From Actinoallomurus purpureus (lineage in GTDB: Bacteria; Actinomycetota; Actinomycetes; Streptosporangiales; Streptosporangiaceae), in the NCBI RefSeq assembly GCF_024055795.1, contig NZ_JAMXMY010000001.1:186001-250000 (forward strand): a DNA stretch of 64,000 nucleotides. The letters are read 5' to 3'. This document shows, piece by piece, positions 1-64,000 of this stretch (position 1 is its first letter; every line of letters begins with the position of its first letter). Both the position numbers and the translations under genes were made by a program. Below the pieces are notes generated by a model, which had not been told where the DNA came from, searched no databases, and saw only the letters and a list, made by a program, of their open reading frames with translations.

Positions 1-1
1 C

Positions 2-187
2 ACCAGCGGCGTCGTCCTCTCCACCCTCATCGACGCCGCCGACCGCGACTATCGCGTCTACGTCCTGTCAGACGGCGTCGCCGACCCCGACACCGAAGCC
101 CACGAGGTGCTGATGAACAACGTGTTTCCGTCCCGGGCCCACGTCATCGACACCACCCAGCTTCACGAACTGCTGCGGTCCGCCTGA
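2..187 (+). CDS. Cysteine hydrolase (isochorismatase-like), C-terminal part only
   Basis: Frame 2 is open from the window edge to a TGA at 185-187, giving 61 residues of a C-terminus. It has the pattern of isochorismatase-fold cysteine hydrolases: a TSGVVLSTL helix after the catalytic-cysteine turn (lying to the left), then a strand with VYVLSDGVAD, then a helix ending in VFPSRAHVI. Family members hydrolyse amide or vinyl-ether bonds in small molecules; the substrate cannot be inferred. The gene converges on the next one, and a strong hairpin lies between them. Family assignment is by pattern; the active site itself is outside the window. Confidence 0.7.
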   Translation, partial: TSGVVLSTLIDAADRDYRVYVLSDGVADPDTEAHEVLMNNVFPSRAHVIDTTQLHELLRSA

Positions 188-327
188 CGCAGCCTCTGCC
201 TGACGCAGCGCCTGCGTGACGGTGCTGCTGCGCCAGGAGGACTGGATCGGGTCTTCTCACGCGGCCGTGGGCCCGCAGCGCGCGTCCGCTCGGCGGAGCG
301 GCGGCTCCCGGAGCACCCGAACCCTGT

Positions 328-369
328 GCCGGGCCGGGATACGACCCCGACGACGTATCCCGGCCCGGC
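328..369. terminator. Bidirectional rho-independent-type hairpin between convergent genes
   Basis: A perfect 16-bp inverted repeat (328-343 pairs with 354-369) encloses a 10-nt loop. It lies between the end of the cysteine hydrolase at 187 and the convergent end of the secreted hydrolase at 443, so it can serve both. No U tract follows, as is common in high-GC actinomycetes. The rest of 188-442 shows nothing else. Confidence 0.75.
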
Positions 370-442
370 GCTCTCCCACGCGTCGCGTCGCACACATCGA
401 ACCGATCATCGGGCCAGGCGACCTGATCAGGATCGGGAGTCC

Positions 443-1492
443 TCAATGCGCGGCGATCCAGTCGTTGATCTTGTTGAACGACACGTTCGCCGACGGGTGC
501 AGGGGAAGGTCGTGGGCGGTGCCGGGAACGGTCGCGACGCTGAGGCTGGCGGCGTGGTCGTAGTAGGGCGCCTCGTTGTTCTGGATGCTGCCGGCGGAGT
601 GGCAGTCGACCGTGAGGTTGCAGAAGATGTCGTCTTCCTCACCCATCACCACCAGTACCGGTGCGGTGATCTGCCGGGTGGTGTTGAGCAGGGCCGGTGT
701 CTGCAGTTCCGTGATGGACCCACTGACCTCACCCACGGTGGCGACGTCTTTGTGGGTCTCGTCGTACGCGATCACATTCGGGTCGGCGGTGCTGGGGTCG
801 TAGAAATCGGGGCCGCGTCGACCTGGCAGGGTCGTGAGGTAGTTGATGTCGTAGCCGCCTGATGCGAACGCCGGGTCGAGTGCCGCAGGGTAGACGCTGG
901 TGGCGAAACCGGTCGAGTTCAGGCCGATGCCCGGTATATGCAGGATGCCGGTCGCGACGACCCGCTGTACGTCCTGGTACAGCGCGGCCTCCTTCGTCTG
1001 GGTGATGGACCCCATCGAGTGCCCGATCCCGTTCACCTGCGCGTACCCTCGGGCGTGCGCCCAGCCGATCACCTGGTGCAGGACGTACGCATCGTTCGTG
1101 ATGTTGAGCTGGGAGCCGTCCGGGCGGCTGCTGCTGCCGGTGCCCAGCCGGTCGTAGTTCAACGTGGCGCGGTGTTCCTGCAGGGTTTTGTCGACGTAGG
1201 AGTACGTGTCCGGACTCTGCGGCCAGTCCCAATACGTGTGGTTGTAGGTGGCTCCTGCCACCAGCACGTCGATTTCGTGTGGTCCGCTCGTCCAGGTCGC
1301 GGGGGTGCAGTACGTCGCCGCCACCGTCTGGTCGGCCGGCTGCCCAGCAGTGAGTGCGACCGGTATCGAGACGTCCTGACACGAGCCGTATGGATTCGCG
1401 GCGTTCGCGGGCTCGGCCGCGAGGATCGCACATGGACCCGATACCAGCGCACTCGTCAGAGCGATTCTCGTCATCAGTCTGGTGAGCGTCAC
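443..1492 (-). CDS. Secreted alpha/beta hydrolase
   Basis: This 349-aa protein begins with a GTG start and a Sec-type signal: basic MTLTRLMTR, a hydrophobic stretch, and an AXA-like cleavage region near residue 32 (EPANAAN). The mature part is an alpha/beta hydrolase: the nucleophile elbow GHSMGS lies near residue 158, and a late histidine in GTAHDLPLHPS sits near the C-terminus. Aspartates in the GEEDDIF segment are candidates for the acid. The protein is expected outside the membrane, acting on esters or amides; I cannot name the substrate. It stands alone, facing the upstream gene with a hairpin terminator between them. Confidence 0.8.
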   Translation of the reverse strand: MTLTRLMTRIALTSALVSGPCAILAAEPANAANPYGSCQDVSIPVALTAGQPADQTVAATYCTPATWTSGPHEIDVLVAGATYNHTYWDWPQSPDTYSYVDKTLQEHRATLNYDRLGTGSSSRPDGSQLNITNDAYVLHQVIGWAHARGYAQVNGIGHSMGSITQTKEAALYQDVQRVVATGILHIPGIGLNSTGFATSVYPAALDPAFASGGYDINYLTTLPGRRGPDFYDPSTADPNVIAYDETHKDVATVGEVSGSITELQTPALLNTTRQITAPVLVVMGEEDDIFCNLTVDCHSAGSIQNNEAPYYDHAASLSVATVPGTAHDLPLHPSANVSFNKINDWIAAH

Positions 1493-1783
1493 GTCACACC
1501 CCTCTGATCGACCGCAACGTCGAGCTCACACGATGCGGGATTGTCAAGCGTCAAGCCCACCCCCGCACCCCGCTCGGCATAGAGTCCGTCGCCCGTAAGG
1601 CGTCGGTGGCTGGTCAGCGGCGCACGTGGATCTTGGAATGGCCAACTTAAAGTGAACACCTTGGCTCGGTCAATAAAAACGCCAGGCCGAGTCGCCGCCC
1701 GGCAGCGGTCGCCTCTCTCCGCAGTGGCCGTTCCCGCTCTTTCGGCGAACCTGGTGGGTCCCCGGTGCCAAGGGCCCGCCTGC
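1493..1783. other. Intergenic stretch with no gene seen
   Basis: This 291-bp stretch lies between the start of the secreted hydrolase and the end of the PIG-L gene. It must hold the hydrolase promoter: the part at about 1640-1680 is notably AT-rich for this genome (cttaaagtgaac, caataaaaac). No conserved operator or RNA was recognised. Confidence 0.4.
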
Positions 1784-2488
1784 TCAGAGTGCGAGGAGTT
1801 CGAAGGGCATCGCGTGGCGGACCCCCGCCGTCGTACCGGTGGCCTCGGCGATTCCGGTCAGGAACGCGGCCGGATCGAAGTCACTGCCGAGATTGTCCAG
1901 GTAGACCTTGTGCGCCCGAAGCGAGGCGATCCCGGCGTCGAGGTGACCGGTGACGTCCACGTAGTGCGCGGCGTTCGGAGAGTTGCTGAACAGCGCGAAC
2001 CGCACGCCCTTCCACGGCTCCTCGGCCAGTTCGGTGAAGACCCACGGATTGGCCGCGTCTCGTACGGCGTCGGCCAGGGCCAGGCCGAACACCCGATGAT
2101 CCGCCATGTTGAAGCCGTGCCCGCCGGACCACGTCTCGCGGAAGTTCAGCGACACGACGACCTCGGGCCGGTGACGGCGGATCGCGCGGGCGAGGTCACG
2201 GCGAAGAGGCAACCCGTACTCCAGTATCCCGTCGGGATGACCGAGGAACTCGACGACCTCGACCCCGACCTCGCGCGCGGCCGCCACCTGCTCCTCCGAA
2301 CGGAGTCGCCCCGTCGTGGCCGGGTCCATCGACTCGATGCCGGCCTCACCCCGGGTGCCGAGCACCTCGATCACGGTCTTGCCCTGCGCCGTCCACCGGG
2401 CGATCGCCGAGGCCGCACCGTACTCCAGGTCATCGGGGTGGGCCACGACGGCGAGCGCCCGCCGCCAGTCCTCCGGTACCGCTTCCAT
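1784..2488 (-). CDS. PIG-L/LmbE-family deacetylase
   Basis: This 234-aa protein has the zinc-binding AHPDDLEYG motif near residue 17, the family signature: His, Asp and Asp, with a later His in GGHGFNMADHR. PIG-L enzymes remove acetyl groups from N-acetylglucosaminyl conjugates. In actinomycetes they include mycothiol (MshB, Mca) and antibiotic deacetylases, but this protein is shorter than MshB, so it is probably one of the general paralogues. The ATG at 2488 is preferred over a GTG three codons upstream, because family N-termini begin at the MEAVPEDW segment. It is a single gene downstream of two kinases on the same strand. Confidence 0.85.
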   Translation of the reverse strand: MEAVPEDWRRALAVVAHPDDLEYGAASAIARWTAQGKTVIEVLGTRGEAGIESMDPATTGRLRSEEQVAAAREVGVEVVEFLGHPDGILEYGLPLRRDLARAIRRHRPEVVVSLNFRETWSGGHGFNMADHRVFGLALADAVRDAANPWVFTELAEEPWKGVRFALFSNSPNAAHYVDVTGHLDAGIASLRAHKVYLDNLGSDFDPAAFLTGIAEATGTTAGVRHAMPFELLAL

Positions 2489-2608
2489 GACGCGCACCTT
2501 AGCGCGGTGTCACTCTCCGCCGCTCATGGGCTGACCCGCGGGTTCACTCCCTACTCTCCGGGATCTTGATCCATGGTCTTGACTATTGCTCACCGGCGTC
2601 GTTGTAGC

Positions 2609-4735
2609 TCAGCCGAGGTGGAAGGCGAGCAGCGTGTTCTTGCTCGTGGCGGCGAGGATGGGGCCGCGGGTGCGGAGTCCCCATTGGTCGGTGGGGTCGG
2701 CGGCTGTGGGGTAGTTCCAGACGAGTCTTCCTGTCTCGGCGTTCCAACCGTAGAGTCCCGTGCCCACGCCGGTGCAGATCAGCCCGCCGGCGGCGACCAG
2801 TCCGGCGGTGCGGGCCGCGGGGGTGTTGACGGACCAGAGGCGTCGGCCGGTGCGAGCGTCGAGGGCGACGAGTTGTGGATTGTCCAGGATGTAGGCGTAT
2901 CTCCCGTTGATTAGGAAAGTTCGCTCCTGTTCGCCGGGTGAGGTTGGCGTGTAGGTCCACCGGATCCGGCCGGTGGCCGCGTCCAGGGCGTAGATGGTCG
3001 GCCCGCCCGTGTAGACCAGCCCGTTGGCCACGGTGATCTGGAGCGAGAGCTCGCCGTCGTCGCCGGGGTTCGCCACGGCGTTGGGGAGGTCGGCGCTCCA
3101 GATCTTCTGGCCGGTGTCGATCGACAGCGCGTCGAGCGTGGTGTGTGAGGGGTTGCTGAAGCACAGGTTCCCGCTGCCCGCCAGCACGGTCCGTGTCGAG
3201 TGCGGACTGGACCACCGGACCGCACCCGTCGTGGTGTCGAGCGCGAGGACTTGGGTGCCGCCCCCATCCTGGACTCTTGCCGCGGCGAGGACGGTGCGGC
3301 CCTGGATACCGGAGAGGCCGACATAGGACGTCTCCGCCGGCCCCCGGTAAATCCAGAGTTGGCTGCCGGTGGCGGGGTTCAGGCCAACGATCGTTTTCGT
3401 TTGGTCGGTGAGGGCCAGCACGCCGTCGGTCGGACCCACCAGGTAGGGGTATTCCACCCTTTCCGGCAGGTTGTAGGTCCACTTGACCGTGCGGGATTCG
3501 TCCATGGCGGTGAGCGTGCCGCCGGAGCGTGCCAGGGCGTAGATCAGCGTTGGTCCGGTGGTCGCGTAGCCGAACTCGCTGGACCAGAGCTGCTGCCCGG
3601 TGGCCAGCGAGTAACAGCGGAAGACGGTGTCTCGGTCGGCGGAGCAGATGATCGCCCGGGAGAGGACATGAAAATTGGAGACCTCCTCGCCTTTGATCGC
3701 GGTTCGCCACAGGAGCTTCGGAAGGACGAGTTGGTGCCCCTTTCCGCCTCGGGTCGTGGCCAGTGCCGCTGCGGTTCCGCCGCCGATGACGGCGAGTCCT
3801 GTGGCGGCGGCTCCGCCGGTCAGCAGCCGCCGCCGGGTGCGGGCTCTGGCGAGGGCTCGCAGGTCCAAGACGAGGGTGTCCTCCCGCTGCTGCAACTCGT
3901 GGCCAATGGCGTCGGGGAGCCAGCCGGGGGCGACCGGTGGGGCGGCCAGCAGCTTTGGCAGTAGCCCTGCGAGTGGGCGCCGGTCGGGATCCCGGCTGAG
4001 GCAGGCGGTCACCATCTGCGCCAGGGACGCCGGTACGCCGTGAAGGTCGGGCGCCTCGTGCAGGGTCCGATGGATGATCGTGGGGACCGTGCCCTTGCCG
4101 TACGGGGGGCGGCCGGTGGCGGCGAAGGCCAGCACGGCACCGAAGGCGAACACGTCGGCGGCCGTGGTGAGCTGCCCGCCGCGGATCTGTTCGGGGGACA
4201 TGTAGCCCGGCGAGCCGATGATCTGGCCTTCGGAGGTGAGACTGGCGCCGTCGGTGGCTTTGCTGATGCCGAAGTCGATGACCCGGGGGCCGTCTTTGGC
4301 CAGCAGGATGTTGGCCGGTTTGAGGTCGCGGTGCAGGAGACCTGCCTCGTGGATCGCGACCAGGGCCTCGCCCAGTCCTGCGCCGAGCGTGCGCAGCAGC
4401 GGCTCGGGCATGGGCCCGTGGCGTTCGATCGTCTCCTTCAGGTTGAGGCCGTTGACGTAGGCGGTAGCCAGCCATGGGACCGGCCCGTCGGGGTCGGCGT
4501 CGACCACCGGGCTGGTGAACGCGCCGCTGACCTTCTGGGCGGCCTCGACCTCGGCCCGGAACCTGGCACGAAACTCCCGGTCTCCGGCGAGTTCGGGCCG
4601 TACGACCTTGATGGCCACCGCCCGGCCCGCCGGGGACGCGCCCAGGTAGACCCGTCCCATGCCGCCCTCACCCAGGCGCCGAAGCAGGCCGTACCGGCCG
4701 ATGTGGTGGGGATCGTCGGGCTCCAGCGCGGCCAT
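2609..4735 (-). CDS. Receptor-type Ser/Thr protein kinase with PQQ/WD40-like propeller (second of a tandem pair)
   Basis: This 708-aa protein has an N-terminal Hanks-type kinase: a Gly loop LGEGGMGRVYLG near residue 20, the AIKVV lysine near 41, HRDLKPANILL near 135 and DFGISK near 157. A hydrophobic segment near residues 300-322 (GGAAATGLAVIGGGTAAALA) follows, flanked by arginines, and probably crosses the membrane. The rest is a propeller of PQQ-like repeats with repeated ALDxxTGxxxW motifs. The ATG at 4735 shares one base with the stop codon of the upstream kinase (TGATG), so the two are translationally coupled; a longer reading upstream of this ATG overlaps that gene and is rejected. The propeller is the likely extracytoplasmic sensor; the signal is unknown. 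Confidence 0.9.
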   Translation of the reverse strand: MAALEPDDPHHIGRYGLLRRLGEGGMGRVYLGASPAGRAVAIKVVRPELAGDREFRARFRAEVEAAQKVSGAFTSPVVDADPDGPVPWLATAYVNGLNLKETIERHGPMPEPLLRTLGAGLGEALVAIHEAGLLHRDLKPANILLAKDGPRVIDFGISKATDGASLTSEGQIIGSPGYMSPEQIRGGQLTTAADVFAFGAVLAFAATGRPPYGKGTVPTIIHRTLHEAPDLHGVPASLAQMVTACLSRDPDRRPLAGLLPKLLAAPPVAPGWLPDAIGHELQQREDTLVLDLRALARARTRRRLLTGGAAATGLAVIGGGTAAALATTRGGKGHQLVLPKLLWRTAIKGEEVSNFHVLSRAIICSADRDTVFRCYSLATGQQLWSSEFGYATTGPTLIYALARSGGTLTAMDESRTVKWTYNLPERVEYPYLVGPTDGVLALTDQTKTIVGLNPATGSQLWIYRGPAETSYVGLSGIQGRTVLAAARVQDGGGTQVLALDTTTGAVRWSSPHSTRTVLAGSGNLCFSNPSHTTLDALSIDTGQKIWSADLPNAVANPGDDGELSLQITVANGLVYTGGPTIYALDAATGRIRWTYTPTSPGEQERTFLINGRYAYILDNPQLVALDARTGRRLWSVNTPAARTAGLVAAGGLICTGVGTGLYGWNAETGRLVWNYPTAADPTDQWGLRTRGPILAATSKNTLLAFHLG

Positions 4736-6846
4736 CACGAACCTGCCCGGAAGCAGTAGAGCCGTTGATGGTCGGTCGCGAACACCGACGAGCCGGACAT
4801 GGTTACGTCCCAATCCTCGTTGCCGGAGGCTGGGCCCCAGTGCGCCCACAGCGCCCTGCCGTCGGTCTTGGCGACGAAGATGCCTTGGGTCGATCCTGAG
4901 GAGCCGTTGAACGCGGCCGTGAGGAGACCGCCGGACACGGCGCTGTGCCCCGACGAGCTGCTGAGGGTTTCCGGGCCCGCCAGCGTCCACCTGGCGGCCC
5001 CGGTTGCCTGGTCATAGGCGTGAAGAACATCATTCCTGAAGATCACGTTTGCGCCTGAGGGGAGGACGGTGTTGAAAACCTTGTCGGTGTGCTGCGACCA
5101 CACGGGCTTCCCGTCGGCGGTGTCGACCGCCTGGAGGGTGTCGGCGAAGTTGGCGAACACCCTGCCGCTGGCGACCGCGATGTCCAGCGTTTCCCAGTCC
5201 CGGGTGCCACCACCCTTGAGCCAGGTGTAGACCCAGCGCTTGCGGCCCGTGGCGGCGTCGAGGGCGGTGAGGGTGGGTTTGGTGTTGAGGTACAGGCTGG
5301 TCCGGTCGACGGCTCCGGAGACGTCCGAGCCGGTGATGGGGAGCCGCCACCGGATCTTGCCGCTGGCCAGGTCCACGGCCCAGACGGTTGGGTCGGCGCT
5401 GCCATCCGAGATCCTCTTCGATTCCAGGAGGATCGTGTCGCCGACCACGCCGTAGACGGACATGGGAAGGACGTCGTGGGGCATCGGAAAGTTCGTGGTC
5501 CTGCCGGTCGGAATGTCGATCAGGGTGAGCGACCGGTCCTCATCGTCGTTGCCCTTGCCGTCGGTGATGAGCGTCGATCCATGGACGGCATCGCCCGAAG
5601 ACAGGGCGATGTTCGGCGCCCACAGCCGCCGCCCCGAGCGGGCATCCAGCCCGTACGTCCCCTCCTCACCGCCCCACAGAACGACACCGCCCGCCACCAG
5701 CAGGCGCGACTCGCTGGTCGTGACGGGCGCGGGCGGGGTGAAGGTCCACGTGGGCGGGGGTGCCGCGGCGAGGGCGGTCCCACGGGGGGCGGGCTTGGCG
5801 GGCTTGGCGGCCTTGGAGTTCCCGCGGGTGAGCGCCCTGGCCGTCGCACCCGCGCCGATACCGGCCACAGCGACCGCGACGGCCAGGCCCAGGACCCGGC
5901 GCCGCCCGGGATTGCCCGCGTCCGTGTCGTCGATCCGCGGCAGCGGTGGGGGTGTCATGGCCGGCTCGGACGACACCCTGTTCGCCTCGGCCTCCCTGGC
6001 CGCCACCTCCCGGCGCAGCGCGGGAGAGATCAGCGCCTGCGGATCGGCGGGGGTCAGGGCCGCTAGTACGGCCTGCAGCGGGGGGCGCCCGGCCGGTTCC
6101 TTGTCCAGGCAGGCGGCCAGCAACTCGCGCAGCGACGCAGGCACCCCGTCGAGCCATGGCTCGCCGTACATGACCTCATAGAGCAGTGCGGCCGAGTCCC
6201 GCTCGCCGAACGGTTTCGCACCCGTGGCCGCATAGATCAGCACACCCGCCAGCGAGAACACATCCGCCGCCGGCCCGGCGTCCTTGCTTCCCGCGATCTG
6301 CTCGGGTGCCATGAACGCCAGCGTGCCGACCATGCCGCCGGTGCCGGTGAGCTGCGTGGCGTCGGTGACCTTGGCGACTCCGAAGTCGATGATCTTGGGG
6401 CCGTCCTCGGCCAGCAGGATGTTGCCGGGCTTGAGGTCGCGGTGTACCAGCCCGGCCCCATGGATGGCCTGCAGCGCCTCGGTCAGTCCCGCGCCCAGGG
6501 CACGGACGGCGGGCTCGGGCATCGCCCCGATTGTCGTGAGGGCCTCGTCCAGCGCGGGCGCGGGGACGTAGCCGGCGGCGAACCAAGGATGTGGCGCGTC
6601 GGCGTCGGCGTCCAGCACCGGAGCCGTATAAAGACCGCTGACCTTGCCCGCAGCGGCGATCTCGCGGCGGAACCGCTCCCGGAAACCCGGGTCAGCGGCG
6701 AACTCCCCCCGGATGAGCTTGAGAGCCGCCAACCGGGCGCCTGGTGACCGGGCGAGATAGACGATCCCCATCCCGCCCGCGCCGAGGCGGGCGAGGAGTT
6801 GGTACTGGCCGACGCACGCAGGGTCCCCCGGTTGGAGCGACTGCAC
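4735..6846 (-). CDS. Receptor-type Ser/Thr protein kinase with PQQ/WD40-like propeller (first of a tandem pair)
   Basis: This 703-aa protein has the same architecture as its downstream neighbour: kinase motifs LGAGGMGIVYLA, HRDLKPGNILL (near residue 134) and DFGVAKVTD. A Pro-rich linker precedes a hydrophobic segment near residues 317-336 (GLAVAVAVAGIGAGATARAL), followed by PQQ-type repeats (LDARSGRRLWAP, LDAATGRKRW). The GTG start at 6846 has a GGAGG motif just upstream. The pair probably arose by tandem duplication and has diverged in the sensor half. The kinase acts on cytosolic Ser/Thr targets; the substrate is unknown. Confidence 0.9.
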   Translation of the reverse strand: MQSLQPGDPACVGQYQLLARLGAGGMGIVYLARSPGARLAALKLIRGEFAADPGFRERFRREIAAAGKVSGLYTAPVLDADADAPHPWFAAGYVPAPALDEALTTIGAMPEPAVRALGAGLTEALQAIHGAGLVHRDLKPGNILLAEDGPKIIDFGVAKVTDATQLTGTGGMVGTLAFMAPEQIAGSKDAGPAADVFSLAGVLIYAATGAKPFGERDSAALLYEVMYGEPWLDGVPASLRELLAACLDKEPAGRPPLQAVLAALTPADPQALISPALRREVAAREAEANRVSSEPAMTPPPLPRIDDTDAGNPGRRRVLGLAVAVAVAGIGAGATARALTRGNSKAAKPAKPAPRGTALAAAPPPTWTFTPPAPVTTSESRLLVAGGVVLWGGEEGTYGLDARSGRRLWAPNIALSSGDAVHGSTLITDGKGNDDEDRSLTLIDIPTGRTTNFPMPHDVLPMSVYGVVGDTILLESKRISDGSADPTVWAVDLASGKIRWRLPITGSDVSGAVDRTSLYLNTKPTLTALDAATGRKRWVYTWLKGGGTRDWETLDIAVASGRVFANFADTLQAVDTADGKPVWSQHTDKVFNTVLPSGANVIFRNDVLHAYDQATGAARWTLAGPETLSSSSGHSAVSGGLLTAAFNGSSGSTQGIFVAKTDGRALWAHWGPASGNEDWDVTMSGSSVFATDHQRLYCFRAGS

Positions 6847-6943
6847 ACCGACCTCCGATCAAAAGAACACGCGTGTATGCAGAGTTTAGTGAAAACCTGA
6901 TTGCCTCGGTGACCTGTGGGTGCCCGTAATTCGGCCGCCTCCA

Positions 6944-7261
6944 TGCGACCTGGGCGTATTCGTGGAGGAGGCCACCGAGTCTGTCTCGTCGGGTGATCTT
7001 CATATCGGCGTGCCAGCGCAGCAGCGTGCCAGGCGTGACCAGCAACCCGACCCGGCGCGGTTTCGGGAGCAGCCGGGCCAGCGCCGTGATCAGAGCCCGG
7101 TCGGCCCAGGTCGGCTTGGGCCGGGCGACCTGACGGCGTAACGCCGACAGCTGGTGGCGAAGCACCAGGATCTCGGCTTCCTTGGAGACGTCCGAGCGGA
7201 GGAGCAGAGCAAGGGCGCCGAGGAGCCGGATGAAGATCGGATAGACCAGTCGCAAAGCCAC
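6944..7261 (-). pseudogene. Internally deleted DDE-type transposase (integrase family)
   Basis: From a GTG at 7261 the reading gives the typical N-terminus of an actinobacterial integrase-core transposase (SDVSKEAEILVLRHQL, then RQVARPKPTWADRA and VTPGTLLRWH). After LLRWHADM it jumps directly to the family C-terminus RRDRLGGLLHEYAQVA, so the whole catalytic core is missing. The natural stop codon after QVA is also lost, and the reading runs on into foreign sequence. It is a dead deletion derivative. The last 36 bp (6944-6979) recur inverted at 7355-7390. Confidence 0.75.
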
Positions 7262-7390
7262 GAATCCGTATCCTGCCGCGCCCCGCCCGTGTCTGTGCGC
7301 CGATCGAGAAACCCCAGGTCATACCCGGTGGCCCAATGCTGGGCACCCGCACGGCTCGGCGGCCTCCTCCACGAATACGCCCAGGTCGCA
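6944..7390. repeat. Inverted repeat of a transposase 3' end (36 bp arms)
   Basis: The arm at 6944-6979 and its reverse complement at 7355-7390 match at 35 of 36 positions. Both encode the C-terminus GLLHEYAQVA of the same transposase family in opposite orientations. In the right-hand copy a TGA directly follows QVA at 7391-7393, showing the native stop. The arrangement implies two copies inserted or recombined head to head, followed by loss of the intervening parts. Confidence 0.8.
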
Positions 7391-7421
7391 TGAGGTGACA
7401 CAGGATTCGGGACCTACAGGC

Positions 7422-7544
7422 GGTGGCGGGGGCGACCAGCAGGTAGGTCGAGGGTGCGACGCCGATTTCACCGATGGTGGTCCAGGCGGTGACGCGGCTT
7501 TGTAGCGGTTTGGGGACGTGCTGCTGGATGAGGCTGCGCCAAGT
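7422..7544 (-). pseudogene. MFS transporter fragment, frameshifted
   Basis: Forty-one codons read TWRSLIQQHVPKPLQSRVTAW and continue into a hydrophobic segment. This matches the loop 10-11 region of major-facilitator exporters (LVQRxVPxxLRGRVxAW). Upstream coding continues in another frame (VALAAADLANL) after about 7545, so at least one frameshift is present. There is no start and no stop in frame. This is a remnant with no expected function. Confidence 0.5.
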
Positions 7545-7618
7545 TGGCCAGGTCGGCTGCGGCTAGGGCCACGCCGACACCACCGTCCGGGCCGCGTAAA
7601 AGCGCGTCCCCGCGCCCG

Positions 7619-7841
7619 TCAATCCAGTTCACTCAACCGCCGCCGGAGCTCATGCGCCTGGCGATCCTTGAGAACCTCGAACAGCGCCAGAGCCTCGCTC
7701 CACAGACTTCGGCAGATCTACCACGTTGACGCTGCGAGCATCATCGGAGTAGCCATCGAAGGCCGCATAATAGCTCCAGTCGCCCGGCTCGATCGCACGT
7801 AGTCTCACGAGCCTGCCAGACCAGACCGATGAACTCTTCAT
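7619..7841 (-). pseudogene. GNAT-like acetyltransferase N-terminal fragment joined to an out-of-frame tail
   Basis: The ATG at 7841 opens a reading with GRLVRLRAIEPGDWSYYAAF, resembling the first strand and helix of GNAT acetyltransferases. After about 40 residues sense is lost. A second frame from about 7705 reads LWSEALALFEVLKDRQAHEL and ends at a TGA at 7619-7621. One frameshift near 7700 would join them. A whole GNAT domain (about 140 aa or more) is not present, so this is a broken gene. The GNAT assignment rests on a short match. Confidence 0.4.
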
Positions 7842-7971
7842 TGAATTCTACCCAAGCCGTTCACGTCGATACGACGGCTCTGGTTCCTCATCCGGCCCGC
7901 AGTCGAGACATCGCCCGACATGCCGAGGGTTAAATACCCTCGGTCAGGTGCGAGTGCAGGGAATCGGCCCG

Positions 7972-8517
7972 CTATCTGCCATTCATTCGCGGATACCATG
8001 CTCTGTACAGATCGAATTTCATGGCGTGGCGCCAAGCGATGTCCCACGAATTCAGATGCCGGGCAACCTCTTCAGGAACTTCGGTCCGCTCGAAACCCAA
8101 GAAACGGTTGGACTTGTCGAAACGCAGGAACACCAGCAGCCGGTCGTCGAATATCCAGTAATCATATGGCGGCAAGTCCAACCGCTGGGAGGCGTCGCGT
8201 AACAGGTAGCGGATATCCTCGCCAGCGGCCAGATTGAGAGGCGTATGGGCAATCTCGAACCGGAGGTAGTCGCTTGGCGGGTCGTCGACGACACGCACTC
8301 TCTCAACCCTTTTTCCGGAACCCGTCTGCCTGGACATGAGATCGAGCCATGGGCGAAACCATGCGGTATCCGGATCCGCACCGGCGAGAAATATCTGGAA
8401 CGGCTCGTCCTCTTCGGCGACACCATACGAACGTCTTACCTCCAGGCGGCGAGCCGCGCTCGTGAAGGACGAGAAGAGATCGAGAAAGGCGTCACCGTCG
8501 GCGATCAGGGTCCCCAT
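7972..8517 (-). CDS. DUF6879 family protein
   Basis: This 181-aa soluble protein matches the actinobacterial DUF6879 pattern: FRPWLDLMSRQTGSGKRVERVRVV followed by PPSDYLRFEIAHTP, YDYWIFDDRLLVFLRF, and a C-terminal helix with AWRHAMKFDLYR (shown here in pieces as separate strands and helices). Molecular function is unknown. In actinomycetes this family often sits beside helix-turn-helix regulators or small proteins. Here the 66-aa gene directly upstream ends one base before the ATG, so the two are co-translated. There is no membrane segment. Confidence 0.8.
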   Translation of the reverse strand: MGTLIADGDAFLDLFSSFTSAARRLEVRRSYGVAEEDEPFQIFLAGADPDTAWFRPWLDLMSRQTGSGKRVERVRVVDDPPSDYLRFEIAHTPLNLAAGEDIRYLLRDASQRLDLPPYDYWIFDDRLLVFLRFDKSNRFLGFERTEVPEEVARHLNSWDIAWRHAMKFDLYRAWYPRMNGR

Positions 8518-8518
8518 A

Positions 8519-8719
8519 TCACGCCTGGGGGTCGAAGTCGGCGAGGAGGCGCCTGGGGACTATCACGAAGTTTTCGCCAGGAAGTACATCGCGCAGCTGC
8601 GCCAAGGCCTCTTCGTCGGTGAGCTGATAGCCCTGTACGACTATGTCCCCGGTGTCTGTTTCATAGAGAGACGGGCATGACCCGGCGTTGCTCGTGCTGC
8701 TGAGGAAGCGGAGTTTCAC
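8519..8719 (-). CDS. Small protein upstream of DUF6879, 66 aa
   Basis: The GTG start at 8719 follows a good ribosome site (GGGAGGAC, five bases upstream). The product begins VKLRFLSSTSNAGSCPSLYE and ends with a positively charged PRRLLADFDPQA tail. A longer reading from farther upstream has no ribosome site. The predicted fold is a small alpha/beta unit; I do not know its function. Its stop is one base from the DUF6879 ATG, a pairing I associate with a two-gene actinobacterial module. Confidence 0.7.
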   Translation of the reverse strand: MKLRFLSSTSNAGSCPSLYETDTGDIVVQGYQLTDEEALAQLRDVLPGENFVIVPRRLLADFDPQA

Positions 8720-9091
8720 GATGTCCTCCCGTCGATTGGGTGGCATGCTGAGGTTAGTCTCTCGCACTGACCTTCGCCAGCCATACTTAGCTGACGATGC
8801 TGCTACAGTTGCCGCCCCATACGCCAATACAACGTCGACCAAAACTGCGAGCGACGCCATATCGGACACCAGAGCGCGGTAGGACCATCGTTTTTTCGGG
8901 TTGGAAGCGAATCAGGCGCTTTTTCCCAATCGGCACCCGATAGCGCACTTCAAGCGCGCCCGAGCATCGGCGCCGGGCCGAGTGACCGGCCTCCTCCGGC
9001 ATTGCCGCCGGTATGTTGCCGTGCTGGTCAGAATGCGTCCGGCTGGCAGCCGACCCGGCACGCGGCCCGTCGATCCGTCTGCATCGCCAAG
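8720..9091. other. Intergenic stretch, no gene supported
   Basis: About 370 bp upstream of the DUF6879 pair. It should contain that unit's promoter. Base composition is lower in GC than its surroundings near 8880-8930 (a T run at 8890-8895 and a second at about 8922-8926). No conserved element was recognised. Confidence 0.3.
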
Positions 9092-9187
9092 CGGGGACGG
9101 CTGCCCGCCGACGACACTGCGGGGATCGCCGCCGCGCTGCTGGACGCCTTGGCCGCCGCCCACGACGCCGGGATCACCCACCGCGAC
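9092..9187 (+). pseudogene. Ser/Thr kinase catalytic-domain scrap
   Basis: Thirty-two codons read RLPADDTAGIAAALLDALAA and on to AHDAGITHRD. This is the helix-E to catalytic-loop segment of a Hanks-type kinase (LLDALAAAHxAGIxHRD). The HRD triad is kept, but the following residues (AMAVSVHD) do not give KPxN, and no other kinase motif surrounds it. It is a short relic, not from the two intact kinases at 2.6-6.8 kb, whose equivalent region differs. Confidence 0.55.
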
Positions 9188-9321
9188 GCGATGGCCGTCT
9201 CAGTTCACGACGCCACGCCTGTCACCAGCGGAAACTCGTACACCACCTCCGTGGACGCAACCCCTTTACCCGCCTCGTCCCTTCGGGCACCACATCCGTG
9301 GACGTAACCGCCGCGAGAGGT

Positions 9322-10938
9322 TCAGTTGGGACGGATCGATAGCGCGTGGTGGAACACGTTGCGCGGATCCCAGCGGCGTTTGACCTGCTGAAGCCGTGCG
9401 TAGTTGTCCTTGTAGTAGAGGGTGTGCCATGGAGTGCCCGACGTGTTGTACCGAGGATCGGCCAGGTCCGCGTCGGGATAGTTGATGAATGCGCCGTCGT
9501 CGTCCTCGCCGGCCGGAACGCCGCCGCCACCGGCGTAGAAGTCGCGGTAGAACTCCCGGATCCATGTCAGGTGCCGGGAGTCCTCGGCCGGATCCTGCCA
9601 GCCGGCGAGGAAGCCGATCAGGAAGATCGAGTCACGGTGCGGCATCGCGGTCGTGCCGGGGGAGACGGCGTTGACGCGCCCGCCGTAGGTGTTGATGAAC
9701 AGGCCACCGGACGGATCGTTGTCGCCGGCCCGGGTGAGGTGCCGGTAGGCGGTGGCGATCTGCTGGTCGGTGCAGCGGCGGCGTCGATACCCCGACTTCA
9801 GCTTGAGGCGGCGGTCGAAGGTTGTGGGGTCGTTGATCGCCTGCGTCGCCGAGGCGAGCCAGGGCATGGTGGACGACTGCCGCAACGGCCGTACGCCGAC
9901 GCCGCGGCCGAGCGTGGTCACCAGGTCATCGAGTAGCCGGTCCGCACCGCTGCCGGCGGTTACTTGACCGGAGATGCCAATGGTCTCGCTGGGCTTGCTG
10001 GCGAGGACGAACTCGCCGTAGAAGGCGGCCGCGGGGGAGCCGGGTGCCGAGTTTCGCTCGCCCCATTCCCCATAGTTGCGCATCAGCCTGACGAACGAGT
10101 CCCGGTCGAGTTCCGACCATGGCCAATCCAAGGAGTAGCTCAGGACTGTGGAAGGCGGCCTGGGCAGAAGCCGGCCGGGGTCGGTGCCCTGGGCGTCTGG
10201 GGAGCGGAACCAGTAGCGGGTGACGATCCCGAAGTTGCCGCCCCCGCCTCCGGTGTGCGCCCACCACAAGTCCCGGTTGGGATCTGACGGTTCCCGGGTG
10301 GCCACCACGCTTCTGGCCTTGCCCGACCGGTCGACCACGACCACTTCGACCGCGAACAGGTGGTCGACGGTCAGGCCGTACATACGGCACAGCGCCCCGT
10401 ATCCGCCGCCGCAGACGTGTCCACCTGCCCCGACGCCCGGACAGGTTCCGCCGGGGATGGTCACGCCCCAGCCGAGGAACAGCTTCCGGTACACCTCGCC
10501 CAGCGTCGCTCCCGCCTCGACCATGAAGGCGTTGCGGCGCCTGTCGTAGTCGACCTGCGTCATCGCGACCATGTCGATGAGAATGCGTACGTCCGGGTCG
10601 TCCACGAAGTTCTCAAAGCAGTGGCCGCCGCTGCGCACGGCGATCCGCCGCTTCGTTCGCACCGCTTCGTCGACCGCGCGTACGACGTCCTCTGTCGAGC
10701 CGACCACTCGGATCTGCTCGGGCTTGCCCTGAAAGCGATGGTTGTAACCCCTGAGCGCCAGCGAGCGGTAACGCGGGTCATCCGGGCCCACCGTGACCGA
10801 ACCGAACGCAGAGACGCCTCCGAGCTGCGGAGCGGCCTGTACTGTCGCATGCCAGGAAGCCACGAGCGCGGCTGCAGGACCCGACACGGCAGCTGCCGCG
10901 CCTGCACGCAGAAGGGTGCGTCGGGTGGACTCGACCAT
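9322..10938 (-). CDS. TAT-exported FAD-linked oxidase (berberine-bridge-enzyme type)
   Basis: The ATG at 10938 follows a strong AAGGAGGACGACC site. The N-terminus STRRTLLRAGAAAAV is a twin-arginine signal, so the 538-aa enzyme is exported folded with its flavin. The FAD_binding_4 domain has RSGGHCF near residue 102 and GGTCPGVGAGGHVCGGGYG near 162-180. The His and the first Cys occupy the positions that make the 8-alpha-histidyl, 6-S-cysteinyl bicovalent FAD of BBE-like enzymes. The C-terminal BBE motif (YYKDNYARLQQVKRRWDP) is complete. It oxidises an alcohol, sugar or alkaloid-type substrate, reducing O2 to H2O2; the substrate is unknown. Confidence 0.9.
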   Translation of the reverse strand: MVESTRRTLLRAGAAAAVSGPAAALVASWHATVQAAPQLGGVSAFGSVTVGPDDPRYRSLALRGYNHRFQGKPEQIRVVGSTEDVVRAVDEAVRTKRRIAVRSGGHCFENFVDDPDVRILIDMVAMTQVDYDRRRNAFMVEAGATLGEVYRKLFLGWGVTIPGGTCPGVGAGGHVCGGGYGALCRMYGLTVDHLFAVEVVVVDRSGKARSVVATREPSDPNRDLWWAHTGGGGGNFGIVTRYWFRSPDAQGTDPGRLLPRPPSTVLSYSLDWPWSELDRDSFVRLMRNYGEWGERNSAPGSPAAAFYGEFVLASKPSETIGISGQVTAGSGADRLLDDLVTTLGRGVGVRPLRQSSTMPWLASATQAINDPTTFDRRLKLKSGYRRRRCTDQQIATAYRHLTRAGDNDPSGGLFINTYGGRVNAVSPGTTAMPHRDSIFLIGFLAGWQDPAEDSRHLTWIREFYRDFYAGGGGVPAGEDDDGAFINYPDADLADPRYNTSGTPWHTLYYKDNYARLQQVKRRWDPRNVFHHALSIRPN

Positions 10939-11175
10939 GGTCGTCCTCCTTGAGGCGATCACGTGCGATCGAGCAACTGCCTCGCCTTCCACCGCCGCAT
11001 CGCCCGACCGCGATCTATGTACGGATCTTTGAAGGCTAAGAACCTGCCGTCCGGCCGGAAAGGGAGCCATCACCCCTTCCTGCAGGTGGAGCCACCCCCA
11101 AAGGATCCGGGGGCTGGCCCGCTTCTCTCCACCGCGGCGATTTGGTAATGGGCCCCTCGCCGCGCATTAGGGCTC

Positions 11176-11850
11176 GTGACGTCCACACGTTCGCCGCCCT
11201 GGCCGGCGGCGAACGGGTCCTGGAAGGACGGAACCGATAGGGGATGGCGGGATGCTGTCGGCATCCTGTCCGAAGGCGTGCCCTACGCCTCGTACGCTGC
11301 CGCGCAGAACAACACCGGCATCAATGACGACTCGGCACCGAGCGCCGCGAGCTTTGATGGCGGCTCGCTGAGTTTCTCGGCGCAGGCGCTGGCCGATAAT
11401 GGCCTGGTCTCCGGCGAGCAGAAGACGATCAACGGTGTCACCTTCACCTGGCCGGCTACCGCGGTTCCGGACAACATCGTCGCCAGCGGCCAGGCCGTCC
11501 CGGTCAGCGGATCGGGCAGCACGCTGGGCTTCCTCGGGGCGTCGAACAACGGAACCGGCTCCGGGTCGGGCACGGTCGTCTACTCCGACGGCACGACCCA
11601 GAGCTTCGCGCTCGGGTTCGCCGACTGGTGGTCCGGCAGTGCCATCCCGGGGACGTCGATCGCGGCCACGATCCCGTACCTCAACAACGGAAGCGGAAAG
11701 CAGAACCAGACCGTCCATGTCTACTACGCGAGCGTGCCGTTGAACCCGGCGAAGACCGTGCAGTACGTCGTGCTCCCGCACGTGACCGACGACGGGAAGG
11801 TCGCGCAGATCACCGCGTTGCACGTGTTCGCCATAGGAATCGGAGGCTGA
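11176..11850 (+). pseudogene. Orphan C-terminal domain of a secreted glycoside hydrolase
   Basis: From about 11300 the reading matches the beta-rich C-terminal domain found in large secreted actinobacterial glycosidases: INDDSAPSAASFDGGSLSFS, then SGSGSTLGFLGASNNGTGSG, SFADWW and a final VFAIGIGG. A GTG at 11176 keeps the frame open, but its first 35 residues look random, and there is no signal peptide or catalytic domain. It is probably the 3' remnant of a much larger gene, next to an insertion element at 11923. A free-standing secreted lectin-like protein is unlikely without a signal. Confidence 0.65.
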
Positions 11851-11922
11851 CAGGCTGACCATCCCGCGGTCGCGCCGCGCCGGGACCGGTGCGGCGCGAC
11901 CGCGGGAGCCATGGTCGCCGCC

Positions 11923-12440
11923 TGTGCTGCTCGAAAACTCAGCTGAGGCCTTGACCTGGAGATTTGGCTGCGGGTGGTTGCTCCTGCTGGGATCCTCGCG
12001 AGATGTCTCTCGCTCTTGCTTACATGATCGTCAGGTTGATGGAGCCGCTGCGGTTCTTGGTCCGCGACCGGGACACCAAGTTCATCGCCGCCTTCGATGA
12101 GGTCTTCCGCGCCGCCGGCACCCGGATCATCAAGACTCCACCGCAAGCCCCGCGGGCGAATGCGATCTGCGAGCGGATCGTCGGAACGCTCCGCCGGGAG
12201 GTACTCGACCAGATGCTGATCTTCAACCACAGGCATCTGTCCAAGATCCTCACCGAATACGCCGAGCACTACCACGAGCATCGTCCGCACCAGTCCCGAC
12301 GCCGGCGACCGCCCATCAGCAGCCTGGCTGACCTCCGCTCCATCCAGCGACGACCGATCCTCGACGGCCTGATCAACCAGTACCACCGCGCTGCGTGAAA
12401 CCTGCAGGTCAACGACCGAACCCAATTTTCGAGCGGCACA
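11923..12440 (+). mobile_element. Internally deleted insertion sequence with terminal inverted repeats
   Basis: Imperfect inverted repeats bound the element: 11920-11958 and 12405-12443 pair at roughly 29 of 39 positions, with conserved outer GCCTGTGC, then GCTCGAAAA, and inner TTGACCTG. Ends written as TGT...ACA give 518 bp. Inside is a single transposase reading on the + strand that lacks the first part of the catalytic core. No target-site duplication was evident. It is best read as a non-autonomous deletion derivative of a roughly 1-kb IS with an integrase-type transposase. Confidence 0.65.
12003..12398 (+). pseudogene. Truncated DDE transposase inside the IS derivative
   Basis: 131 codons. 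The first residues, MSLALAYMIVRLM, resemble the N-terminus of this transposase family. They are followed at once by the second half of the catalytic core: FLVRDRDTKF with the middle Asp, PQAPRANAICERIVGTLRRE with the catalytic Glu, and HYHEHRPHQS. The C-terminus DGLINQYHRAA corresponds to GGLLHEYAQVA in the remnant at 6.9 kb. The first catalytic Asp and the helix-turn-helix are missing, so it cannot transpose by itself. Confidence 0.75.
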
Positions 12441-12458
12441 GGCTACGAGCGGGCTGCC

Positions 12459-13259
12459 TCATCTGGCGAGACGGGCTTCCGTCCGGTCCGAGGCTGGGAA
12501 GAAGTGAGTGACCGGCCGCTCGAGCAGCCGGCCGTCGAGATGGATATCGACCTTCTCGTTGTAGAAGCTGACCAGCCCGGCGATCGGCAGCAGGCTACGG
12601 GTCGGGAAATCATAGGACCAGGCCAGATCCGGATGGGTGGTCCCGCCCACCTCGACCGACCAGTAGCCGGTTGTCCTGCCCTTGTACGGGCAGGCGGTCA
12701 CCGTGTTCGTCGGCCGCAGGTACCCGAAGTCGATCTCGGTGCGGTTGAGGTAGTAGCGGGTCGGCAGGCCCGTCTCGAACACCATCACCGGTGCAGTGGA
12801 CTCCGCCAGGACCGTCCCGTCGAGTTCGACCCGTACAGGCCGGGTCGAGCGCAGTGCGTCCACCCGGACGTAGGGGTTACGCGGGTGGACGAAGACCTCC
12901 TCGTCCTCCTCGAACCAGGCATCCAGCTTGTCCCATTCGAAGCGGACCATCCCCGACAGGCCCTCCAAGGAGTCGTCGGTGTAGACCCGACCGGCGGCCG
13001 GGCGGCTGATGTCGTCGACCTTCAGGCCCAGACTGCGGGCGGTGCCGCGGCTCAGCTTGTGCGGACGCTGCTCGTCGACGAGCGCGGACGGGTCGACGTC
13101 GCCGATCGGGATGTAGTACTGGGGGTAATAGGGCCACTCCCACAGGTACACCGCGCGGGTCGTGTCCAGCACGACACGGCCGCCCAGCATGGCACGGATC
13201 CGGCGTGGCACCGGCTCGATGTGATCGACCGGCGCGATCATTCTCGGAACGTTGGACAC
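12459..13259 (-). CDS. DUF427 domain protein
   Basis: This 266-aa protein contains two DUF427 beta-rich units: GRVVLDTTRAVYLWEWPYYPQYYIP is the first half, split here by PIGDVDP, and GTVLAESTAPVMVFETGLPTRYY with CPYKGRTTGYWSV the second. DUF427 proteins are common in actinobacteria, cyanobacteria and fungi; their biochemical role is not established. The GTG at 13259, after an AAGGGGGTG site, is the likely start. The frame continues open upstream into a broken TPR gene, but that part has no homology to the family. No partner genes are nearby. Confidence 0.8.
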   Translation of the reverse strand: MSNVPRMIAPVDHIEPVPRRIRAMLGGRVVLDTTRAVYLWEWPYYPQYYIPIGDVDPSALVDEQRPHKLSRGTARSLGLKVDDISRPAAGRVYTDDSLEGLSGMVRFEWDKLDAWFEEDEEVFVHPRNPYVRVDALRSTRPVRVELDGTVLAESTAPVMVFETGLPTRYYLNRTEIDFGYLRPTNTVTACPYKGRTTGYWSVEVGGTTHPDLAWSYDFPTRSLLPIAGLVSFYNEKVDIHLDGRLLERPVTHFFPASDRTEARLAR

Positions 13260-13589
13260 GGGCACCCCCTTCGCATTCGCCGGCCCGCTCGTCCCAAGCC
13301 GGCACGTCCGCGCACGAACCCGGCCCACGTCGGCCGCATGCGCCCCATATCGTCGGGCGATCTCACCTGGTTGGAAGCCGCTGACGCTCTGTAGCCGAGC
13401 ATACGTCGCCGTCTGCGCTGGGGCGCTGGATCGAACCCGGCCTTCTTCAAGATCGCCCACGCCCGTTCGGGACGGTTCAGGAATGCTGCGTGTTCCCAGC
13501 GCTACGTGCTCCCGGAGAGAGCATGGGAGCACGAAATCGGGGGAGCAGCCGGGAAGACCTGCCGCGAGCGTCTGTGGCAGCGCGGGGAC

Positions 13590-14011
13590 AGGAGCATGCC
13601 CAAGAGTGCACAGGAGCCGGGCATTGTCGGGATCCAGAGTCAGCCCGTGTTCTACGTCTCGGCGGGCCTCGCCGAAGTCACCGCGGTCGTAGCGGATGCC
13701 GGCGCGGTTGACCAGCGTGTCCACATGGTCCGGGTCGAGGTCCAAGACGGTGTCGTAGTCGGCCAGCGCCGCCTCATCCCGGCCGAGTTCGGAGAGTAGC
13801 CCGGCCCGGTTGTAGTACGCCTCGGGCGGGGGATTGCGGGCGATCGAGCGGTCGTAGTCCGCGAGGGCCTCCTCGGTGCGGCCGGCGCGGCGGTGCGCGT
13901 TGCCTCGCTCCAGGTATCCGTCGCTCTCCTCGGGAACAGGTCGATGGCTGAGGTCAGGTCCGCGACGGCCTGCGACCTCACGCTCAGTGTCAACAGGCCC
14001 GAAAACACCAC
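13590..14011 (-). pseudogene. Tetratricopeptide-repeat gene, frameshifted
   Basis: Read right to left, DLTSAIDLFP is followed in a second frame by EESDGYLERGNAHRRAGRTE, then AYYNRAGLLSELGRDEAALA and HVDTLVNRAGIRYDRGDFGE, three to four canonical TPR motifs. The frames join if one C is restored in the CCC run at 13932-13934. After DNARLLCTLG the reading loses TPR character and runs into the DUF427 gene without a stop. It looks like a decayed regulator or scaffold gene. Confidence 0.7.
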
Positions 14012-14302
14012 ATCGACAAGCTGGTTGATCTCGAACGCGCCTCAGGGTGGCAGGACGACACCCTCCGTTATCATCGCAAGAGCGACAGAGCCGGAAACCG
14101 TACAGTCCCGAGCTCCGCGCCTCTTGAGCTACTGTTGTTCGTAGGCGCCAGGACGCCTCGTGTTTCTACCGAGGTCTGATCGAAAAACGTGGCGCGGCGA
14201 GCGCCGGTGAACCGAAGACGTGCCACCACAGGCCTACTCCAGGACGTATCGCGGTTTCCCTGAGTGAACAGGCTTCCGCGGCGTCTCGAAACGGAGGCCT
14301 CC

Positions 14303-15919
14303 ATGAAAGTCGTCGTGGACCTCACCCGATGTCAGGGATACGCGCAGTGTGTGTTCGCCGCCCCGGATGTGTTCACCATCCGGGGAGACGAGGCGCTGCT
14401 GTACGACTCGGATCCGGACGAGCGGCAGAGGGAGAGGGTCGAGCGGGCCGCGGCGGCCTGCCCGGTGCAGGCCATCGTCCTTGAACGGCAGGACGGCCGG
14501 CGCGGACAGCGGCACTCGCCGCAGCCGGCCATCGGAGACTTCGAGGAGGCGTTCATGCGCAACGGGCATGTCGTCATCGTCGGGGCCTCGCTGGCCGGGG
14601 TGCGGGCTGCTCTCGTGATGCGCAGGCAGGGCTTCACGGGCCCACTGACCGTCATCGGGGACGAACCCCATCTGCCGTACGACCGGCCGCCGCTGTCCAA
14701 ACAGGTCCTCATCGGCCAGGCCCGGGCGCTGGGGACCGAGCTGCCGCGCCGCGACGAGTTCGACGTGACGTGGCGGTTGGGTGTCCCGGCCGCAGGTCTG
14801 GACCTGATCGGCAAGCAGGTCGAGCTGGCCGACGGCCAGAAGGTGGGATTCGACCGGTTGCTCATTGCGACGGGGTTGCGGGCCCGCCCGTGGCCGAACG
14901 AGGCCGAGGCCGCGCTCGACGGGGTGTGCACGGTCCGTACTCCGGAGGACGCGGCGGCGCTACGGCGCCTGCTGACCGCGAAACCGGACCGGGTGCTGGT
15001 CATCGGTGCGGGGTTCACCGGCTCCGAGGTCGCCTCCGCCTGCCGTGATCTGGACGTGCCGGTGACCGTCGTCGACCGGGGACCGGTCCCGCTGGCGGGG
15101 GCCCTGGGCGCGCTGATCGGCCGTGTCGCGGCGCGGATGCAGCGTGAGCACGGTGTCGATCTGCGGTGCGGCGTTCAGGTCGAGGCGCTGGAGGGCGACG
15201 GGAGCGGGCGGCTGCGGCGGGCCCGGTTGTCCGACGGCAGCGTGCTGGACGTCGACGTGGCGGTGGCCGCGCTGGGCAGCATTCGCAACGTGGAATGGCT
15301 GGAAGGCTCGGGGCTGGCGGCGGGGGCCTGGGGGGTGACCTGCGATGCCGGCTGCCGCGCCATGGACGTCAACGGCGTCGTCGCCGACGATGTGTTCGTC
15401 GCCGGCGACATCGCGCGCTTCCCTCACCCCGTCTACAACTACCAGTACCTGGCTCTCGAACATTGGGGCAACGCCATCGCCCAGGCGGAGGTCGCCGCTC
15501 ACAACATGATCAGCGCTGGGAGCCGGCGCTGGCCGCACCTGAGGCTGCCGGAGTTCTGGTCCACCCAGTTCGACACCGAGATCAAGTCTGTGGGCGTCCC
15601 TACCTATGCCGACCAGGTGGTCATCGCCCAGGGGTCGGTGGCCGGGCGCCGCTTCGTCGCCGCCTACGGCTACCAGGGGCGCATCACCGCTGCGGTCGCC
15701 TTCAACCAGTCCAGATGGCTGGAGTTCTATGCGGAACTGATCGACCGGGCGGCTCCGTTCCCGCCCTCGTTCCCTACCGTCGACCCGCCCAGCGATGGCC
15801 ACCCGGTCGCGGCCGAGGTCCCTGACCGGCCGACTCCGACCGGTCAGGCCACCGTCGTGGTCACCGGGCACAAGCCCAGCGAACGGCGGGCCAGGTTGGT
15901 GAGCAGACCGTACCTGTGA
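14303..15919 (+). CDS. Ferredoxin fused to FAD-dependent ferredoxin reductase (P450 redox partner)
   Basis: This 538-aa fusion has residues 1-~70 forming a small ferredoxin of the 3Fe-4S/4Fe-4S type that serves actinobacterial P450s: CQGYAQC near residues 10-16 and CPVQAI near 58. After a short linker, a rubredoxin/putidaredoxin-reductase fold begins (HVVIVGASLAGVRAA, GxGxxG for FAD). A second dinucleotide site follows (VLVIGAGFTGSEVA, for NAD(P)H), then the FAD-binding VFVAGDIARFP motif. The ATG at 14303 follows GGAGGCCTCC. It passes electrons from NAD(P)H through FAD and the cluster to the P450 encoded 39 bp downstream. Confidence 0.9.
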   Translation: MKVVVDLTRCQGYAQCVFAAPDVFTIRGDEALLYDSDPDERQRERVERAAAACPVQAIVLERQDGRRGQRHSPQPAIGDFEEAFMRNGHVVIVGASLAGVRAALVMRRQGFTGPLTVIGDEPHLPYDRPPLSKQVLIGQARALGTELPRRDEFDVTWRLGVPAAGLDLIGKQVELADGQKVGFDRLLIATGLRARPWPNEAEAALDGVCTVRTPEDAAALRRLLTAKPDRVLVIGAGFTGSEVASACRDLDVPVTVVDRGPVPLAGALGALIGRVAARMQREHGVDLRCGVQVEALEGDGSGRLRRARLSDGSVLDVDVAVAALGSIRNVEWLEGSGLAAGAWGVTCDAGCRAMDVNGVVADDVFVAGDIARFPHPVYNYQYLALEHWGNAIAQAEVAAHNMISAGSRRWPHLRLPEFWSTQFDTEIKSVGVPTYADQVVIAQGSVAGRRFVAAYGYQGRITAAVAFNQSRWLEFYAELIDRAAPFPPSFPTVDPPSDGHPVAAEVPDRPTPTGQATVVVTGHKPSERRARLVSRPYL

Positions 15920-15958
15920 CCCGGCGCTCCAGCCGTCTCACGACAGGAGGTGCTGACC

Positions 15959-17260
15959 ATGGCCGGAAACGGCGTCTGGCGGCAGATCCTCGACTACTCC
16001 CACCGCGCTGACCCCTATCCGCTCTTCGCCCAGTTGCGCGAAACGCCGGTGCTGCGGCTCGAGGATGGCAGCTACGTGGTGAGCACCTACCGGGAGATCG
16101 TCGCCCTGCTGCACGACCCACGGCTGAGCTCCGATGTGCGCAACCTCCCCGACGTGGCCGCGACCGTCGGCTCCACCTCGGACGACGCCCCTCCCGGACT
16201 GCCACCGAACTTCATCCGAACCGATCCGCCGGAACACGACCGGATGCGGCGTCTGCTGACGTGGAATTTCGGGCCGCCCCACCGTCCCGGTCGCATCGAC
16301 GGCATGTTGCCGGAGCTGTTGGAGATCGTCACCGGCCTGATCGACGACTTCGCGGGCATGGGTACGACCCGGGTGGACCTCGTCGATCGGTTCGCCTATC
16401 CGTTCCCCGTCACGGTGATCTGCCGCCTGCTGGACGTCCCACGCGAGGACGAGCCGCGGTTCCACGCATTGTCCGGGGCCGTCATCGAGGCCAACAATCC
16501 TGCCACCGCAGGGATCGCGGAGCGGCAGCGCCGACGGGAGAAGGCCATGGCCGACCTCGGGCAGTACTTCGCGACGTTGCTCGACGCCCGGCGCGACCGG
16601 CCCGCCGGCGACGACCTGCTCTCCGGGCTGCTGCGCGGCGACGGCGCTGAAGAGCCGATGACGCGTGAGCAGGTGCTGAGCAACGCGGCGCTGTTGCTCG
16701 TCGCCGGGCACGAGACCACTGTCAATCTCATCGCCAACGGCATTCTCACGCTCCTGCGGCACCCCGAGGTCCTCGACCGGCTGCGCCGCGGGAACGAACC
16801 AGACCTGGCCGCCCGGGTGGTCGAGGAACTCCTGCGCTACGAACCACCGGTACAGATACTGTCCACCCCGCGCAACGCCGTCGCCGACATCGAGATCGCG
16901 GGCACCATCATCCCCAAGGGCTCACCGGTCATCCTCGCGCTCGCCGCCGGTAGCCGCGATCCGGCCGTCGTCCCCGACCCGGATCGGTTCGATCCCGACC
17001 GCGAGCACAACGAACACCTCGGCTTCGGCGGCGGCATCCACTACTGCTTCGGCGCCCCGCTCGCCCGGCCCGAGGCCCGGATCGCCCTCACCGAACTCGC
17101 GTATCGGCTGGAGAACCCCCGGCTCGTCGACGACCCGCCACCGTACCGGGCGAGTCCGAGCCTGCGCGGTCCCCGCCACCTCCTCGTCGACATCGACGGC
17201 GTCGAACCGGCGCGACCGCCGTCAGAGCATCCCATCGCCCACTTGCGACGGCTACCGTGA
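15959..17260 (+). CDS. Cytochrome P450
   Basis: This 433-aa bacterial class I P450 has the I-helix oxygen-binding AGHETTVN near residue 245, ExxR-type EELLRYEPP, and the haem-ligand loop FGGGIHYCFGAPLARPEA near residue 360. It is soluble, with no membrane anchor. The ATG at 15959 has AGGAGG eight bases upstream. It is co-transcribed with its own ferredoxin-reductase fusion, so electron supply is built in. Its stop overlaps the next start (GTGA). The substrate is unknown; CYP105/107-like families hydroxylate terpenes, macrolides or xenobiotics. Confidence 0.93.
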   Translation: MAGNGVWRQILDYSHRADPYPLFAQLRETPVLRLEDGSYVVSTYREIVALLHDPRLSSDVRNLPDVAATVGSTSDDAPPGLPPNFIRTDPPEHDRMRRLLTWNFGPPHRPGRIDGMLPELLEIVTGLIDDFAGMGTTRVDLVDRFAYPFPVTVICRLLDVPREDEPRFHALSGAVIEANNPATAGIAERQRRREKAMADLGQYFATLLDARRDRPAGDDLLSGLLRGDGAEEPMTREQVLSNAALLLVAGHETTVNLIANGILTLLRHPEVLDRLRRGNEPDLAARVVEELLRYEPPVQILSTPRNAVADIEIAGTIIPKGSPVILALAAGSRDPAVVPDPDRFDPDREHNEHLGFGGGIHYCFGAPLARPEARIALTELAYRLENPRLVDDPPPYRASPSLRGPRHLLVDIDGVEPARPPSEHPIAHLRRLP

Positions 17261-17478
17261 GTCAGCCGAAGCAGCCTAGTGGCCTCAGGTTGGACGAATT
17301 CCTGGAGGGCAAGAACTCGCATTACGTCAAGACCGGACAGATCTGCCCCGATGAAATAGCTGATCTGGTGGATATTTCGTGGAGTATCCAGGTCCATGCG
17401 GCCCTAGGGTTGGCCGTCACCGAAGTGGCGGAACAAGACGGACTGACGCCATTCGGCGTTTCCAAAGGATTGTCATGA
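17257..17478 (+). CDS. Unknown 73-aa protein coupled to P450 and PEBP genes
   Basis: The GTG start overlaps the P450 stop by 4 bp and its TGA overlaps the next ATG by 4 bp, so it is translated as part of the operon. The acidic sequence ([20 protein letters not shown], then [20 protein letters not shown] and [15 protein letters not shown]) is probably helical, with one cysteine. No family was recognised. It could be an accessory or chaperone-like factor for the P450, or a carrier-like binding protein. The overlaps make a spurious reading unlikely. Confidence 0.7.
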
Positions 17479-18005
17479 TCAAACCCTATGGCCCCTACGA
17501 TTTCATGCCGCCGATCAGGACCTTCTCGTTGACCTCGGAGTCCGTGGCCAACGGCGAGCAACTGGCCCGCGAGCAGGTGAGTGGCATCCTGGGGGCGGGC
17601 GGATTGGACATCTCACCGCAGCTGAGCTGGTCCGGCTTTCCCGAGAAGACGCGAAGTTTCACGGTGGTGATGTTTGACCCCGATGTGCCTACTGCCTCGG
17701 GCTTCTGGCATTGGGCTGTGGCGAATCTGCCCGCCTCCGTGACCGAGCTTCCGGCCGGGGCGGGCGACGGCAGGGATCTGCCTGGCGGTGCGGTGACGCT
17801 GGCCAACGACGCCGGCTACAGAAGGTATCTCGGTCCGGCGACGCCTCCAGGCAACGGCCCGGACCGCTACTTCCTCGTGGTGCATGCCGTCGACGTGGAA
17901 GAACTGGAAGTGTCCGAGACATCGACCCCTGCCTATCTGGACTTCCTTCTGTTCAGCCACGCGATCGCGAGGGCAACGATGTACGGCACCTTTGAGCGGG
18001 CCTAG
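17475..18005 (+). CDS. YbhB/YbcL-type phosphatidylethanolamine-binding protein (PEBP)
   Basis: This 176-aa protein has PEBP signatures: [34 protein letters not shown] and [13 protein letters not shown]. The DPDxP and GxxxHW elements line the anion-binding pocket. Bacterial members are small cytosolic or periplasmic binding proteins of uncertain role, often called Raf-kinase-inhibitor-like. No signal peptide is present. It is the last gene of the P450 operon, starting inside the stop of the 73-aa gene (ATGA). The linkage suggests binding of the P450 substrate or product, which is inference. Confidence 0.9.
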
Positions 18006-18010
18006 ACGGC

Positions 18011-18139
18011 GGGACAAGCCGACAGCACATACCCTCCCATGTGCGTGTGTGGACATGCGAGGCGTGCGGGACCGTCCTCGATCGAGACATCAACGCGGCC
18101 GGGCCGGACTGGCGGTGCCAGCCTGTGGAGCGCAGGTAG
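18011..18139 (+). pseudogene. TnpB (IS200/IS605-type) C-terminal remnant
   Basis: The reading HVRVWTCEACGTVLDRDINAAG ends at a TAG at 18137-18139. TCEACG is half of the TnpB zinc ribbon, and LDRDINAA is the conserved last RuvC motif with its catalytic aspartate. Nothing of the rest of TnpB remains upstream, where the PEBP gene ends at 18005. This is a relic of an RNA-guided nuclease-bearing transposon. Confidence 0.7.
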
Positions 18140-18206
18140 GGCTCAACCACCCGATACGAACGGAATCCCCGCAACGCAAGCCTTCCTCGGCCATAGCAGC
18201 CCTGTG

Positions 18207-19004
18207 CTAAATGATGTCGAGGCAGTCGAGGAATGGTGTCGCGGCGGATGCGTCCCCCGTGATGCGGCAGTGGTCGCGCCAGGGTTTGCGGGTGGTGGCC
18301 CACGCGATGAAGTCGAGTGCCGTGCTGTGGACCCGGGTGGTGGCATCCGCACCGGGTGCCACGGTCAGCTGCCCGTCCGGCCCGGTCGTGGGGAGGATGG
18401 TGACGGTGGTGGCGCCCGGCCCGGTCAGGTCGAGGACGAGGGGCCGGCGGACGGTGGCGGTGAGTTCGGGCCCCTGCATCTGGGGGAGGCCGGCGAGCAT
18501 GAATTCGACGGCGGGGGCGACCAGGCCGTCGGTCGGTTCCGGCAGGGTGAACGGGAGCGGGCCGTCCGGGGAGAGCATGTCGTTGCGCAGGTGGCAGAAG
18601 ACGTTGAACGCCATGGTGTTCGCCAGGAGGTGGCGCGGATACGTCCCGAGCCCGGGCACCTCGACGGGCTCGTCGGCCCCGGACGGTTCCTGGGCCGCTT
18701 CCAGGAGGTCCAGCTGCCGGGGGGTGCTGCGCCGCCACTCGTCGAGGACTTCGGCGTGGCTCCAGCCACGGCGTTCGTCGACGCGCAGGTCGTGGTAGCG
18801 CTCGCGGTTCTTCGGCAGTGAGGGGTCGGGCGGTGGCGGGTCCACCGCCTCGGAGGCGAGGGCCGCGAGGTGGGCCACCACGTCGATGACGCGCCAGCCG
18901 TCGCACGCAGACGGCAGGTCCCATTGCTCGTCGTCCACCTGGGGGATGATCTCCGCCAGTTGCGTCGTGCTCGAACGCGCGGCGGCGATGCCGGCACGGG
19001 TCAT
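18207..19004 (-). CDS. Maleylpyruvate isomerase-family (mycothiol-dependent, DinB-fold) enzyme
   Basis: This 265-aa protein has an N-terminal four-helix DinB-like domain with the actinobacterial signature PSACDGWRVIDVVAHLAALA near residues 30-50 (His is a metal ligand). A C-terminal sterol-carrier-like beta domain lies roughly over residues 165-265. Members use mycothiol as cofactor or S-transfer partner. The ATG at 19004 follows GGGAGGAACG. Product TIGR03086-like annotation is typical, but the reaction is unknown. It lies downstream of a broken 6PGDH-type gene on the same strand. Confidence 0.8.
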   Translation of the reverse strand: MTRAGIAAARSSTTQLAEIIPQVDDEQWDLPSACDGWRVIDVVAHLAALASEAVDPPPPDPSLPKNRERYHDLRVDERRGWSHAEVLDEWRRSTPRQLDLLEAAQEPSGADEPVEVPGLGTYPRHLLANTMAFNVFCHLRNDMLSPDGPLPFTLPEPTDGLVAPAVEFMLAGLPQMQGPELTATVRRPLVLDLTGPGATTVTILPTTGPDGQLTVAPGADATTRVHSTALDFIAWATTRKPWRDHCRITGDASAATPFLDCLDII

Positions 19005-19036
19005 CGTTCCTCCCTTGCCTCGAAAGGACGGCCCGG

Positions 19037-19291
19037 TCAGGATGCGGCCTGGCGGGACATGCGGTAGGTCGCGGCGACGTCCGCGCGGCCGAGTCCGTCG
19101 TCGGCCGCGAGGTGGAGGCGTTCGCGTACGACTTCCGCGATGCCCAGGTGCAGGCCGGCGGCACGGGCGGTGTCGGTGATCAGGTCGGCGTCCTTGGCCG
19201 CCGCTTCGAGGGGGAAGGAGGGGGTGTCGAGGTCGTCGTCGATCATCTTCGGCCCCTTGCTCTGGACGTACTGGCCACGGGCCTTCCCTGC
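19037..19291 (-). pseudogene. C-terminal remnant of an NAD(P)-dependent 3-hydroxyisobutyrate/6PGDH-type dehydrogenase
   Basis: The reading AGKARGQYVQSKGPKMIDDD continues to TPSFPLEAAAKDADLITDTA and ends VAATYRMSRQAAS. This is the C-terminal helical domain of beta-hydroxyacid dehydrogenases, including the substrate-binding AKDADL lysine. The Rossmann domain (about 190 residues) is absent: upstream of 19291 sense is lost, and no start with a ribosome site is present. An internal ATG at 19246 opens a 69-aa frame, but it would make only half a domain. Confidence 0.75.
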
Positions 19292-19412
19292 CCGGACGAC
19301 GGGGTCCGGTTCGCTCCGCTCATCGTCGTGCCTCCATACGATCGACGGGCCGCGCGCCGTGACGGCCGGCGCGCATGGCCGGTGGTGTCGGCTGCCGCCC
19401 GGTACCGGGGGT

Positions 19413-20795
19413 TCAGGCGTCCTGGCCGATCCAGACGGTCTTGGCGTTCATGAACTCCCGCATGCCGAGGTCGGACAGCTCGCGTCCGTAGCCACTGCGT
19501 TTGACGCCGCCGAAGGGGATCTCGGGGTAGCTGGTCGTGTTGCCGTTGATGAAGGCCATGCCCGACTGCACGTCGCGGACGAAGAGTTCGCGTTCGGCCT
19601 CGTCCTCGCTCCACAGGTTCGACCCGAGACCGTAGGGGTGGCCGTTGGCTTCCCGCAGGGCCCCCTCCAGGGAGGGCACCGTCCACACCTGCGCCACAGG
19701 GCCGAAGACCTCTTCGTGGTACATCCGCATCTCCGGCGTGATGCCGGTCAGCACGGTGGGCGGGTAGAACCAGCCGGGCCCGTCCGGGCGTTCGCCGCCC
19801 AGCAGCACCGTTGCGCCCTTGCCGACGGCGTCGTCGACGTAGGACTCCACATCCCGCCGGCCGGACTCGGTGGCCAGCGGACCGATGTCGGTGCCCTCGT
19901 CCATCGGGTCGCCCACCACCAGCGCGCCCATCTTCGCCACGAACATCTCTATGAACGCGTCGCCGATGTCCTGGTGGACGAAGAACCGCTTGCCGTTGAT
20001 GCAGGACTGCCCGTTGTTCAGGCACCGCGCCTTGACCGCGACATCGGTGGCCCGCTCCAGGTTCGTGGAGGGCATGACGATGAACGGGTCGGAGCCGCCG
20101 AGTTCGAGGACCACCTTCTTGATCTCGTTGCCGGCGATGGTGGCCACCGACCGCCCCGCCGGCTCACTGCCCGTCAGCGTCGCGGCCGCCACCCGCGGGT
20201 CGCGCAGCACCTGCTCCACCCTCCCCGCGGAGATCAGCAGGGTCTGGAACACGTCGTCCGGGAAGCCCGCGTCGCGGAAGAGCTGTTCCAGGTACAAGGC
20301 GCACTGCGGCACGTTCGAGGCGTGCTTGAGCAGGCCCACGTTCCCTGCCATCAAGGCAGGCGCGGCGAACCGCATGGCCTGCCACAACGGCAGGTTCCAC
20401 GGCATCACCGCGAGCACCACACCGATCGGCTGGTACGTCACGAACGTCTGCTTCGCGCCCACGCGCCCGCCGTCACCGCCCAGGTCCCGCAGGAACGCGG
20501 GGCCCTCGGCGGCGTAGAAACGCAGCCCGCGCACGCACTTGACCACTTCCTCCTCCGCCGCGCGGAAGGTCTTGCCCATCTCCGTGGTGATCATCCCGCT
20601 GACGCTCTGGACCTCCTTCTCCAGACGGTCGGCCGCATGCTGCAGCCACCTCGCCCGCTCCTCGACGCTCGTCAGCCGGTACGAGGCGGCCGCTGCCGCC
20701 GCCCGGGCGAGCTTGTCCTCGAGGTCCTCAGGAGTCAGTTCGTCGAACCTCCTGAGGACCTCACCTGTCACCGGACTCGTTGTTGCGATGGCCAT
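19413..20795 (-). CDS. Aldehyde dehydrogenase (succinate-semialdehyde dehydrogenase type)
   Basis: This 460-aa ALDH has the N-terminal cofactor motif MPWNLPLWQAMRFAAPALMA, catalytic Glu in LELGGSDPFIV near residue 232, and catalytic Cys in NNGQSCINGKRF near 266. The C-terminal PFGGVKRSGYGRELSDLGM is complete. The short N-terminus and CINGKR context fit NAD(P)-dependent succinate-semialdehyde or aliphatic aldehyde dehydrogenases. The ATG at 20795 is the first plausible start; longer upstream readings lack homology. Divergent from it, at 21.1 kb, is an alcohol dehydrogenase; the pair could take an alcohol to an acid. Confidence 0.9.
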   Translation of the reverse strand: MAIATTSPVTGEVLRRFDELTPEDLEDKLARAAAAAASYRLTSVEERARWLQHAADRLEKEVQSVSGMITTEMGKTFRAAEEEVVKCVRGLRFYAAEGPAFLRDLGGDGGRVGAKQTFVTYQPIGVVLAVMPWNLPLWQAMRFAAPALMAGNVGLLKHASNVPQCALYLEQLFRDAGFPDDVFQTLLISAGRVEQVLRDPRVAAATLTGSEPAGRSVATIAGNEIKKVVLELGGSDPFIVMPSTNLERATDVAVKARCLNNGQSCINGKRFFVHQDIGDAFIEMFVAKMGALVVGDPMDEGTDIGPLATESGRRDVESYVDDAVGKGATVLLGGERPDGPGWFYPPTVLTGITPEMRMYHEEVFGPVAQVWTVPSLEGALREANGHPYGLGSNLWSEDEAERELFVRDVQSGMAFINGNTTSYPEIPFGGVKRSGYGRELSDLGMREFMNAKTVWIGQDA

Positions 20796-21095
20796 GAATT
20801 CATGGTAAGACTCCGTGATTTGCGCCCCGTGTTCGACCCGCGAAGCGGCGCGCTCGTCGTCGGGAGCCGTTCCTTCCACGTCGGCCAGAACCCCTCTGTC
20901 CAACAGCGAGCGACCCGCCATGCGGCCACCACACCCGCTGCCGATCGCCCAGCACCGGATGCGCAAGCGCAGGCCCGCTAACATGGTGATATCCGAAGCG
21001 GCGGCCGGGGGCCGACGCCAGAATCCGATTCTTGCCCACGCTGCACGGCCCGAGCCGCTCTCCGTCTTCCGCTTGTCAGCGAAAGCGAGGCTCAC
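20796..21095. other. Divergent promoter region
   Basis: This 300-bp region separates the divergently transcribed aldehyde and alcohol dehydrogenases, so both promoters must lie here. No operator palindrome or recognised RNA was found by eye. Confidence 0.4.
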
Positions 21096-22172
21096 GTGAT
21101 GCAGATGCGAGCAGCCCGGATGTACGGATACCAGGAGCCCCTTCGAATCGAAGAGGTACCCGTCCCCGAGCCCGCGCCGGACGAGATTCTCCTGAAGGTC
21201 GCCGCGACGGGCATGTGCCGAAGCGACTACCAGCTCCTCGACGGCTACTTCAAGGGCCCGTTCCCAGTGGACCTCCCCTACATCCCCGGTCATGAGGTCA
21301 CAGGCCGAGTGGCGGGACTGGGCGGCGGCGTACCGAAGACGGTGGGCTACTCAGAGGGCGACATGGTCGTGGTCAATCCCAGCTGGGGAGACGGCACGTG
21401 CCGGCAGTGCCGCGAAGGCAACGAGCAGCTGTGCAGCGGAAACGGCCGGTGGGTGGGCTTCGGCCCTCCCGGAGGCTTCGCCGAGTACATGGCAGTGGAG
21501 TACCGCCATGCGATCCCGGTCTCAAAGGACGCCGCGAGAGCACCTGAGCTCCTCGCCCCCATGACCGACGCGGGCATGACCCCGTACCGAGGGATGAGGA
21601 AGCTCCGGGACGCAGGCAAGCTCGGCCCCGGCCGCACCGTCGCAGTCACGGGCATCGGCGGGCTGGGAAGCTACGCGGTCCAATACGCAAAGCTGCTCGG
21701 AGGCGGCGCGACCGTGGTGGCGCTCGCGCGTACGGACAGCAAACTGACCGTAGCGGAGGAGAACGGCGCGGACCACGGGATCAACGTCAGGGACAAGTCC
21801 ACCGATGCCATCCAGGACGAACTGGAGCGGCTGACCGGCCGGAGAACAATCGATGCCATCCTGGACTGCGTCGGCAGCCAGGCATCTGTCTCAATGGGGT
21901 TCGACCTGCTGGGCCCCGAAGGCGCACTGGCAGCCGTCGGCCTCATGAGCAACCGCGTCGAGCACCGTCAGTTCCCCTTCGTGGGCACGGAGCTGTCCTA
22001 CCTCGGTTCCTTCTGGGGCAACCACTTGGACCTCGTCGAGGTGCTCTCCCTCGCCGAAGCCGGCCTCATCAAACACAACGTCACCAAAGTCAAGCTCGAG
22101 GACATCAACGAGAACCTGGAAGCCCTGGGCCGCGGCGACATCGTCGGACGCCAGGTCATCGTCTTCGCGTGA
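21096..22172 (+). CDS. Zinc-dependent alcohol dehydrogenase (MDR family)
   Basis: This 358-aa medium-chain dehydrogenase has the catalytic-zinc set (Cys in TGMCRSDYQ near residue 40 and GHEV near 67). It has only part of the structural-zinc cysteine lobe (CRQCREGNEQLC near 105), and the Rossmann GIGGLGSYAVQYAKLLG near 185. The GTG at 21096 is followed by ATG at 21099; either may start. Activity should be NAD(P)-dependent alcohol/aldehyde interconversion. The position opposite an aldehyde dehydrogenase supports joint alcohol catabolism. Confidence 0.9.
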   Translation: MMQMRAARMYGYQEPLRIEEVPVPEPAPDEILLKVAATGMCRSDYQLLDGYFKGPFPVDLPYIPGHEVTGRVAGLGGGVPKTVGYSEGDMVVVNPSWGDGTCRQCREGNEQLCSGNGRWVGFGPPGGFAEYMAVEYRHAIPVSKDAARAPELLAPMTDAGMTPYRGMRKLRDAGKLGPGRTVAVTGIGGLGSYAVQYAKLLGGGATVVALARTDSKLTVAEENGADHGINVRDKSTDAIQDELERLTGRRTIDAILDCVGSQASVSMGFDLLGPEGALAAVGLMSNRVEHRQFPFVGTELSYLGSFWGNHLDLVEVLSLAEAGLIKHNVTKVKLEDINENLEALGRGDIVGRQVIVFA

Positions 22173-22232
22173 AGCCCGCGGCGGGCAAAGCACTCCCTGC
22201 CAGACTGGTGTGACACACGGGACAAACAAGTC

Positions 22233-22532
22233 CTAAGTGGTCCCGTTCGTAAGTCCTTCGGGGGTTCTCAGGCTGCGACTGGTGGTTCGCCTACATCGAA
22301 GGCGAACTGGCCACCGGAGACCGGCTTCCCCTCATCCGGCTCCGCTACGGCGGATCAGCCTCCATCTGGGGATTCGGCCTCTACCTCGCCAGCAGCGGCA
22401 AATACGAGAACCAGATCCTGCCCACCGGCATGACCGCCGGCACCCCCCCAGAAGCACTCGACTGCGCGTGCGGCCTCTACCTCGGCCACTGACCACTCAA
22501 CCCCCGAAGAACTTACGGCTCAGACCACTTAG
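22233..22532 (+). mobile_element. Small inverted-repeat element (MITE-like)
   Basis: Terminal arms 22233-22266 and 22499-22532 are inverted copies matching at 28 of 34 positions (outer CTAAGTGGTC, inner CGTAAGT and CTTCGGGGGTT). The 300-bp unit carries only a 71-codon scrap without a start. It sits in the gap just before the RiPP promoter. It is best explained as a non-autonomous or decayed insertion sequence; no target duplication was seen. Confidence 0.65.
22277..22492 (+). pseudogene. 71-codon coding scrap inside the inverted-repeat element
   Basis: The reading DWWFAYIEGELATGDRLPLI leads to LRYGGSASIWGFGLYLASSG and TPPEALDCACGLYLGH, then TGA. It has clear coding character but no start codon. 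I associate similar sequences with proteins encoded on actinobacterial transposable elements but cannot name the family. It fills the space between the terminal repeats. Confidence 0.45.
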
Positions 22533-22645
22533 CGATAACCGACCCCGTGTCCCCTTTGGCGTGACACGTACCGTTTCTCCGGCGATGGCGCCCCCGAGAC
22601 TGCATCACCGTGACGCATCCACCGGCCTGCTGCTCAACGGGACTA

Positions 22646-22674
22646 TTGCCGGATTAGCGGTCCAGAGGTTATGG
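22646..22674 (+). promoter_or_regulatory. Probable sigma-70-type promoter of the RiPP cluster
   Basis: TTGCCG at 22646-22651 and TTATGG at 22669-22674 are spaced 17 bp apart. Transcription would begin near 22682, leaving a leader of about 40 nt before the precursor ATG at 22724. It lies in a locally AT-richer stretch downstream of the inverted-repeat element. Confidence 0.45.
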
Positions 22675-22723
22675 TCCAGAAATTCGCCGCTTTCAGCGTC
22701 GACCGAAACGGAGGGTCCCCACC

Positions 22724-22876
22724 ATGGACGACAAGCTGAAGGGCCTGGTCCTGGATGAGGCAGCCGCGGAGAAATTCGCCGCCCGGCTGCCGGACGAGGG
22801 CATCATGCGGGCAGGTTCCGTTGCTCAGCTGGATACCAGCAGCCCGGCGGACAGCGAGGTCAACCAGACGCATTAG
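22724..22876 (+). CDS. RiPP precursor peptide, 50 aa (YcaO-TfuA cluster)
   Basis: The ATG follows GGAGGG at 22710-22715. The peptide starts MDDKLKGLVLDEAAAEKFAA, an acidic/amphipathic leader-like helix, then RLPDEGIMRAGSVAQLDTSS and a polar tail PADSEVNQTH. It has no cysteine, so YcaO-driven azoline formation would need Ser/Thr, whereas backbone thioamidation needs no side chain. The plausible core is the Ser/Thr/Asp/Gln-rich last 19-20 residues. It is the first gene of the cluster, 98 bp ahead of the YcaO gene. That it is the substrate is inferred from position, size and leader-like character. Confidence 0.75.
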   Translation: MDDKLKGLVLDEAAAEKFAARLPDEGIMRAGSVAQLDTSSPADSEVNQTH

Positions 22877-22912
22877 CCGTCACTCGGTGGCGGTCTCCCA
22901 GTGACGACACGT

Positions 22913-22957
22913 CGGCGAGGATCGGCGGGCTGTACGAATACGCCGCGGTCCTCGCCG
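22913..22957 (+). promoter_or_regulatory. Hairpin between precursor and YcaO gene (possible attenuator)
   Basis: CGGCGAGGA at 22913-22921 pairs perfectly with TCCTCGCCG at 22949-22957, and inner GGCG/CGCC can extend the stem. RiPP operons often place a partial terminator here so the precursor mRNA exceeds the enzyme mRNA. No U tract follows. The role is inferred. Confidence 0.45.
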
Positions 22958-22974
22958 GTGATCCTGGTTCTTGG

Positions 22975-24216
22975 GTGAGTTCCATGCAGCGCATGAATTC
23001 CAGCGTCCGGACGGTCCCGCTCGAAGAGACGCTCAGGAAGGCCAAGGTCATGGCGGTCGCTCTCGGTATCACCAGAGTGACGGATACGACCTGGCTTGAT
23101 TGCGTCGGGATACCGGTCTTCGCGGGCATTCGCCCTAATGCCATGCCCGGATCCCTCTGTGTCAACGCGGGAAAGGGCGTGCTGGCCGACGAGGCCCGCG
23201 TCGGTGCCTACATGGAGGCCATCGAGTTCACCTTCGCCGAGTACCGGAACCGCACCGTCGATGTCATCACGTCGACGCCCAGACATGTGTCCACCCAGGA
23301 AGACGCCGACTTCGAGTTCGTCGACCTGTGCCCGATCATCGGACGGAAGGTCGCCGCCGACGGCCCCTTGGCTTGTGTCGAGGCCGAAGACATAGTGACG
23401 GGCGGGCGACTCCTGGTACCCGCCGAACTCGTCTTCTCCCCTTATCCGGAAAACCCCGGACAACAGGTCTTCGGAACGAGCACGAACGGTCTCGCCTCCG
23501 GCAACACCGTCGAGGAGGCGACGGTCCACGGCCTCGCCGAACTGATCGAGCGCGATGTCCAAGCCCATAACTTCATCCACGACAGGTCGCGGTATGTGGA
23601 GTTCGACACGCTCCCACCCGAGGTCGACCTGTTGCTGCGACGGATCGACGACGCGGGCTTGACCCGGGTGGTCCGATACACGCCGAATGCCTTCGGGCTT
23701 CCCTTCTTCCAGGGGTTCATGCTCGAGCCCACCGACGAAGCCCCAATCGCGATAGCGGTCGGATCGGGCCTGCACCCGTTCAAGGACATCGCGGCGGTCC
23801 GAGCACTGGCCGAGGCCGCACAATCACGGCTGACGTACATCCACGGCGGTCGCGACGACATCATCGATCGGCATCGGTATTTCGCCCGCTTCGACGGAGA
23901 ATTCGAACGGCGGACCATTGGGCGGGCGAGGCAGCGGATCCAGGCCGACGGTGACACCGTCCGCTATTCCAGCGTCCCGGACGGGGCGGGGGGCGTGGCG
24001 AGCATTGAAGACGCGCTGACATGCCTCATCGACATCCTCAACAAGAACCGGATCCGCCAGATACTGCGTGTCGTCCTCACCGGCAAGGATTCGCCGCTGT
24101 CAGTCGTGAGAGTCATCGCCCCGAAACTGGAGTCGTTCCAGCCGGAACTGAAGCGGGTCGGTCCCAGGCTTCTCAACGTCATGGATCTCGTCGAGGACAC
24201 GCGTGACGCCCCCTGA
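22975..24216 (+). CDS. YcaO-domain cyclodehydratase/thioamide synthetase
   Basis: This 413-aa YcaO protein has ATP/Mg-binding motifs: EAIEFTFAEY near residue 80, HGLAELIERDVQAHNF near 187 and AAVRALAEAAQSRLTY near 277. The C-terminus PLSVVRVIAPKLE resembles the VRVIxPGLE ending of stand-alone, TfuA-associated YcaOs. YcaO enzymes phosphorylate a peptide amide oxygen; with TfuA and a sulfur donor they make thioamides. GTG at 22975, ATG at 22984 and ATG at 22993 are all possible starts, and none has a strong ribosome site. It overlaps tfuA by 14 bp. No separate E1-like/Ocin-ThiF partner is present. Confidence 0.93.
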   Translation: MSSMQRMNSSVRTVPLEETLRKAKVMAVALGITRVTDTTWLDCVGIPVFAGIRPNAMPGSLCVNAGKGVLADEARVGAYMEAIEFTFAEYRNRTVDVITSTPRHVSTQEDADFEFVDLCPIIGRKVAADGPLACVEAEDIVTGGRLLVPAELVFSPYPENPGQQVFGTSTNGLASGNTVEEATVHGLAELIERDVQAHNFIHDRSRYVEFDTLPPEVDLLLRRIDDAGLTRVVRYTPNAFGLPFFQGFMLEPTDEAPIAIAVGSGLHPFKDIAAVRALAEAAQSRLTYIHGGRDDIIDRHRYFARFDGEFERRTIGRARQRIQADGDTVRYSSVPDGAGGVASIEDALTCLIDILNKNRIRQILRVVLTGKDSPLSVVRVIAPKLESFQPELKRVGPRLLNVMDLVEDTRDAP

Positions 24217-24886
24217 ACTCATCCTGTTCGCCGGGCCCACGGCCTATGGCGTCGACCGGCGACTTATCTTCCGTATGGACGTGTCGGTACGCCCACCCGT
24301 GCGACGTGGAGACGTCGAAGCCCTGGTGCGGGACGCAGGCGGCGTGCACACGATCGCCATCGTCGATGGGACCTTCCACAGCTATCCGTCCGTGGGTCAC
24401 GCAGAGATCCGCGAGGCAGTCGAGGCAGGTTGGACGGTATGGGGGCTCTCCTCCATGGGAGCACTGCGCGCCGCGGAAATGCGTCACCTAGGTGTCCGTG
24501 GGTTCGGCGACGTATATGCCAGATATGCCGCCGACCCAGAGTTCGACGATGATGAGGTCGCCGTACTCCATGCTTCGGAGGCTCCCTACCGGCCATTGTC
24601 AGAGCCGATGATCCACATACGCGGCTTCCTGGAGGACCTCGCCGAACGAGGCATCATCTCCCAGGAAGCATGCCGATCGGTCGCCTTGGACCTCAAGCAG
24701 AGGTGGTATGCCGAACGAACTCTGCGTACCGTCCACGACAGTCTCAAGAGAGTCGACGTACGGGAGTGGGACGTTGTCCGATCAGGACTCGCCGACTTCG
24801 GCTCCTTCCGCAGTAAGACTTCGGACCTCGTGCGCTTCATGACGGAGCAGCCGTGGAAGACGGGATCGCGATGCGAACGGAATTGA
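24203..24886 (+). CDS. tfuA: TfuA-like protein
   Basis: This 227-aa protein has TfuA signatures: FAGPTAYG at the N-terminus, WGLSSMGALRAAEMRHLGV near residue 75-93, GFGDVYARYA and FDDDEVAVLHASEAPYRPLS. TfuA works with YcaO in installing backbone thioamides (methyl-coenzyme M reductase and thioamidated RiPPs), probably recruiting the sulfur source or boosting catalysis. The GTG start lies inside the end of the YcaO gene, and its own stop lies inside the next gene, so all three are coupled. Confidence 0.92.
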   Translation: MTPPELILFAGPTAYGVDRRLIFRMDVSVRPPVRRGDVEALVRDAGGVHTIAIVDGTFHSYPSVGHAEIREAVEAGWTVWGLSSMGALRAAEMRHLGVRGFGDVYARYAADPEFDDDEVAVLHASEAPYRPLSEPMIHIRGFLEDLAERGIISQEACRSVALDLKQRWYAERTLRTVHDSLKRVDVREWDVVRSGLADFGSFRSKTSDLVRFMTEQPWKTGSRCERN

Positions 24887-25650
24887 CCGCGCGGGACCTG
24901 CTGGATGAGATCGGCGGGCTGCCCTTCGTGGACTCGGCATTCCGGCCGCCGACGCTTCTGGCGCTGGCGGCCGCGAGACGACGTGCGGCCGAACCCGAGG
25001 CGTTTTCCCGGCTCGTCGACTACCTCGATCCGGCTAACGCGGCGGGGATCTTCGCACGCAACGCACGCAGCACGCTTGAAGATTTCGCCTGGACGCCGCT
25101 CCCGGAGGATCGGGTGTCCGTGGTTTTCGAAGCGACCGCCGCGATCACCACCTTCCTGCCCGAATGGAAGCCGCTGTTCGACATACCGGTCCGCTACCGG
25201 AAGGTCGAGGGAGACTACGCAAGCGGCTCCTACGCGTTGATCCCGCAGACGATCTACTTGGGGGAAGCCGCCTTCTCGTCGCCTCGATCGCTCAAGGAAG
25301 CCCTGATCCACGAGCACGCACACGTCTGGCTGACCTTCATCGCGGAGATATCGGATCTACAGCGTGATGGCGCGCCGTCACGGTTCGTACTTCCATCTGG
25401 AACTTCAGGCCGATCCCTGCGAGCCGTTCTGCTGGCCGGGCATTTCGCGGCGGCGGTGGCCCGCTTCTACCTGGACTCAGGCGCGGAGGACCCTGTTTCC
25501 CTGAGCCGTGCCGCCTACATGATGGAATACCTCGATGGCTGTGTCAGGACGGCGATGGGCGATCCGTTCTTGACTCCGCTCGGCGAAGCGGTGCGTGGGA
25601 GATTGGCGTCGTTCTCCGCGTCGCTGCGGACGGCCCGCCGCGCGCGGTGA
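24853..25650 (+). CDS. HExxH metalloprotein of the RiPP cluster (candidate peptide beta-hydroxylase or protease)
   Basis: This 265-aa protein has HEHAH at about residues 155-159 in ALIHEHAHVWLTFI, within an all-helical C-terminal half. The length and layout resemble the HEXXH-motif family linked to peptide-modifying clusters, some members of which are now regarded as 2-oxoglutarate/Fe-dependent peptide beta-hydroxylases rather than proteases. GTG at 24853 or ATG at 24871 could start it; both overlap tfuA. It ends the cluster. Either hydroxylation of Asp/His/other core residues or leader cleavage is possible; no other maturation enzyme or transporter is present. Confidence 0.75.
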   Translation: MEDGIAMRTELTARDLLDEIGGLPFVDSAFRPPTLLALAAARRRAAEPEAFSRLVDYLDPANAAGIFARNARSTLEDFAWTPLPEDRVSVVFEATAAITTFLPEWKPLFDIPVRYRKVEGDYASGSYALIPQTIYLGEAAFSSPRSLKEALIHEHAHVWLTFIAEISDLQRDGAPSRFVLPSGTSGRSLRAVLLAGHFAAAVARFYLDSGAEDPVSLSRAAYMMEYLDGCVRTAMGDPFLTPLGEAVRGRLASFSASLRTARRAR

Positions 25651-26074
25651 AGACCGCGCGAACAGTCCTGATTATCACGTGCACACTTACCCGCGGTGGC
25701 CGCGCCCGCCCGGAGCCGGTTTCAGGCACCGTTGCCAGGGCGCTCCACGGCGAAAAGCGGCGAGCCCGAACAGGGCAGCGGTCCGCGTCACCGTCGTCGC
25801 GACGCTTCTGAATTCCCCGCTCCGGCACGGCGCACCTACGCGCGACCCGCGCTGGAACGACGCGCACGCGGCGGTGACCCGCCTTCCGTTCCCCACCGAC
25901 CACCTGCACGTGACGATCCTCTACGCGAACCCCGATCGCCGACGAACCGCCCAGGGTGCCCATCGTTGACGCTCACGACGGTTGGGAAGTGAGATCGAAG
26001 AGGCTCTCCTGGCCGACGATGTCGTGCTCATAAGCCTTGGGCGCGCCTCCCAGCGCGTCTTGGTGTGTTTCAGG
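25651..26074. other. Intergenic stretch after the RiPP cluster, no gene supported
   Basis: This 424-bp stretch lies between convergent units. A + strand frame reaching 25969 has a faintly coding tail (HAAVTRLPFPTDHLHVTILY) without a convincing start or ribosome site; I do not accept it as a gene. No clear terminator hairpin was found. Confidence 0.35.
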
Positions 26075-26725
26075 TCAGGGCTGGACCTGCCGCTGCGTCA
26101 CCCGTGTGGCGAGGCGCGTGACGGCCACGGTCGCGATCCAGCAGAGGTACGCCCAGTCGCCGGCGAACGCGACGGGGATCGACACGGCGAAGCAGGCGGC
26201 GATGGCGCCGCTGCGCAGCATCGCGTCGGTGAAGCGTTCCGGCGGAGTGCCTTGGGCGGCCAGTCCGGCCCGTCGTACGTGCCAAGCCATCAGGAGAAAC
26301 AGCAGGCTGGTCACCGTCTCGATCAGCGCGTAGAAACCGAAGCGCAGCTGGAACGCCCCGTCGCCGGCGAGTATCTTCGTGGCGAACGGGATGAGCACGA
26401 CCATCAACAGCCACAACCCGTTGAGCGCGCTGAGGATCCGGTCGAGGCAGCGCAGGCCACGGAACACCTTGCGGTGCGCGGACCAGTGGGCCCAGATGAC
26501 CACGAAGCTGATCAGGAACGCCTTGTACTCGGGTCGCGCCTCGAGCGCCGCGTGCCACAGTTCGGCGTTGGTCCCCCCCTTGGGAACGGGCAACTCCAGA
26601 GCTAGCAGGGTGATCGCGATGGCCACGACGGCGTCGGTGAACAGCATCATGCGTTCGACGACGGGACCCTCGTGCTCACTCTCGGGCTTCTCCACGGATG
26701 ACTCGATCGCCGTCACAGCGGTCAC
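26075..26725 (-). CDS. TMEM175-like (DUF1211) potassium-channel-type membrane protein
   Basis: This 216-aa protein has about six transmembrane helices. The first carries the family motif RMMLFTDAVVAIAITLLALE near residues 25-45, equivalent to the RxxxFSDxVxAIAxTLL filter helix of TMEM175/DUF1211 proteins. Helix two has FLISFVVIWAHWSAHR. Bacterial homologues form tetrameric K+-permeable channels. Asp replaces nothing essential in the FTD/FSD triad, a common variant. It is a single gene converging on the RiPP cluster. Confidence 0.88.
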   Translation of the reverse strand: MTAVTAIESSVEKPESEHEGPVVERMMLFTDAVVAIAITLLALELPVPKGGTNAELWHAALEARPEYKAFLISFVVIWAHWSAHRKVFRGLRCLDRILSALNGLWLLMVVLIPFATKILAGDGAFQLRFGFYALIETVTSLLFLLMAWHVRRAGLAAQGTPPERFTDAMLRSGAIAACFAVSIPVAFAGDWAYLCWIATVAVTRLATRVTQRQVQP

Positions 26726-26812
26726 CGTAGCAGCGCGACGCCACCGGCAGTGCCCTGTGGGGTGCCAGAACCCGTGCAGGGCATCTGAACACGGCTTCTA
26801 TCCTCAGCGCTC

Positions 26813-26926
26813 GTGTTCTTTCGCCTCCTGTGCCTGCTCGTGGTCCGGTTGTTCGGCTGGCTGGCGCTCCTTGTACGAAGTGATGCTTCGAAAGAGGCGG
26901 AGAGGGAGCAAGCCGCAGAGCCGCAG
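26813..26926 (+). pseudogene. Transposase N-terminal fragment
   Basis: The GTG at 26813 opens FFRLLCLLVVRLFGWLALLV then RSDASKEAE, the N-terminus of the integrase-type transposase family seen at 6.9 kb (LRSDVSKEAE). Homology stops after EAE, where the frame enters unrelated sequence. The upstream tgaacacggcttctatcctc resembles an IS left end. Only the first 5% or so of a transposase remains. Confidence 0.65.
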
Positions 26927-26943
26927 GCGGTGGTCCGGTACGC

Positions 26944-26972
26944 GGGACCATCCCCGCGTGCGCGGGGAGCAC
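26944..26972 (+). CRISPR. Single type I-E-like CRISPR repeat, no array
   Basis: The 29-bp unit GGGACCATCCCCGCGTGCGC followed by GGGGAGCAC has the size, the CCCCGCG/CGCGGGG stem and the 3' GAGCAC of actinobacterial type I-E repeats. Only one copy is present, with no spacer-repeat continuation on either side and no cas gene in the window. It directly follows the transposase scrap, so it may be the last relic of an array broken by insertion and deletion. Confidence 0.5.
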
Positions 26973-27051
26973 GCGAGGAAGCAGGCGCGCGGGAACGGCG
27001 GCCGCGGGCGCCGTACCCCGGCACGGCGACCCCAGCATCACGACGGCATCG

Positions 27052-27360
27052 TCACGCCGCCCGGTGCGGAACGCCTCGGACACCGGGGACGGCATGCCGT
27101 GCCTCGGCCTGTCGGGCGCGACGCTCGGCCGCCGTGCTGCGGGCTGCGGCCAAGCTTGCGCGAACCTGGGCGGCACCGCTGCGGGCGGTCGCCGGATCGA
27201 TGGCCCGGCCCGCGTACTCGGCCAGCACCTCATGCACCGGCGGCGGGTACGGCGGATCCCGGAGAGCCAGACCCGGCGGGGGGCCGCCGCCGGTGGCGGC
27301 GAGCACGAGGGACGCGTGACAGCTCGGGCACCTCAACGCGGACCGGTCGTCCTTGCACAT
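27052..27360 (-). CDS. Small hypothetical protein with CxxC motif
   Basis: This 102-aa reading starts MCKDDRSALRCPSCHASLVL, with a zinc-ribbon-like CPSC, a Pro/Gly-rich middle, and an Ala/Arg-rich helical tail. There is no clear ribosome site. Codon use looks actinobacterial, but the opposite strand is also open. It may be a real small protein or a decayed piece; I give it low confidence. Confidence 0.3.
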   Translation of the reverse strand: MCKDDRSALRCPSCHASLVLAATGGGPPPGLALRDPPYPPPVHEVLAEYAGRAIDPATARSGAAQVRASLAAARSTAAERRARQAEARHAVPGVRGVPHRAA

Positions 27361-27799
27361 GCCGCCGATGATTCCCCGTACCGCCGACAAAACCAGCACC
27401 ATGCGGTCGGGACCTTCTCTGCTCGGAGATGTGCCAAGCGTTACGAAACTCGCAGAGTCGCAGCTAATGCGGCATCCAGGATGCGAACGGGCAATACGTG
27501 TTTGATTACGGATCGTGGGGTGGCGGGGTTGGGGAGTTCTCCGCGTTCGTAGGCGATGTCTCCGTTGCGCTCGGCCCTCCGCGCCGTCAGGCCGGCGATC
27601 ACCGGGGCCATCGCCGACCGCCTGCCCAGCAAACCGGTGTTGATGACCTCCCAGACCATCCAGGCATCATTCCAACCCACCGAGGCCATCTTGATCCTGT
27701 CCGGCTGGGCGACGGTGTGGTCGCTGTCTGGGGCAGTACTCAGCCGCGCGAATGCGCTCACCCAGGCGACCATTACCGGCACGGTATTTTCGCGGGAAC
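27361..27799. other. Lower-GC junk-like stretch between remnants
   Basis: About 440 bp with lower GC than neighbours and short open frames on both strands (for example a 113-codon minus frame 27441-27782 containing SVGWNDAWMVWEVINTGLLG). None matches a family I recognise, and none has a good ribosome site. It probably contains decayed accessory DNA. Confidence 0.35.
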
Positions 27800-27896
27800 G
27801 AACGATGTGGTCCAGGCGGTGGGCAAGCAGACTCCGATGACGGTCGAAGAATTCGTCTCTCGCAACAAGGCGCTTTTCGAGCGAGAAGCAGAGTGA
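27800..27896 (+). pseudogene. C-terminal tail of a NmrA/SDR-type NAD(P)-binding protein
   Basis: The last residues of a + strand reading, NDVVQAVGKQTPMTVEEFVS then RNKALFEREAE and TGA at 27894-27896, match the C-terminal helix of NmrA-like NAD(P)H-binding proteins (VTGRPxRTFEEFVxxNxxxF). Upstream coding sense is missing. It is a gene end left by deletion. Confidence 0.45.
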
Positions 27897-27935
27897 GTGG
27901 CAGCTTCTGCACCTGCGCCGCTGTCGGCGCCGACG

Positions 27936-29777
27936 TCAGCCGAGCGTGCGGTCGAGGTTGAACGCGGCGCTGATCAGAGCCAGGTGGGTGAAGGCCTGCG
28001 GGAAGTTGCCCTGCTGTTCTCCCGTGTGGCCGATCTCTTCGGCGTACAGGCCGAGGTGGTTGGCGTAGGTGAGCATCTTCTCGAAGGCCAGCCGGGCCTC
28101 CTCCAGTCGCCCGGCGCGGGTGAGCGCCTCGACGTACCAGAAGGAGCAGATGGAGAAGGTGCCCTCCTCGCCTTCCACACCGTCGGGGCTGGCCTGCGGG
28201 TCGTAGCGGTAGACCAGCGAGTCGGACACCAGGTCTTCGCTGAGCGCCTCCAGGGTCGACAGCCACTTGGGATCGGTGGGGGAGACGAACTTGGCCAGCG
28301 GCATCATCAGGACGGCGGCGTCCAGGACCTCGCAGCCCTCGTACTGGACGAACGCCCGCCGCGTGGTGGACCAGCCGCGGTGCATGATCTGCCGGTAGAT
28401 CGCGTCGCGGCACTGCCGCCAGCGCGGCAGGTCGGCGGGCAGGCCGCGGTGGTTGGCGATCCGGATGGCCCGCTCGATCGCCACCCAGCACATCAGCCGG
28501 GAGTACAGGAAGTTCTTGCGCCCGCCGCGCGTCTCCCACACGCCTTCGTCGGGCTGGTTCCAGTGGCCGCAGACCCAGTCCACCAGGGTGCACACCGCGT
28601 CCCAGTGGTCGCTGGAGATGGGTTTTCCCCATTTGTCGTAGAGGTAGATGGAGTCGATCAGGGCGCCGTAGATGTCGAGCTGGAGCTGGGTGGCGGCGGC
28701 GTTGCCGACGCGTACGGGCGCCGAACCCTGGTGACCCTCCAGGTGGGGCAGTTCGCGTTCGGGCAGGTCGGTGCGCCCGTCGATGCCGTACATGATCTGC
28801 AGCGGCCCGGTCGGCCCGTCGGGGCGCAGGTCGATGCGCCGGGTCAGGAAGGTCATGAACGCCTCGGCCTCCTGGGTGAAGCCGAGCCTCAGCAGGGCGT
28901 AGACGGCGAACGCGGCGTCGCGGACCCACAGGTACCGGTAATCCCAGTTGCGCGTACCGCCGATACGCTCGGGCAGGCTGGTCGTCGGCGCGGCGACGAT
29001 CGCGCCCGTGGGCGCGTAGGTGAGCAGCTTGAGAGTCAGGGCGGAGCGGTGGACCATCTCCCGCCACCGGCCGCGGTAGCGCGACGCGGACAGCCATCGC
29101 CGCCAGAACGCCACCGTCGCGGTGAACTCCCGCTCGGCCTCGGCGTGCGGGCAGCCGCGCGGTGCGACCGTGTCGCCGACCCGGTCGAGAGCGAAAACCG
29201 CGGATTCGCCCTGTGAAAGCTTGAAGTCCGCCCGCGCGTCCAGTCCGTCGCACTCCAGCGGCACCGTGGAGGTCAGCGCGAGTGACAGCACGTCGGACTC
29301 GAAGAGCGCCACGCCGTCGGCCATCCGGGTGGTGTGCGGCCGAGCGCCGTAGTCGAACCGGGGAGCCACCCGGGTCCGGAACGGGATCGATCCGCGCACG
29401 CACATCACCCGCCGGATCAGCCGGTGCCGGTCGACTTCGCAGGCGTCGTGAGCCTCGCTGACGGGCATGAAGTCCTGGATCTCGCCCACACCGTCCTCGG
29501 TGAAGAACCGGGTGATCAGCACGTTGGTGTCAGGGAAGTAGAACTGCTTGGTCTTGGCCGGCGCGATCGCGGCGAGCTCGAACGATCCGCCCCGGTCGGC
29601 GTCGAGGATCGCGGCGAAGACGCTGGGCGCGTCGAACCTCGGACAGCAGTACCAGTCGATGGTGCCGCAGGTGCCCACCAAGGCCACCGTACGGAGGTCA
29701 CCGATCAGTCCGTGCTCGGCGATCGGCACGTAGCGAGAGGACCCGCCCGGGCCATGGTGCGTCGACGCTTCGGCCAT
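27936..29777 (-). CDS. Glycoside hydrolase family 15 (glucoamylase/trehalase type)
   Basis: This 613-aa protein has an N-terminal beta-sandwich (GLIGDLRTVALVGTCGTIDW) and a C-terminal (alpha/alpha)6 barrel. GTRNWDYRYLWVRDAAFAVY contributes the substrate site. The general acid Glu lies in EEGTFSICSFW near residue 535, and the general base Glu in LYAEEIGH near 577. There is no signal peptide, so it acts in the cytosol, like actinobacterial GH15 trehalases and dextran/maltose glucosidases. It hydrolyses alpha-glucosidic bonds to release glucose; trehalose is a likely substrate, as in mycobacterial homologues of this length. It stands alone. Confidence 0.93.
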   Translation of the reverse strand: MAEASTHHGPGGSSRYVPIAEHGLIGDLRTVALVGTCGTIDWYCCPRFDAPSVFAAILDADRGGSFELAAIAPAKTKQFYFPDTNVLITRFFTEDGVGEIQDFMPVSEAHDACEVDRHRLIRRVMCVRGSIPFRTRVAPRFDYGARPHTTRMADGVALFESDVLSLALTSTVPLECDGLDARADFKLSQGESAVFALDRVGDTVAPRGCPHAEAEREFTATVAFWRRWLSASRYRGRWREMVHRSALTLKLLTYAPTGAIVAAPTTSLPERIGGTRNWDYRYLWVRDAAFAVYALLRLGFTQEAEAFMTFLTRRIDLRPDGPTGPLQIMYGIDGRTDLPERELPHLEGHQGSAPVRVGNAAATQLQLDIYGALIDSIYLYDKWGKPISSDHWDAVCTLVDWVCGHWNQPDEGVWETRGGRKNFLYSRLMCWVAIERAIRIANHRGLPADLPRWRQCRDAIYRQIMHRGWSTTRRAFVQYEGCEVLDAAVLMMPLAKFVSPTDPKWLSTLEALSEDLVSDSLVYRYDPQASPDGVEGEEGTFSICSFWYVEALTRAGRLEEARLAFEKMLTYANHLGLYAEEIGHTGEQQGNFPQAFTHLALISAAFNLDRTLG

Positions 29778-30134
29778 CGCAGCAGCCCCTTTCCCCGAGG
29801 ACCACGCCGTGGTTCAGGTCGCTGACCTGCTATTTCTCAGACTAGACGGCTACCTGTCGCTCCATCCGGCGGGCACCGCCAAGGCTGGCCCCGGGCCGTC
29901 AGGCGTCGGCGCGAAGTCCACGACATCCTGACTTCTGCGGGTTCCGTCTCGATGGCCCGCTCCCCTCACGACCGCCTCGGTTCCGCCCCGCCGGCGGGAG
30001 TGCCCGGCCGTCACCGCCGGGCCATGCGGGCGATCCGGGGAGGAACGCCCGCATCGCGGCGGGTGCGGAGATCTCGCTCGTGGACGCGGTCATCGCGTCG
30101 TCCGGCGGCTCGGCGGGGCTGAGCGTACCGGCCG
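29778..30134. other. Intergenic stretch holding a terminator and the GH15 promoter
   Basis: This 357-bp stretch holds the ribosome site of the GH15 gene (GGGGAAAGGGG) at its left end and an 8-bp hairpin at 30025-30053. A 64-codon minus frame at 29899-30093 has low-complexity Gly/Pro/Arg sequence and is not accepted as a gene. Confidence 0.4.
30025..30053 (-). terminator. Hairpin downstream of the 2-oxoacid dehydrogenase operon
   Basis: TGCGGGCG at 30025-30032 pairs with CGCCCGCA at 30046-30053 around a 13-nt loop. It lies 80 bp beyond the E2 stop on the minus strand. It is moderately strong and lacks a U tract. Confidence 0.45.
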
Positions 30135-31598
30135 CTACGTGTGGGCGAGCAGGATCGCGGGGTTCTCCACGCAGTCGGCCACGTGGCGCAGGAAGCCGCC
30201 GGCGGTGCCGCCGTCGCAGACCCGGTGGTCGAAGGTGAGGGACAGCTGAGCGACCTTGCGCGCCATGACCGTGCCGTCGACCACCCAGGACCGGTCGATG
30301 ATGCGGCCGACGCCCAGGAGCGCCGCCTCGGGATGATTGATGATCGGGGTGGATCCGTCCACGCCGAAGACCCCGTAGTTGTTGAGCGTGAACGTCCCTC
30401 CGGTCAGTGCTCGGGGAGGCAGCTTGCCCGAGCGGGCCAGGCCGGTGAGCCGGGTCAGCTCCGCGGCGATCTGCGCGGTCGTCATCAGGTGCGCGTCCCG
30501 GACCACCGGCACGACGAGACCGCGGTCGGTCTGCGCGGCGAAGCCGAGGTTGACGTGTCCGTACCGGACGATCTCAGAGCGGTCGGTGTCGACCGAGGAG
30601 TTCAGTTCGGGGAATCGCCGCAGGCCGTCCACACAGATGCGGGCGAGCATGGCGAGGAGTCCGATGCCGAGATCGGGACGAACGCGTTGGAGCGCGTTCT
30701 TCGCGTCGAGTAGACCGGTGGCGTCGACGTCCACCCAGGTCGTGGCGTCGGGAATCTCGCTGCGGCTGCGGGTCAGCTTGTCGGCCACCGCCCGGCGCAG
30801 CCCGCGCAGGGGGATGCGCTCGGTCGCGAGTGCCTTCGTGGTTCCGGCGACGAAGAGCGGTGCCGCGGACTCTTCGGGTGCTCTGCGGGCGTCGGCGATG
30901 GCCTGCTCGACGTCGCGGCGGAGGATCACTCCGCGAGGCCCGGTCGGGCCGACGGCGGCGAGATCCACTCCGTGCTCGCGGGCGAACCTGCGGACGAGCG
31001 GAGAGATCACGCGAGGTGCGCGCCGCGGCTCAGGGCCGGGTGCCTGCGACGCGGCGCCGACGGATGCCTGTGATGCCGCCTCGGCAGGCGCCTGTGGTGC
31101 CGTTTCGGCGGGTGCCGGCGGCGCGGCTTCGGCGGGTGCCTGTGGCGTGGCTTCGGCGGCCTTCCCGACGGCGAGCCGGGAGCCGCCACGGCGCCGCCTG
31201 CGCGTGCCGGACGCATGGCCGGTGCCGTAGCCGATCAGGACATTGCCGGAGCCGGCCTGTTCCTCCTCCCGGTGGCGTGCCGCTGCGGGGTGCACGTCCG
31301 GACCCGTGTCCTGGCCTGCGGCGGGCGCCGTCGCGTGCACGGCGTCCGCCGGGCCGACTTCGATGAGAGGTTCGCCGACGGCCAGGACCGTGCCCGTCTC
31401 CGCGTGCAGTTCCAGCACGGTTCCGGCGTAGGGGACCGGTACCTCCACGGCCGCCTTGGCGGTCTCGACCTCGACCACGATCTGGTCGATCGCGACAGTG
31501 TCGCCGACGGCGACCTTCCACTCGATGATCTCGGCCTCGGTCAGGCCCTCGCCGAGGTCGGGCAGGCTGAACACCTGCCGCGCGCGAGTGGTCGTCAT
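30135..31598 (-). CDS. E2 component (dihydrolipoyl acyltransferase) of a branched-chain-type 2-oxoacid dehydrogenase
   Basis: This 487-aa protein has one lipoyl domain (residues ~8-85) with the lipoylated lysine in VEVETAKAAVEVP. A long Ala/Pro linker of repeated PQAPAEAA-like units lies roughly over residues 150-200. It has a peripheral-subunit-binding domain (ISPLVRRFAREHGVDLAAVG) and an acyltransferase core ending in the catalytic LTFDHRVCDGGTAGGFL. It moves the acyl group from E1 to CoA. The ATG overlaps the E1beta stop by 4 bp. E3 is not in the operon and must be shared. Confidence 0.95.
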   Translation of the reverse strand: MTTTRARQVFSLPDLGEGLTEAEIIEWKVAVGDTVAIDQIVVEVETAKAAVEVPVPYAGTVLELHAETGTVLAVGEPLIEVGPADAVHATAPAAGQDTGPDVHPAAARHREEEQAGSGNVLIGYGTGHASGTRRRRRGGSRLAVGKAAEATPQAPAEAAPPAPAETAPQAPAEAASQASVGAASQAPGPEPRRAPRVISPLVRRFAREHGVDLAAVGPTGPRGVILRRDVEQAIADARRAPEESAAPLFVAGTTKALATERIPLRGLRRAVADKLTRSRSEIPDATTWVDVDATGLLDAKNALQRVRPDLGIGLLAMLARICVDGLRRFPELNSSVDTDRSEIVRYGHVNLGFAAQTDRGLVVPVVRDAHLMTTAQIAAELTRLTGLARSGKLPPRALTGGTFTLNNYGVFGVDGSTPIINHPEAALLGVGRIIDRSWVVDGTVMARKVAQLSLTFDHRVCDGGTAGGFLRHVADCVENPAILLAHT

Positions 31599-32611
31599 GA
31601 TGCCTCCCGGGCCAGGTGGAGGACGTCGGGCGCGTCGTCGAACTGCAGCCGGTCGACCGCGTCGAGGATCCGGTCGGCGTCCGGCAGATGCGAGCGCTCG
31701 AGCTTCGGGGGCGGGTAGGGGATGTCGAAACCCGTGACGCGCAGCACGGGGGCGGCCAGCGAATGGAAGCAGCGTTCCTGGACGCGTGCCGCGATCTCCG
31801 CGCCCACCCCGGCGAACCCCTGGGCCTCCTGGACGACCACGCAGCGGCCCGTCTTGCGCACCGAGGACACGACGGTCTCATCGTCGAACGGGACGAGCGT
31901 GCGCAGGTCCACCACCTCGAGGTCGATGCCGTCCCCGGCTGCCGCCTCGGCCGCCTGGAGCGCCACCGGGACGCCGGGTCCGTAGGTGACCAGCGTCGCG
32001 TCGAGTCCCTCGCGCCGTACCGCCGCCCGCCCGAACCCTGCGGCACGCCGATCGCCGGGAGCGGTCTCGTCCTTTGACCAGTACAGTCGCTTGGGCTCCA
32101 TGAAGATCACCGGATCGGGATCGGTGATGGCGTCGCGCAGCAGCCAGTACGCGTCGTCCGGGGTCGCCGGCGTGACCACCTTCAGGCCCGGCGTGTGGAC
32201 GTAGTAGGCCTCGCTGGAGTCGCAGTGGTGCTCGACGCCGCCGATGCCACCCGCGTACGGGATGCGGATCACCATCGGCAGCGACAGCCGGCCGCGGGTG
32301 CGGTTGCGCATCTTGGCCACGTGCGAGGCGATCTGCTCGAAGGCCGGGTAGGCGAACGCGTCGAACTGCATCTCCACCACGGGGCGGAAGCCGCCCATCG
32401 CCATGCCCACGGCGAGGCCCACGATCCCCGCCTCGGCCAGCGGGGTGTCGAAGCACCGATTCTCGCCGAACTCCGTGGTCAGCCCGTCGGTGATGCGGAA
32501 GACGCCGCCCAGCGGGCCCACGTCCTCGCCGAAGACGAGAACCCGCTCGTCCTCGCGCAGCGCGTCCCGGAGCGCGGTGTTCAGCGCCTGCGCCATCGTC
32601 ATCGCGGTCAT
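31595..32611 (-). CDS. E1 beta subunit of a branched-chain-type 2-oxoacid dehydrogenase
   Basis: This 338-aa subunit is a transketolase-like pyrimidine-binding domain plus a C-terminal domain. The thiamine-activating Glu is in FGEDVGPLGGVFRITDGL near residue 28. GVEHHCDSSEAYYVHTPGLK (His/Ser-rich cleft) and GTGxP-type GPGVPVALQAAE are present. With E1alpha it decarboxylates 2-oxoacids; in actinomycetes these complexes feed branched starter units into fatty acids. Its ATG is one base after the E1alpha stop. A TTG-free ribosome site is not evident; translation is by coupling. Confidence 0.95.
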   Translation of the reverse strand: MTAMTMAQALNTALRDALREDERVLVFGEDVGPLGGVFRITDGLTTEFGENRCFDTPLAEAGIVGLAVGMAMGGFRPVVEMQFDAFAYPAFEQIASHVAKMRNRTRGRLSLPMVIRIPYAGGIGGVEHHCDSSEAYYVHTPGLKVVTPATPDDAYWLLRDAITDPDPVIFMEPKRLYWSKDETAPGDRRAAGFGRAAVRREGLDATLVTYGPGVPVALQAAEAAAGDGIDLEVVDLRTLVPFDDETVVSSVRKTGRCVVVQEAQGFAGVGAEIAARVQERCFHSLAAPVLRVTGFDIPYPPPKLERSHLPDADRILDAVDRLQFDDAPDVLHLAREAS

Positions 32612-32612
32612 G

Positions 32613-33719
32613 TCAGTCCTCCGGGGCGGTCAGCTCGGACGCGAGCAGGGCCCGCTGCTCGCGCAACTGGGGCGTGGGGTCGGCGAAGACGTGGTCGAAC
32701 AGCTCGTACGGGTCCGTTTCCGGCTCGGCGTTCATCGCGTCACGGAGACGGGAGGCGAACTCCTCGGCGGCCTCGTGCGCCGAGGCGATGCCCTCCGCGT
32801 CGAGCAATCCCCGGTCGCGCAGATGGGTCTCCAGACGGGCGAGGGGATCGGCCGACTCCCACCGCTCGACCTCTTCCGGCTCCCGGTAGCGCGTGGCGTC
32901 GTCGGCGTTGGTGTGCGCGTCCATGCGGTACGTGTGCGCCTCCACCAGGAACGGGCCCTCGCCCGCCCGTGCGTGCTCCACGGCCGTGGTCAGGACGGAC
33001 AGCGTCGCGACGAGGTCGTTGCCGTCCACCTGCTCGGACCGGATGCCGTAGCCGATCCCCTTGTACGCGAGCGCGGGAGCCGCGGTCTGCCTGGCCAGCG
33101 GTACCGAGATCGCGTACTTGTTGTTCTGCACGAAGAACACGACGGGGGCGTGGAGGACAGCGGCGTAGTTGAGCGCCTCGTGGAAGTCGCCCTCGCTCGT
33201 GCCGCCGTCACCGATGAAGGCCATCACGACGCCGTCCTCCCCCTTGCGGCGGAGAGCCTCGGCCAAGCCCACGGCGTGGATGGTCTGGGTGGCCAGCGGC
33301 GTGCACTGAGGCGCGACACGCGTGGCCGCGGGGTCGTACCCGCAGTGCCAGTCGCCCCGCAGCAGGGTGAGCACCTCGACGGGGTCGATGCCACGGGAGA
33401 CCAGGGCCACCGAGTCGCGGTAGGTCGGGAACAGCCAGTCGTCCTCGCGGAGGGCGAGCACGCCGGCGATCTGGCAGGCCTCCTGACCGCGGCTCGACGG
33501 GTAGACGGCGAGCCTGCCCTGCTTGGTCAGCGCGGTCGCCTGACGGTCGAAGCGGCGGCCCAGGACCATTCGGCGGTACGCCTCCAACAACTGTCCGTCC
33601 CCTGGCGCCGGGTAACCGGTGGGCGGTTCGACGGCGGTGCCGTCCTCGGCGACGAAGCGCACCGGAACGGGGGAGGGAAGAAGGCCGTCGACCACCTGGC
33701 GATCTGTCCGCACGGACAT
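32613..33719 (-). CDS. E1 alpha subunit of a branched-chain-type 2-oxoacid dehydrogenase
   Basis: This 368-aa subunit has the thiamine diphosphate motif GDGGTSEGDFHEALNYAAV ... QNNKYAIS near residues 170-200. The region around SRGQEACQIAG, and HTYRMDAHTNADD with its phosphorylation-loop-like sequence, is typical of E1alpha. The ATG at 33719 is chosen because homology begins there; the frame is open 40 codons farther, but that part looks non-coding. It is the first gene of a three-gene operon. A TetR regulator lies 305 bp upstream on the same strand. Confidence 0.95.
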   Translation of the reverse strand: MSVRTDRQVVDGLLPSPVPVRFVAEDGTAVEPPTGYPAPGDGQLLEAYRRMVLGRRFDRQATALTKQGRLAVYPSSRGQEACQIAGVLALREDDWLFPTYRDSVALVSRGIDPVEVLTLLRGDWHCGYDPAATRVAPQCTPLATQTIHAVGLAEALRRKGEDGVVMAFIGDGGTSEGDFHEALNYAAVLHAPVVFFVQNNKYAISVPLARQTAAPALAYKGIGYGIRSEQVDGNDLVATLSVLTTAVEHARAGEGPFLVEAHTYRMDAHTNADDATRYREPEEVERWESADPLARLETHLRDRGLLDAEGIASAHEAAEEFASRLRDAMNAEPETDPYELFDHVFADPTPQLREQRALLASELTAPED

Positions 33720-34023
33720 GGCGACGCTCACTTTCGCTGGACGTTTGACAAGAGAAGGGTCGGCCTCCGGCGTCATGTGTTCAAGACATCGAGCGCAATG
33801 AGCGACAAATGAGTCTTTATCGGGCTCGCCGTGGGCCAAACGTCGACCGAAGAACGCATGGACGGGGGCCGGCGGGACGTTCTGCCGATCGGCTGGACGC
33901 GGTGGATGGCGCGATCACAAGACGGGACAGGGCTTCTACCCATGGTGAAGCAGGCGCCGGGGACGAGATCGCTCGGCCTGGAGACGATGCCCGGCCAGGC
34001 CGCCGCGGCCCGGTCGTGTGGGT
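33720..34023 (-). promoter_or_regulatory. Probable promoter region of the E1alpha-E1beta-E2 operon
   Basis: This 304-bp region lies between the TetR stop and the E1alpha start. It has a comparatively AT-rich core near 33770-33830 (gacaaatgagtctttatcg). An imperfect ATGT...ACAT dyad at about 33775-33788 is a possible operator. No firm -35/-10 pair was identified. Confidence 0.35.
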
Positions 34024-34653
34024 TCAGAGTTCGTGCCGGGCCAAGCCGTCGAAGGCGATGGCGGTGATCGCGTCGGCGACCGTCACCGGATCGTACGCCC
34101 CGCCCGGGCGATACCACTCGACCAGCGAGTTCACCATGCCGAACAGCAGCCGGCTCACCAGCATCGGCGGCACATCGTCGCGCAGAGCGCCCTCCGCGAC
34201 CGCGTCCGCGACGAGCGCGGCGAGGCGGTCATCGAGCCAGCGGCGGCGTTCCAGGGCGGCCAGCTCGACCTCGCTGTTGCCCCGCACACGCAGGAGGAGC
34301 GTGACGGAGGGCTGGTGCGCCACGAGGACCTCGACGCTGCGCCGCACCACGTCGCGCAGGCGCCCATAGGCGGTCGCCCCGGCGCTCTCGCGGGAGGCCT
34401 CCGTCACGACGGCGGTGAGCTCGTCGAGAGCGTCGTCCAGGGCCTGGCCGAGCAACTGCTCCTTGCTCGTGACGTGGTGGTAGATGGCCGGCTTGGTCAG
34501 CCCCAGTTCCTTGGCCAGGTCGCCCACGCTCGTGGCGTCATAGCCCTTGCGATTGAACAGCCCCACCGCGGCGCGCAGGATCGCCGACTGGTCGTATCCG
34601 GGACGGCCACGCCGGCGGCGCGGCGTCGGTTCGGCAGGCCCGGTCGTCGTCAC
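34024..34653 (-). CDS. TetR/AcrR-family transcriptional regulator
   Basis: This 209-aa protein has an N-terminal basic segment (PRRRRGRPGYDQ), then the TetR helix-turn-helix: ILRAAVGLFNRKGYDATSVG and DLAKELGLTKPAIYHHVTSK. The C-terminal ligand domain (VRGNSEVELAALERRRWLDD) resembles regulators of acyl-CoA or ring-acyl-CoA catabolism in actinobacteria. It is directly upstream of the 2-oxoacid dehydrogenase operon and likely controls it, with an acyl-CoA as effector (inference). It follows the ABM gene by 33 bp on the same strand and may be co-transcribed with it. Confidence 0.88.
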   Translation of the reverse strand: MTTTGPAEPTPRRRRGRPGYDQSAILRAAVGLFNRKGYDATSVGDLAKELGLTKPAIYHHVTSKEQLLGQALDDALDELTAVVTEASRESAGATAYGRLRDVVRRSVEVLVAHQPSVTLLLRVRGNSEVELAALERRRWLDDRLAALVADAVAEGALRDDVPPMLVSRLLFGMVNSLVEWYRPGGAYDPVTVADAITAIAFDGLARHEL

Positions 34654-34686
34654 GAGTGCAGCATCTCACGCGAGCCCAGGTGGCCT

Positions 34687-34971
34687 TTATGCCGAAGCCA
34701 CGACCTTTCCGGCCATGACCTGAGGAGGGTTGGGGAGCAGGGGCGCGAGGCTCTCCCGCACGAAGTCCGCCGCCCTCGAGACCGATTCCTCGGCACCGGC
34801 CTGGTCCTGGAAGACGCTGGTCGAGACCATGACTCCATTGCCGGCATCGACCCAGTAGTAGGCCACGAAGCCGGGGACCTGGCGCATGAGCGGCACGAAC
34901 CCTTCGTTCACCAGGCGTCCCGCCTCGGTCGGATCGGTCACTCCTTCATACCGCCGGACTGCTGCGTACAT
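34687..34971 (-). CDS. ABM-type (antibiotic biosynthesis monooxygenase fold) small protein
   Basis: This 94-aa dimeric alpha/beta-barrel-type protein has the pattern of ABM/EthD-like proteins: MYAAVRRYEGVTDPTEAGRL, FVPLMRQVPGFVAYYWVDAG, MVSTSVFQDQAGAEESVSRA. The ATG follows GAGGAGATCAGCC. Family members are cofactor-free oxygenases, haem-degrading enzymes or stress proteins; which applies is unknown. It is the first gene of a minus-strand unit with the TetR gene, and divergent from the nuclease gene across 105 bp. Confidence 0.75.
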   Translation of the reverse strand: MYAAVRRYEGVTDPTEAGRLVNEGFVPLMRQVPGFVAYYWVDAGNGVMVSTSVFQDQAGAEESVSRAADFVRESLAPLLPNPPQVMAGKVVASA

Positions 34972-35076
34972 GGCTGATCTCCTCGCGGGTTCCGGGTTCG
35001 TCCTCTGCTGAGACGCCGTACCCCGTACGACGCTCTACAGTCGCGTAGTGAAGCCGACGACAGTGAAGGGTGTGAC

Positions 35077-37743
35077 ATGGGGGGACTGCAGTCCGGGGGT
35101 GGAACGAGTGCGGTCGCCGCGTCGGCGCACGCCGGGTGCGAGCGATTCCGGCTGACCGATCCATTCATCACCCTCAGAACACGCAAGGCTCTGGCCGCCC
35201 GCATCGGCCACCCTGACACCAGCGCCGGGATTCCCGAGGCTCGGTGGACGCGGGCGATGACCTTCGAGAGCCTCGTGCACTCCGAACGTTTCGTCTCCGA
35301 GCTGCTCACCAAGACGGTCGGACAGCTCGACCTCGCTCGCCCGAAGGCCGTCCGCCGGCGCGACTGCCACGGCAGCGTCGCCGGCACGGTCACCGAACTC
35401 ACTCTGGCCCACCTCGAGGCGGAGTCCTCCGGTGAGGCGACCATGGTGACCGCGCTCGCCGTCCCGTACCTCGACCTCGAGAACGTCCCCGATGTGACCC
35501 CCGTCCAGCCTGACTTCGCGATCGTCTGTCCCCGGGAGGAGGACGGCCGGACCGTCGGCTCCTGGCTGATCATGGGCGACGCCAAGGACTACGAACGGAT
35601 CCGCTCGCGCATCGACGACGGCCGGATGCTCAAGGGCTTTCTGCAGGTCGCGCTGGGCGCCGAGTCCGTCGCCGCCTGGAGCAGACTGCCGATCGGCATG
35701 CGCGTGCACCGCTATGGAGCGCTGGCCGTACCGCGCAATGCCTTCTTGCAGCCCGAGGCCGTCGTGGAGTTGCTGGACGACCACCGGATCGAAGTCCACG
35801 CGAAGGCCGATGAACGGTTGAAGGCCAAGGCCGAACTCGGCGAGGGTTTCCCGGCGGAAGAGGAACTCGTCCCGTACGTCGCCCATCTGACCGCGAACTT
35901 CGACCCGCGCAGCTGCGTGACCTGCAACCTCTTCTCGTATTGCCGGGCGGAGCTGCGGAACTGCGACGACCCGCTCGCCGTCCTCACCGAGATCGGGATC
36001 GACCGTCTCAGACGTCCTGCCGTGGCGCGGCTCGTGTCCGGTGAGAGCGCCGACGGGCCTGCGCCGCGAAGCATCGTGAATCAGGTGCGCGCCACCGTCA
36101 GGGGCCTGCCGTCGTGGACCGGGCGCCTGCGCATCGACCCGTGCGGATTGCCGGGCACCGTCGATCTCGTCCTCGTGAAGTCGGACGCATCGGCTCTCGG
36201 AGTGCACGGCGTGGCCGTGCGGAAGGTAGGGACGGACGGGCGGACCGCCTGGGTTCGGCGGGTGTTCTCCGACCCGCAGTCCCCGCTCGCCCGCCGGGCG
36301 GTGATGCGGATCCTCGGCGCGGCCATCCGCGAGATCCGGGAGGCGGGCCTCGGACCGGTTCACCTGGTCATTCCGGACCGGCCGACCGCCGACCTGCTGG
36401 CCACCGCCGCGGACTCCCTGGCCGGGGTCGAACTCAGCCGTCTGCGCTGGCAGCATGACCTGGACAGCGGCCGCCCGGCCCTGACCTTCGACGGGGAGCC
36501 GGCCACGCTGTCGGAGCCGCTGCACGACGACGAGCGGCTCGCGGTCAGCTTCCTCCTGGAGGAGGACAGGGCCCGGGCCATGAGCCTGCGCACGCCCATC
36601 GTCGACGTGCGGGCCGTGCTCGCCACCCATGTGACGCCCGGCGGCCCGGCCGCCGACGCCGGCCGCCTGGACTACCTCCTCACCTGGGCCGAGGCCACCG
36701 ACCCGCTGGACCATCGCAAGGTCTCCGACGTCATCGCCCGGCAATCGGAGACCCCCGGCTCCCGGCTGTCCAACGTCGCCTCCGACGCGATCGACAAGGC
36801 GCGCCGCGAGGAGGACACGGCGGCGTACGAGGCGCTCGTCGACGCGGCCCTGGACTACCGCATCGAGGTGCTCGAAAGGGCGCAGCGGGTCCTCGACGGA
36901 CTGGGGATCTCCCGGCTGCGCGACGTGCACCGTGTCCTGGAAGCCGACGCGCAGGAGATCTGGGGCCGCCGTGTCGCACTGCAGGCCTCCGACCTCGTCC
37001 GCTTCTCTCGGATGTACTCGCACTGGCGCAACGCCCATGTCGACCTGCTGGACGCCGACCGCAAGTGCTTCGACCAGCTCACCTGCCTGGCCGACACCTC
37101 GGTCGCACGCGACAGGGCGACCGACGCCGGGATCCGCGAACTGGCCCTCGCGACCGTGATCGACCTTGACCCCATCCGGCTCGACGTGAAGTCACGGCGC
37201 CTGGTCGACGCGTCGGAGGTCGTCGCGCTGCACGTGGGCGACCGGGCTCTCGTCGAGCAGCCGAACACGACCTTCAAGATCCAGAAAGGCTCCTTCAAAC
37301 TCGGGCAGATGCCGATCGGGACGCTCAGGCGTCACGACGGCGTCGAGGGACTCGGCTGGGACCCCGCGGTCGTCCCCGACCTGGCGGTCGGCGACACTCT
37401 GATCCTGGCCGACGCCACCTGGTTCACGCAGTTCAAGACAGGTCATGAGATCGCTGTGAAGCGGCCGTCCCCGGACGACCGGTCCGCCCCGAAGGCCACC
37501 TGCACCCCGGACACCTACTCCGAGAACCCAGAAGAACACCAATGGTGCTGCCGGCCGCACACGGTCGTCGAGGCCGAATGGGCGGACACGCTCGCGGAGC
37601 GCCGATCCCGCGGTGAGCTCAACCCGGAGGTCTGGCCGCCGCTGGTCGACGAAGAGCGGTTCGACGTCAGACCGCATGAGATGGAACCGCTGCTCGCGCC
37701 CACGCCCACCCCCGGCGATCTGACCATCGACGACCTGGACTGA
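35077..37743 (+). CDS. Cas4/AddB-like Fe-S PD-(D/E)XK nuclease, large two-domain protein
   Basis: This 888-aa protein has a nuclease core with PDFAIVCPREE (near residue 147) and GDAKDYERI (near 167, the D-x-K motif), then LKGFLQVALGA with a QxxxY-like helix. One cysteine near residue 97 (RRDCHGS) and CVTCNLFSYC near 280-289 form the C-Xn-C-X2-C-X5-C Fe-S signature of Cas4, AddB and Dna2 nucleases. The rest (residues ~330-888) is unassigned. Its C-terminus has a second cysteine group (CTPDTYSENPEEHQWCCRPH). The ATG follows GAAGGGTGTGAC. The helicase gene begins 7 bp after its stop, so the two should form one machine that cuts and unwinds DNA. Confidence 0.8.
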   Translation: MGGLQSGGGTSAVAASAHAGCERFRLTDPFITLRTRKALAARIGHPDTSAGIPEARWTRAMTFESLVHSERFVSELLTKTVGQLDLARPKAVRRRDCHGSVAGTVTELTLAHLEAESSGEATMVTALAVPYLDLENVPDVTPVQPDFAIVCPREEDGRTVGSWLIMGDAKDYERIRSRIDDGRMLKGFLQVALGAESVAAWSRLPIGMRVHRYGALAVPRNAFLQPEAVVELLDDHRIEVHAKADERLKAKAELGEGFPAEEELVPYVAHLTANFDPRSCVTCNLFSYCRAELRNCDDPLAVLTEIGIDRLRRPAVARLVSGESADGPAPRSIVNQVRATVRGLPSWTGRLRIDPCGLPGTVDLVLVKSDASALGVHGVAVRKVGTDGRTAWVRRVFSDPQSPLARRAVMRILGAAIREIREAGLGPVHLVIPDRPTADLLATAADSLAGVELSRLRWQHDLDSGRPALTFDGEPATLSEPLHDDERLAVSFLLEEDRARAMSLRTPIVDVRAVLATHVTPGGPAADAGRLDYLLTWAEATDPLDHRKVSDVIARQSETPGSRLSNVASDAIDKARREEDTAAYEALVDAALDYRIEVLERAQRVLDGLGISRLRDVHRVLEADAQEIWGRRVALQASDLVRFSRMYSHWRNAHVDLLDADRKCFDQLTCLADTSVARDRATDAGIRELALATVIDLDPIRLDVKSRRLVDASEVVALHVGDRALVEQPNTTFKIQKGSFKLGQMPIGTLRRHDGVEGLGWDPAVVPDLAVGDTLILADATWFTQFKTGHEIAVKRPSPDDRSAPKATCTPDTYSENPEEHQWCCRPHTVVEAEWADTLAERRSRGELNPEVWPPLVDEERFDVRPHEMEPLLAPTPTPGDLTIDDLD

Positions 37744-37749
37744 ACGGCA

Positions 37750-39252
37750 ATGACGATCACCTTCTCGGCCCCCGCCGCACCGCCTGAGGACGCGCTCCAC
37801 CACGAGTCCGCGGCCGAAGGGAACATCGAGGCCGCGCAGCGAGCCATCTCCGCACTCTTGTCGGCCCTCGAGGGCGCCGCCGGCTACGACAGGATCCTGC
37901 TGCGCGCCGCCGCCGGCGCCGGAAAGTCCTACGCGCTCGTGCGCATGGTCCGAGAAGCCCTGGCCCATGAGAACTGCACCCGGGTGGGCGTCACCGCCTT
38001 CGCGAACAAGCAGGTGTTCCCGCTCGCCGGCGAGCTGGGAAAAGAGCTGGGCGCCTCCCAAGTCTGCCTGTTCGTGGCCAAGGACCGGCTGCCCGAGGTG
38101 CCGCAGGACGTGCTCGACCACGTCTCCGTCGCGGCCTCCGCCGGTGGCATCCCCGACACGTGCGCCGTCGTCCTGGGAACCTCGCACAAGATGGGCGCGT
38201 GGGGGGAGCCACAGCGGTTGCTCGACCGCCTCGGTCCTGCGGCCAACGCCACGCTGCCGTTCGACGTCCTGTTCGTCGACGAGGCGTGGCAGCTCCCCCT
38301 CCACCGCTATGCGACGGTCCAAGGGCTGGCTCCGCTGTCCGTCGGCGTCGGCGACGTCGGCCAGCTGCCCCCGATCGATCCCGGCCAGAACCCCTGGCGC
38401 GGCGACCCCGGCTACAACCCCTACCGCGCCTGGCCGACCGCCTACGAGAACGACGAGAGGACCTTCGCCGTCGACCTCCCCGCGGTATGGCGCCCGACGG
38501 CCGCTCAGCTTCCCCTCTGGCGGGCCTTCTACGGCGACTGGGACCGGCTGGACTGCGTGGCAGCCCCGGGCGACCGGGCCATCGAGCTGCCGGCCCTGAC
38601 CGGATCCGCCGCCGAGGTCTGGACGTCCGTCGCCACTGGTACTCCGACCCTGCTCGAGGTCGACGGCCTCCCCGACCCCGAGGCGCCGGACATCGACCCG
38701 GACCTGCTCGGCGTGGTCGAGGATCTGCTCGTACCCCTCCTCGAGAGCGAGTTCGCGATCACCCGCCGACGGTACGACGGCGTCGGCAGGCCCCTGAATG
38801 AGGAACGGATCACCTCCAACGCACCGTCCGGGGACCCCCTGATCGTCGTCCTCGCCACGCGCAACCAAGCCGTGGACGACGCGACCGCGATGGTCGAACG
38901 CCTTACGGACAAGTACGACCTACCGGCGGGCGTGATCCTCGCGTCGACCGTCGACTCCTGGCAGGGCCAGACCAACGCCATCACGGTCGCCGTCCACCCG
39001 CTCTCCGGAGCCGACCAGCTCGACGAGTTCAACTCGGCTTTCGGTCGACTCGCCGTCACCTGCACCCGTGCCACCCATGGACTGCTGATGGTGGCCCGAG
39101 CCGGCCTCGACGACCTGCTGGGCGAGGCTCCGGCAAGAGCTGGAACGCCTCTCGGCGAGCCCGGAAGCCGATCGCTTCCCCGCCAGACCCACCAACGGAT
39201 CCTCACGACATTCAGCCGCGCGACGTTGAAGCTCGGCCCTGCGTCACCCTGA
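37750..39252 (+). CDS. SF1 (UvrD/RecD/Dna2-like) helicase partner of the Fe-S nuclease
   Basis: This 500-aa protein has Walker A AAAGAGKSYALV near residue 55, Walker B VLFVDEAWQLP near 175, motif III VGDVGQLPPID near 200, and motifs V/VI TVDSWQGQTNAITVAVHPLS and FGRLAVTCTRATHGLLMVAR near 400-450. It is compact for SF1, with few accessory insertions. Dna2 and the bacterial TM0106-type proteins carry nuclease and helicase on one chain; here they are split over two coupled genes. The role may be double-strand-break processing or phage defence. Confidence 0.88.
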   Translation: MTITFSAPAAPPEDALHHESAAEGNIEAAQRAISALLSALEGAAGYDRILLRAAAGAGKSYALVRMVREALAHENCTRVGVTAFANKQVFPLAGELGKELGASQVCLFVAKDRLPEVPQDVLDHVSVAASAGGIPDTCAVVLGTSHKMGAWGEPQRLLDRLGPAANATLPFDVLFVDEAWQLPLHRYATVQGLAPLSVGVGDVGQLPPIDPGQNPWRGDPGYNPYRAWPTAYENDERTFAVDLPAVWRPTAAQLPLWRAFYGDWDRLDCVAAPGDRAIELPALTGSAAEVWTSVATGTPTLLEVDGLPDPEAPDIDPDLLGVVEDLLVPLLESEFAITRRRYDGVGRPLNEERITSNAPSGDPLIVVLATRNQAVDDATAMVERLTDKYDLPAGVILASTVDSWQGQTNAITVAVHPLSGADQLDEFNSAFGRLAVTCTRATHGLLMVARAGLDDLLGEAPARAGTPLGEPGSRSLPRQTHQRILTTFSRATLKLGPASP

Positions 39253-39268
39253 ATACGGAACGGTCACA

Positions 39269-40315
39269 TCATCGCCGACGACGGGTTCCATCGGCCGGAG
39301 GGCCCACGCGCTGACGAGCAGCGGATGGGAGCGTATGGCATGCCAGGTCCCTGGTAGGGAGCGTTCCGGTCTCCAGATAGGCGTTCACCCTCGCGTCGAC
39401 GCAGGCGTTGCCGTACTCGCCGTAAATTCCGTGGGCGATGACTTCGCGCAGGGTGAGCAGGCGGGTGCCGGTCATCAGGCGGTGCAGTGCCTGGGCACCT
39501 CGGTAGGTGGTGGCGGTGTCGCCAGTGGCGGAGACGATCAGCGCCGTGGCCCGATTGGCGATCCTGGTCGGTTGCTCGCGTGGCGGTTCGGGCCAGAAGG
39601 CACAAGGGCCGATGTTGTTGGTGATCGGCCCGAAGAGGGGGTGGCGCCGCCGGCTGCGCTGGATGTCGTCCCAGTAGACCTCGGCGTCGTGTGGGGCGGC
39701 ACGGTCGCCACAGATGATCGCGGCCGCCGGGCTGACGAGGTGCGAGTTCGCGCCGCTCAGGATGAACTGCAGAGACGCCTCCAGCTCCGGGGTCGGGGCG
39801 ACAGTGGCCCCGCTCATCGCCTTGTCCAGCACTTTCACGGTCGACGCGAACGCGGCGCGCGCCTGGTCATGGTCGTTGCCGACGCCGCCGTAGACCAGGT
39901 AGGGGACCACGTGCTCGTCGAGCGTGTACGAGCCGACGCGCAGCGGACGCGCCGATGACGCCTGAACGATCCGCCATACGGTGGCGAGCACCGCGCGCCG
40001 GGTACGACCCAGGCCGTAGTCGTGGTGCCGTGCCGCGGTCCAGGAGGCCCAGGCGCGCAGGGCTCGTTCCAAGGCGGGTTCGCTGCCGATCAGCCGGGGG
40101 CCCAATCGGCGTGGATCACCGGCGCTGTCGAGCACCATCCGATCCGTCCGCCCAGGGAACATCTGCGCATAAACGGCACCGAGGTAGGCGCCGTAGGAAT
40201 AGCCGAGATAGGAGATTCGGCGCTCGCCCAGCACGGCGCGGACGATGTCCATGTCCCGGGCGGTGTTACGGGTGGTGGCGTACGGCAGCACATCGCCGTT
40301 CCGATGCCTGGTCAG
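39269..40315 (-). pseudogene. TAP-type alpha/beta hydrolase (tripeptidyl-aminopeptidase-like), N-terminus lost
   Basis: About 348 codons. Sense begins at LTRHRNGDVLPYATTRNTAR, with the nucleophile elbow LGYSYGAYLGAVYA, an acid region in SATGDTATTYRGAQALH, and the C-terminal TAP_C pattern VIAHGIYGEYGNACVDARVN with the catalytic His. The first 120 or so residues, including the signal peptide and oxyanion strand, are absent. The frame continues upstream only as antisense-like sequence within the M48 gene, whose stop is at 40312-40314. A deletion has therefore fused the hydrolase body to the end of the neighbouring gene. An internal ATG could give a shorter product, but without the signal. Confidence 0.75.
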
Positions 40316-42696
40316 CCGATCCAGATCCGGTAAGCCCCGGGCGCCTCGGCGGCCGCTCCGAGGACGATCGCGGCGGCGAGTACGGTCAAGACGGCAGCAG
40401 TGATCGTACGGCTCAGCCTGCCCTGGGCGGCGGGGTGGGGTTCGGTGTCCTCTGGCGTGCGGCGGCGCCGGAGTAGCGCACCGGCGCAAGCGCCGACGAG
40501 TGCGGCTGCCATCGCGGCCACCGTGCCCTTGACGAGGATGATGTGCAGGGTGTCGGCGGCGAATCCGGGTTCGGGCCACCGGAGGCACGCCCGTGCCGGG
40601 GTGCCGTACAGGCCGGTGCACCGGGCGAGCGGATACAGGCCCAGCTCGATGACGGTCTCCGCGAGCAGACCGGTGATGAGGACCGAGAGCGGTATCAGCA
40701 CCGGCCGGTGCCGGCGGGCGCGCCCGGCGACGGCTGCGGCGACCGCGGCCTGGGCCAGGACGGCCACGGCGATGAAGCTGTTGTAGAGGGAGTACTTGAA
40801 GCCGGAGGTGCCGCGCACCTCGACGGGAACCTGTGCCTTCAGTGCGTGCACGAGGAGGGCGCCGGCCGGCGCGACCCCGACGGCGCCGAGGAGCCCGGCC
40901 AGGACCGTGTACCGGATGCGGTAGGGGTGTGCGCCGGCCGGTGGGGGAGACGTTCGCCGGCGTGCCGCGACGAGCGGCACGAGCCACAGCACGGCCAGGG
41001 CGGGCAGCGTCAACGCGTTGTAGATCAGATAGACGAAGGGCACGTACTGCAGTTCGGCCCAGTGGAGCAGGCTCGCATACCACGCCGGCGAGCTCGGCTG
41101 TCCCGGTTGGAGTTCGTCGCCGAAGAGCCACTGCAGCAGCCCGCCGTTGTCGTGGAAGGCGTTCCATACTCCGAACCACGGTGTGCTCGCGGCGGTGGCG
41201 GCGGTGACCACGGCGGGCAGCGTCCATCGGCCGGTGTGCCCGGCCGAGTCCAGCACCGAACGAGCCACCGACGCCGCCCAGGCGGCGATCACGAGGGTGC
41301 CGATGAGCAGGAGCAGCGCCTCGACGAGCGGCTGCCACACGCCGGCCGAGGCCAGTTGTGTCCACTGGGTGTAGACCGACAGCCAGGCCAGTTGCTCACC
41401 GAGCAGGAACCCCCCGACCAGCACGACCGGCATGGGCACCAGCGCGCGCAGGGCCAGACGAGAGTCCAGGCGGGCGGTGGTCCGCCATATCGCCACCACC
41501 AGCGGCCCGGTCAGACCGGGCACGCACACCATCCCGGTCGCCACGAAACCCGTGACGGCCGGCGTGGGTACCGCCAGGCTGACGACATAGCGCAGGTTCA
41601 CGGCGATCATCGCGGTGGCCATGCCGGCGACGAACAACGGCCACGACTTCGGCGTGAGCGTGTCCCCGGGGTCCGTCAACGCCCGGAGGCGCCGTTCACG
41701 GGTCGGGTGGGTCCCGGTCAGCGCCGACCACCGCGCCGTCGGTCGCAGCGCCTGCACGACGTCGCGCAGCGCACCGCCGTGGCGCGCGCCGGCGTCCGCC
41801 GCGACGCGGGCATCCGCGTGGATCTCCCTGACCCGCAGGATCGCGTTGCGGGTCAGGTAGCCCAGGCCGGTGAGCAGCAGCAGCGCCACCGCGAGGGTGA
41901 TCGGCGAGGCGATGCCGGGGTCGCGCCATCGAAGCGGTGAGCGCAGCAGCCAGGGGTCGAGTGTGACCGCGACCATCGGCACCAGCGCGACGGCGACGAA
42001 CGACCACCAGATCGACATCGTCAGGTACGTGATGTCCACGTCACGGTTGCGCAGATGGGCCAGCTCGTGCATCACCACGGCCCCGAACTTCGCCCGGTCT
42101 CGGCCGAACGTGGTGACCAGACCGGCGTTCAACTGCACGTGGCGCCGCCCGTACCGGCCGAAGGCCAGCCCGCTGGACGTCCGTGCGTACGGTGCGATCA
42201 GGAACGACGGCCTGAAGTCCAGCTCCGCCTGCCGGGTCAGGTCCTCCAGGTAGGCCGCCAGTTCGGGCGCGTCATCAGCGCTGATCGGGCTCAGTCTGCG
42301 CCGGCGGATGAACCAGTGCGGATAGACCCAGTAGATCAGCGCGGCGAGACCGAACACCAGCACGGTGCCATAGACGGCCCACGACACCTGCTCACGGTAG
42401 ACGGGCTGAAGGCACCGCCCGAGCCGAACCGATGCGTCACCGAGCCGGCCGAGGTCGGCGGCCGTGACGGGACGGCGCCCCAGCAGCGACTCCCTGGCCA
42501 GGCAGGTCCTCATGGCCTTCGCCATCCGGTCGCCGTGCGGGGGCACGACGGACCACAGGGACATGAAGATGATTGATCCGGTGACCAGGACGGTCACCAC
42601 CAGGAGCGCGAACAGGACCGTCGTGCCGGCGGGCCTGCGACGCGAGTCCCTTGCTAATCCGGCGTGCGACCCGGATCCGGCGACCGTGGCGGTCAC
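40312..42696 (-). CDS. Membrane M48-family (HtpX/Ste24-like) metalloprotease
   Basis: This 794-aa protein has roughly a dozen hydrophobic segments. HELAHLRNRD near residue 208 gives the HExxH zinc site, and REIHADARVAADAG near 300 supplies the third ligand. The N-terminal lumenal loop has three cysteines around RTCLARES and GRCLQPVYRE. The large C-terminal membrane part (residues ~350-794) exceeds the usual M48 size. The GTG at 42696 overlaps the stop of the preceding gene by 4 bp (GTGA). It probably cleaves membrane or exported proteins, as HtpX does; targets are unknown. Confidence 0.85.
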   Translation of the reverse strand: MTATVAGSGSHAGLARDSRRRPAGTTVLFALLVVTVLVTGSIIFMSLWSVVPPHGDRMAKAMRTCLARESLLGRRPVTAADLGRLGDASVRLGRCLQPVYREQVSWAVYGTVLVFGLAALIYWVYPHWFIRRRRLSPISADDAPELAAYLEDLTRQAELDFRPSFLIAPYARTSSGLAFGRYGRRHVQLNAGLVTTFGRDRAKFGAVVMHELAHLRNRDVDITYLTMSIWWSFVAVALVPMVAVTLDPWLLRSPLRWRDPGIASPITLAVALLLLTGLGYLTRNAILRVREIHADARVAADAGARHGGALRDVVQALRPTARWSALTGTHPTRERRLRALTDPGDTLTPKSWPLFVAGMATAMIAVNLRYVVSLAVPTPAVTGFVATGMVCVPGLTGPLVVAIWRTTARLDSRLALRALVPMPVVLVGGFLLGEQLAWLSVYTQWTQLASAGVWQPLVEALLLLIGTLVIAAWAASVARSVLDSAGHTGRWTLPAVVTAATAASTPWFGVWNAFHDNGGLLQWLFGDELQPGQPSSPAWYASLLHWAELQYVPFVYLIYNALTLPALAVLWLVPLVAARRRTSPPPAGAHPYRIRYTVLAGLLGAVGVAPAGALLVHALKAQVPVEVRGTSGFKYSLYNSFIAVAVLAQAAVAAAVAGRARRHRPVLIPLSVLITGLLAETVIELGLYPLARCTGLYGTPARACLRWPEPGFAADTLHIILVKGTVAAMAAALVGACAGALLRRRRTPEDTEPHPAAQGRLSRTITAAVLTVLAAAIVLGAAAEAPGAYRIWIG

Positions 42697-43199
42697 CGCG
42701 GTTCCGGGGTCTTCGGCCGTTGCCCGGCACCGACGACCGCGTCCGCCATGATCTGCGCCGTGTCCGCATCCCCACCGCAGCGCGACACCACGTCGACGAC
42801 GATCTCGCGAACCCGCGCCCACTGCTCGGCGGTCAGCTCCACCGGCCGCTCCTCCGGATGGTCGGCCGCGCCACGTGCACCGAACAGCCGCCGGACCGCC
42901 GAACCGCTCTTCACCACCGCGGGCCGGATCGCCTCTTCGAACAGATACCGCGTCACCTCGGTCGCCACCGCGAGGGCCACAGGGGTGACCAGTACGACGA
43001 CCTCGGCCTCGCCGATCTGCAGCGGCCCCCGGTCACGGTCACCGGCCAGGGAACGGGCGGGATCAGCGAAGTACGCCTCGCTCACCGCCCGGAATGTCGG
43101 CAGCTCCGCCGGCGCCACCTCCGCGACGACGACCCTGGCGATATCGGTGACCAGCGTCCGATCAATGCCAGCACTCAACCCCGGCCTCCCCGTATTCAC
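42693..43199 (-). CDS. Hypothetical protein coupled to the M48 protease
   Basis: This 168-aa protein is mostly helical, with no signal or membrane segment. The middle contains GPLQIGEAEVVVLVTPVALA and a C-terminal helix ELTAEQWARVREIVVDVVSR. I do not recognise the family. Its last codon overlaps the protease start, which argues that the two act together, for example as a cytosolic regulator or adaptor of the protease (inference). The ATG at 43199 is the first start in frame. Confidence 0.65.
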   Translation of the reverse strand: MNTGRPGLSAGIDRTLVTDIARVVVAEVAPAELPTFRAVSEAYFADPARSLAGDRDRGPLQIGEAEVVVLVTPVALAVATEVTRYLFEEAIRPAVVKSGSAVRRLFGARGAADHPEERPVELTAEQWARVREIVVDVVSRCGGDADTAQIMADAVVGAGQRPKTPEPR

Positions 43200-43640
43200 G
43201 GCACTCTTCCCCCGATGCCATGCCCATAGTGGTCAGATCGTCGCGGTCCCGCCAGCGATACCGCAGAAAAGCATGACCGCACCGCGCCCGAAGCCGATGA
43301 GCACCGCGTCGCCGTCACCGCCGGCCGCCAGGTGCACTGAGTACGGGCGACACGGGCCGGACGGGGTCGGGCTGCGGCAGGCGGCCCGGAAGCTGCCAGT
43401 CGAAAAGGCGGCGACAGTGGCATGGATGCGTCCGAAGCGGCCGCTCGAGATCCCTTGTAAACCCGAAACACGGACTTTTGACGTCAGAAGACGGCCGTTT
43501 CACCATCGTCGAATGACGTCCACCGCCGGCCTGATTGCGGTCGTAGAGGTTAACGAGGAATGCGCTAAAAGTCCAGAATATACAGGCGTGGGACTCGCGT
43601 GCTATTTCTGTACCAACGGCGGGGAATCTTTGGAGATGCG
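43200..43640. promoter_or_regulatory. Divergent region upstream of the giant operon
   Basis: This 441-bp region separates the M48 unit from the giant + strand operon. Its right part (about 43530-43600) is distinctly AT-richer, with gaatatacagg and taaaagtcc, and is the likely promoter. Short minus-strand frames here have Arg/Ala/Pro-rich low-complexity sequence and are not accepted as genes. Confidence 0.4.
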
Positions 43641-46600
43641 ATGGCGGATCTTCTCGTGGTCCCGGTAAGGCTGGATGCGCTCTGTATCGACATCGACACG
43701 GATGTCGCGGGTCCGATGGCCGACTTCAGTCAATTGCCATATGTCGACCCCAAATCGCGGCGTGACGACAATCCAGATACTCCCTATCTCAGCGAAGCGC
43801 TGCTTCCGCTCCCATTCCAAGATCAGAATTTCCGGCTCAAGGCCGGTGTGCATCTGCATTGGGCGCTTCCCGACGCGTTGACCCGGATGGGGCAGGACGG
43901 CGGTGACACGGCGGTTCCCGCGGTGCCGGACCGCTGGCTCGTCACGCGCTCCCGGGACGGTGTGATCGAGGGCCAGTGGGTCATCGAGAGCGACTTCCTG
44001 GCCGGCCCGGACGATGTCGGCGGCGGGGTCACCTTTCCCGTACCGGACGCCGTGCCGTACCGCCGCCTCGGCCGCACGTTGCCGCTGGCCGCCTGGAGCC
44101 CGGACGGCGCCGGCGAGCGGCTTGCGAAGGTCACCGCCGTCGGCTACGGCGAACCGTCCTTCGCGGCCTTCTATCCGAACTGTCACAGCGTGTTCGGCTT
44201 CCACGACGGGGCCTTCACGGGCGCGCCGCCGGCCGGTGTGGCGTACGACCTGGTCGGCTGGCACTCCGATCCCGCCCAGGACGTCCTCGCCCAGATCACC
44301 GGCGACGACTGGCGGCAGCGGATCGGCGACCTCGGCTGGTCGGTGCCGGACGGGGCACCCCGGCCGACCCGGATCGTCTGCTACGCCCGGCTGGCCTTCG
44401 CCCCCGGCGCGCGGATCGCCAACCCGCTGCTGCTCGCCTCCCGGACGAGCGACGTCGGCGTGTACGTCGGCAGCACCGCCACCGAGGCGCTGGCCGCGCA
44501 CCTGGGCGCCGTGCTGCAGGGCATGGATCCCGACACGGCGGAGAACCTCCTGGAGGCGATCTCCTTCGCCGATGAACTGGAGGCCAGCCCGCTGGACGTC
44601 GGCGCCAAGCTGGCCGAGGCCCGGCACGCCTCCACCTTCCGGCCGCTCCCTTCGGGCCTGCTGTGGACCGTACGGCGCCAGGACGCCGCGGACGCCACCG
44701 CCGAGCAGCGGCAGGCCCGTGCCGCGCTCGCGCTGACGCACGAGATGGGCGACCTGCTGAACCTGCTCAACACCGCGCAGGAGCGGTACGACCAGGCGGA
44801 GCGGGAGCTGCTCAACCTGCGCGAGCAGTTGTTCGCCGACTGGTACAAGTACCTGCTCTGCGCGTATCCGTACGAGACCCGCCGGGACACCTATCCCGAC
44901 CCCGACGAGGTCCGGCACTACCTCGAACGGCAGATGGCCCGGCTCGCGGACCTGACCACCCGTACGGAGGACCCCGGCACCGGCATCGCCGCCGAGCTGG
45001 CCGCGGCCAAGGCGGCGCTCGAGTCCGCGCTCGCGGCGTTCAACGCCGCCACCGCGCGGCCCGCCGGCGCCGAATACGTCCTCGACCGGGTCGCCGCCCC
45101 GCAGTTCTACCTGCCGTCCGAACCCGTCGTCCTGCTCACCGGCGGCATCGCCACCCCGTCGGATCGCTACGGGCACGATGGAGCGGACGAACCCGGCGGC
45201 CGCCTGGCCTGCCAGGTCGTCTCGGTCGGCGACCCGGCCAACCCGGCCGAACTCCTCGGCCGCGTCCAGCCGCTCGGCCTGGGCGTGGCCGGGTGGAACC
45301 ACAACCCCTGGCATCCCGTGCTGATGCAGTGGGAGGTGGAGTTCTTCCCGGCCGCGCAGGGCAACAACCTCGATCCCGAGGTCCACGGCTACACGAGCAC
45401 CTACATCACCGCCAACTACGACCTGACGCCCGAGGACGTGGAACTGCGGGCCAGACCGGGACGCGACATCCCGGACAAGGGCGCGAACGTCTACACCGGG
45501 ACCGTCGTGCTCTCGTCCAGCGCCCGGCCGGTCCTGTCGGCCCGCATCCTGCGTTATCTCGCGAGCTGGATCGTCGCGCCGTACAACACCGCCAACACCA
45601 CCGAGGTGAGCCCGGAGGAGTTCCAGAAGGCGCCCGACGCGGTGCTGGACTGGTACGCCGCGAACGGGACCGACGACCGCATACAGATGCTCGTCACCCT
45701 CTACCAGCACCTGGCGGCCGACGAGGGCGACGGCCTCTCGCAGGTGCTGGGCGGCCTCAACGACGCGCTGCTCATGCGCCGGCTCACCCGGCAGCTGCCC
45801 GTCGCCGACCCGCTCGGCTTCCCCGACTACCGGCGGTTCGCCGACCAGGTCGCGGCCGCCGTCGGCCAGGAGACCAGGCACGCGCCGCATCCGCTCAGCG
45901 ACTTCAACCCGATCCGGGCGGGCGCGATGCGGCTCCGGCGGCTCCGCGTCATCGACAACTTCGGCATCGCCTTCCCGATCGACGTCAGCGACCCGATGAC
46001 CACCACGCAGCTGTCGGTCCCGGGTCGTTCCGACTGGGTGGCGATGCTGCCCCGGCTCACGCAGCCCGCGCAGCTCGCCGCCCGGTGGCTGGACTCCGAT
46101 CACGAGATCCGGCAGATGAACGACGTGCCGACCACCTCGCCGGTCTGCGGCTGGATCGCTCCCGACGACCTCGACGGCGGGCTCGCCTTCTACGACGCGG
46201 GCGGCGCGTCGCTGGGGCAGCTCCTCGCCCTGCCGGATCCGCTGGAGGCCGGCAAGGCCCGCTGGCGGGCCGCGCCCGGCACCGGTGCGGAGGCCGTGAC
46301 GGGCATCCCCAACCCCTACCTCCGGGAGCTGGCCGGCCGGCTGCGGGACCTCGGCCCGGACGCGCTCGGCGAGTTCGTCACGCGGCTCGACACCGACCTG
46401 GCCGGGATCGAGCCGGCGGACTACGCGGATGGCGCGCTGACCCTGCGCCCGCTCGCCGTCGTGCGCGCGGAGGTCGACCTGCGCCTGATGGGGCTGCCAG
46501 CGGTCCACCAGGACTGGAACGTCTTCCGCCAGGACATGCGACGCTCCAGCAGGGACACCGACGACGCACCGCTGGTGCGCTTTCCGGTGCGGGTCGGCGC

Positions 46601-47054
46601 GGCCGCCCAGCTCGACGACGGCCTGGTCGCCTACTGGGACGAGGGCTGGACGCCGCACTGGTCGACCGACCATCCGCTGCTCGAGGTGGCCGTCGGCCTG
46701 CCGGCCCGGCGCCTGACCATGCTGGTCGACCCGCGTGCCCCGGTCCACCTCACCTCCGGGATCCTGCCGGCCAAGGCGATCGGGATCCCGCCCGAGCAGT
46801 ATCGCGACGCCATGGCGGCCCTGCGGCCCGCCTACTTCGTCGCGCCGATCCTGACCGACGGCGACCACCTGGCCGTGCCCGTACCGGACGAGCCGGGCCA
46901 TGAGTGGATCTGGCGGGCGCGCGAGCCGGACCCGGCCGGCTGGATCGAGACCCCGATCGACGACCCCCGCCCCGACGCCGGGTTCCCGGTCGCGCCCGCC
47001 CTCCGGGAGGGCTACCTGATCCCGCGCCCCATCCCCGAGAGAGGCACGCCGTGA
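43641..47054 (+). CDS. Giant unknown protein 1 of the six-gene operon, 1137 aa
   Basis: The ATG at 43641 follows GGAG within ctttggagatgcg. The protein begins MADLLVVPVRLDALCIDIDT and soon has the distinctive segment FRLKAGVHLHWALPDALTRM. It lacks a signal peptide, transmembrane segments and any enzyme motif I know. Residues about 372-473 form two likely coiled coils (LLNTAQERYDQAERELLNLR; ARLADLTTRTE then AAKAALESALAAFNAA). Trp/Tyr/Pro-rich regions elsewhere suggest beta structure. Its stop overlaps the next start (GTGA). It may be a structural subunit of a large particle; function is unknown. Confidence 0.75.
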   Translation: MADLLVVPVRLDALCIDIDTDVAGPMADFSQLPYVDPKSRRDDNPDTPYLSEALLPLPFQDQNFRLKAGVHLHWALPDALTRMGQDGGDTAVPAVPDRWLVTRSRDGVIEGQWVIESDFLAGPDDVGGGVTFPVPDAVPYRRLGRTLPLAAWSPDGAGERLAKVTAVGYGEPSFAAFYPNCHSVFGFHDGAFTGAPPAGVAYDLVGWHSDPAQDVLAQITGDDWRQRIGDLGWSVPDGAPRPTRIVCYARLAFAPGARIANPLLLASRTSDVGVYVGSTATEALAAHLGAVLQGMDPDTAENLLEAISFADELEASPLDVGAKLAEARHASTFRPLPSGLLWTVRRQDAADATAEQRQARAALALTHEMGDLLNLLNTAQERYDQAERELLNLREQLFADWYKYLLCAYPYETRRDTYPDPDEVRHYLERQMARLADLTTRTEDPGTGIAAELAAAKAALESALAAFNAATARPAGAEYVLDRVAAPQFYLPSEPVVLLTGGIATPSDRYGHDGADEPGGRLACQVVSVGDPANPAELLGRVQPLGLGVAGWNHNPWHPVLMQWEVEFFPAAQGNNLDPEVHGYTSTYITANYDLTPEDVELRARPGRDIPDKGANVYTGTVVLSSSARPVLSARILRYLASWIVAPYNTANTTEVSPEEFQKAPDAVLDWYAANGTDDRIQMLVTLYQHLAADEGDGLSQVLGGLNDALLMRRLTRQLPVADPLGFPDYRRFADQVAAAVGQETRHAPHPLSDFNPIRAGAMRLRRLRVIDNFGIAFPIDVSDPMTTTQLSVPGRSDWVAMLPRLTQPAQLAARWLDSDHEIRQMNDVPTTSPVCGWIAPDDLDGGLAFYDAGGASLGQLLALPDPLEAGKARWRAAPGTGAEAVTGIPNPYLRELAGRLRDLGPDALGEFVTRLDTDLAGIEPADYADGALTLRPLAVVRAEVDLRLMGLPAVHQDWNVFRQDMRRSSRDTDDAPLVRFPVRVGAAAQLDDGLVAYWDEGWTPHWSTDHPLLEVAVGLPARRLTMLVDPRAPVHLTSGILPAKAIGIPPEQYRDAMAALRPAYFVAPILTDGDHLAVPVPDEPGHEWIWRAREPDPAGWIETPIDDPRPDAGFPVAPALREGYLIPRPIPERGTP

Positions 47055-47227
47055 CACCGCCCAAGATAAGGCTCGAGCTGACGATCCCCGAGGTCAACCA
47101 GATCCTGGAAGCCCTCGGACGGTTGCCCTACGCCGAGGTGTACGAGCTGATCGGCGGCCTTCAGCAGCAGGCGCAGCCGCAGATCGGCCTGGGCCCGGTG
47201 CCGGCACAGGCCGAGGCGTCGGCATGA
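47051..47227 (+). CDS. Small helical protein 2 of the operon, 58 aa
   Basis: The GTG overlaps the upstream stop by 4 bp, and the TGA overlaps the next ATG by 4 bp. The sequence KIRLELTIPEVNQILEALGR then LPYAEVYELIGGLQQQAQPQ fits two short helices around a conserved LPY turn. I associate this EVNxILxALGxLPxxxVxxLIxxLQxQ pattern with small phage-encoded proteins, though not with a defined function. Such size and position suit an adaptor between large subunits. Confidence 0.7.
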   Translation: MTPPKIRLELTIPEVNQILEALGRLPYAEVYELIGGLQQQAQPQIGLGPVPAQAEASA

Positions 47228-49536
47228 GCGCCGCGCTCGTCCTGCACTGGCCGCTCGACGCGCTCACCCCCGAGAGCCGGGCGCTGGACACCTCGGCGAA
47301 CCGCCTCAACGGAGACGTGGAGGGCGACCCGACGAACGTACCGGACCCGAAGTTCGGCAGCTGCCTGCGGTTCGCCACGGCGAATGACCGGGTCGACCTC
47401 GCGGACGCCCCGCAGCTGCGCGTCACCGCGTACACCGTGGAGCTCTGGGTGAACCCGGCGTCCACGCCGCGGCCCGTCGGGCTGCTCGGCAAGGGCGCCG
47501 ATCTCGGCCTGGTCCTCGCCGCGGATGGCTCGCTCACCCACCGGTTCGCCACCTCGGCCGATCCGTCCGACGCCCACGGGACCGGCCCGAACGCGCTCCC
47601 CGCCGGGACGTGGCGGCACGTCGCGATCACCAACGACGGGCAGACCGCCCGGATCTACCTGGACGGTGTCCAGGCCGCCGAGTACGCCTTCAGCGGCGGC
47701 CGCACGCCCGACCAGTCCGCCCTGGTGGTGGCCGCGTCCGCACCCGGCGTCTTCGCCGGCCGCATGGCGCACCTGCGGATCTACGACGACGCGCTGTCCC
47801 CTGTCGAGATCGCGCGGGACATGGCCGACGACCAGGCCGCCCTGGACTCCTTCGTCCGAACGCATCCGCTCGACTTCGAGTTCGTCAACGTCGACGACCA
47901 GCCGGTGCTGTTCATCGACGACGGCCCCGGTGGCCAGCCGATGACGCTGCGGTTCACCAACACGTCGCGGACCGCGATCACGGTGCTGCCGCTGGCCGGC
48001 CTGTCGGCGAGCACGTACCACTTCGCGCTGCGGTTCCGCACCGGGACCCTCCCCATCGGGCTCGTCCTCCAGACGGCGGAGGCGGGCTGGGAACTGCTCC
48101 CCGCGGCCGACGGCACCGCGCTGTACCTGCTGTGGAAGACCCCGGCCCCCATCGCGCCGGGCGCGTCGGTGAGCCTGCGGATCGACGGCTTCAACGCCGA
48201 CGGCGCGACGGGCACCCACGGCACCCGGGTCGAGCTGGACTACCAGAAGCTCCAGTACGCCGATGAGAACGCCGAGCTCACCGGCGCCCGGATGCAGTTC
48301 CTCGACGTCGTCAACCACCGCGGCCGCCGGGACATCCCGCTGGACCTGCGGCTGGTCGGCGGCGACCGGGTGCTCAGCGACGGGCATACCGCGTCCTCGT
48401 TGCGGATGCACCTCACCAACGTGCTCCGGGACGGCCCCGGCATCACGCTGCGCGCCGCGACCCCGGCCTCCTCGTTCGTCGTGTCGTTCGACGTGCAGGA
48501 GGAGAACGAGGACCGCCCGTGGGCGCTGACCGACGCGGGCGAGGCGTCGGCCGTGGTGCTCAAGGTCACCCAGCCCGGCTGGAACGTCGTCTCGCAGTCG
48601 CTCGGACAGCGGGTGCAGTGGACGCTCACCCCGACCGCCGACACGGTCCTGGGGCCGGACAGATTCCTCGAAGTGACGCTGGATGAGGTGTTCGGGCTGC
48701 CGACGCCCGGCCAGGCGCCCATCGCGGTGGACTACCAGAACATCCCCGGCTACTCCGACGGCACCCTGACCGTCTCGGCGGAGCGCACGCCGCTGCTCTA
48801 TACGGACGCCTACGTCGGGGTGAACACCACCACGCCCGAAGCCCGGCTCCAGGTGGTCGACGTCAACCAGGACGCCAACGGGGGAGCGCTCGTCCTCGGT
48901 CCCAAGGCGCAGTCGAACCTGCGGCTGGGCTACCACCAGGACTACTCGTGGATCCAGTCGCACGGCGGCAAACCGCTCCTGATCAACTCCATCGGCAACA
49001 ACGTCGGCATCAATTCCACGGCGACCGGCTACGGCACGCTCACCGTCGGCGGGACCGGTGCGCCGGTCAACGCCGGTGCGTCGCACGTGCAGCTGCGGCG
49101 CGAGACCGCGGCCGGCGCCGTCGGGAAGGTGATGTACCTGGAGCTGTACCAGGACGCCACGTCGGGCCCCGCCTACACCTTCCCGAGCATCCGGTTCCAC
49201 CACAGCCAGAAGTACTGGCACCGCATCGAGGCCCGGCCCGAGGGGTTCCTGTTCAAGACCGGCGACCTGGGCAGTGACGTGGTCGTCGACGTGTACGCCG
49301 GCACCGCGGTGGTGACGGCGCTGAAGATCGGCAATACCGTCATCGGCGAGGGCGAGCTGAAGATCCTGCGGAAACTGGTCCTCGGGCAGCTTCAGTTCGA
49401 CCTCTACAACGTCGCGCACGACGAGTACGCCTACGGCGCGGACATCTCGTATGACGGGAGCCGCGGCTATGTCTTCACCAACCGGAACAAGGGCCGGGTC
49501 CCTTACGGCCGCTGGCGGATCGACTTCCCGTCATGA
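47224..49536 (+). CDS. LamG-domain protein 3 of the operon with fibre-like C-terminus, 770 aa
   Basis: Residues 1-~200 form a LamG/concanavalin-A-like jelly roll (VLHWPLDALTPESRALDTSA, YTVELWVNPASTPRP, GTWRHVAITNDGQTARIYLD). A long beta-rich middle follows. From about residue 531 the sequence changes to VGVNTTTPEARLQVVDVNQD, LLINSIGNNVGINSTATGYG and SYDGSRGYVFTNRNKGRVPY. This is the repetitive style of phage tail-fibre and peptidase-S74-type fibres, although I do not see the S74 catalytic motif. No signal peptide is present. The protein is probably a carbohydrate- or surface-binding fibre. Confidence 0.75.
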   Translation: MSAALVLHWPLDALTPESRALDTSANRLNGDVEGDPTNVPDPKFGSCLRFATANDRVDLADAPQLRVTAYTVELWVNPASTPRPVGLLGKGADLGLVLAADGSLTHRFATSADPSDAHGTGPNALPAGTWRHVAITNDGQTARIYLDGVQAAEYAFSGGRTPDQSALVVAASAPGVFAGRMAHLRIYDDALSPVEIARDMADDQAALDSFVRTHPLDFEFVNVDDQPVLFIDDGPGGQPMTLRFTNTSRTAITVLPLAGLSASTYHFALRFRTGTLPIGLVLQTAEAGWELLPAADGTALYLLWKTPAPIAPGASVSLRIDGFNADGATGTHGTRVELDYQKLQYADENAELTGARMQFLDVVNHRGRRDIPLDLRLVGGDRVLSDGHTASSLRMHLTNVLRDGPGITLRAATPASSFVVSFDVQEENEDRPWALTDAGEASAVVLKVTQPGWNVVSQSLGQRVQWTLTPTADTVLGPDRFLEVTLDEVFGLPTPGQAPIAVDYQNIPGYSDGTLTVSAERTPLLYTDAYVGVNTTTPEARLQVVDVNQDANGGALVLGPKAQSNLRLGYHQDYSWIQSHGGKPLLINSIGNNVGINSTATGYGTLTVGGTGAPVNAGASHVQLRRETAAGAVGKVMYLELYQDATSGPAYTFPSIRFHHSQKYWHRIEARPEGFLFKTGDLGSDVVVDVYAGTAVVTALKIGNTVIGEGELKILRKLVLGQLQFDLYNVAHDEYAYGADISYDGSRGYVFTNRNKGRVPYGRWRIDFPS

Positions 49537-49567
49537 ACCGGACGAAATCGAAAGTACGGGGTGAGTG

Positions 49568-50842
49568 ATGCCCGCCAGGAAGCGCACCCGCTTGCAGCGA
49601 GAGATCGACGACCTCAGCTCGATGAGCGGTGGACTGCCCAAGGAATACGCCAAGATGTCCCGGAGGCAGACCCTTCAGGCGGAGCGGGCGCGCAAGCAGA
49701 AGGCCGCGGCGGACGCGGCGGCCAAGGCCGAGGCGATCCGCGCGACGTTCATGGCTCAGCGCAAACCCACGGGAGCGGCCCTCGGCGAGCGCGGTGACGG
49801 CTCCTTCCACATCTCATTCGTCCAGATGGGCCAGGGCGACTGCACGATCATGAGTACCCCGGACGGGAAGGTGATCCTCGTCGACTGCGGCACCAACAGC
49901 CAGGACGAGGAGAAGACCGAGGACTACAACCCCCGCGTGCGCGACGAGCTGACGGCGCTTCCCTTTCTGCGCAACACGATGAGCATCGACATAGTGATCC
50001 TCAGCCATCCGGACAAGGATCACTACAACCGGCTCGACACCATGCTGCCGAAGGGCTACACGGCGCATACCGTCTACCACAGCGGGACCATCGGCCATTA
50101 TCACGCCGGTTCGAAATGGGCACGCAACCGGATAACGGACGAGACGCTGATCAAGAAGGTCGTCCTTACCCAGGACGGGAACAAGGGCGAGAGCACCCTC
50201 GCGGGCAAGCCAATCGAACCGGCCTTCGGCGCCGAGCAGTTGGAGAGGCTCGACGGGACGAACGGGCTCCGCATCGTGATCGAGGACAACTGCCTCATAA
50301 CGCTGCTGGCCGCGAGCGTGGCCACGGACTACGTAGGCGATGACGACACCGCCGACCACCGGAACCGGGGCAGCATCGTCACGCTGATCGAGCTCTTCGA
50401 CCGGACGGTGACGCCGACGAAGACGAGAAAGATCCTGCTCTGCGCGGACGCCACCCGCAGCACCGAGGCATTCGTCCTCGGCGACGCCGGCCGCGCGGCC
50501 CGGCTCGCGGGCGTCGAGATCGTCCAGGCCGGTCACCACGGCAGTAACGTGACCTCCTCCGGCCGGCTCTGGGTGGATCAGCTCAAGCCCACCGGCTGCG
50601 TGATCGTCAGCGCCGGGAAGGTCGGGATGCCCAACCATCACCTTCCGGGCTGGGCGGTGATCAATCGCTGGGTGCAGCGATTCGAGGACAGCAAACGGGT
50701 CAAAGACGCCACCGCCCACCTCGTGTCCGGCTGGGACGACAACACGATTCCGCCCTCCCTGGAGGCGAGGGACGTCTACCAGCCCGTCTACGCCACCGGC
50801 TCCAACGGCACCAGGACCTTCACGATCAAGGTGGCGCCATGA
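49568..50842 (+). CDS. ComEC/Rec2-like metallo-beta-lactamase-fold hydrolase, protein 4 of the operon
   Basis: This 424-aa protein has residues ~20-60 as a Lys/Ala/Glu-rich helix (ERARKQKAAADAAAKAEAIR). The MBL fold then starts at ISFVQMGQGDCTIM. The metal site is ILSHPDKDHYNRLD near residue 147, with later QAGHHGSNVTSS near 320 and VGMPNHHLP. These match the soluble ComEC-type MBL family (HxxxDH). The ATG at 49568 follows GGGGTGAG. It hydrolyses an unknown, perhaps nucleotide or nucleic-acid, substrate. It is the only recognisable enzyme of the operon. Confidence 0.88.
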   Translation: MPARKRTRLQREIDDLSSMSGGLPKEYAKMSRRQTLQAERARKQKAAADAAAKAEAIRATFMAQRKPTGAALGERGDGSFHISFVQMGQGDCTIMSTPDGKVILVDCGTNSQDEEKTEDYNPRVRDELTALPFLRNTMSIDIVILSHPDKDHYNRLDTMLPKGYTAHTVYHSGTIGHYHAGSKWARNRITDETLIKKVVLTQDGNKGESTLAGKPIEPAFGAEQLERLDGTNGLRIVIEDNCLITLLAASVATDYVGDDDTADHRNRGSIVTLIELFDRTVTPTKTRKILLCADATRSTEAFVLGDAGRAARLAGVEIVQAGHHGSNVTSSGRLWVDQLKPTGCVIVSAGKVGMPNHHLPGWAVINRWVQRFEDSKRVKDATAHLVSGWDDNTIPPSLEARDVYQPVYATGSNGTRTFTIKVAP

Positions 50843-53800
50843 CGCTCACCCTCGACCAGCTGAGGATTGCCGTCCAGGTCGTCGACGGGCGGCTCGACCT
50901 GCCGCTGGCGGCGCTGGACTCCGCCGCGATCACCGCGGCCTTCGGTCCCTTCCTGCCCTCGGGCACGCTCACGCTCAGCGACGTCACCGACCGTCACGAG
51001 ACACCGGCCGGGGTCCAGGTGACCGGCACGGGGGACACCGCCCCGTTCACCGGCATGACCGTCGTCGCCGACTTCGCCGTGACCGCCGACGCCGCGACCC
51101 TCACGGTCACCGCCACCGGCGACTCCACCTGGACGTTCGTCACCGCCTTCCCCCTGCTGAGCCCCACGCTCTGGAAGGACCTGACGTACGACACTCCACG
51201 CCTGCGCCTGGACTCCACCACCGCCCCCGACCTGGACGACCCGCTAGGCCAGGTCCCGATGACCTTCACCGGAACCCTGATCGTCGGCACCCGCCTGGCC
51301 CCGCTCGACCTGTTGTTCGCCGGCGTCGAGCACACGCTGACCGGTGAGGTCACGATGCTCCCGCCGCCGGCCGGGCCGGCCATCCCGTTCGCGCAGGTGC
51401 CCTCGATCGTGCTGCACGGCCCGGACGCGCCCGCGCTGGACCTCGGTCCGCTCAGCATCACCGCGCGGCGATACGAGCTGTACGCGATCCCGCGCTTCGA
51501 CTACTCCAGCGGCGACTACGGGGTGGCCGGGCGGCTGCTGCTGCTGGCCGGGGTCCCGATCACGATCGGCGGCTCCCAGACCGTGGTCGGCCTGCTGGCG
51601 GAACTGGCGAGCTGGAACGACGACATCACCCTGGAGGCCGACCTCGGCGGGCTCGGCGACCTGGCCTTCGCCGAGGTCGCCGCGTTCGCCGGGCAGCAGG
51701 GCGGCACGCTGGGCAACCCGTTCGGCATCAACGTCACCAGTCCGGTCCGGCTGAGCAAGGTGAGCGTGCTGGTGACCCGGGGACCCAAGGTCGGCCACAT
51801 CGTGCTGACGCTGGAGACCCAGGAGGAATGGGACCTCGGCGCCGGAATCGTCCTGCAGGAGATCGACCTGCTGCTCCGGCTCGACGACCCGTTCGGCGCG
51901 GGCCGCAGGCTCACCGGCGTCGTCAGCGGTCTGCTCGGCCTCGGCCAGTACGGAACCCTCGAGGTGTCCGCGGATTTCGGGGAGCGCTCGCTCGGCGGAA
52001 TGCTGCGCACCGGGGACGGGCCGCTGAGCATGCGCGAGGTGTTCGCCGACCTCACGGGCCAGGACGCCGGGCACTTCCCGGACCTGGCGGTGAAGAACTT
52101 CGAGATCTTCGGTTCGGTTCCCAGCGGCGGCCCGCCCACCTTCCAGGCGGCACTCGGCCTGGAGGGCGTCTGGGCCGTCTCGAACCAGGTGTCGCTCAGC
52201 CGGGTCGGGTTCGACCTGCAGTACGGCGCCGAGGCGGTCTTCAACGCGTGGGCCGACCTGCTCGTCGGCGGCGTGCTGGTCGCGATCGCGGCGGGCTACG
52301 ACGCCACGCGGGGCTGGAGCTTCACCGGCGAGACCGGGCCGGGCCAGCAGATCCCGATCGGCGCGTTCGTCGACGAACTCGCGCGCACGTACGACGGGCT
52401 CGCGCTGCCCGCCCCGCTCGCCCGGCTGACCATCGAGAACCTGGCGATCGCCCTCGAGACCACCGGCCCGCGGCTCGCGCTGTCCGCCGAGACGCGGTTC
52501 CCGATCGACACCACCGAGGTCGACCTGACGGTGGCCATCGACACGGCCGCCAAGTCCTTCGGCGGCCGGATCGCGGTCACGACCGCCGGCGGCGTCGAGC
52601 TGGACTTCGACGTGCACCTGTCGAAGGCGGCGGAGGCCACCCGCTACGCCGTGACCTACAGCCACGGCACGGCCGACCCGATCCCGCCGCTCAAGGACCT
52701 GGTCGCGGCGCTGTCCCCGACGGCGGCCGCCGCCATTCCAGACGGCATCGCGATCAGTGTCAAGGACGCCGTGCTCGCGGCCGACGGCGGCACGTACGTG
52801 TTCGGGGTGGACCTGACCGCCACGATCGACCTGTCCAGGCTGCCGGTGATCGGGCCGCGGCTGGTCGGCGACCAGGCGGTCGGCTTCGACCCGCTGCGGG
52901 TCGTCGCCGCGTCCGCCGCGCTCCCCGCCGCCGAGGTCAAGGCCGTGAACGGGCTGCTGCCCTCGAACGTCGCAGCGCTGCCCGAGGAGGACGTCGCGGC
53001 GGGCTTCACGGTCGGCGGCCGGCTGCGACTCGGTCCGCTGGAGGCGCCGGTCTCGCTGCCGGTCACCCCCGGGCAGACCACGCCCACCACGCCGCAGAAG
53101 GCGCAGACCGACGACAACGTGCTCTGGTACAAAGTGCAGACGGCGTACGGCCCGGTGCAGGTGAACCGGGTCGGGGTCGCCTACCGGCACGAGCCGGGAA
53201 AGCCGGCGCGGCTGGCGGTTCTGCTGGACGCCGCGATCTCCATCGGCGGGCTCACGCTGTCGTGCGACGGGCTGTCGGCGGGGATCTCGCTGTCCGATCT
53301 CGCCGCCGGGCCGACGTTCGACCTGGCCGGGCTCGGGCTGTCCTACTCCGAGGGACCCGTGGAGATCAGCGGGGCCTTCCTGAAGAGCACGCTGAAGTTC
53401 AAGGGACGCGACGTCACGGCCTACGGCGGCAAGGCCGTCATCCGGACCAAGGCGTTCTCCGTCGGCGCGATCGGCTCGTACGCCCAGCTCGACGAGGGCC
53501 CGTCGATGTTCGTCTACGCCTTCCTCGACTACCCCATCGGCGGGCCGGCGTTCTTCTTCGTCCGCGGCCTGGCGGCCGGGTTCGGCTACAACCGGCGGCT
53601 GATCGCGCCGGACGTCGGCGCGATCGTCGACTTCCCGCTGGTCGCCGAGGCCGTCGGCGCGGTCCAGCCGAGCGGGCTGGCCGGGGAACTGTCGCGGCTG
53701 GAGACCGCCATCCCCCCGTCGCCGGGCGACTACTTCCTGGCGATCGGGGTGCACTTCACCTCGTTCGAGATGATCGACTCGTTCCTGCTGGTCACCCTCG

Positions 53801-55173
53801 GGTTCGGGCATCGGGTCGAGTTGAACGTGCTGGGGCTGTCCACCGTGATCCTGCCCGCGGCGGACGCGCAGAACGTCGGCGTGACCCCGATCGCGGAGAT
53901 CCAGCTCGCGCTCAAGGCCACGTTCGCGCCCGACGACGGCTACTTCTCCCTGCTCGCACAGCTCACCGCCAACTCGTTCCTCCTCGACCGGGCCTGCAGG
54001 CTGACCGGCGGGTTCGCCTTCGTGATCTGGTTCGGCCCCGACCACCCGGGCGACTTCGTGCTCACCGCCGGCGGCTACCACCCGCAGTTCGTCGTGCCGA
54101 AGCACTACCCCGCCGTGCCCCGGCTCGGCTTCAACTGGAAGGTCTCCGACCAGCTCGCACTGAAGGGAACGGGGTACTTCGCGCTCACGCCCGGCGCCCT
54201 GATGGCGGGCGGCTCGCTCAGCGCGACCTTTGAGGACGGGTCGCTCCGCGCCTGGTTCGACACCACGCTGGACTTCCTGGTCGCCTGGCAGCCGTTCCAC
54301 TACCAGGCCGCGTTCCACCTGAACGTCGGCGCGTCGTACACCTTCTCGTTCTTCGGCACGCACACGATCACCGTGCAGGTCGGCACCGACGTACGGTTCT
54401 GGGGGCCGGAGTTCGGCGGCACGGCCTTCATCGACCTCGACGTCATCTCCTTCACGATCGGCTTCGGCGCGGCCGAGGGCGGCACGGCGAAGCCGGTCGA
54501 GTGGAGCCGGTTCCGCGCCGCCCAGCTTCCTCCGGCCGACAAGGTCGTCACGGTCGCGCTGCGGGGTGGCGGCCAGCACTCCGGTGACGGCACCGACCTC
54601 GGCCAGGTGGACCCGCTCCGTCTCGAGCTGGTCACCGATTCCGCCATCCCCAGCACGCACGGCGCCGCGGGGACCACGGACATCGGAACGGGCGCGGCGT
54701 TCGGCATCGCACCGGTCGGGCTGCACGGCGGGTTCACGTCCCGGCACGAGCTGACCATCACCCGCGACGGGGTGGCCGCCGAGTCGTACTTCAGGTTCGA
54801 GCCGGTCACCAAGAGCCTGCCCGCGTCGCTGTGGGGTGACGAGCTCGTGCCCACGCTGAAGAAACCGGCCCTCGTCGACGGCCTGCTCAGCGGGTACGCG
54901 ATCCGGCCGGTGCCGCCGGGGGAGCCCGCCGACCCGCCGTCGGTGCCCCTGGCGGACCTGCGGGCCGGCACGCCGCTGTTCACCGAGCAGGACGCCTTCG
55001 ACTGGCAGCCGCTCGCGCCGTACCTGCACACCGACCAGCCGCTCGACCTGGGCGCGGGCGCCGACGCCCGCGCCGCGATCACCGGGAAGCTGCTGCCCGG
55101 CATCGTGGTCGACCTGAACGGCCTGACCCCCGCCGACTTCCTTCTGACGCCGCAGGTGGCCGCCCATGTCTGA
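50839..55173 (+). CDS. Giant DUF6603-type protein 5 of the operon, 1444 aa
   Basis: The ATG overlaps the MBL stop by 4 bp. The protein is almost entirely amphipathic beta-strand-like sequence (alternating hydrophobic residues, for example TLTVTATGDSTWTFVTAF), with no signal peptide or transmembrane helix. The C-terminal third matches the DUF6603 pattern as I know it: YFSLLAQLTANSFLLDRACR, GGYHPQFVVPKHYPAVPRLG, FHLNVGASYTFSFFGTHTIT and VQVGTDVRFWGPEFGGTAFI. The fold could be an extended beta groove or a long fibre; that is inference. It overlaps the last gene by 8 bp. Confidence 0.8.
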   Translation: MTLTLDQLRIAVQVVDGRLDLPLAALDSAAITAAFGPFLPSGTLTLSDVTDRHETPAGVQVTGTGDTAPFTGMTVVADFAVTADAATLTVTATGDSTWTFVTAFPLLSPTLWKDLTYDTPRLRLDSTTAPDLDDPLGQVPMTFTGTLIVGTRLAPLDLLFAGVEHTLTGEVTMLPPPAGPAIPFAQVPSIVLHGPDAPALDLGPLSITARRYELYAIPRFDYSSGDYGVAGRLLLLAGVPITIGGSQTVVGLLAELASWNDDITLEADLGGLGDLAFAEVAAFAGQQGGTLGNPFGINVTSPVRLSKVSVLVTRGPKVGHIVLTLETQEEWDLGAGIVLQEIDLLLRLDDPFGAGRRLTGVVSGLLGLGQYGTLEVSADFGERSLGGMLRTGDGPLSMREVFADLTGQDAGHFPDLAVKNFEIFGSVPSGGPPTFQAALGLEGVWAVSNQVSLSRVGFDLQYGAEAVFNAWADLLVGGVLVAIAAGYDATRGWSFTGETGPGQQIPIGAFVDELARTYDGLALPAPLARLTIENLAIALETTGPRLALSAETRFPIDTTEVDLTVAIDTAAKSFGGRIAVTTAGGVELDFDVHLSKAAEATRYAVTYSHGTADPIPPLKDLVAALSPTAAAAIPDGIAISVKDAVLAADGGTYVFGVDLTATIDLSRLPVIGPRLVGDQAVGFDPLRVVAASAALPAAEVKAVNGLLPSNVAALPEEDVAAGFTVGGRLRLGPLEAPVSLPVTPGQTTPTTPQKAQTDDNVLWYKVQTAYGPVQVNRVGVAYRHEPGKPARLAVLLDAAISIGGLTLSCDGLSAGISLSDLAAGPTFDLAGLGLSYSEGPVEISGAFLKSTLKFKGRDVTAYGGKAVIRTKAFSVGAIGSYAQLDEGPSMFVYAFLDYPIGGPAFFFVRGLAAGFGYNRRLIAPDVGAIVDFPLVAEAVGAVQPSGLAGELSRLETAIPPSPGDYFLAIGVHFTSFEMIDSFLLVTLGFGHRVELNVLGLSTVILPAADAQNVGVTPIAEIQLALKATFAPDDGYFSLLAQLTANSFLLDRACRLTGGFAFVIWFGPDHPGDFVLTAGGYHPQFVVPKHYPAVPRLGFNWKVSDQLALKGTGYFALTPGALMAGGSLSATFEDGSLRAWFDTTLDFLVAWQPFHYQAAFHLNVGASYTFSFFGTHTITVQVGTDVRFWGPEFGGTAFIDLDVISFTIGFGAAEGGTAKPVEWSRFRAAQLPPADKVVTVALRGGGQHSGDGTDLGQVDPLRLELVTDSAIPSTHGAAGTTDIGTGAAFGIAPVGLHGGFTSRHELTITRDGVAAESYFRFEPVTKSLPASLWGDELVPTLKKPALVDGLLSGYAIRPVPPGEPADPPSVPLADLRAGTPLFTEQDAFDWQPLAPYLHTDQPLDLGAGADARAAITGKLLPGIVVDLNGLTPADFLLTPQVAAHV

Positions 55174-56956
55174 GACGACCGTGCCCGACCGGTTGACGTT
55201 CGTCGCCTACCAGAGGCCGAGCCTGCCGAACGGCGACTACTCGATCACCGCGACGCAGCGGGTGTCGCTCGAGCCGTCTCCGTCTCCGTCTCCGTCGCCG
55301 TACACCGTGAACCGCACGTTCACCATCGGTGGAGAGCGGTTCGCGCTGCCGCCGATGGAGATCCGCGCGGTGTTCCCGCCCGAGGGCAGCCTCGGCGACC
55401 ACACCGACGTGCTGTCGCACATCGTCCTGGAGCGGTCCTCCCTGCCCTGGGAGCGGCGGCCCGGCGGCCCCGACGACGTCGCCCGGCCCTGGCTGGTACT
55501 GCTCCTGTTCAGCGACGCGGAGCCCGTGAAGGCCGGCACCGTGACGCTCGACGAGCTCGCCGCCGGCCCGGCGTACATCCCGGCGCCGCACCTGGAGAAA
55601 CACGACGCGACCACCGACGAGGTCAACGTCATCGACGTGCCGCGCGCACTGCTCGCCGACCTGATGCCGAGCCTCGCCGACCTCCGCTACCTGGCCCACG
55701 TACGGCGGGCCGACGCCGACACCGCCGTCATCGTCGGCACCCGGCTGCCGCCGGCCGGCACCTCCAGCACCGTCCACCTCGTCTCCGTCGAGGGCCGGTA
55801 CGGTCCCGGCGGATTCGACCTCGGCCCCGACACCCCCGACGCGCAGGTCCGCCTGGTCACCCTCGCCAACTGGCGGTTCGCCTGCGTGACGGAGGACCAG
55901 ACCTTCGCCCACCTGGCGCGGGCGCTCGCCGACCAGGGACATCCGTACCGGCTCCCCGACAGCGGCGAGCCGCGCGCGGACGCGTTCCTGCGCCAGGGCT
56001 ACGTGCCGGTCCGGCACGACCTGCGGCAGGGCGGCCGTACGGTCTCCTGGTACCGGGGCCCGTTCGTGACCGGCTCGGCTCCGGCACCCGCGCCGAGGGT
56101 GCTGCGCACCTCCGACCAGCTCCTGCGCTTCTACACCGACGCCGGGATGTTCGACACGGGGTACGCGGCGGCCTGGCAGCTCGGGCGGCTCATCGCGCTG
56201 CAGCACACCGCCGCCGCCACCGCCCTGTACGGCTGGAAGCGGCGCCGCGCCCAGGAGATCAAGCGGGCCGACCCGTCGCAGGTCCCGCTGGTCGTGCCGC
56301 ACATCGACACCGACATCCCGCCGAGCGTCCAGGCACTCTTCGACGACCTGGCCCGCCTGCGCGGCGTCCCCCTCCGCTACCTGGTCCCCGACGACCGTCT
56401 CCTGCCGGTCGAGACGGTCCGGTTCCTGCAACTCGATCCCGCCTGGGTCGCGGCCCTGGTGGACGGCGCGTACAGCATCGGCCGGATCACTCGGCTCGAC
56501 GCCGAAGAGGACCTCCGGCACCCGCCGGCGGTCGATCTTCCGCAGATCGGCGGTGCGCTCATTCGCTCGGACCTGGTCTCCGGCTATCCCGACCTGCTCG
56601 CCGACGCCTACGCCGACACGGCCGGGACCATCCGGCTCACATCGATTCCTACCGAGCGTCTGTCCGAGACCGTTCTCCTCTGTCTCTTCGAGGGGGAGCC
56701 GGCCCGCCTGGACCTGCACCAGCGCCCGGAGGCACTCCACTTCGCCGTCGAACCGGTCGCCGGGGGCATCACCAAGACCCTGCGTACCGGAACGACCGTC
56801 GGCACGCTTCCGCTGAACCCTCACGGCACTGTGCCGGTCTCCGCGCTGGCGGGCGAGATGGCCGGTGCCCTGAGAACCGCCGTCGACTCCGGCGCCTTCG
56901 CCGCTCAGATGATCGAGACGGCCGAACGCGTCAGCTTTCTCCGCACCCGACCGTGA
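55166..56956 (+). CDS. Unknown protein 6 of the operon, 596 aa
   Basis: The start lies 8 bp inside the preceding gene. The N-terminus (PDRLTFVAYQRPSLPNGDYS) includes a Ser-Pro run near residues 36-43 encoded by a hexanucleotide repeat, then beta-rich sequence (RTFTIGGERFALPPMEIRAV) and a mainly helical middle (YAAAWQLGRLIALQHTAAAT). It has no catalytic motif, signal or membrane span. The PPMEIRAVFPPEGSLGDHTD and LPHIVLERSSLPWER-like context suggest a baseplate- or scaffold-type protein, but I cannot assign it. It is the last gene before a strong terminator. Confidence 0.7.
   Translation: MSETTVPDRLTFVAYQRPSLPNGDYSITATQRVSLEPSPSPSPSPYTVNRTFTIGGERFALPPMEIRAVFPPEGSLGDHTDVLSHIVLERSSLPWERRPGGPDDVARPWLVLLLFSDAEPVKAGTVTLDELAAGPAYIPAPHLEKHDATTDEVNVIDVPRALLADLMPSLADLRYLAHVRRADADTAVIVGTRLPPAGTSSTVHLVSVEGRYGPGGFDLGPDTPDAQVRLVTLANWRFACVTEDQTFAHLARALADQGHPYRLPDSGEPRADAFLRQGYVPVRHDLRQGGRTVSWYRGPFVTGSAPAPAPRVLRTSDQLLRFYTDAGMFDTGYAAAWQLGRLIALQHTAAATALYGWKRRRAQEIKRADPSQVPLVVPHIDTDIPPSVQALFDDLARLRGVPLRYLVPDDRLLPVETVRFLQLDPAWVAALVDGAYSIGRITRLDAEEDLRHPPAVDLPQIGGALIRSDLVSGYPDLLADAYADTAGTIRLTSIPTERLSETVLLCLFEGEPARLDLHQRPEALHFAVEPVAGGITKTLRTGTTVGTLPLNPHGTVPVSALAGEMAGALRTAVDSGAFAAQMIETAERVSFLRTRP
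55274..55297 (+). repeat. Hexanucleotide tandem repeat (CCGTCT)
   Basis: Three CCGTCT units plus a CCGTCG unit encode the Pro-Ser run near residue 40 of operon protein 6. A change of unit number keeps frame and only changes linker length. Confidence 0.8.
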
Positions 56957-57058
56957 CCACCGCGATGCGGCGCAGCACGCCCGCCGGCTCCTCGACGGGC
57001 CTTCCGCGGAGTTCGTGGAAGCAGCGTTCGGCGGTGTCGCGGTAGCCGACCCGTGAAA

Positions 57059-57090
57059 TGCTCCGGCGGAGCATCGGCTCCGCCGGAGCA
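57059..57090. terminator. Bidirectional terminator between the giant operon and the APH gene
   Basis: TGCTCCGGCGGAGC at 57059-57072 pairs perfectly (14 bp) with 57077-57090 around an ATCG loop. It lies 102 bp beyond the operon stop and 67 bp beyond the convergent APH-fold gene, so it can end both transcripts. The rest of 56957-57157 holds no gene. Confidence 0.85.
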
Positions 57091-57157
57091 CGTCCCCGCA
57101 CCGGAATGGTGCGGTTCAGGGCCGGGACGGCCGTACGGATGTGCGGGTGGCGCGTGC

Positions 57158-58105
57158 CTACGGGTCGCCGATGGTGCGGCGCGTGGGCGGGCGGCTGGTG
57201 GATCGAGCGTGGTCGGCCAGGACCTCATCGATGACGCGGCGGTCGTTGGCGGTCCGCTCGTCGTGGGTGTCGATGGTGCCGGCGAGGCCGAGGAGTGCTT
57301 TCCACAGGGCCCAGCCGCGGGCGCGCGCCCAGGTGGCGGGGTCCTGGCCGACGGTGTCGCGGAAGGCTTCCCGGCTGCCGCCGGTGAGCAGGGTCCATGC
57401 GATGACCAGGTCGCAGGCGGGGTCGCCGACGCCTGACGTGCCGAAGTCGATGACGGCGGCCAGCCGTCCGTCGTCGACCAGGAGGTTCCCACCGGCGATG
57501 TCGCCGTGGAACCACACCGGCGGCCCTGTCCAGGCCGCATCGAGCGCGGCGTCCCATACGGCCGAGGCTCGGTCGGTGTCGATGCGGCCGTCGAGTGCGG
57601 TGAGGCAGCGGCGGGTCTCGTCGTCGTAGTGGGCCAGGGCCGCGCCCCGGTAGAAGCTGTGCGCGCCGGCCGGCGGTCCGCCGCTGGCGTCGATGCGCTG
57701 GAGGGCGCGGATGAACTCGGCGAGAGCGATCGCGAATGCGGATGGGTCGTCGATGCGGTCGAGGGTCGCGGTCCGGCCGTCCAGCCAGCGGCGGATGGAC
57801 CAGTTGAACGGGTACCCCTCGCCTGGAGCGCCCTTGGCCAGGGGTGTCGGGATCGCGAGGGGGAGTGATGGCGCGAGGACCGGCAGCCATCGGTGTTCCT
57901 TGTCGACCGCCGGCGCGTAGCCAGCGGCGGTCGGCAGGCGCACGGTCATCTCCTCGCCGAGCCGGTAGGTGCGGTTGTCCCACCCATCGATCTCCACCGG
58001 TGCGACGGGGAGATCGCTCCATTGCGGGAACTGGGCCGCGATCAGTCGTCGTACCAGCCCCGCGTCGATCCCCGCGCGACCGTCGATGTTCCGGCTGCCG
58101 ACCAC
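57158..58105 (-). CDS. Aminoglycoside-phosphotransferase-family (APH fold) kinase
   Basis: This 315-aa protein has the APH catalytic loop VWFHGDIAGGNLLVDDG near residue 198 and the metal-binding VIDFGTSGVGDPACDLVIAW near 215. The N-terminal lobe has WDNRTYRLGEEMTVRLPTAA. Although the family includes antibiotic kinases, most such chromosomal actinobacterial members phosphorylate unknown small molecules, so resistance should not be assumed. GTG at 58105 is chosen because family sequence (GIDAGLVRRLIAAQFPQWSD) starts shortly after it; the frame is open 40 codons farther with non-family sequence. Confidence 0.85.
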   Translation of the reverse strand: MVGSRNIDGRAGIDAGLVRRLIAAQFPQWSDLPVAPVEIDGWDNRTYRLGEEMTVRLPTAAGYAPAVDKEHRWLPVLAPSLPLAIPTPLAKGAPGEGYPFNWSIRRWLDGRTATLDRIDDPSAFAIALAEFIRALQRIDASGGPPAGAHSFYRGAALAHYDDETRRCLTALDGRIDTDRASAVWDAALDAAWTGPPVWFHGDIAGGNLLVDDGRLAAVIDFGTSGVGDPACDLVIAWTLLTGGSREAFRDTVGQDPATWARARGWALWKALLGLAGTIDTHDERTANDRRVIDEVLADHARSTSRPPTRRTIGDP

Positions 58106-58268
58106 CGGAAGATCATGACGGTCCTTCCTCCCACCGCGCAAAGGGTTTTGGTGCCGCCGAGTGTGGGCGCCATCGCGCGAGCCGTTCGGGCGCTCGGGGC
58201 GATCGGGAACCTGGCCGGCCTCCATCCGGAGGCCGGCCAGGATCGGGCCCTGGTTCGAGGGAGAGACG

Positions 58269-58466
58269 TCACTTGCTGGGTTCGGGCGCCTTGCAGGAGA
58301 TCTTGGGGTTCACGCCCGTGTAGTTGAGGGGGCCCGCGATGATCGTGACGACGAGGGTGCCTGCCTGGGAGCAGTTCTTCGGGCCGCTGCTGTAGTAGTG
58401 ACGTTGCCCGGCGGCGATGGCTCCGATGATGAGCCACAAGAGGATCACGGCTGTGGTGATTCTCAT
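58269..58466 (-). CDS. Small membrane-anchored or secreted protein, 65 aa
   Basis: The ATG at 58466 follows TTGGAGAAACG. The N-terminal helix (TTAVILLWLIIGAIAAGQRH) is a signal anchor. The exported part has YYSSGPKNCSQAGTLVVTII and AGPLNYTGVNPKISC, with two cysteines that may form a disulfide. Near-identical small proteins are, in my knowledge, widespread in streptomycetes, but their function is unknown. It is a single gene. Confidence 0.75.
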   Translation of the reverse strand: MRITTAVILLWLIIGAIAAGQRHYYSSGPKNCSQAGTLVVTIIAGPLNYTGVNPKISCKAPEPSK

Positions 58467-61184
<2,718 letters not shown>

Positions 61185-61296
61185 GTCGCCGGCGCCCCAG
61201 AGCAGTGTTCGTCAGCCACCCCAGGTCCCGGCCGTCGCCGTGGACCTGGGGGTTCGCGGTCTCGGGCCGGCTGGCCGGTGGCGGCGACACGATCAT

Positions 61297-61312
61297 TGGA
61301 ATGTCAATTCCA
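61297..61312. promoter_or_regulatory. TetR operator upstream of the tetR-type gene
   Basis: TGGAATGTCAATTCCA has TGGAAT/ATTCCA half-sites in the same spacing as the site before IDH. It ends 19 bp before the ATG at 61332, overlapping the likely transcription start. This position fits autorepression. Confidence 0.7.
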
Positions 61313-61331
61313 GTCGAACTAAAGTGGGGAC

Positions 61332-61970
61332 ATGACCAAGAGCGGCTCACCGGCCTCCGCGAGTGCCGAGCACAAGCTCACCGCGCCCGGTCGCCGCACG
61401 CGTGAGCGCATCGTCCAGGCCGCCGCCGACCTGATGTTCCGCCAAGGCGTGGCCGGTACGAGCATCCCCGAGATCCAGCAGGCCGCCGGGGTCAGCGCCT
61501 CGCAGATCTACCACTACTTCGGCGACAAGCGAGGGCTCGTCCGGGCGGTCATCGACCATCAGACCGAGGCGTCCCTCGACGGCCAGCGGCCGATCCTGGA
61601 CCACCTCGACAGCTTCGAGGCCCTGCGCGCGTGGTGCGACGCGGCCGTCGCGAACCAGGAACGCCGTCAGTGCGAGGGAGGCTGCGAGATCGGGTCGCTC
61701 GCCAGCGAACTGGTCGAAACCGACGACGCCACCCGCGCCGACCTCGTCGAGGCGTTCGAGCGCTGGGAGAGGCCGATCCGTGAGGGCCTGGCCCGGATGC
61801 AGAAGCGGGGGGAACTGTCGGCGGACGCCGACGTCCACGACCTGGCCACCATGATGCTCGCCGCCATCCAGGGCGGCCTTCTGCTCACCCAGATTCGCCG
61901 CAGCACCCACCCCTTCAAGACTGCGACGGACGCCGCGCTCGCCCACATCGAGACCTTCGCCGGCAGGTAG
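61332..61970 (+). CDS. TetR/AcrR-family regulator, candidate autorepressor
   Basis: This 212-aa protein has a helix-turn-helix in RRTRERIVQAAADLMFRQGV and GTSIPEIQQAAGVSASQIYH then YFGDKRGLVRAVI. The C-terminal domain has NQERRQCEGGCEIGSLASEL, a cysteine-containing loop typical of YxaF/LmrA-like regulators. The ATG follows GTGGGGAC. It lies just after IDH on the same strand, with its own promoter carrying a palindrome shared with the IDH promoter. The cysteines could sense electrophiles (inference). Confidence 0.9.
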   Translation: MTKSGSPASASAEHKLTAPGRRTRERIVQAAADLMFRQGVAGTSIPEIQQAAGVSASQIYHYFGDKRGLVRAVIDHQTEASLDGQRPILDHLDSFEALRAWCDAAVANQERRQCEGGCEIGSLASELVETDDATRADLVEAFERWERPIREGLARMQKRGELSADADVHDLATMMLAAIQGGLLLTQIRRSTHPFKTATDAALAHIETFAGR

Positions 61971-62286
61971 CGGCCGGCCTGGAACCGCGCCGCACGGGAA
62001 ACGGTCCGTCGGCGTCCGTGCACGAGTGGGCAGCGGCAAGCCCGCCCGCGCTTCCAGGGGAAACGCGGGCGGTGAGCTCGGCCGGGGTGGCGAACCGCGT
62101 CAGTGTGAACGCCATCGCCGGGGGCACGGTGAGTGATGAGGAGGCCACGGGTCTCTTGGGCCCAGGCCGCTCTGTTCCTTGCCGGGGTGACCGGTCCGGC
62201 TTCATCGTCGGCGCCACCATCGGCGCCGACGGAGGCCGCATGGTGGTGTTGCCGCCAGGAGCACATCAAAGAGAGAGGGCAGGCAC
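61971..62286. other. Intergenic stretch between tetR and SDR genes
   Basis: This 316-bp stretch has weak open frames on both strands. A minus frame (61915-62241) has a short sensible-looking piece (AMAFTLTRFATPAELTARVS) but no start with a ribosome site. The right end carries the SDR ribosome site. No TGGAAT-type operator is present. Confidence 0.35.
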
Positions 62287-63033
62287 ATGGGCAGGCTCAC
62301 GGGCCGAGTAGCGGTGGTCACCGGTGCCTCCAAGGGCATCGGAGCGGCCATCGCCAAGTCGCTCGCAGCGGAAGGCGCCTCAGTGGTCGTCAACTACGCT
62401 TCCAGTAAGGCGGGCGGCGACGCCACCGTCTCCGCTATCACCGCCGCCGGCGGCAAGGCGGTCGCCGTGGGCGGCGACGTCTCCAAGGCCGCCGACGCGC
62501 AGCGCATCGTCGACGCGGCGATCGAGCACTACGGCCGCCTGGACATCCTCGTCAACAACTCCGGCGTGTGGGAATACGCCCCGATCGGGGCGATCACCGA
62601 AGACCAGTTCCACAGGATGTTCGACGTCAACGTGCTCGGCACCCTGCTGGTCACGCGGGCGGCCGTCAAGCACCTCGGCGAGGGCGGCAGCATCATCAAC
62701 GTCGGCTCCGGCGCCAGCCGCACCACGCCCCCGAAGACGGTGATCTACACCGCCACCAAGGGCGCCGTGGACGCGATCACCGGTGTGCTCTCCAGGGAAC
62801 TCGGCCCAAGGAAGATCCGCGTCAACTCCCTCAATCCCGGCCTCGTCGACACCGAAGGCGCGCACAACACCGGCACCATGGGCTCCGACCTGGAGGCGTT
62901 CCTCGTCGGCCAGACGCCGTTCGGTCGGGCGGGCCGGCCCGACGACATCACCGGCATCGCCGTCTTCCTCGCCTCGGACGACTCGGCCTGGCTGACCGGC
63001 GAGCATCTCATCGCATCGGGCGGCCTTCGCTGA
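62287..63033 (+). CDS. Short-chain dehydrogenase/reductase (3-oxoacyl reductase/glucose dehydrogenase-like)
   Basis: This 248-aa classical SDR has the cofactor motif TGASKGIG near residues 13-20, NNSGVWEYAP (variant of NNAG) near 91, catalytic Ser in INVGSGASR near 141, and YTATKGAVD (Tyr-x3-Lys) near 155. The C-terminus is complete (GEHLIASGGLR). VVNYASSK after strand 2 favours NADP(H). The ATG follows GAGAGAGGGCAGGCAC. The substrate is unknown. Downstream of the TetR gene on the same strand; possibly in its regulon, although no operator was seen in its own leader. Confidence 0.92.
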   Translation: MGRLTGRVAVVTGASKGIGAAIAKSLAAEGASVVVNYASSKAGGDATVSAITAAGGKAVAVGGDVSKAADAQRIVDAAIEHYGRLDILVNNSGVWEYAPIGAITEDQFHRMFDVNVLGTLLVTRAAVKHLGEGGSIINVGSGASRTTPPKTVIYTATKGAVDAITGVLSRELGPRKIRVNSLNPGLVDTEGAHNTGTMGSDLEAFLVGQTPFGRAGRPDDITGIAVFLASDDSAWLTGEHLIASGGLR

Positions 63034-63106
63034 CCCGAGCCCACCCCCGCCGACCGCAGCGGCGGGGGTCCGCTGCCGCGCGCCAGTCGAGGCCATGGTT
63101 TTCCGA

Positions 63107-63706
63107 TCAGCCGCTCTGCTCGTTCCGCTCCAGACGCGGCCGGACCTCTCGCGCGATGACCTCGTACGTTTCCACCATCGCCGCGGTCGACGAGCCGTGC
63201 GGGCACTTGACCAGGAAATGCTCGACGCCGGCCTGCTGATAACGACGGAGCTTCTCAGCGCAGGCGTCCGCGTCGCCGACGAGATCCCAATCGGCGGCAT
63301 GCCCGCCGGGGTCGCTCCCGGACGGGTGGGCCACCACGTTCACGGCGACGGTGACATCTTCCCGGCGGCGGCCGTACAGCGCGAGCTGTTCCCGCAGATA
63401 GGCGAGATGTTTCGTCAACTCGTCGACCGGCAGGCGAAACGGCAGCCAGCCATCCCCGAGTTCGGCGGCACGTCGGATGGAGCGTTTCCCGTGCCCGCCG
63501 ATCCAGATCGGCAGGCCACCCGGCCGCGCGGGCTTCGGCTCCATCAGCATCGGCTCGAATCGGTATACGTCACCCTCGAACCCGACGGCGGTGCTCGTGG
63601 TCCAGACGGACCGGAGAATTCTGATCGCCTCATCCGTCGCAAGGCCGCGCCTGTCGAACAGGGCGTCGTACCCGAGGGCGTCGAACTCCTCGCGCAGCCA
63701 GCCCGA
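63107..63706 (-). pseudogene. LLM-class F420-dependent oxidoreductase, N-terminal half missing
   Basis: Sense begins at SGWLREEFDALGYDALFDRR and runs through IRILRSVWTTSTAVGFEGDV, MLMEPKPARPGGLPIWIGGH and GVEHFLVKCP to a TGA at 63107-63109. These are the second half of luciferase-like monooxygenases, starting at the GVGxGWLREEF motif. The first 95 or so residues, with the substrate/cofactor N-terminal strands, are gone, and directly upstream stands the terminator of the next gene. An ATG at 63550 opens a 147-aa frame, but it would not fold as the barrel. Confidence 0.75.
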
Positions 63707-63739
63707 AAGGGTACGCCGACGCCGGTCGCCAGGTGGGAA

Positions 63740-63768
63740 GGGCCCCGCGCGGAGGACGCGCGGGGCCC
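63740..63768 (-). terminator. Terminator hairpin of the gene at the right edge
   Basis: GGGCCCCGCGCG at 63740-63751 pairs perfectly (12 bp) with 63757-63768 around GAGGA. It lies 13 bp after the stop of the minus-strand gene that enters from the right edge. Confidence 0.8.
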
Positions 63769-63781
63769 CGATGGATCACGG

Positions 63782-64000
63782 TCAGGATGCGTTGATGGCG
63801 ACGTCGTCGATCACGAAGCTGGTCTGCAGGCCCGAGTCCTCGGTGCCGCTGAACGATAGCGTCACCGTCTGTCCTGCGTAGGACGACACGTCGAAGGTCT
63901 TCTGGACGTATCCGGTGGCGGCGTTGACGTTGCTGTAGGTGGCGAGGGTGGTGGTGCCGGTCTTGACCGTGAGCTTGTCGTAGACGGTGCTGCCGGTCTC
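63782..64000 (-). CDS. C-terminal beta-sandwich domain of a secreted enzyme (partial)
   Basis: 73 codons enter from the right edge and end at a TGA (63782-63784). The sequence [20 protein letters not shown], then [20 protein letters not shown] and [12 protein letters not shown], matches the C-terminal jelly-roll domain attached to many secreted actinobacterial peptidases and chitinases. These domains bind carbohydrate or stabilise the enzyme. The catalytic part lies outside the window, so the enzyme class cannot be told. Confidence 0.75.

Follow-up and report, generated by a model that had tools for sequence, protein, structure and literature searches.

In a 'YcaO cluster' described from Pseudomonas, a putative precursor gene is followed by YcaO, TfuA and an 'unknown domain protein' (PMC8719888), the last in the position that a HExxH gene occupies in the Pseudomonas loci of the present study. 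That cluster has additional ubiquitin-like, E1/ThiF-like, MFS and methyltransferase genes, and in the cited part of the report it is listed without a function, a precursor motif or the HExxH identity (PMC8719888). In the std cluster of Streptomyces thermodiastaticus, YcaO-TfuA and an iron oxygenase are directed at one small core, SNKEWQE; the oxygenase is an MNIO with a partner protein, and a peptidase-carbamoyltransferase and an MFS permease are present (PMC13174530). The pfl and pos clusters have aKG-HExxH enzymes, PflC and PosC, that target the C-terminal part of the precursor; there the leader is of the NHLP type, the partner is an MNIO-nitroreductase, and YcaO-TfuA is absent from the pfl genes as listed (PMC12636437). 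The thiovarsolin (var) cluster is an actinobacterial YcaO-TfuA system with heme-oxygenase-like, amidinotransferase, ATP-grasp and MFS genes and no cluster-specific protease, and the cited sections mention no HExxH gene; the varsoviensis precursor has a repeated core, but since the published family includes one non-repeating member, repetition is not an absolute criterion for peptides of this type (PMC6511847). The archaeal YcaO-TfuA pair of McrA thioglycine formation has a large enzyme subunit as its substrate (PMC5589413).

The locus considered here lies in a 64-kb stretch (the window) of the 9.2 Mb genome of Actinoallomurus purpureus. A 50-aa ORF with a ribosome-binding site is followed by YcaO, TfuA and HExxH genes, the order of the Pseudomonas cluster, with a different core and with none of that cluster's extra genes. 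It resembles std in combining YcaO-TfuA with a putative iron oxygenase on one small core, pfl and pos in its aKG-HExxH-type enzyme, and var in being actinobacterial and free of a cluster-specific protease, but the further genes of std and var set those clusters apart, its core is single-copy with no repeat seen across 50 residues, and its relatives have H-x-(S/A)-N-N where the pfl/pos precursors have a Gln run and ARMD. The McrA system supplies the closest curated profiles and the closest solved YcaO chain by sequence, although the window proteins fall under the curated cut-offs (YcaO, TIGR03266, 213.3 versus 365 bits; TfuA, NF033432 ThioGly_TfuA_rel, 139.8 versus 235.2 bits). Such a conserved RiPP locus is real and was already glimpsed in Pseudomonas (PMC8719888); the window holds a divergent, minimal form. 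We found no published account of the precursor family in the open literature (the supplements of PMC6511847 and PMC8120280, outside the search, may contain these peptides), and in the literature searched YcaO, TfuA and HExxH came together in one paper only, where HExxH sits in a reference title.

Results

The window operon has the following features:
22710..22715, + strand: GGAGGG, probably the precursor gene's ribosome-binding site, read from the sequence, 8 nt from its end to ATG 22724
22724..22876, + strand: precursor peptide gene, 50 aa, matching the family profile
22984..24216, + strand: YcaO (PF02624, E 3.5e-54); the ORF opens at GTG 22975, probable start ATG 22984
24203..24886, + strand: TfuA (PF07812, E 1.5e-35), with a 14-nt overlap with the YcaO end
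24871..25650, + strand: aKG-HExxH-type oxygenase (TIGR04267), probable start ATG 24871, overlapping the TfuA end

These coordinates and matches agree with the sequence-only reading, which had named a 50-aa cysteine-free precursor, YcaO, TfuA and a HExxH protein, the three enzyme genes overlapping. Because many relatives open with M-x-R-M-(T/S)-S-S and M-x(n)-G-G-(L/V)-P-F, YcaO and the HExxH protein probably start at ATG 22984 and ATG 24871 rather than at the upstream GTGs. The promoter that had also been claimed was not recovered: a sigma-70 scan of 22300-26100, a method that covers actinobacterial promoters poorly, gave one site, on the - strand at 25547, and none on the + strand. Rfam returned nothing at the gathering score. 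Third-position GC of the three enzyme genes is 0.71-0.81, below that of many called neighbours. When the relatives' ThiS, ThiF, MFS, cupin and spermidine-synthase-like proteins were searched against the 64 kb, none had a homologue at E <= 0.001; four nearby genes received the Pfam names alcohol dehydrogenase, aldehyde dehydrogenase, TMEM175 and glycosyl hydrolase 15. A ferredoxin and reductase fusion adjoins a cytochrome P450 at 14264-17260, some 5 kb upstream and with other genes between it and the cluster. At positions 43599-56956 five large genes follow one another on the + strand; they encode a 1444-aa DUF6603 protein, a 770-aa Laminin_G_3 protein, 1151-aa and 596-aa proteins without a Pfam match at 0.001, and a 425-aa protein with beta-lactamase-fold matches only, all below cut-offs.

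Relatives were collected in one scan of a genome collection with a two-sequence YcaO alignment, which gave 31 loci labelled Actinomycetota, Pseudomonadota, Myxococcota, Acidobacteriota, Cyanobacteriota and Bacteroidota. As in the window, ycaO and tfuA are adjacent, in that order, in all 31, and 20 have a HExxH gene. These HExxH-bearing loci mostly carry homologues of ThiF (18/20, not L088 or L100) and MFS (19/20, not L100), whereas among the 11 HExxH-less loci, some on short contigs, ThiF was matched once (L108) and MFS never; five actinobacterial relatives without a ThiF or MFS match (L080, L084, L085, L086 and L110) retain YcaO-TfuA. HExxH-bearing relatives often add ThiS, together with a protein that is either a cupin or spermidine-synthase-like. 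Representative accessory proteins matched ThiF plus Rhodanese, MFS_1 and, for the last gene, Cupin_8/JmjC_2 (L082) or Spermine_synth (L094); the ThiS-like protein had no Pfam match at 0.001. In two Streptomyces loci (L088, L114) the order is precursor, YcaO, TfuA, HExxH, MFS. In three Pseudomonas records one gene lies over two frames (L089 precursor, L090 HExxH, L107 YcaO), and these split genes were scored as present. The YcaO clade was found at E <= 1e-20 in 7/398 genomes of the Pseudomonas genus group, every one above 400 bits, and in 56/392 of the Streptomyces group, two of them above 400 bits. Among 72,556 plasmid records two matched at E <= 1e-40, annotated as hypothetical, YcaO, TfuA, hypothetical, (in one, MoaD/ThiS,) ThiF, MFS and cupin. 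This peptide family, widespread but uncharacterised, occurs in actinobacteria, in Pseudomonas and Vibrio, in a cyanobacterial bin and on two plasmids. Sister YcaO-TfuA families (L071, L073, L115, L116) have divergently coded candidate precursors with a GLVxxA motif, and two of them, L115 and L116 from sister-clade Streptomyces, carry HExxH in addition.

Window YcaO is 60% identical to that of Actinomadura rupiterrae (L084), and by sequence its closest solved chain is MJ1094 (6pe3, E 2.1e-26); TfuA has a solved relative in 6xp8 (E 7.1e-22). Against 18 chosen relatives, YcaO keeps 81/82 near-invariant columns and TfuA 45/48. In a YcaO tree (L107 left out) the window protein clusters with actinobacterial YcaOs of HExxH-less loci (L080, L084, L110), though not with firm support. 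TfuA occurs in 84/341 genomes of the taxonomic family, with a clear drop beyond the 57% (A. rupiterrae) and 39-46% relatives. The HExxH protein, whose HEHAH is at residues 153-157 counted from GTG 24853, has no Pfam match and passes TIGR04267 by one bit (41.0 bits, cut-off 40); all 18 aligned HExxH members match that model at E <= 0.01, and the two plasmid proteins score 28.2 and 39.4 bits, below its cut-off. In the predicted structure the motif is set in a ChlB-type fold. The best solved matches are the ChlB aKG oxygenase domain and SjiH, with others far lower, and Foldseek gave weak matches to M. jannaschii selecase (E 0.3 and worse); no match came from the solved chains searched by sequence. 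The protein keeps 25/26 conserved columns (10 chosen relatives), and its nearest relative comes from Streptomyces sp. SID9727 (L088; 46%, long branches); its own end branch is long (1.54) and its amino-acid make-up unusual. HExxH relatives occur in 3/8 genus genomes and, the window's own included, in 18/341 family genomes. Among the 17 regions around the family relatives TfuA adjoins HExxH in one, L026, with a short YcaO-like fragment only; in L072 a very weak HExxH match (E 0.017) adjoins TfuA. At class level 3/394 genomes matched: the window's own and two others.

The window precursor consists of the leader LDEAAAEKFAARL, then DEGIMRAGSVAQ and last the divergent tail LDTSSPADSEVNQTH. A profile of 15 sequences from related loci, with those of the window and L084 left out, recovered it among 1111 window ORFs at E 1.3e-9 (next best 6.8), and both the leader and a DE-G-x-M-x-AG segment are present. 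Most loci have, just upstream of YcaO, a short ORF whose leader resembles LDxxTAExFxxxLxDE; in L097 and L104 this ORF precedes an MFS gene, and in L084 it is transcribed divergently. The search for a conserved precursor in related clusters, which had been proposed as a check and whose failure would have refuted the earlier reading, yielded candidates in 29 of the 31 loci; those of L100, L101, L105, L106 and L108 are distant and were chosen by eye and position, and none was found in L102, whose contig stops about 0.6 kb past TfuA, or L103. The plasmid precursors were assigned from position, annotation and tail motif, as their profile scores among 638 ORFs were not significant (L117 first, E 0.53; L118 second, E 1.2). 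Searched against the whole genome that contains the window, an alignment including the window precursor gave a single match at E <= 10, so a second family precursor there was rejected. Adding the window and L114 gives 31 listed precursors. The absence of cysteine that had been singled out holds for the window but is not special to it (27/31 lack Cys), and azoline formation at Cys is ruled out there. Three distant precursors (L100 5666-5956, L101 2650-3258, L108 3644-3910) seemingly have two leader-core units each (GLVASGAVSEADNNN, GLVASGAAIESENN and similar), preceded in L101 by a long Lys/Ala-rich N-terminus. That of S. xanthochromogenes (L080 5755-5898) has a repeated GIQNVC core containing Cys; past TfuA (7974-13190), nucleotidyltransferase-like and acyl carrier protein-like genes, recognised by eye only, possibly indicate a larger related cluster.

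The tail of the core tracks the HExxH gene. With a residue class picked once the sequences had been seen, (S/A/D/E)NN occurs after residue 18 in 21/22 precursors with HExxH versus 1/9 without (L101, which has Asn pairs though the gene is absent); any NN after residue 18 occurs in 2/9 of the latter (L101, L108). L102 and L103, both HExxH-less, gave no precursor and are outside this count, as are L115 and L116, YcaO-TfuA-HExxH loci with candidate precursors that lack the Asn pair. Among 18 lineage picks the table reads 8, 1, 1, 8 (Fisher p 0.003, ignoring shared descent). V-x-H-x-(S/A)-N-N is found in 20 precursors, all from HExxH-bearing clusters, and the two plasmid clusters, found later, have the tails HEANNN and HNANND. 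The real oddity is the window core, whose tail is AQLDTSSPADSEVNQTH and which lacks the H-x-(S/A)-N-N that accompanies the HExxH gene in its clade.

Discussion

We consider it likely, with a probability of roughly 0.7, that the locus is a ribosomal peptide operon in which leader recognition would be followed by formation of a thioamide by YcaO-TfuA and oxidation of the tail by the HExxH protein. The conserved N-terminal half of the precursor (LDxxxAExFxxxLxDE) would serve as the leader recognised by the enzymes; YcaO would use ATP to activate a backbone amide, and the sulfur would be delivered by TfuA. We infer thioamidation from the presence of both YcaO and TfuA and from precedents in the literature (PMC5589413, PMC13174530, as far as the cited parts go). 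The thioamide may lie near the D-E-G-x-M-R-A-G-x-V segment, which is common to the window and to actinobacterial relatives with YcaO-TfuA but no HExxH gene. A thioamide at Gly is at best tentative, since the A/G/S-Gly segment is absent from 3/31 listed precursors (L084, L097, L104) and altered in the plasmid ones, and as a firm site it was rejected. The HExxH protein, judged by fold and family, may then oxidise tail residues as an Fe(II)/alpha-ketoglutarate oxygenase; in H-x-(S/A)-N-N of the relatives, the likeliest target would be the His or the two adjacent Asn residues. A comparable clue pointed others to Pro as a target, which was later confirmed (PMC13060819, from the part cited). Because the window has HExxH yet no motif, its oxidation target is a guess, perhaps another residue within LDTSSPADSEVNQTH. 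Genes elsewhere in the genome would provide for sulfur supply, leader removal and export; that the window has neither a ThiS/ThiF relay nor an MFS exporter counts against this reading. The earlier proposal of a thioamidated, perhaps hydroxylated RiPP stands as the best-supported reading; the cluster itself, taken then as minimal, is recast as a reduced, divergent member of a family whose HExxH-bearing members mostly add ThiF and MFS genes.

Oxidation need not mean simple hydroxylation. PflC and PosC perform both hydroxylation and oxidative backbone cleavage, leaving a C-terminal amide, on their own peptides (PMC12636437, in the sections cited), and one could envision that the HExxH protein mainly cuts in this manner; however, ARMD, the trigger for PflC/PosC, is in none of the 31 listed precursors, and PesO, another member of the enzyme family, is reported to hydroxylate only (PMC13060819, likewise in part), so we regard cleavage as possible but doubtful. 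That the protein is an ordinary zinc protease which removes the leader has a very slight chance indeed: the HExxH motif, the selecase matches, the description of the ChlB fold as reminiscent of zincin proteases and the proteolytic activity of PflC when without its leader (both from the cited part of PMC12636437) could be read in this way, but the ChlB domain and SjiH stand far above all other solved matches, the NCBIfam family is named aKG-HExxH hydroxylase, and HExxH presence tracks the core tail while HExxH-less relatives keep the leader.

Alternatively, the window cluster might be a decaying relic that has lost its sulfur relay, its exporter and the target motif of the HExxH protein. The missing ThiS, ThiF and MFS homologues, the vanished core motif, the long end branch and odd composition of the HExxH protein and the low third-position GC would all fit. 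Yet the four frames are all open, three of them overlapping, and the five actinobacterial relatives that likewise have no ThiF or MFS match retain YcaO-TfuA. Because the conserved columns of all three enzymes are kept nearly in full, the cluster, with leader and DEGxMRAGxV retained, tail changed and accessory genes absent, looks functional but altered, perhaps through a shift in specificity; decay seems unlikely. Still more speculative, and in our estimate highly unlikely, is that the family makes a ribosomal metallophore, whose thioamide and beta-hydroxylated His/Asn tail would bind metal and whose MFS protein would export it, the window having swapped its tail for one containing Asp/Ser/Thr/His while keeping both enzymes.

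On the preferred reading, a thioamidated and oxidised peptide, the cluster brings YcaO-TfuA and aKG-HExxH, two kinds of peptide-modifying enzyme that have been little explored, together on a single small precursor that is conserved. The co-occurrence of tail motif and HExxH gene offers a direct and cheap test of the oxygenase target, with the HExxH-less clusters as built-in controls, and the window cluster offers a test of whether the oxygenase follows a changed core.
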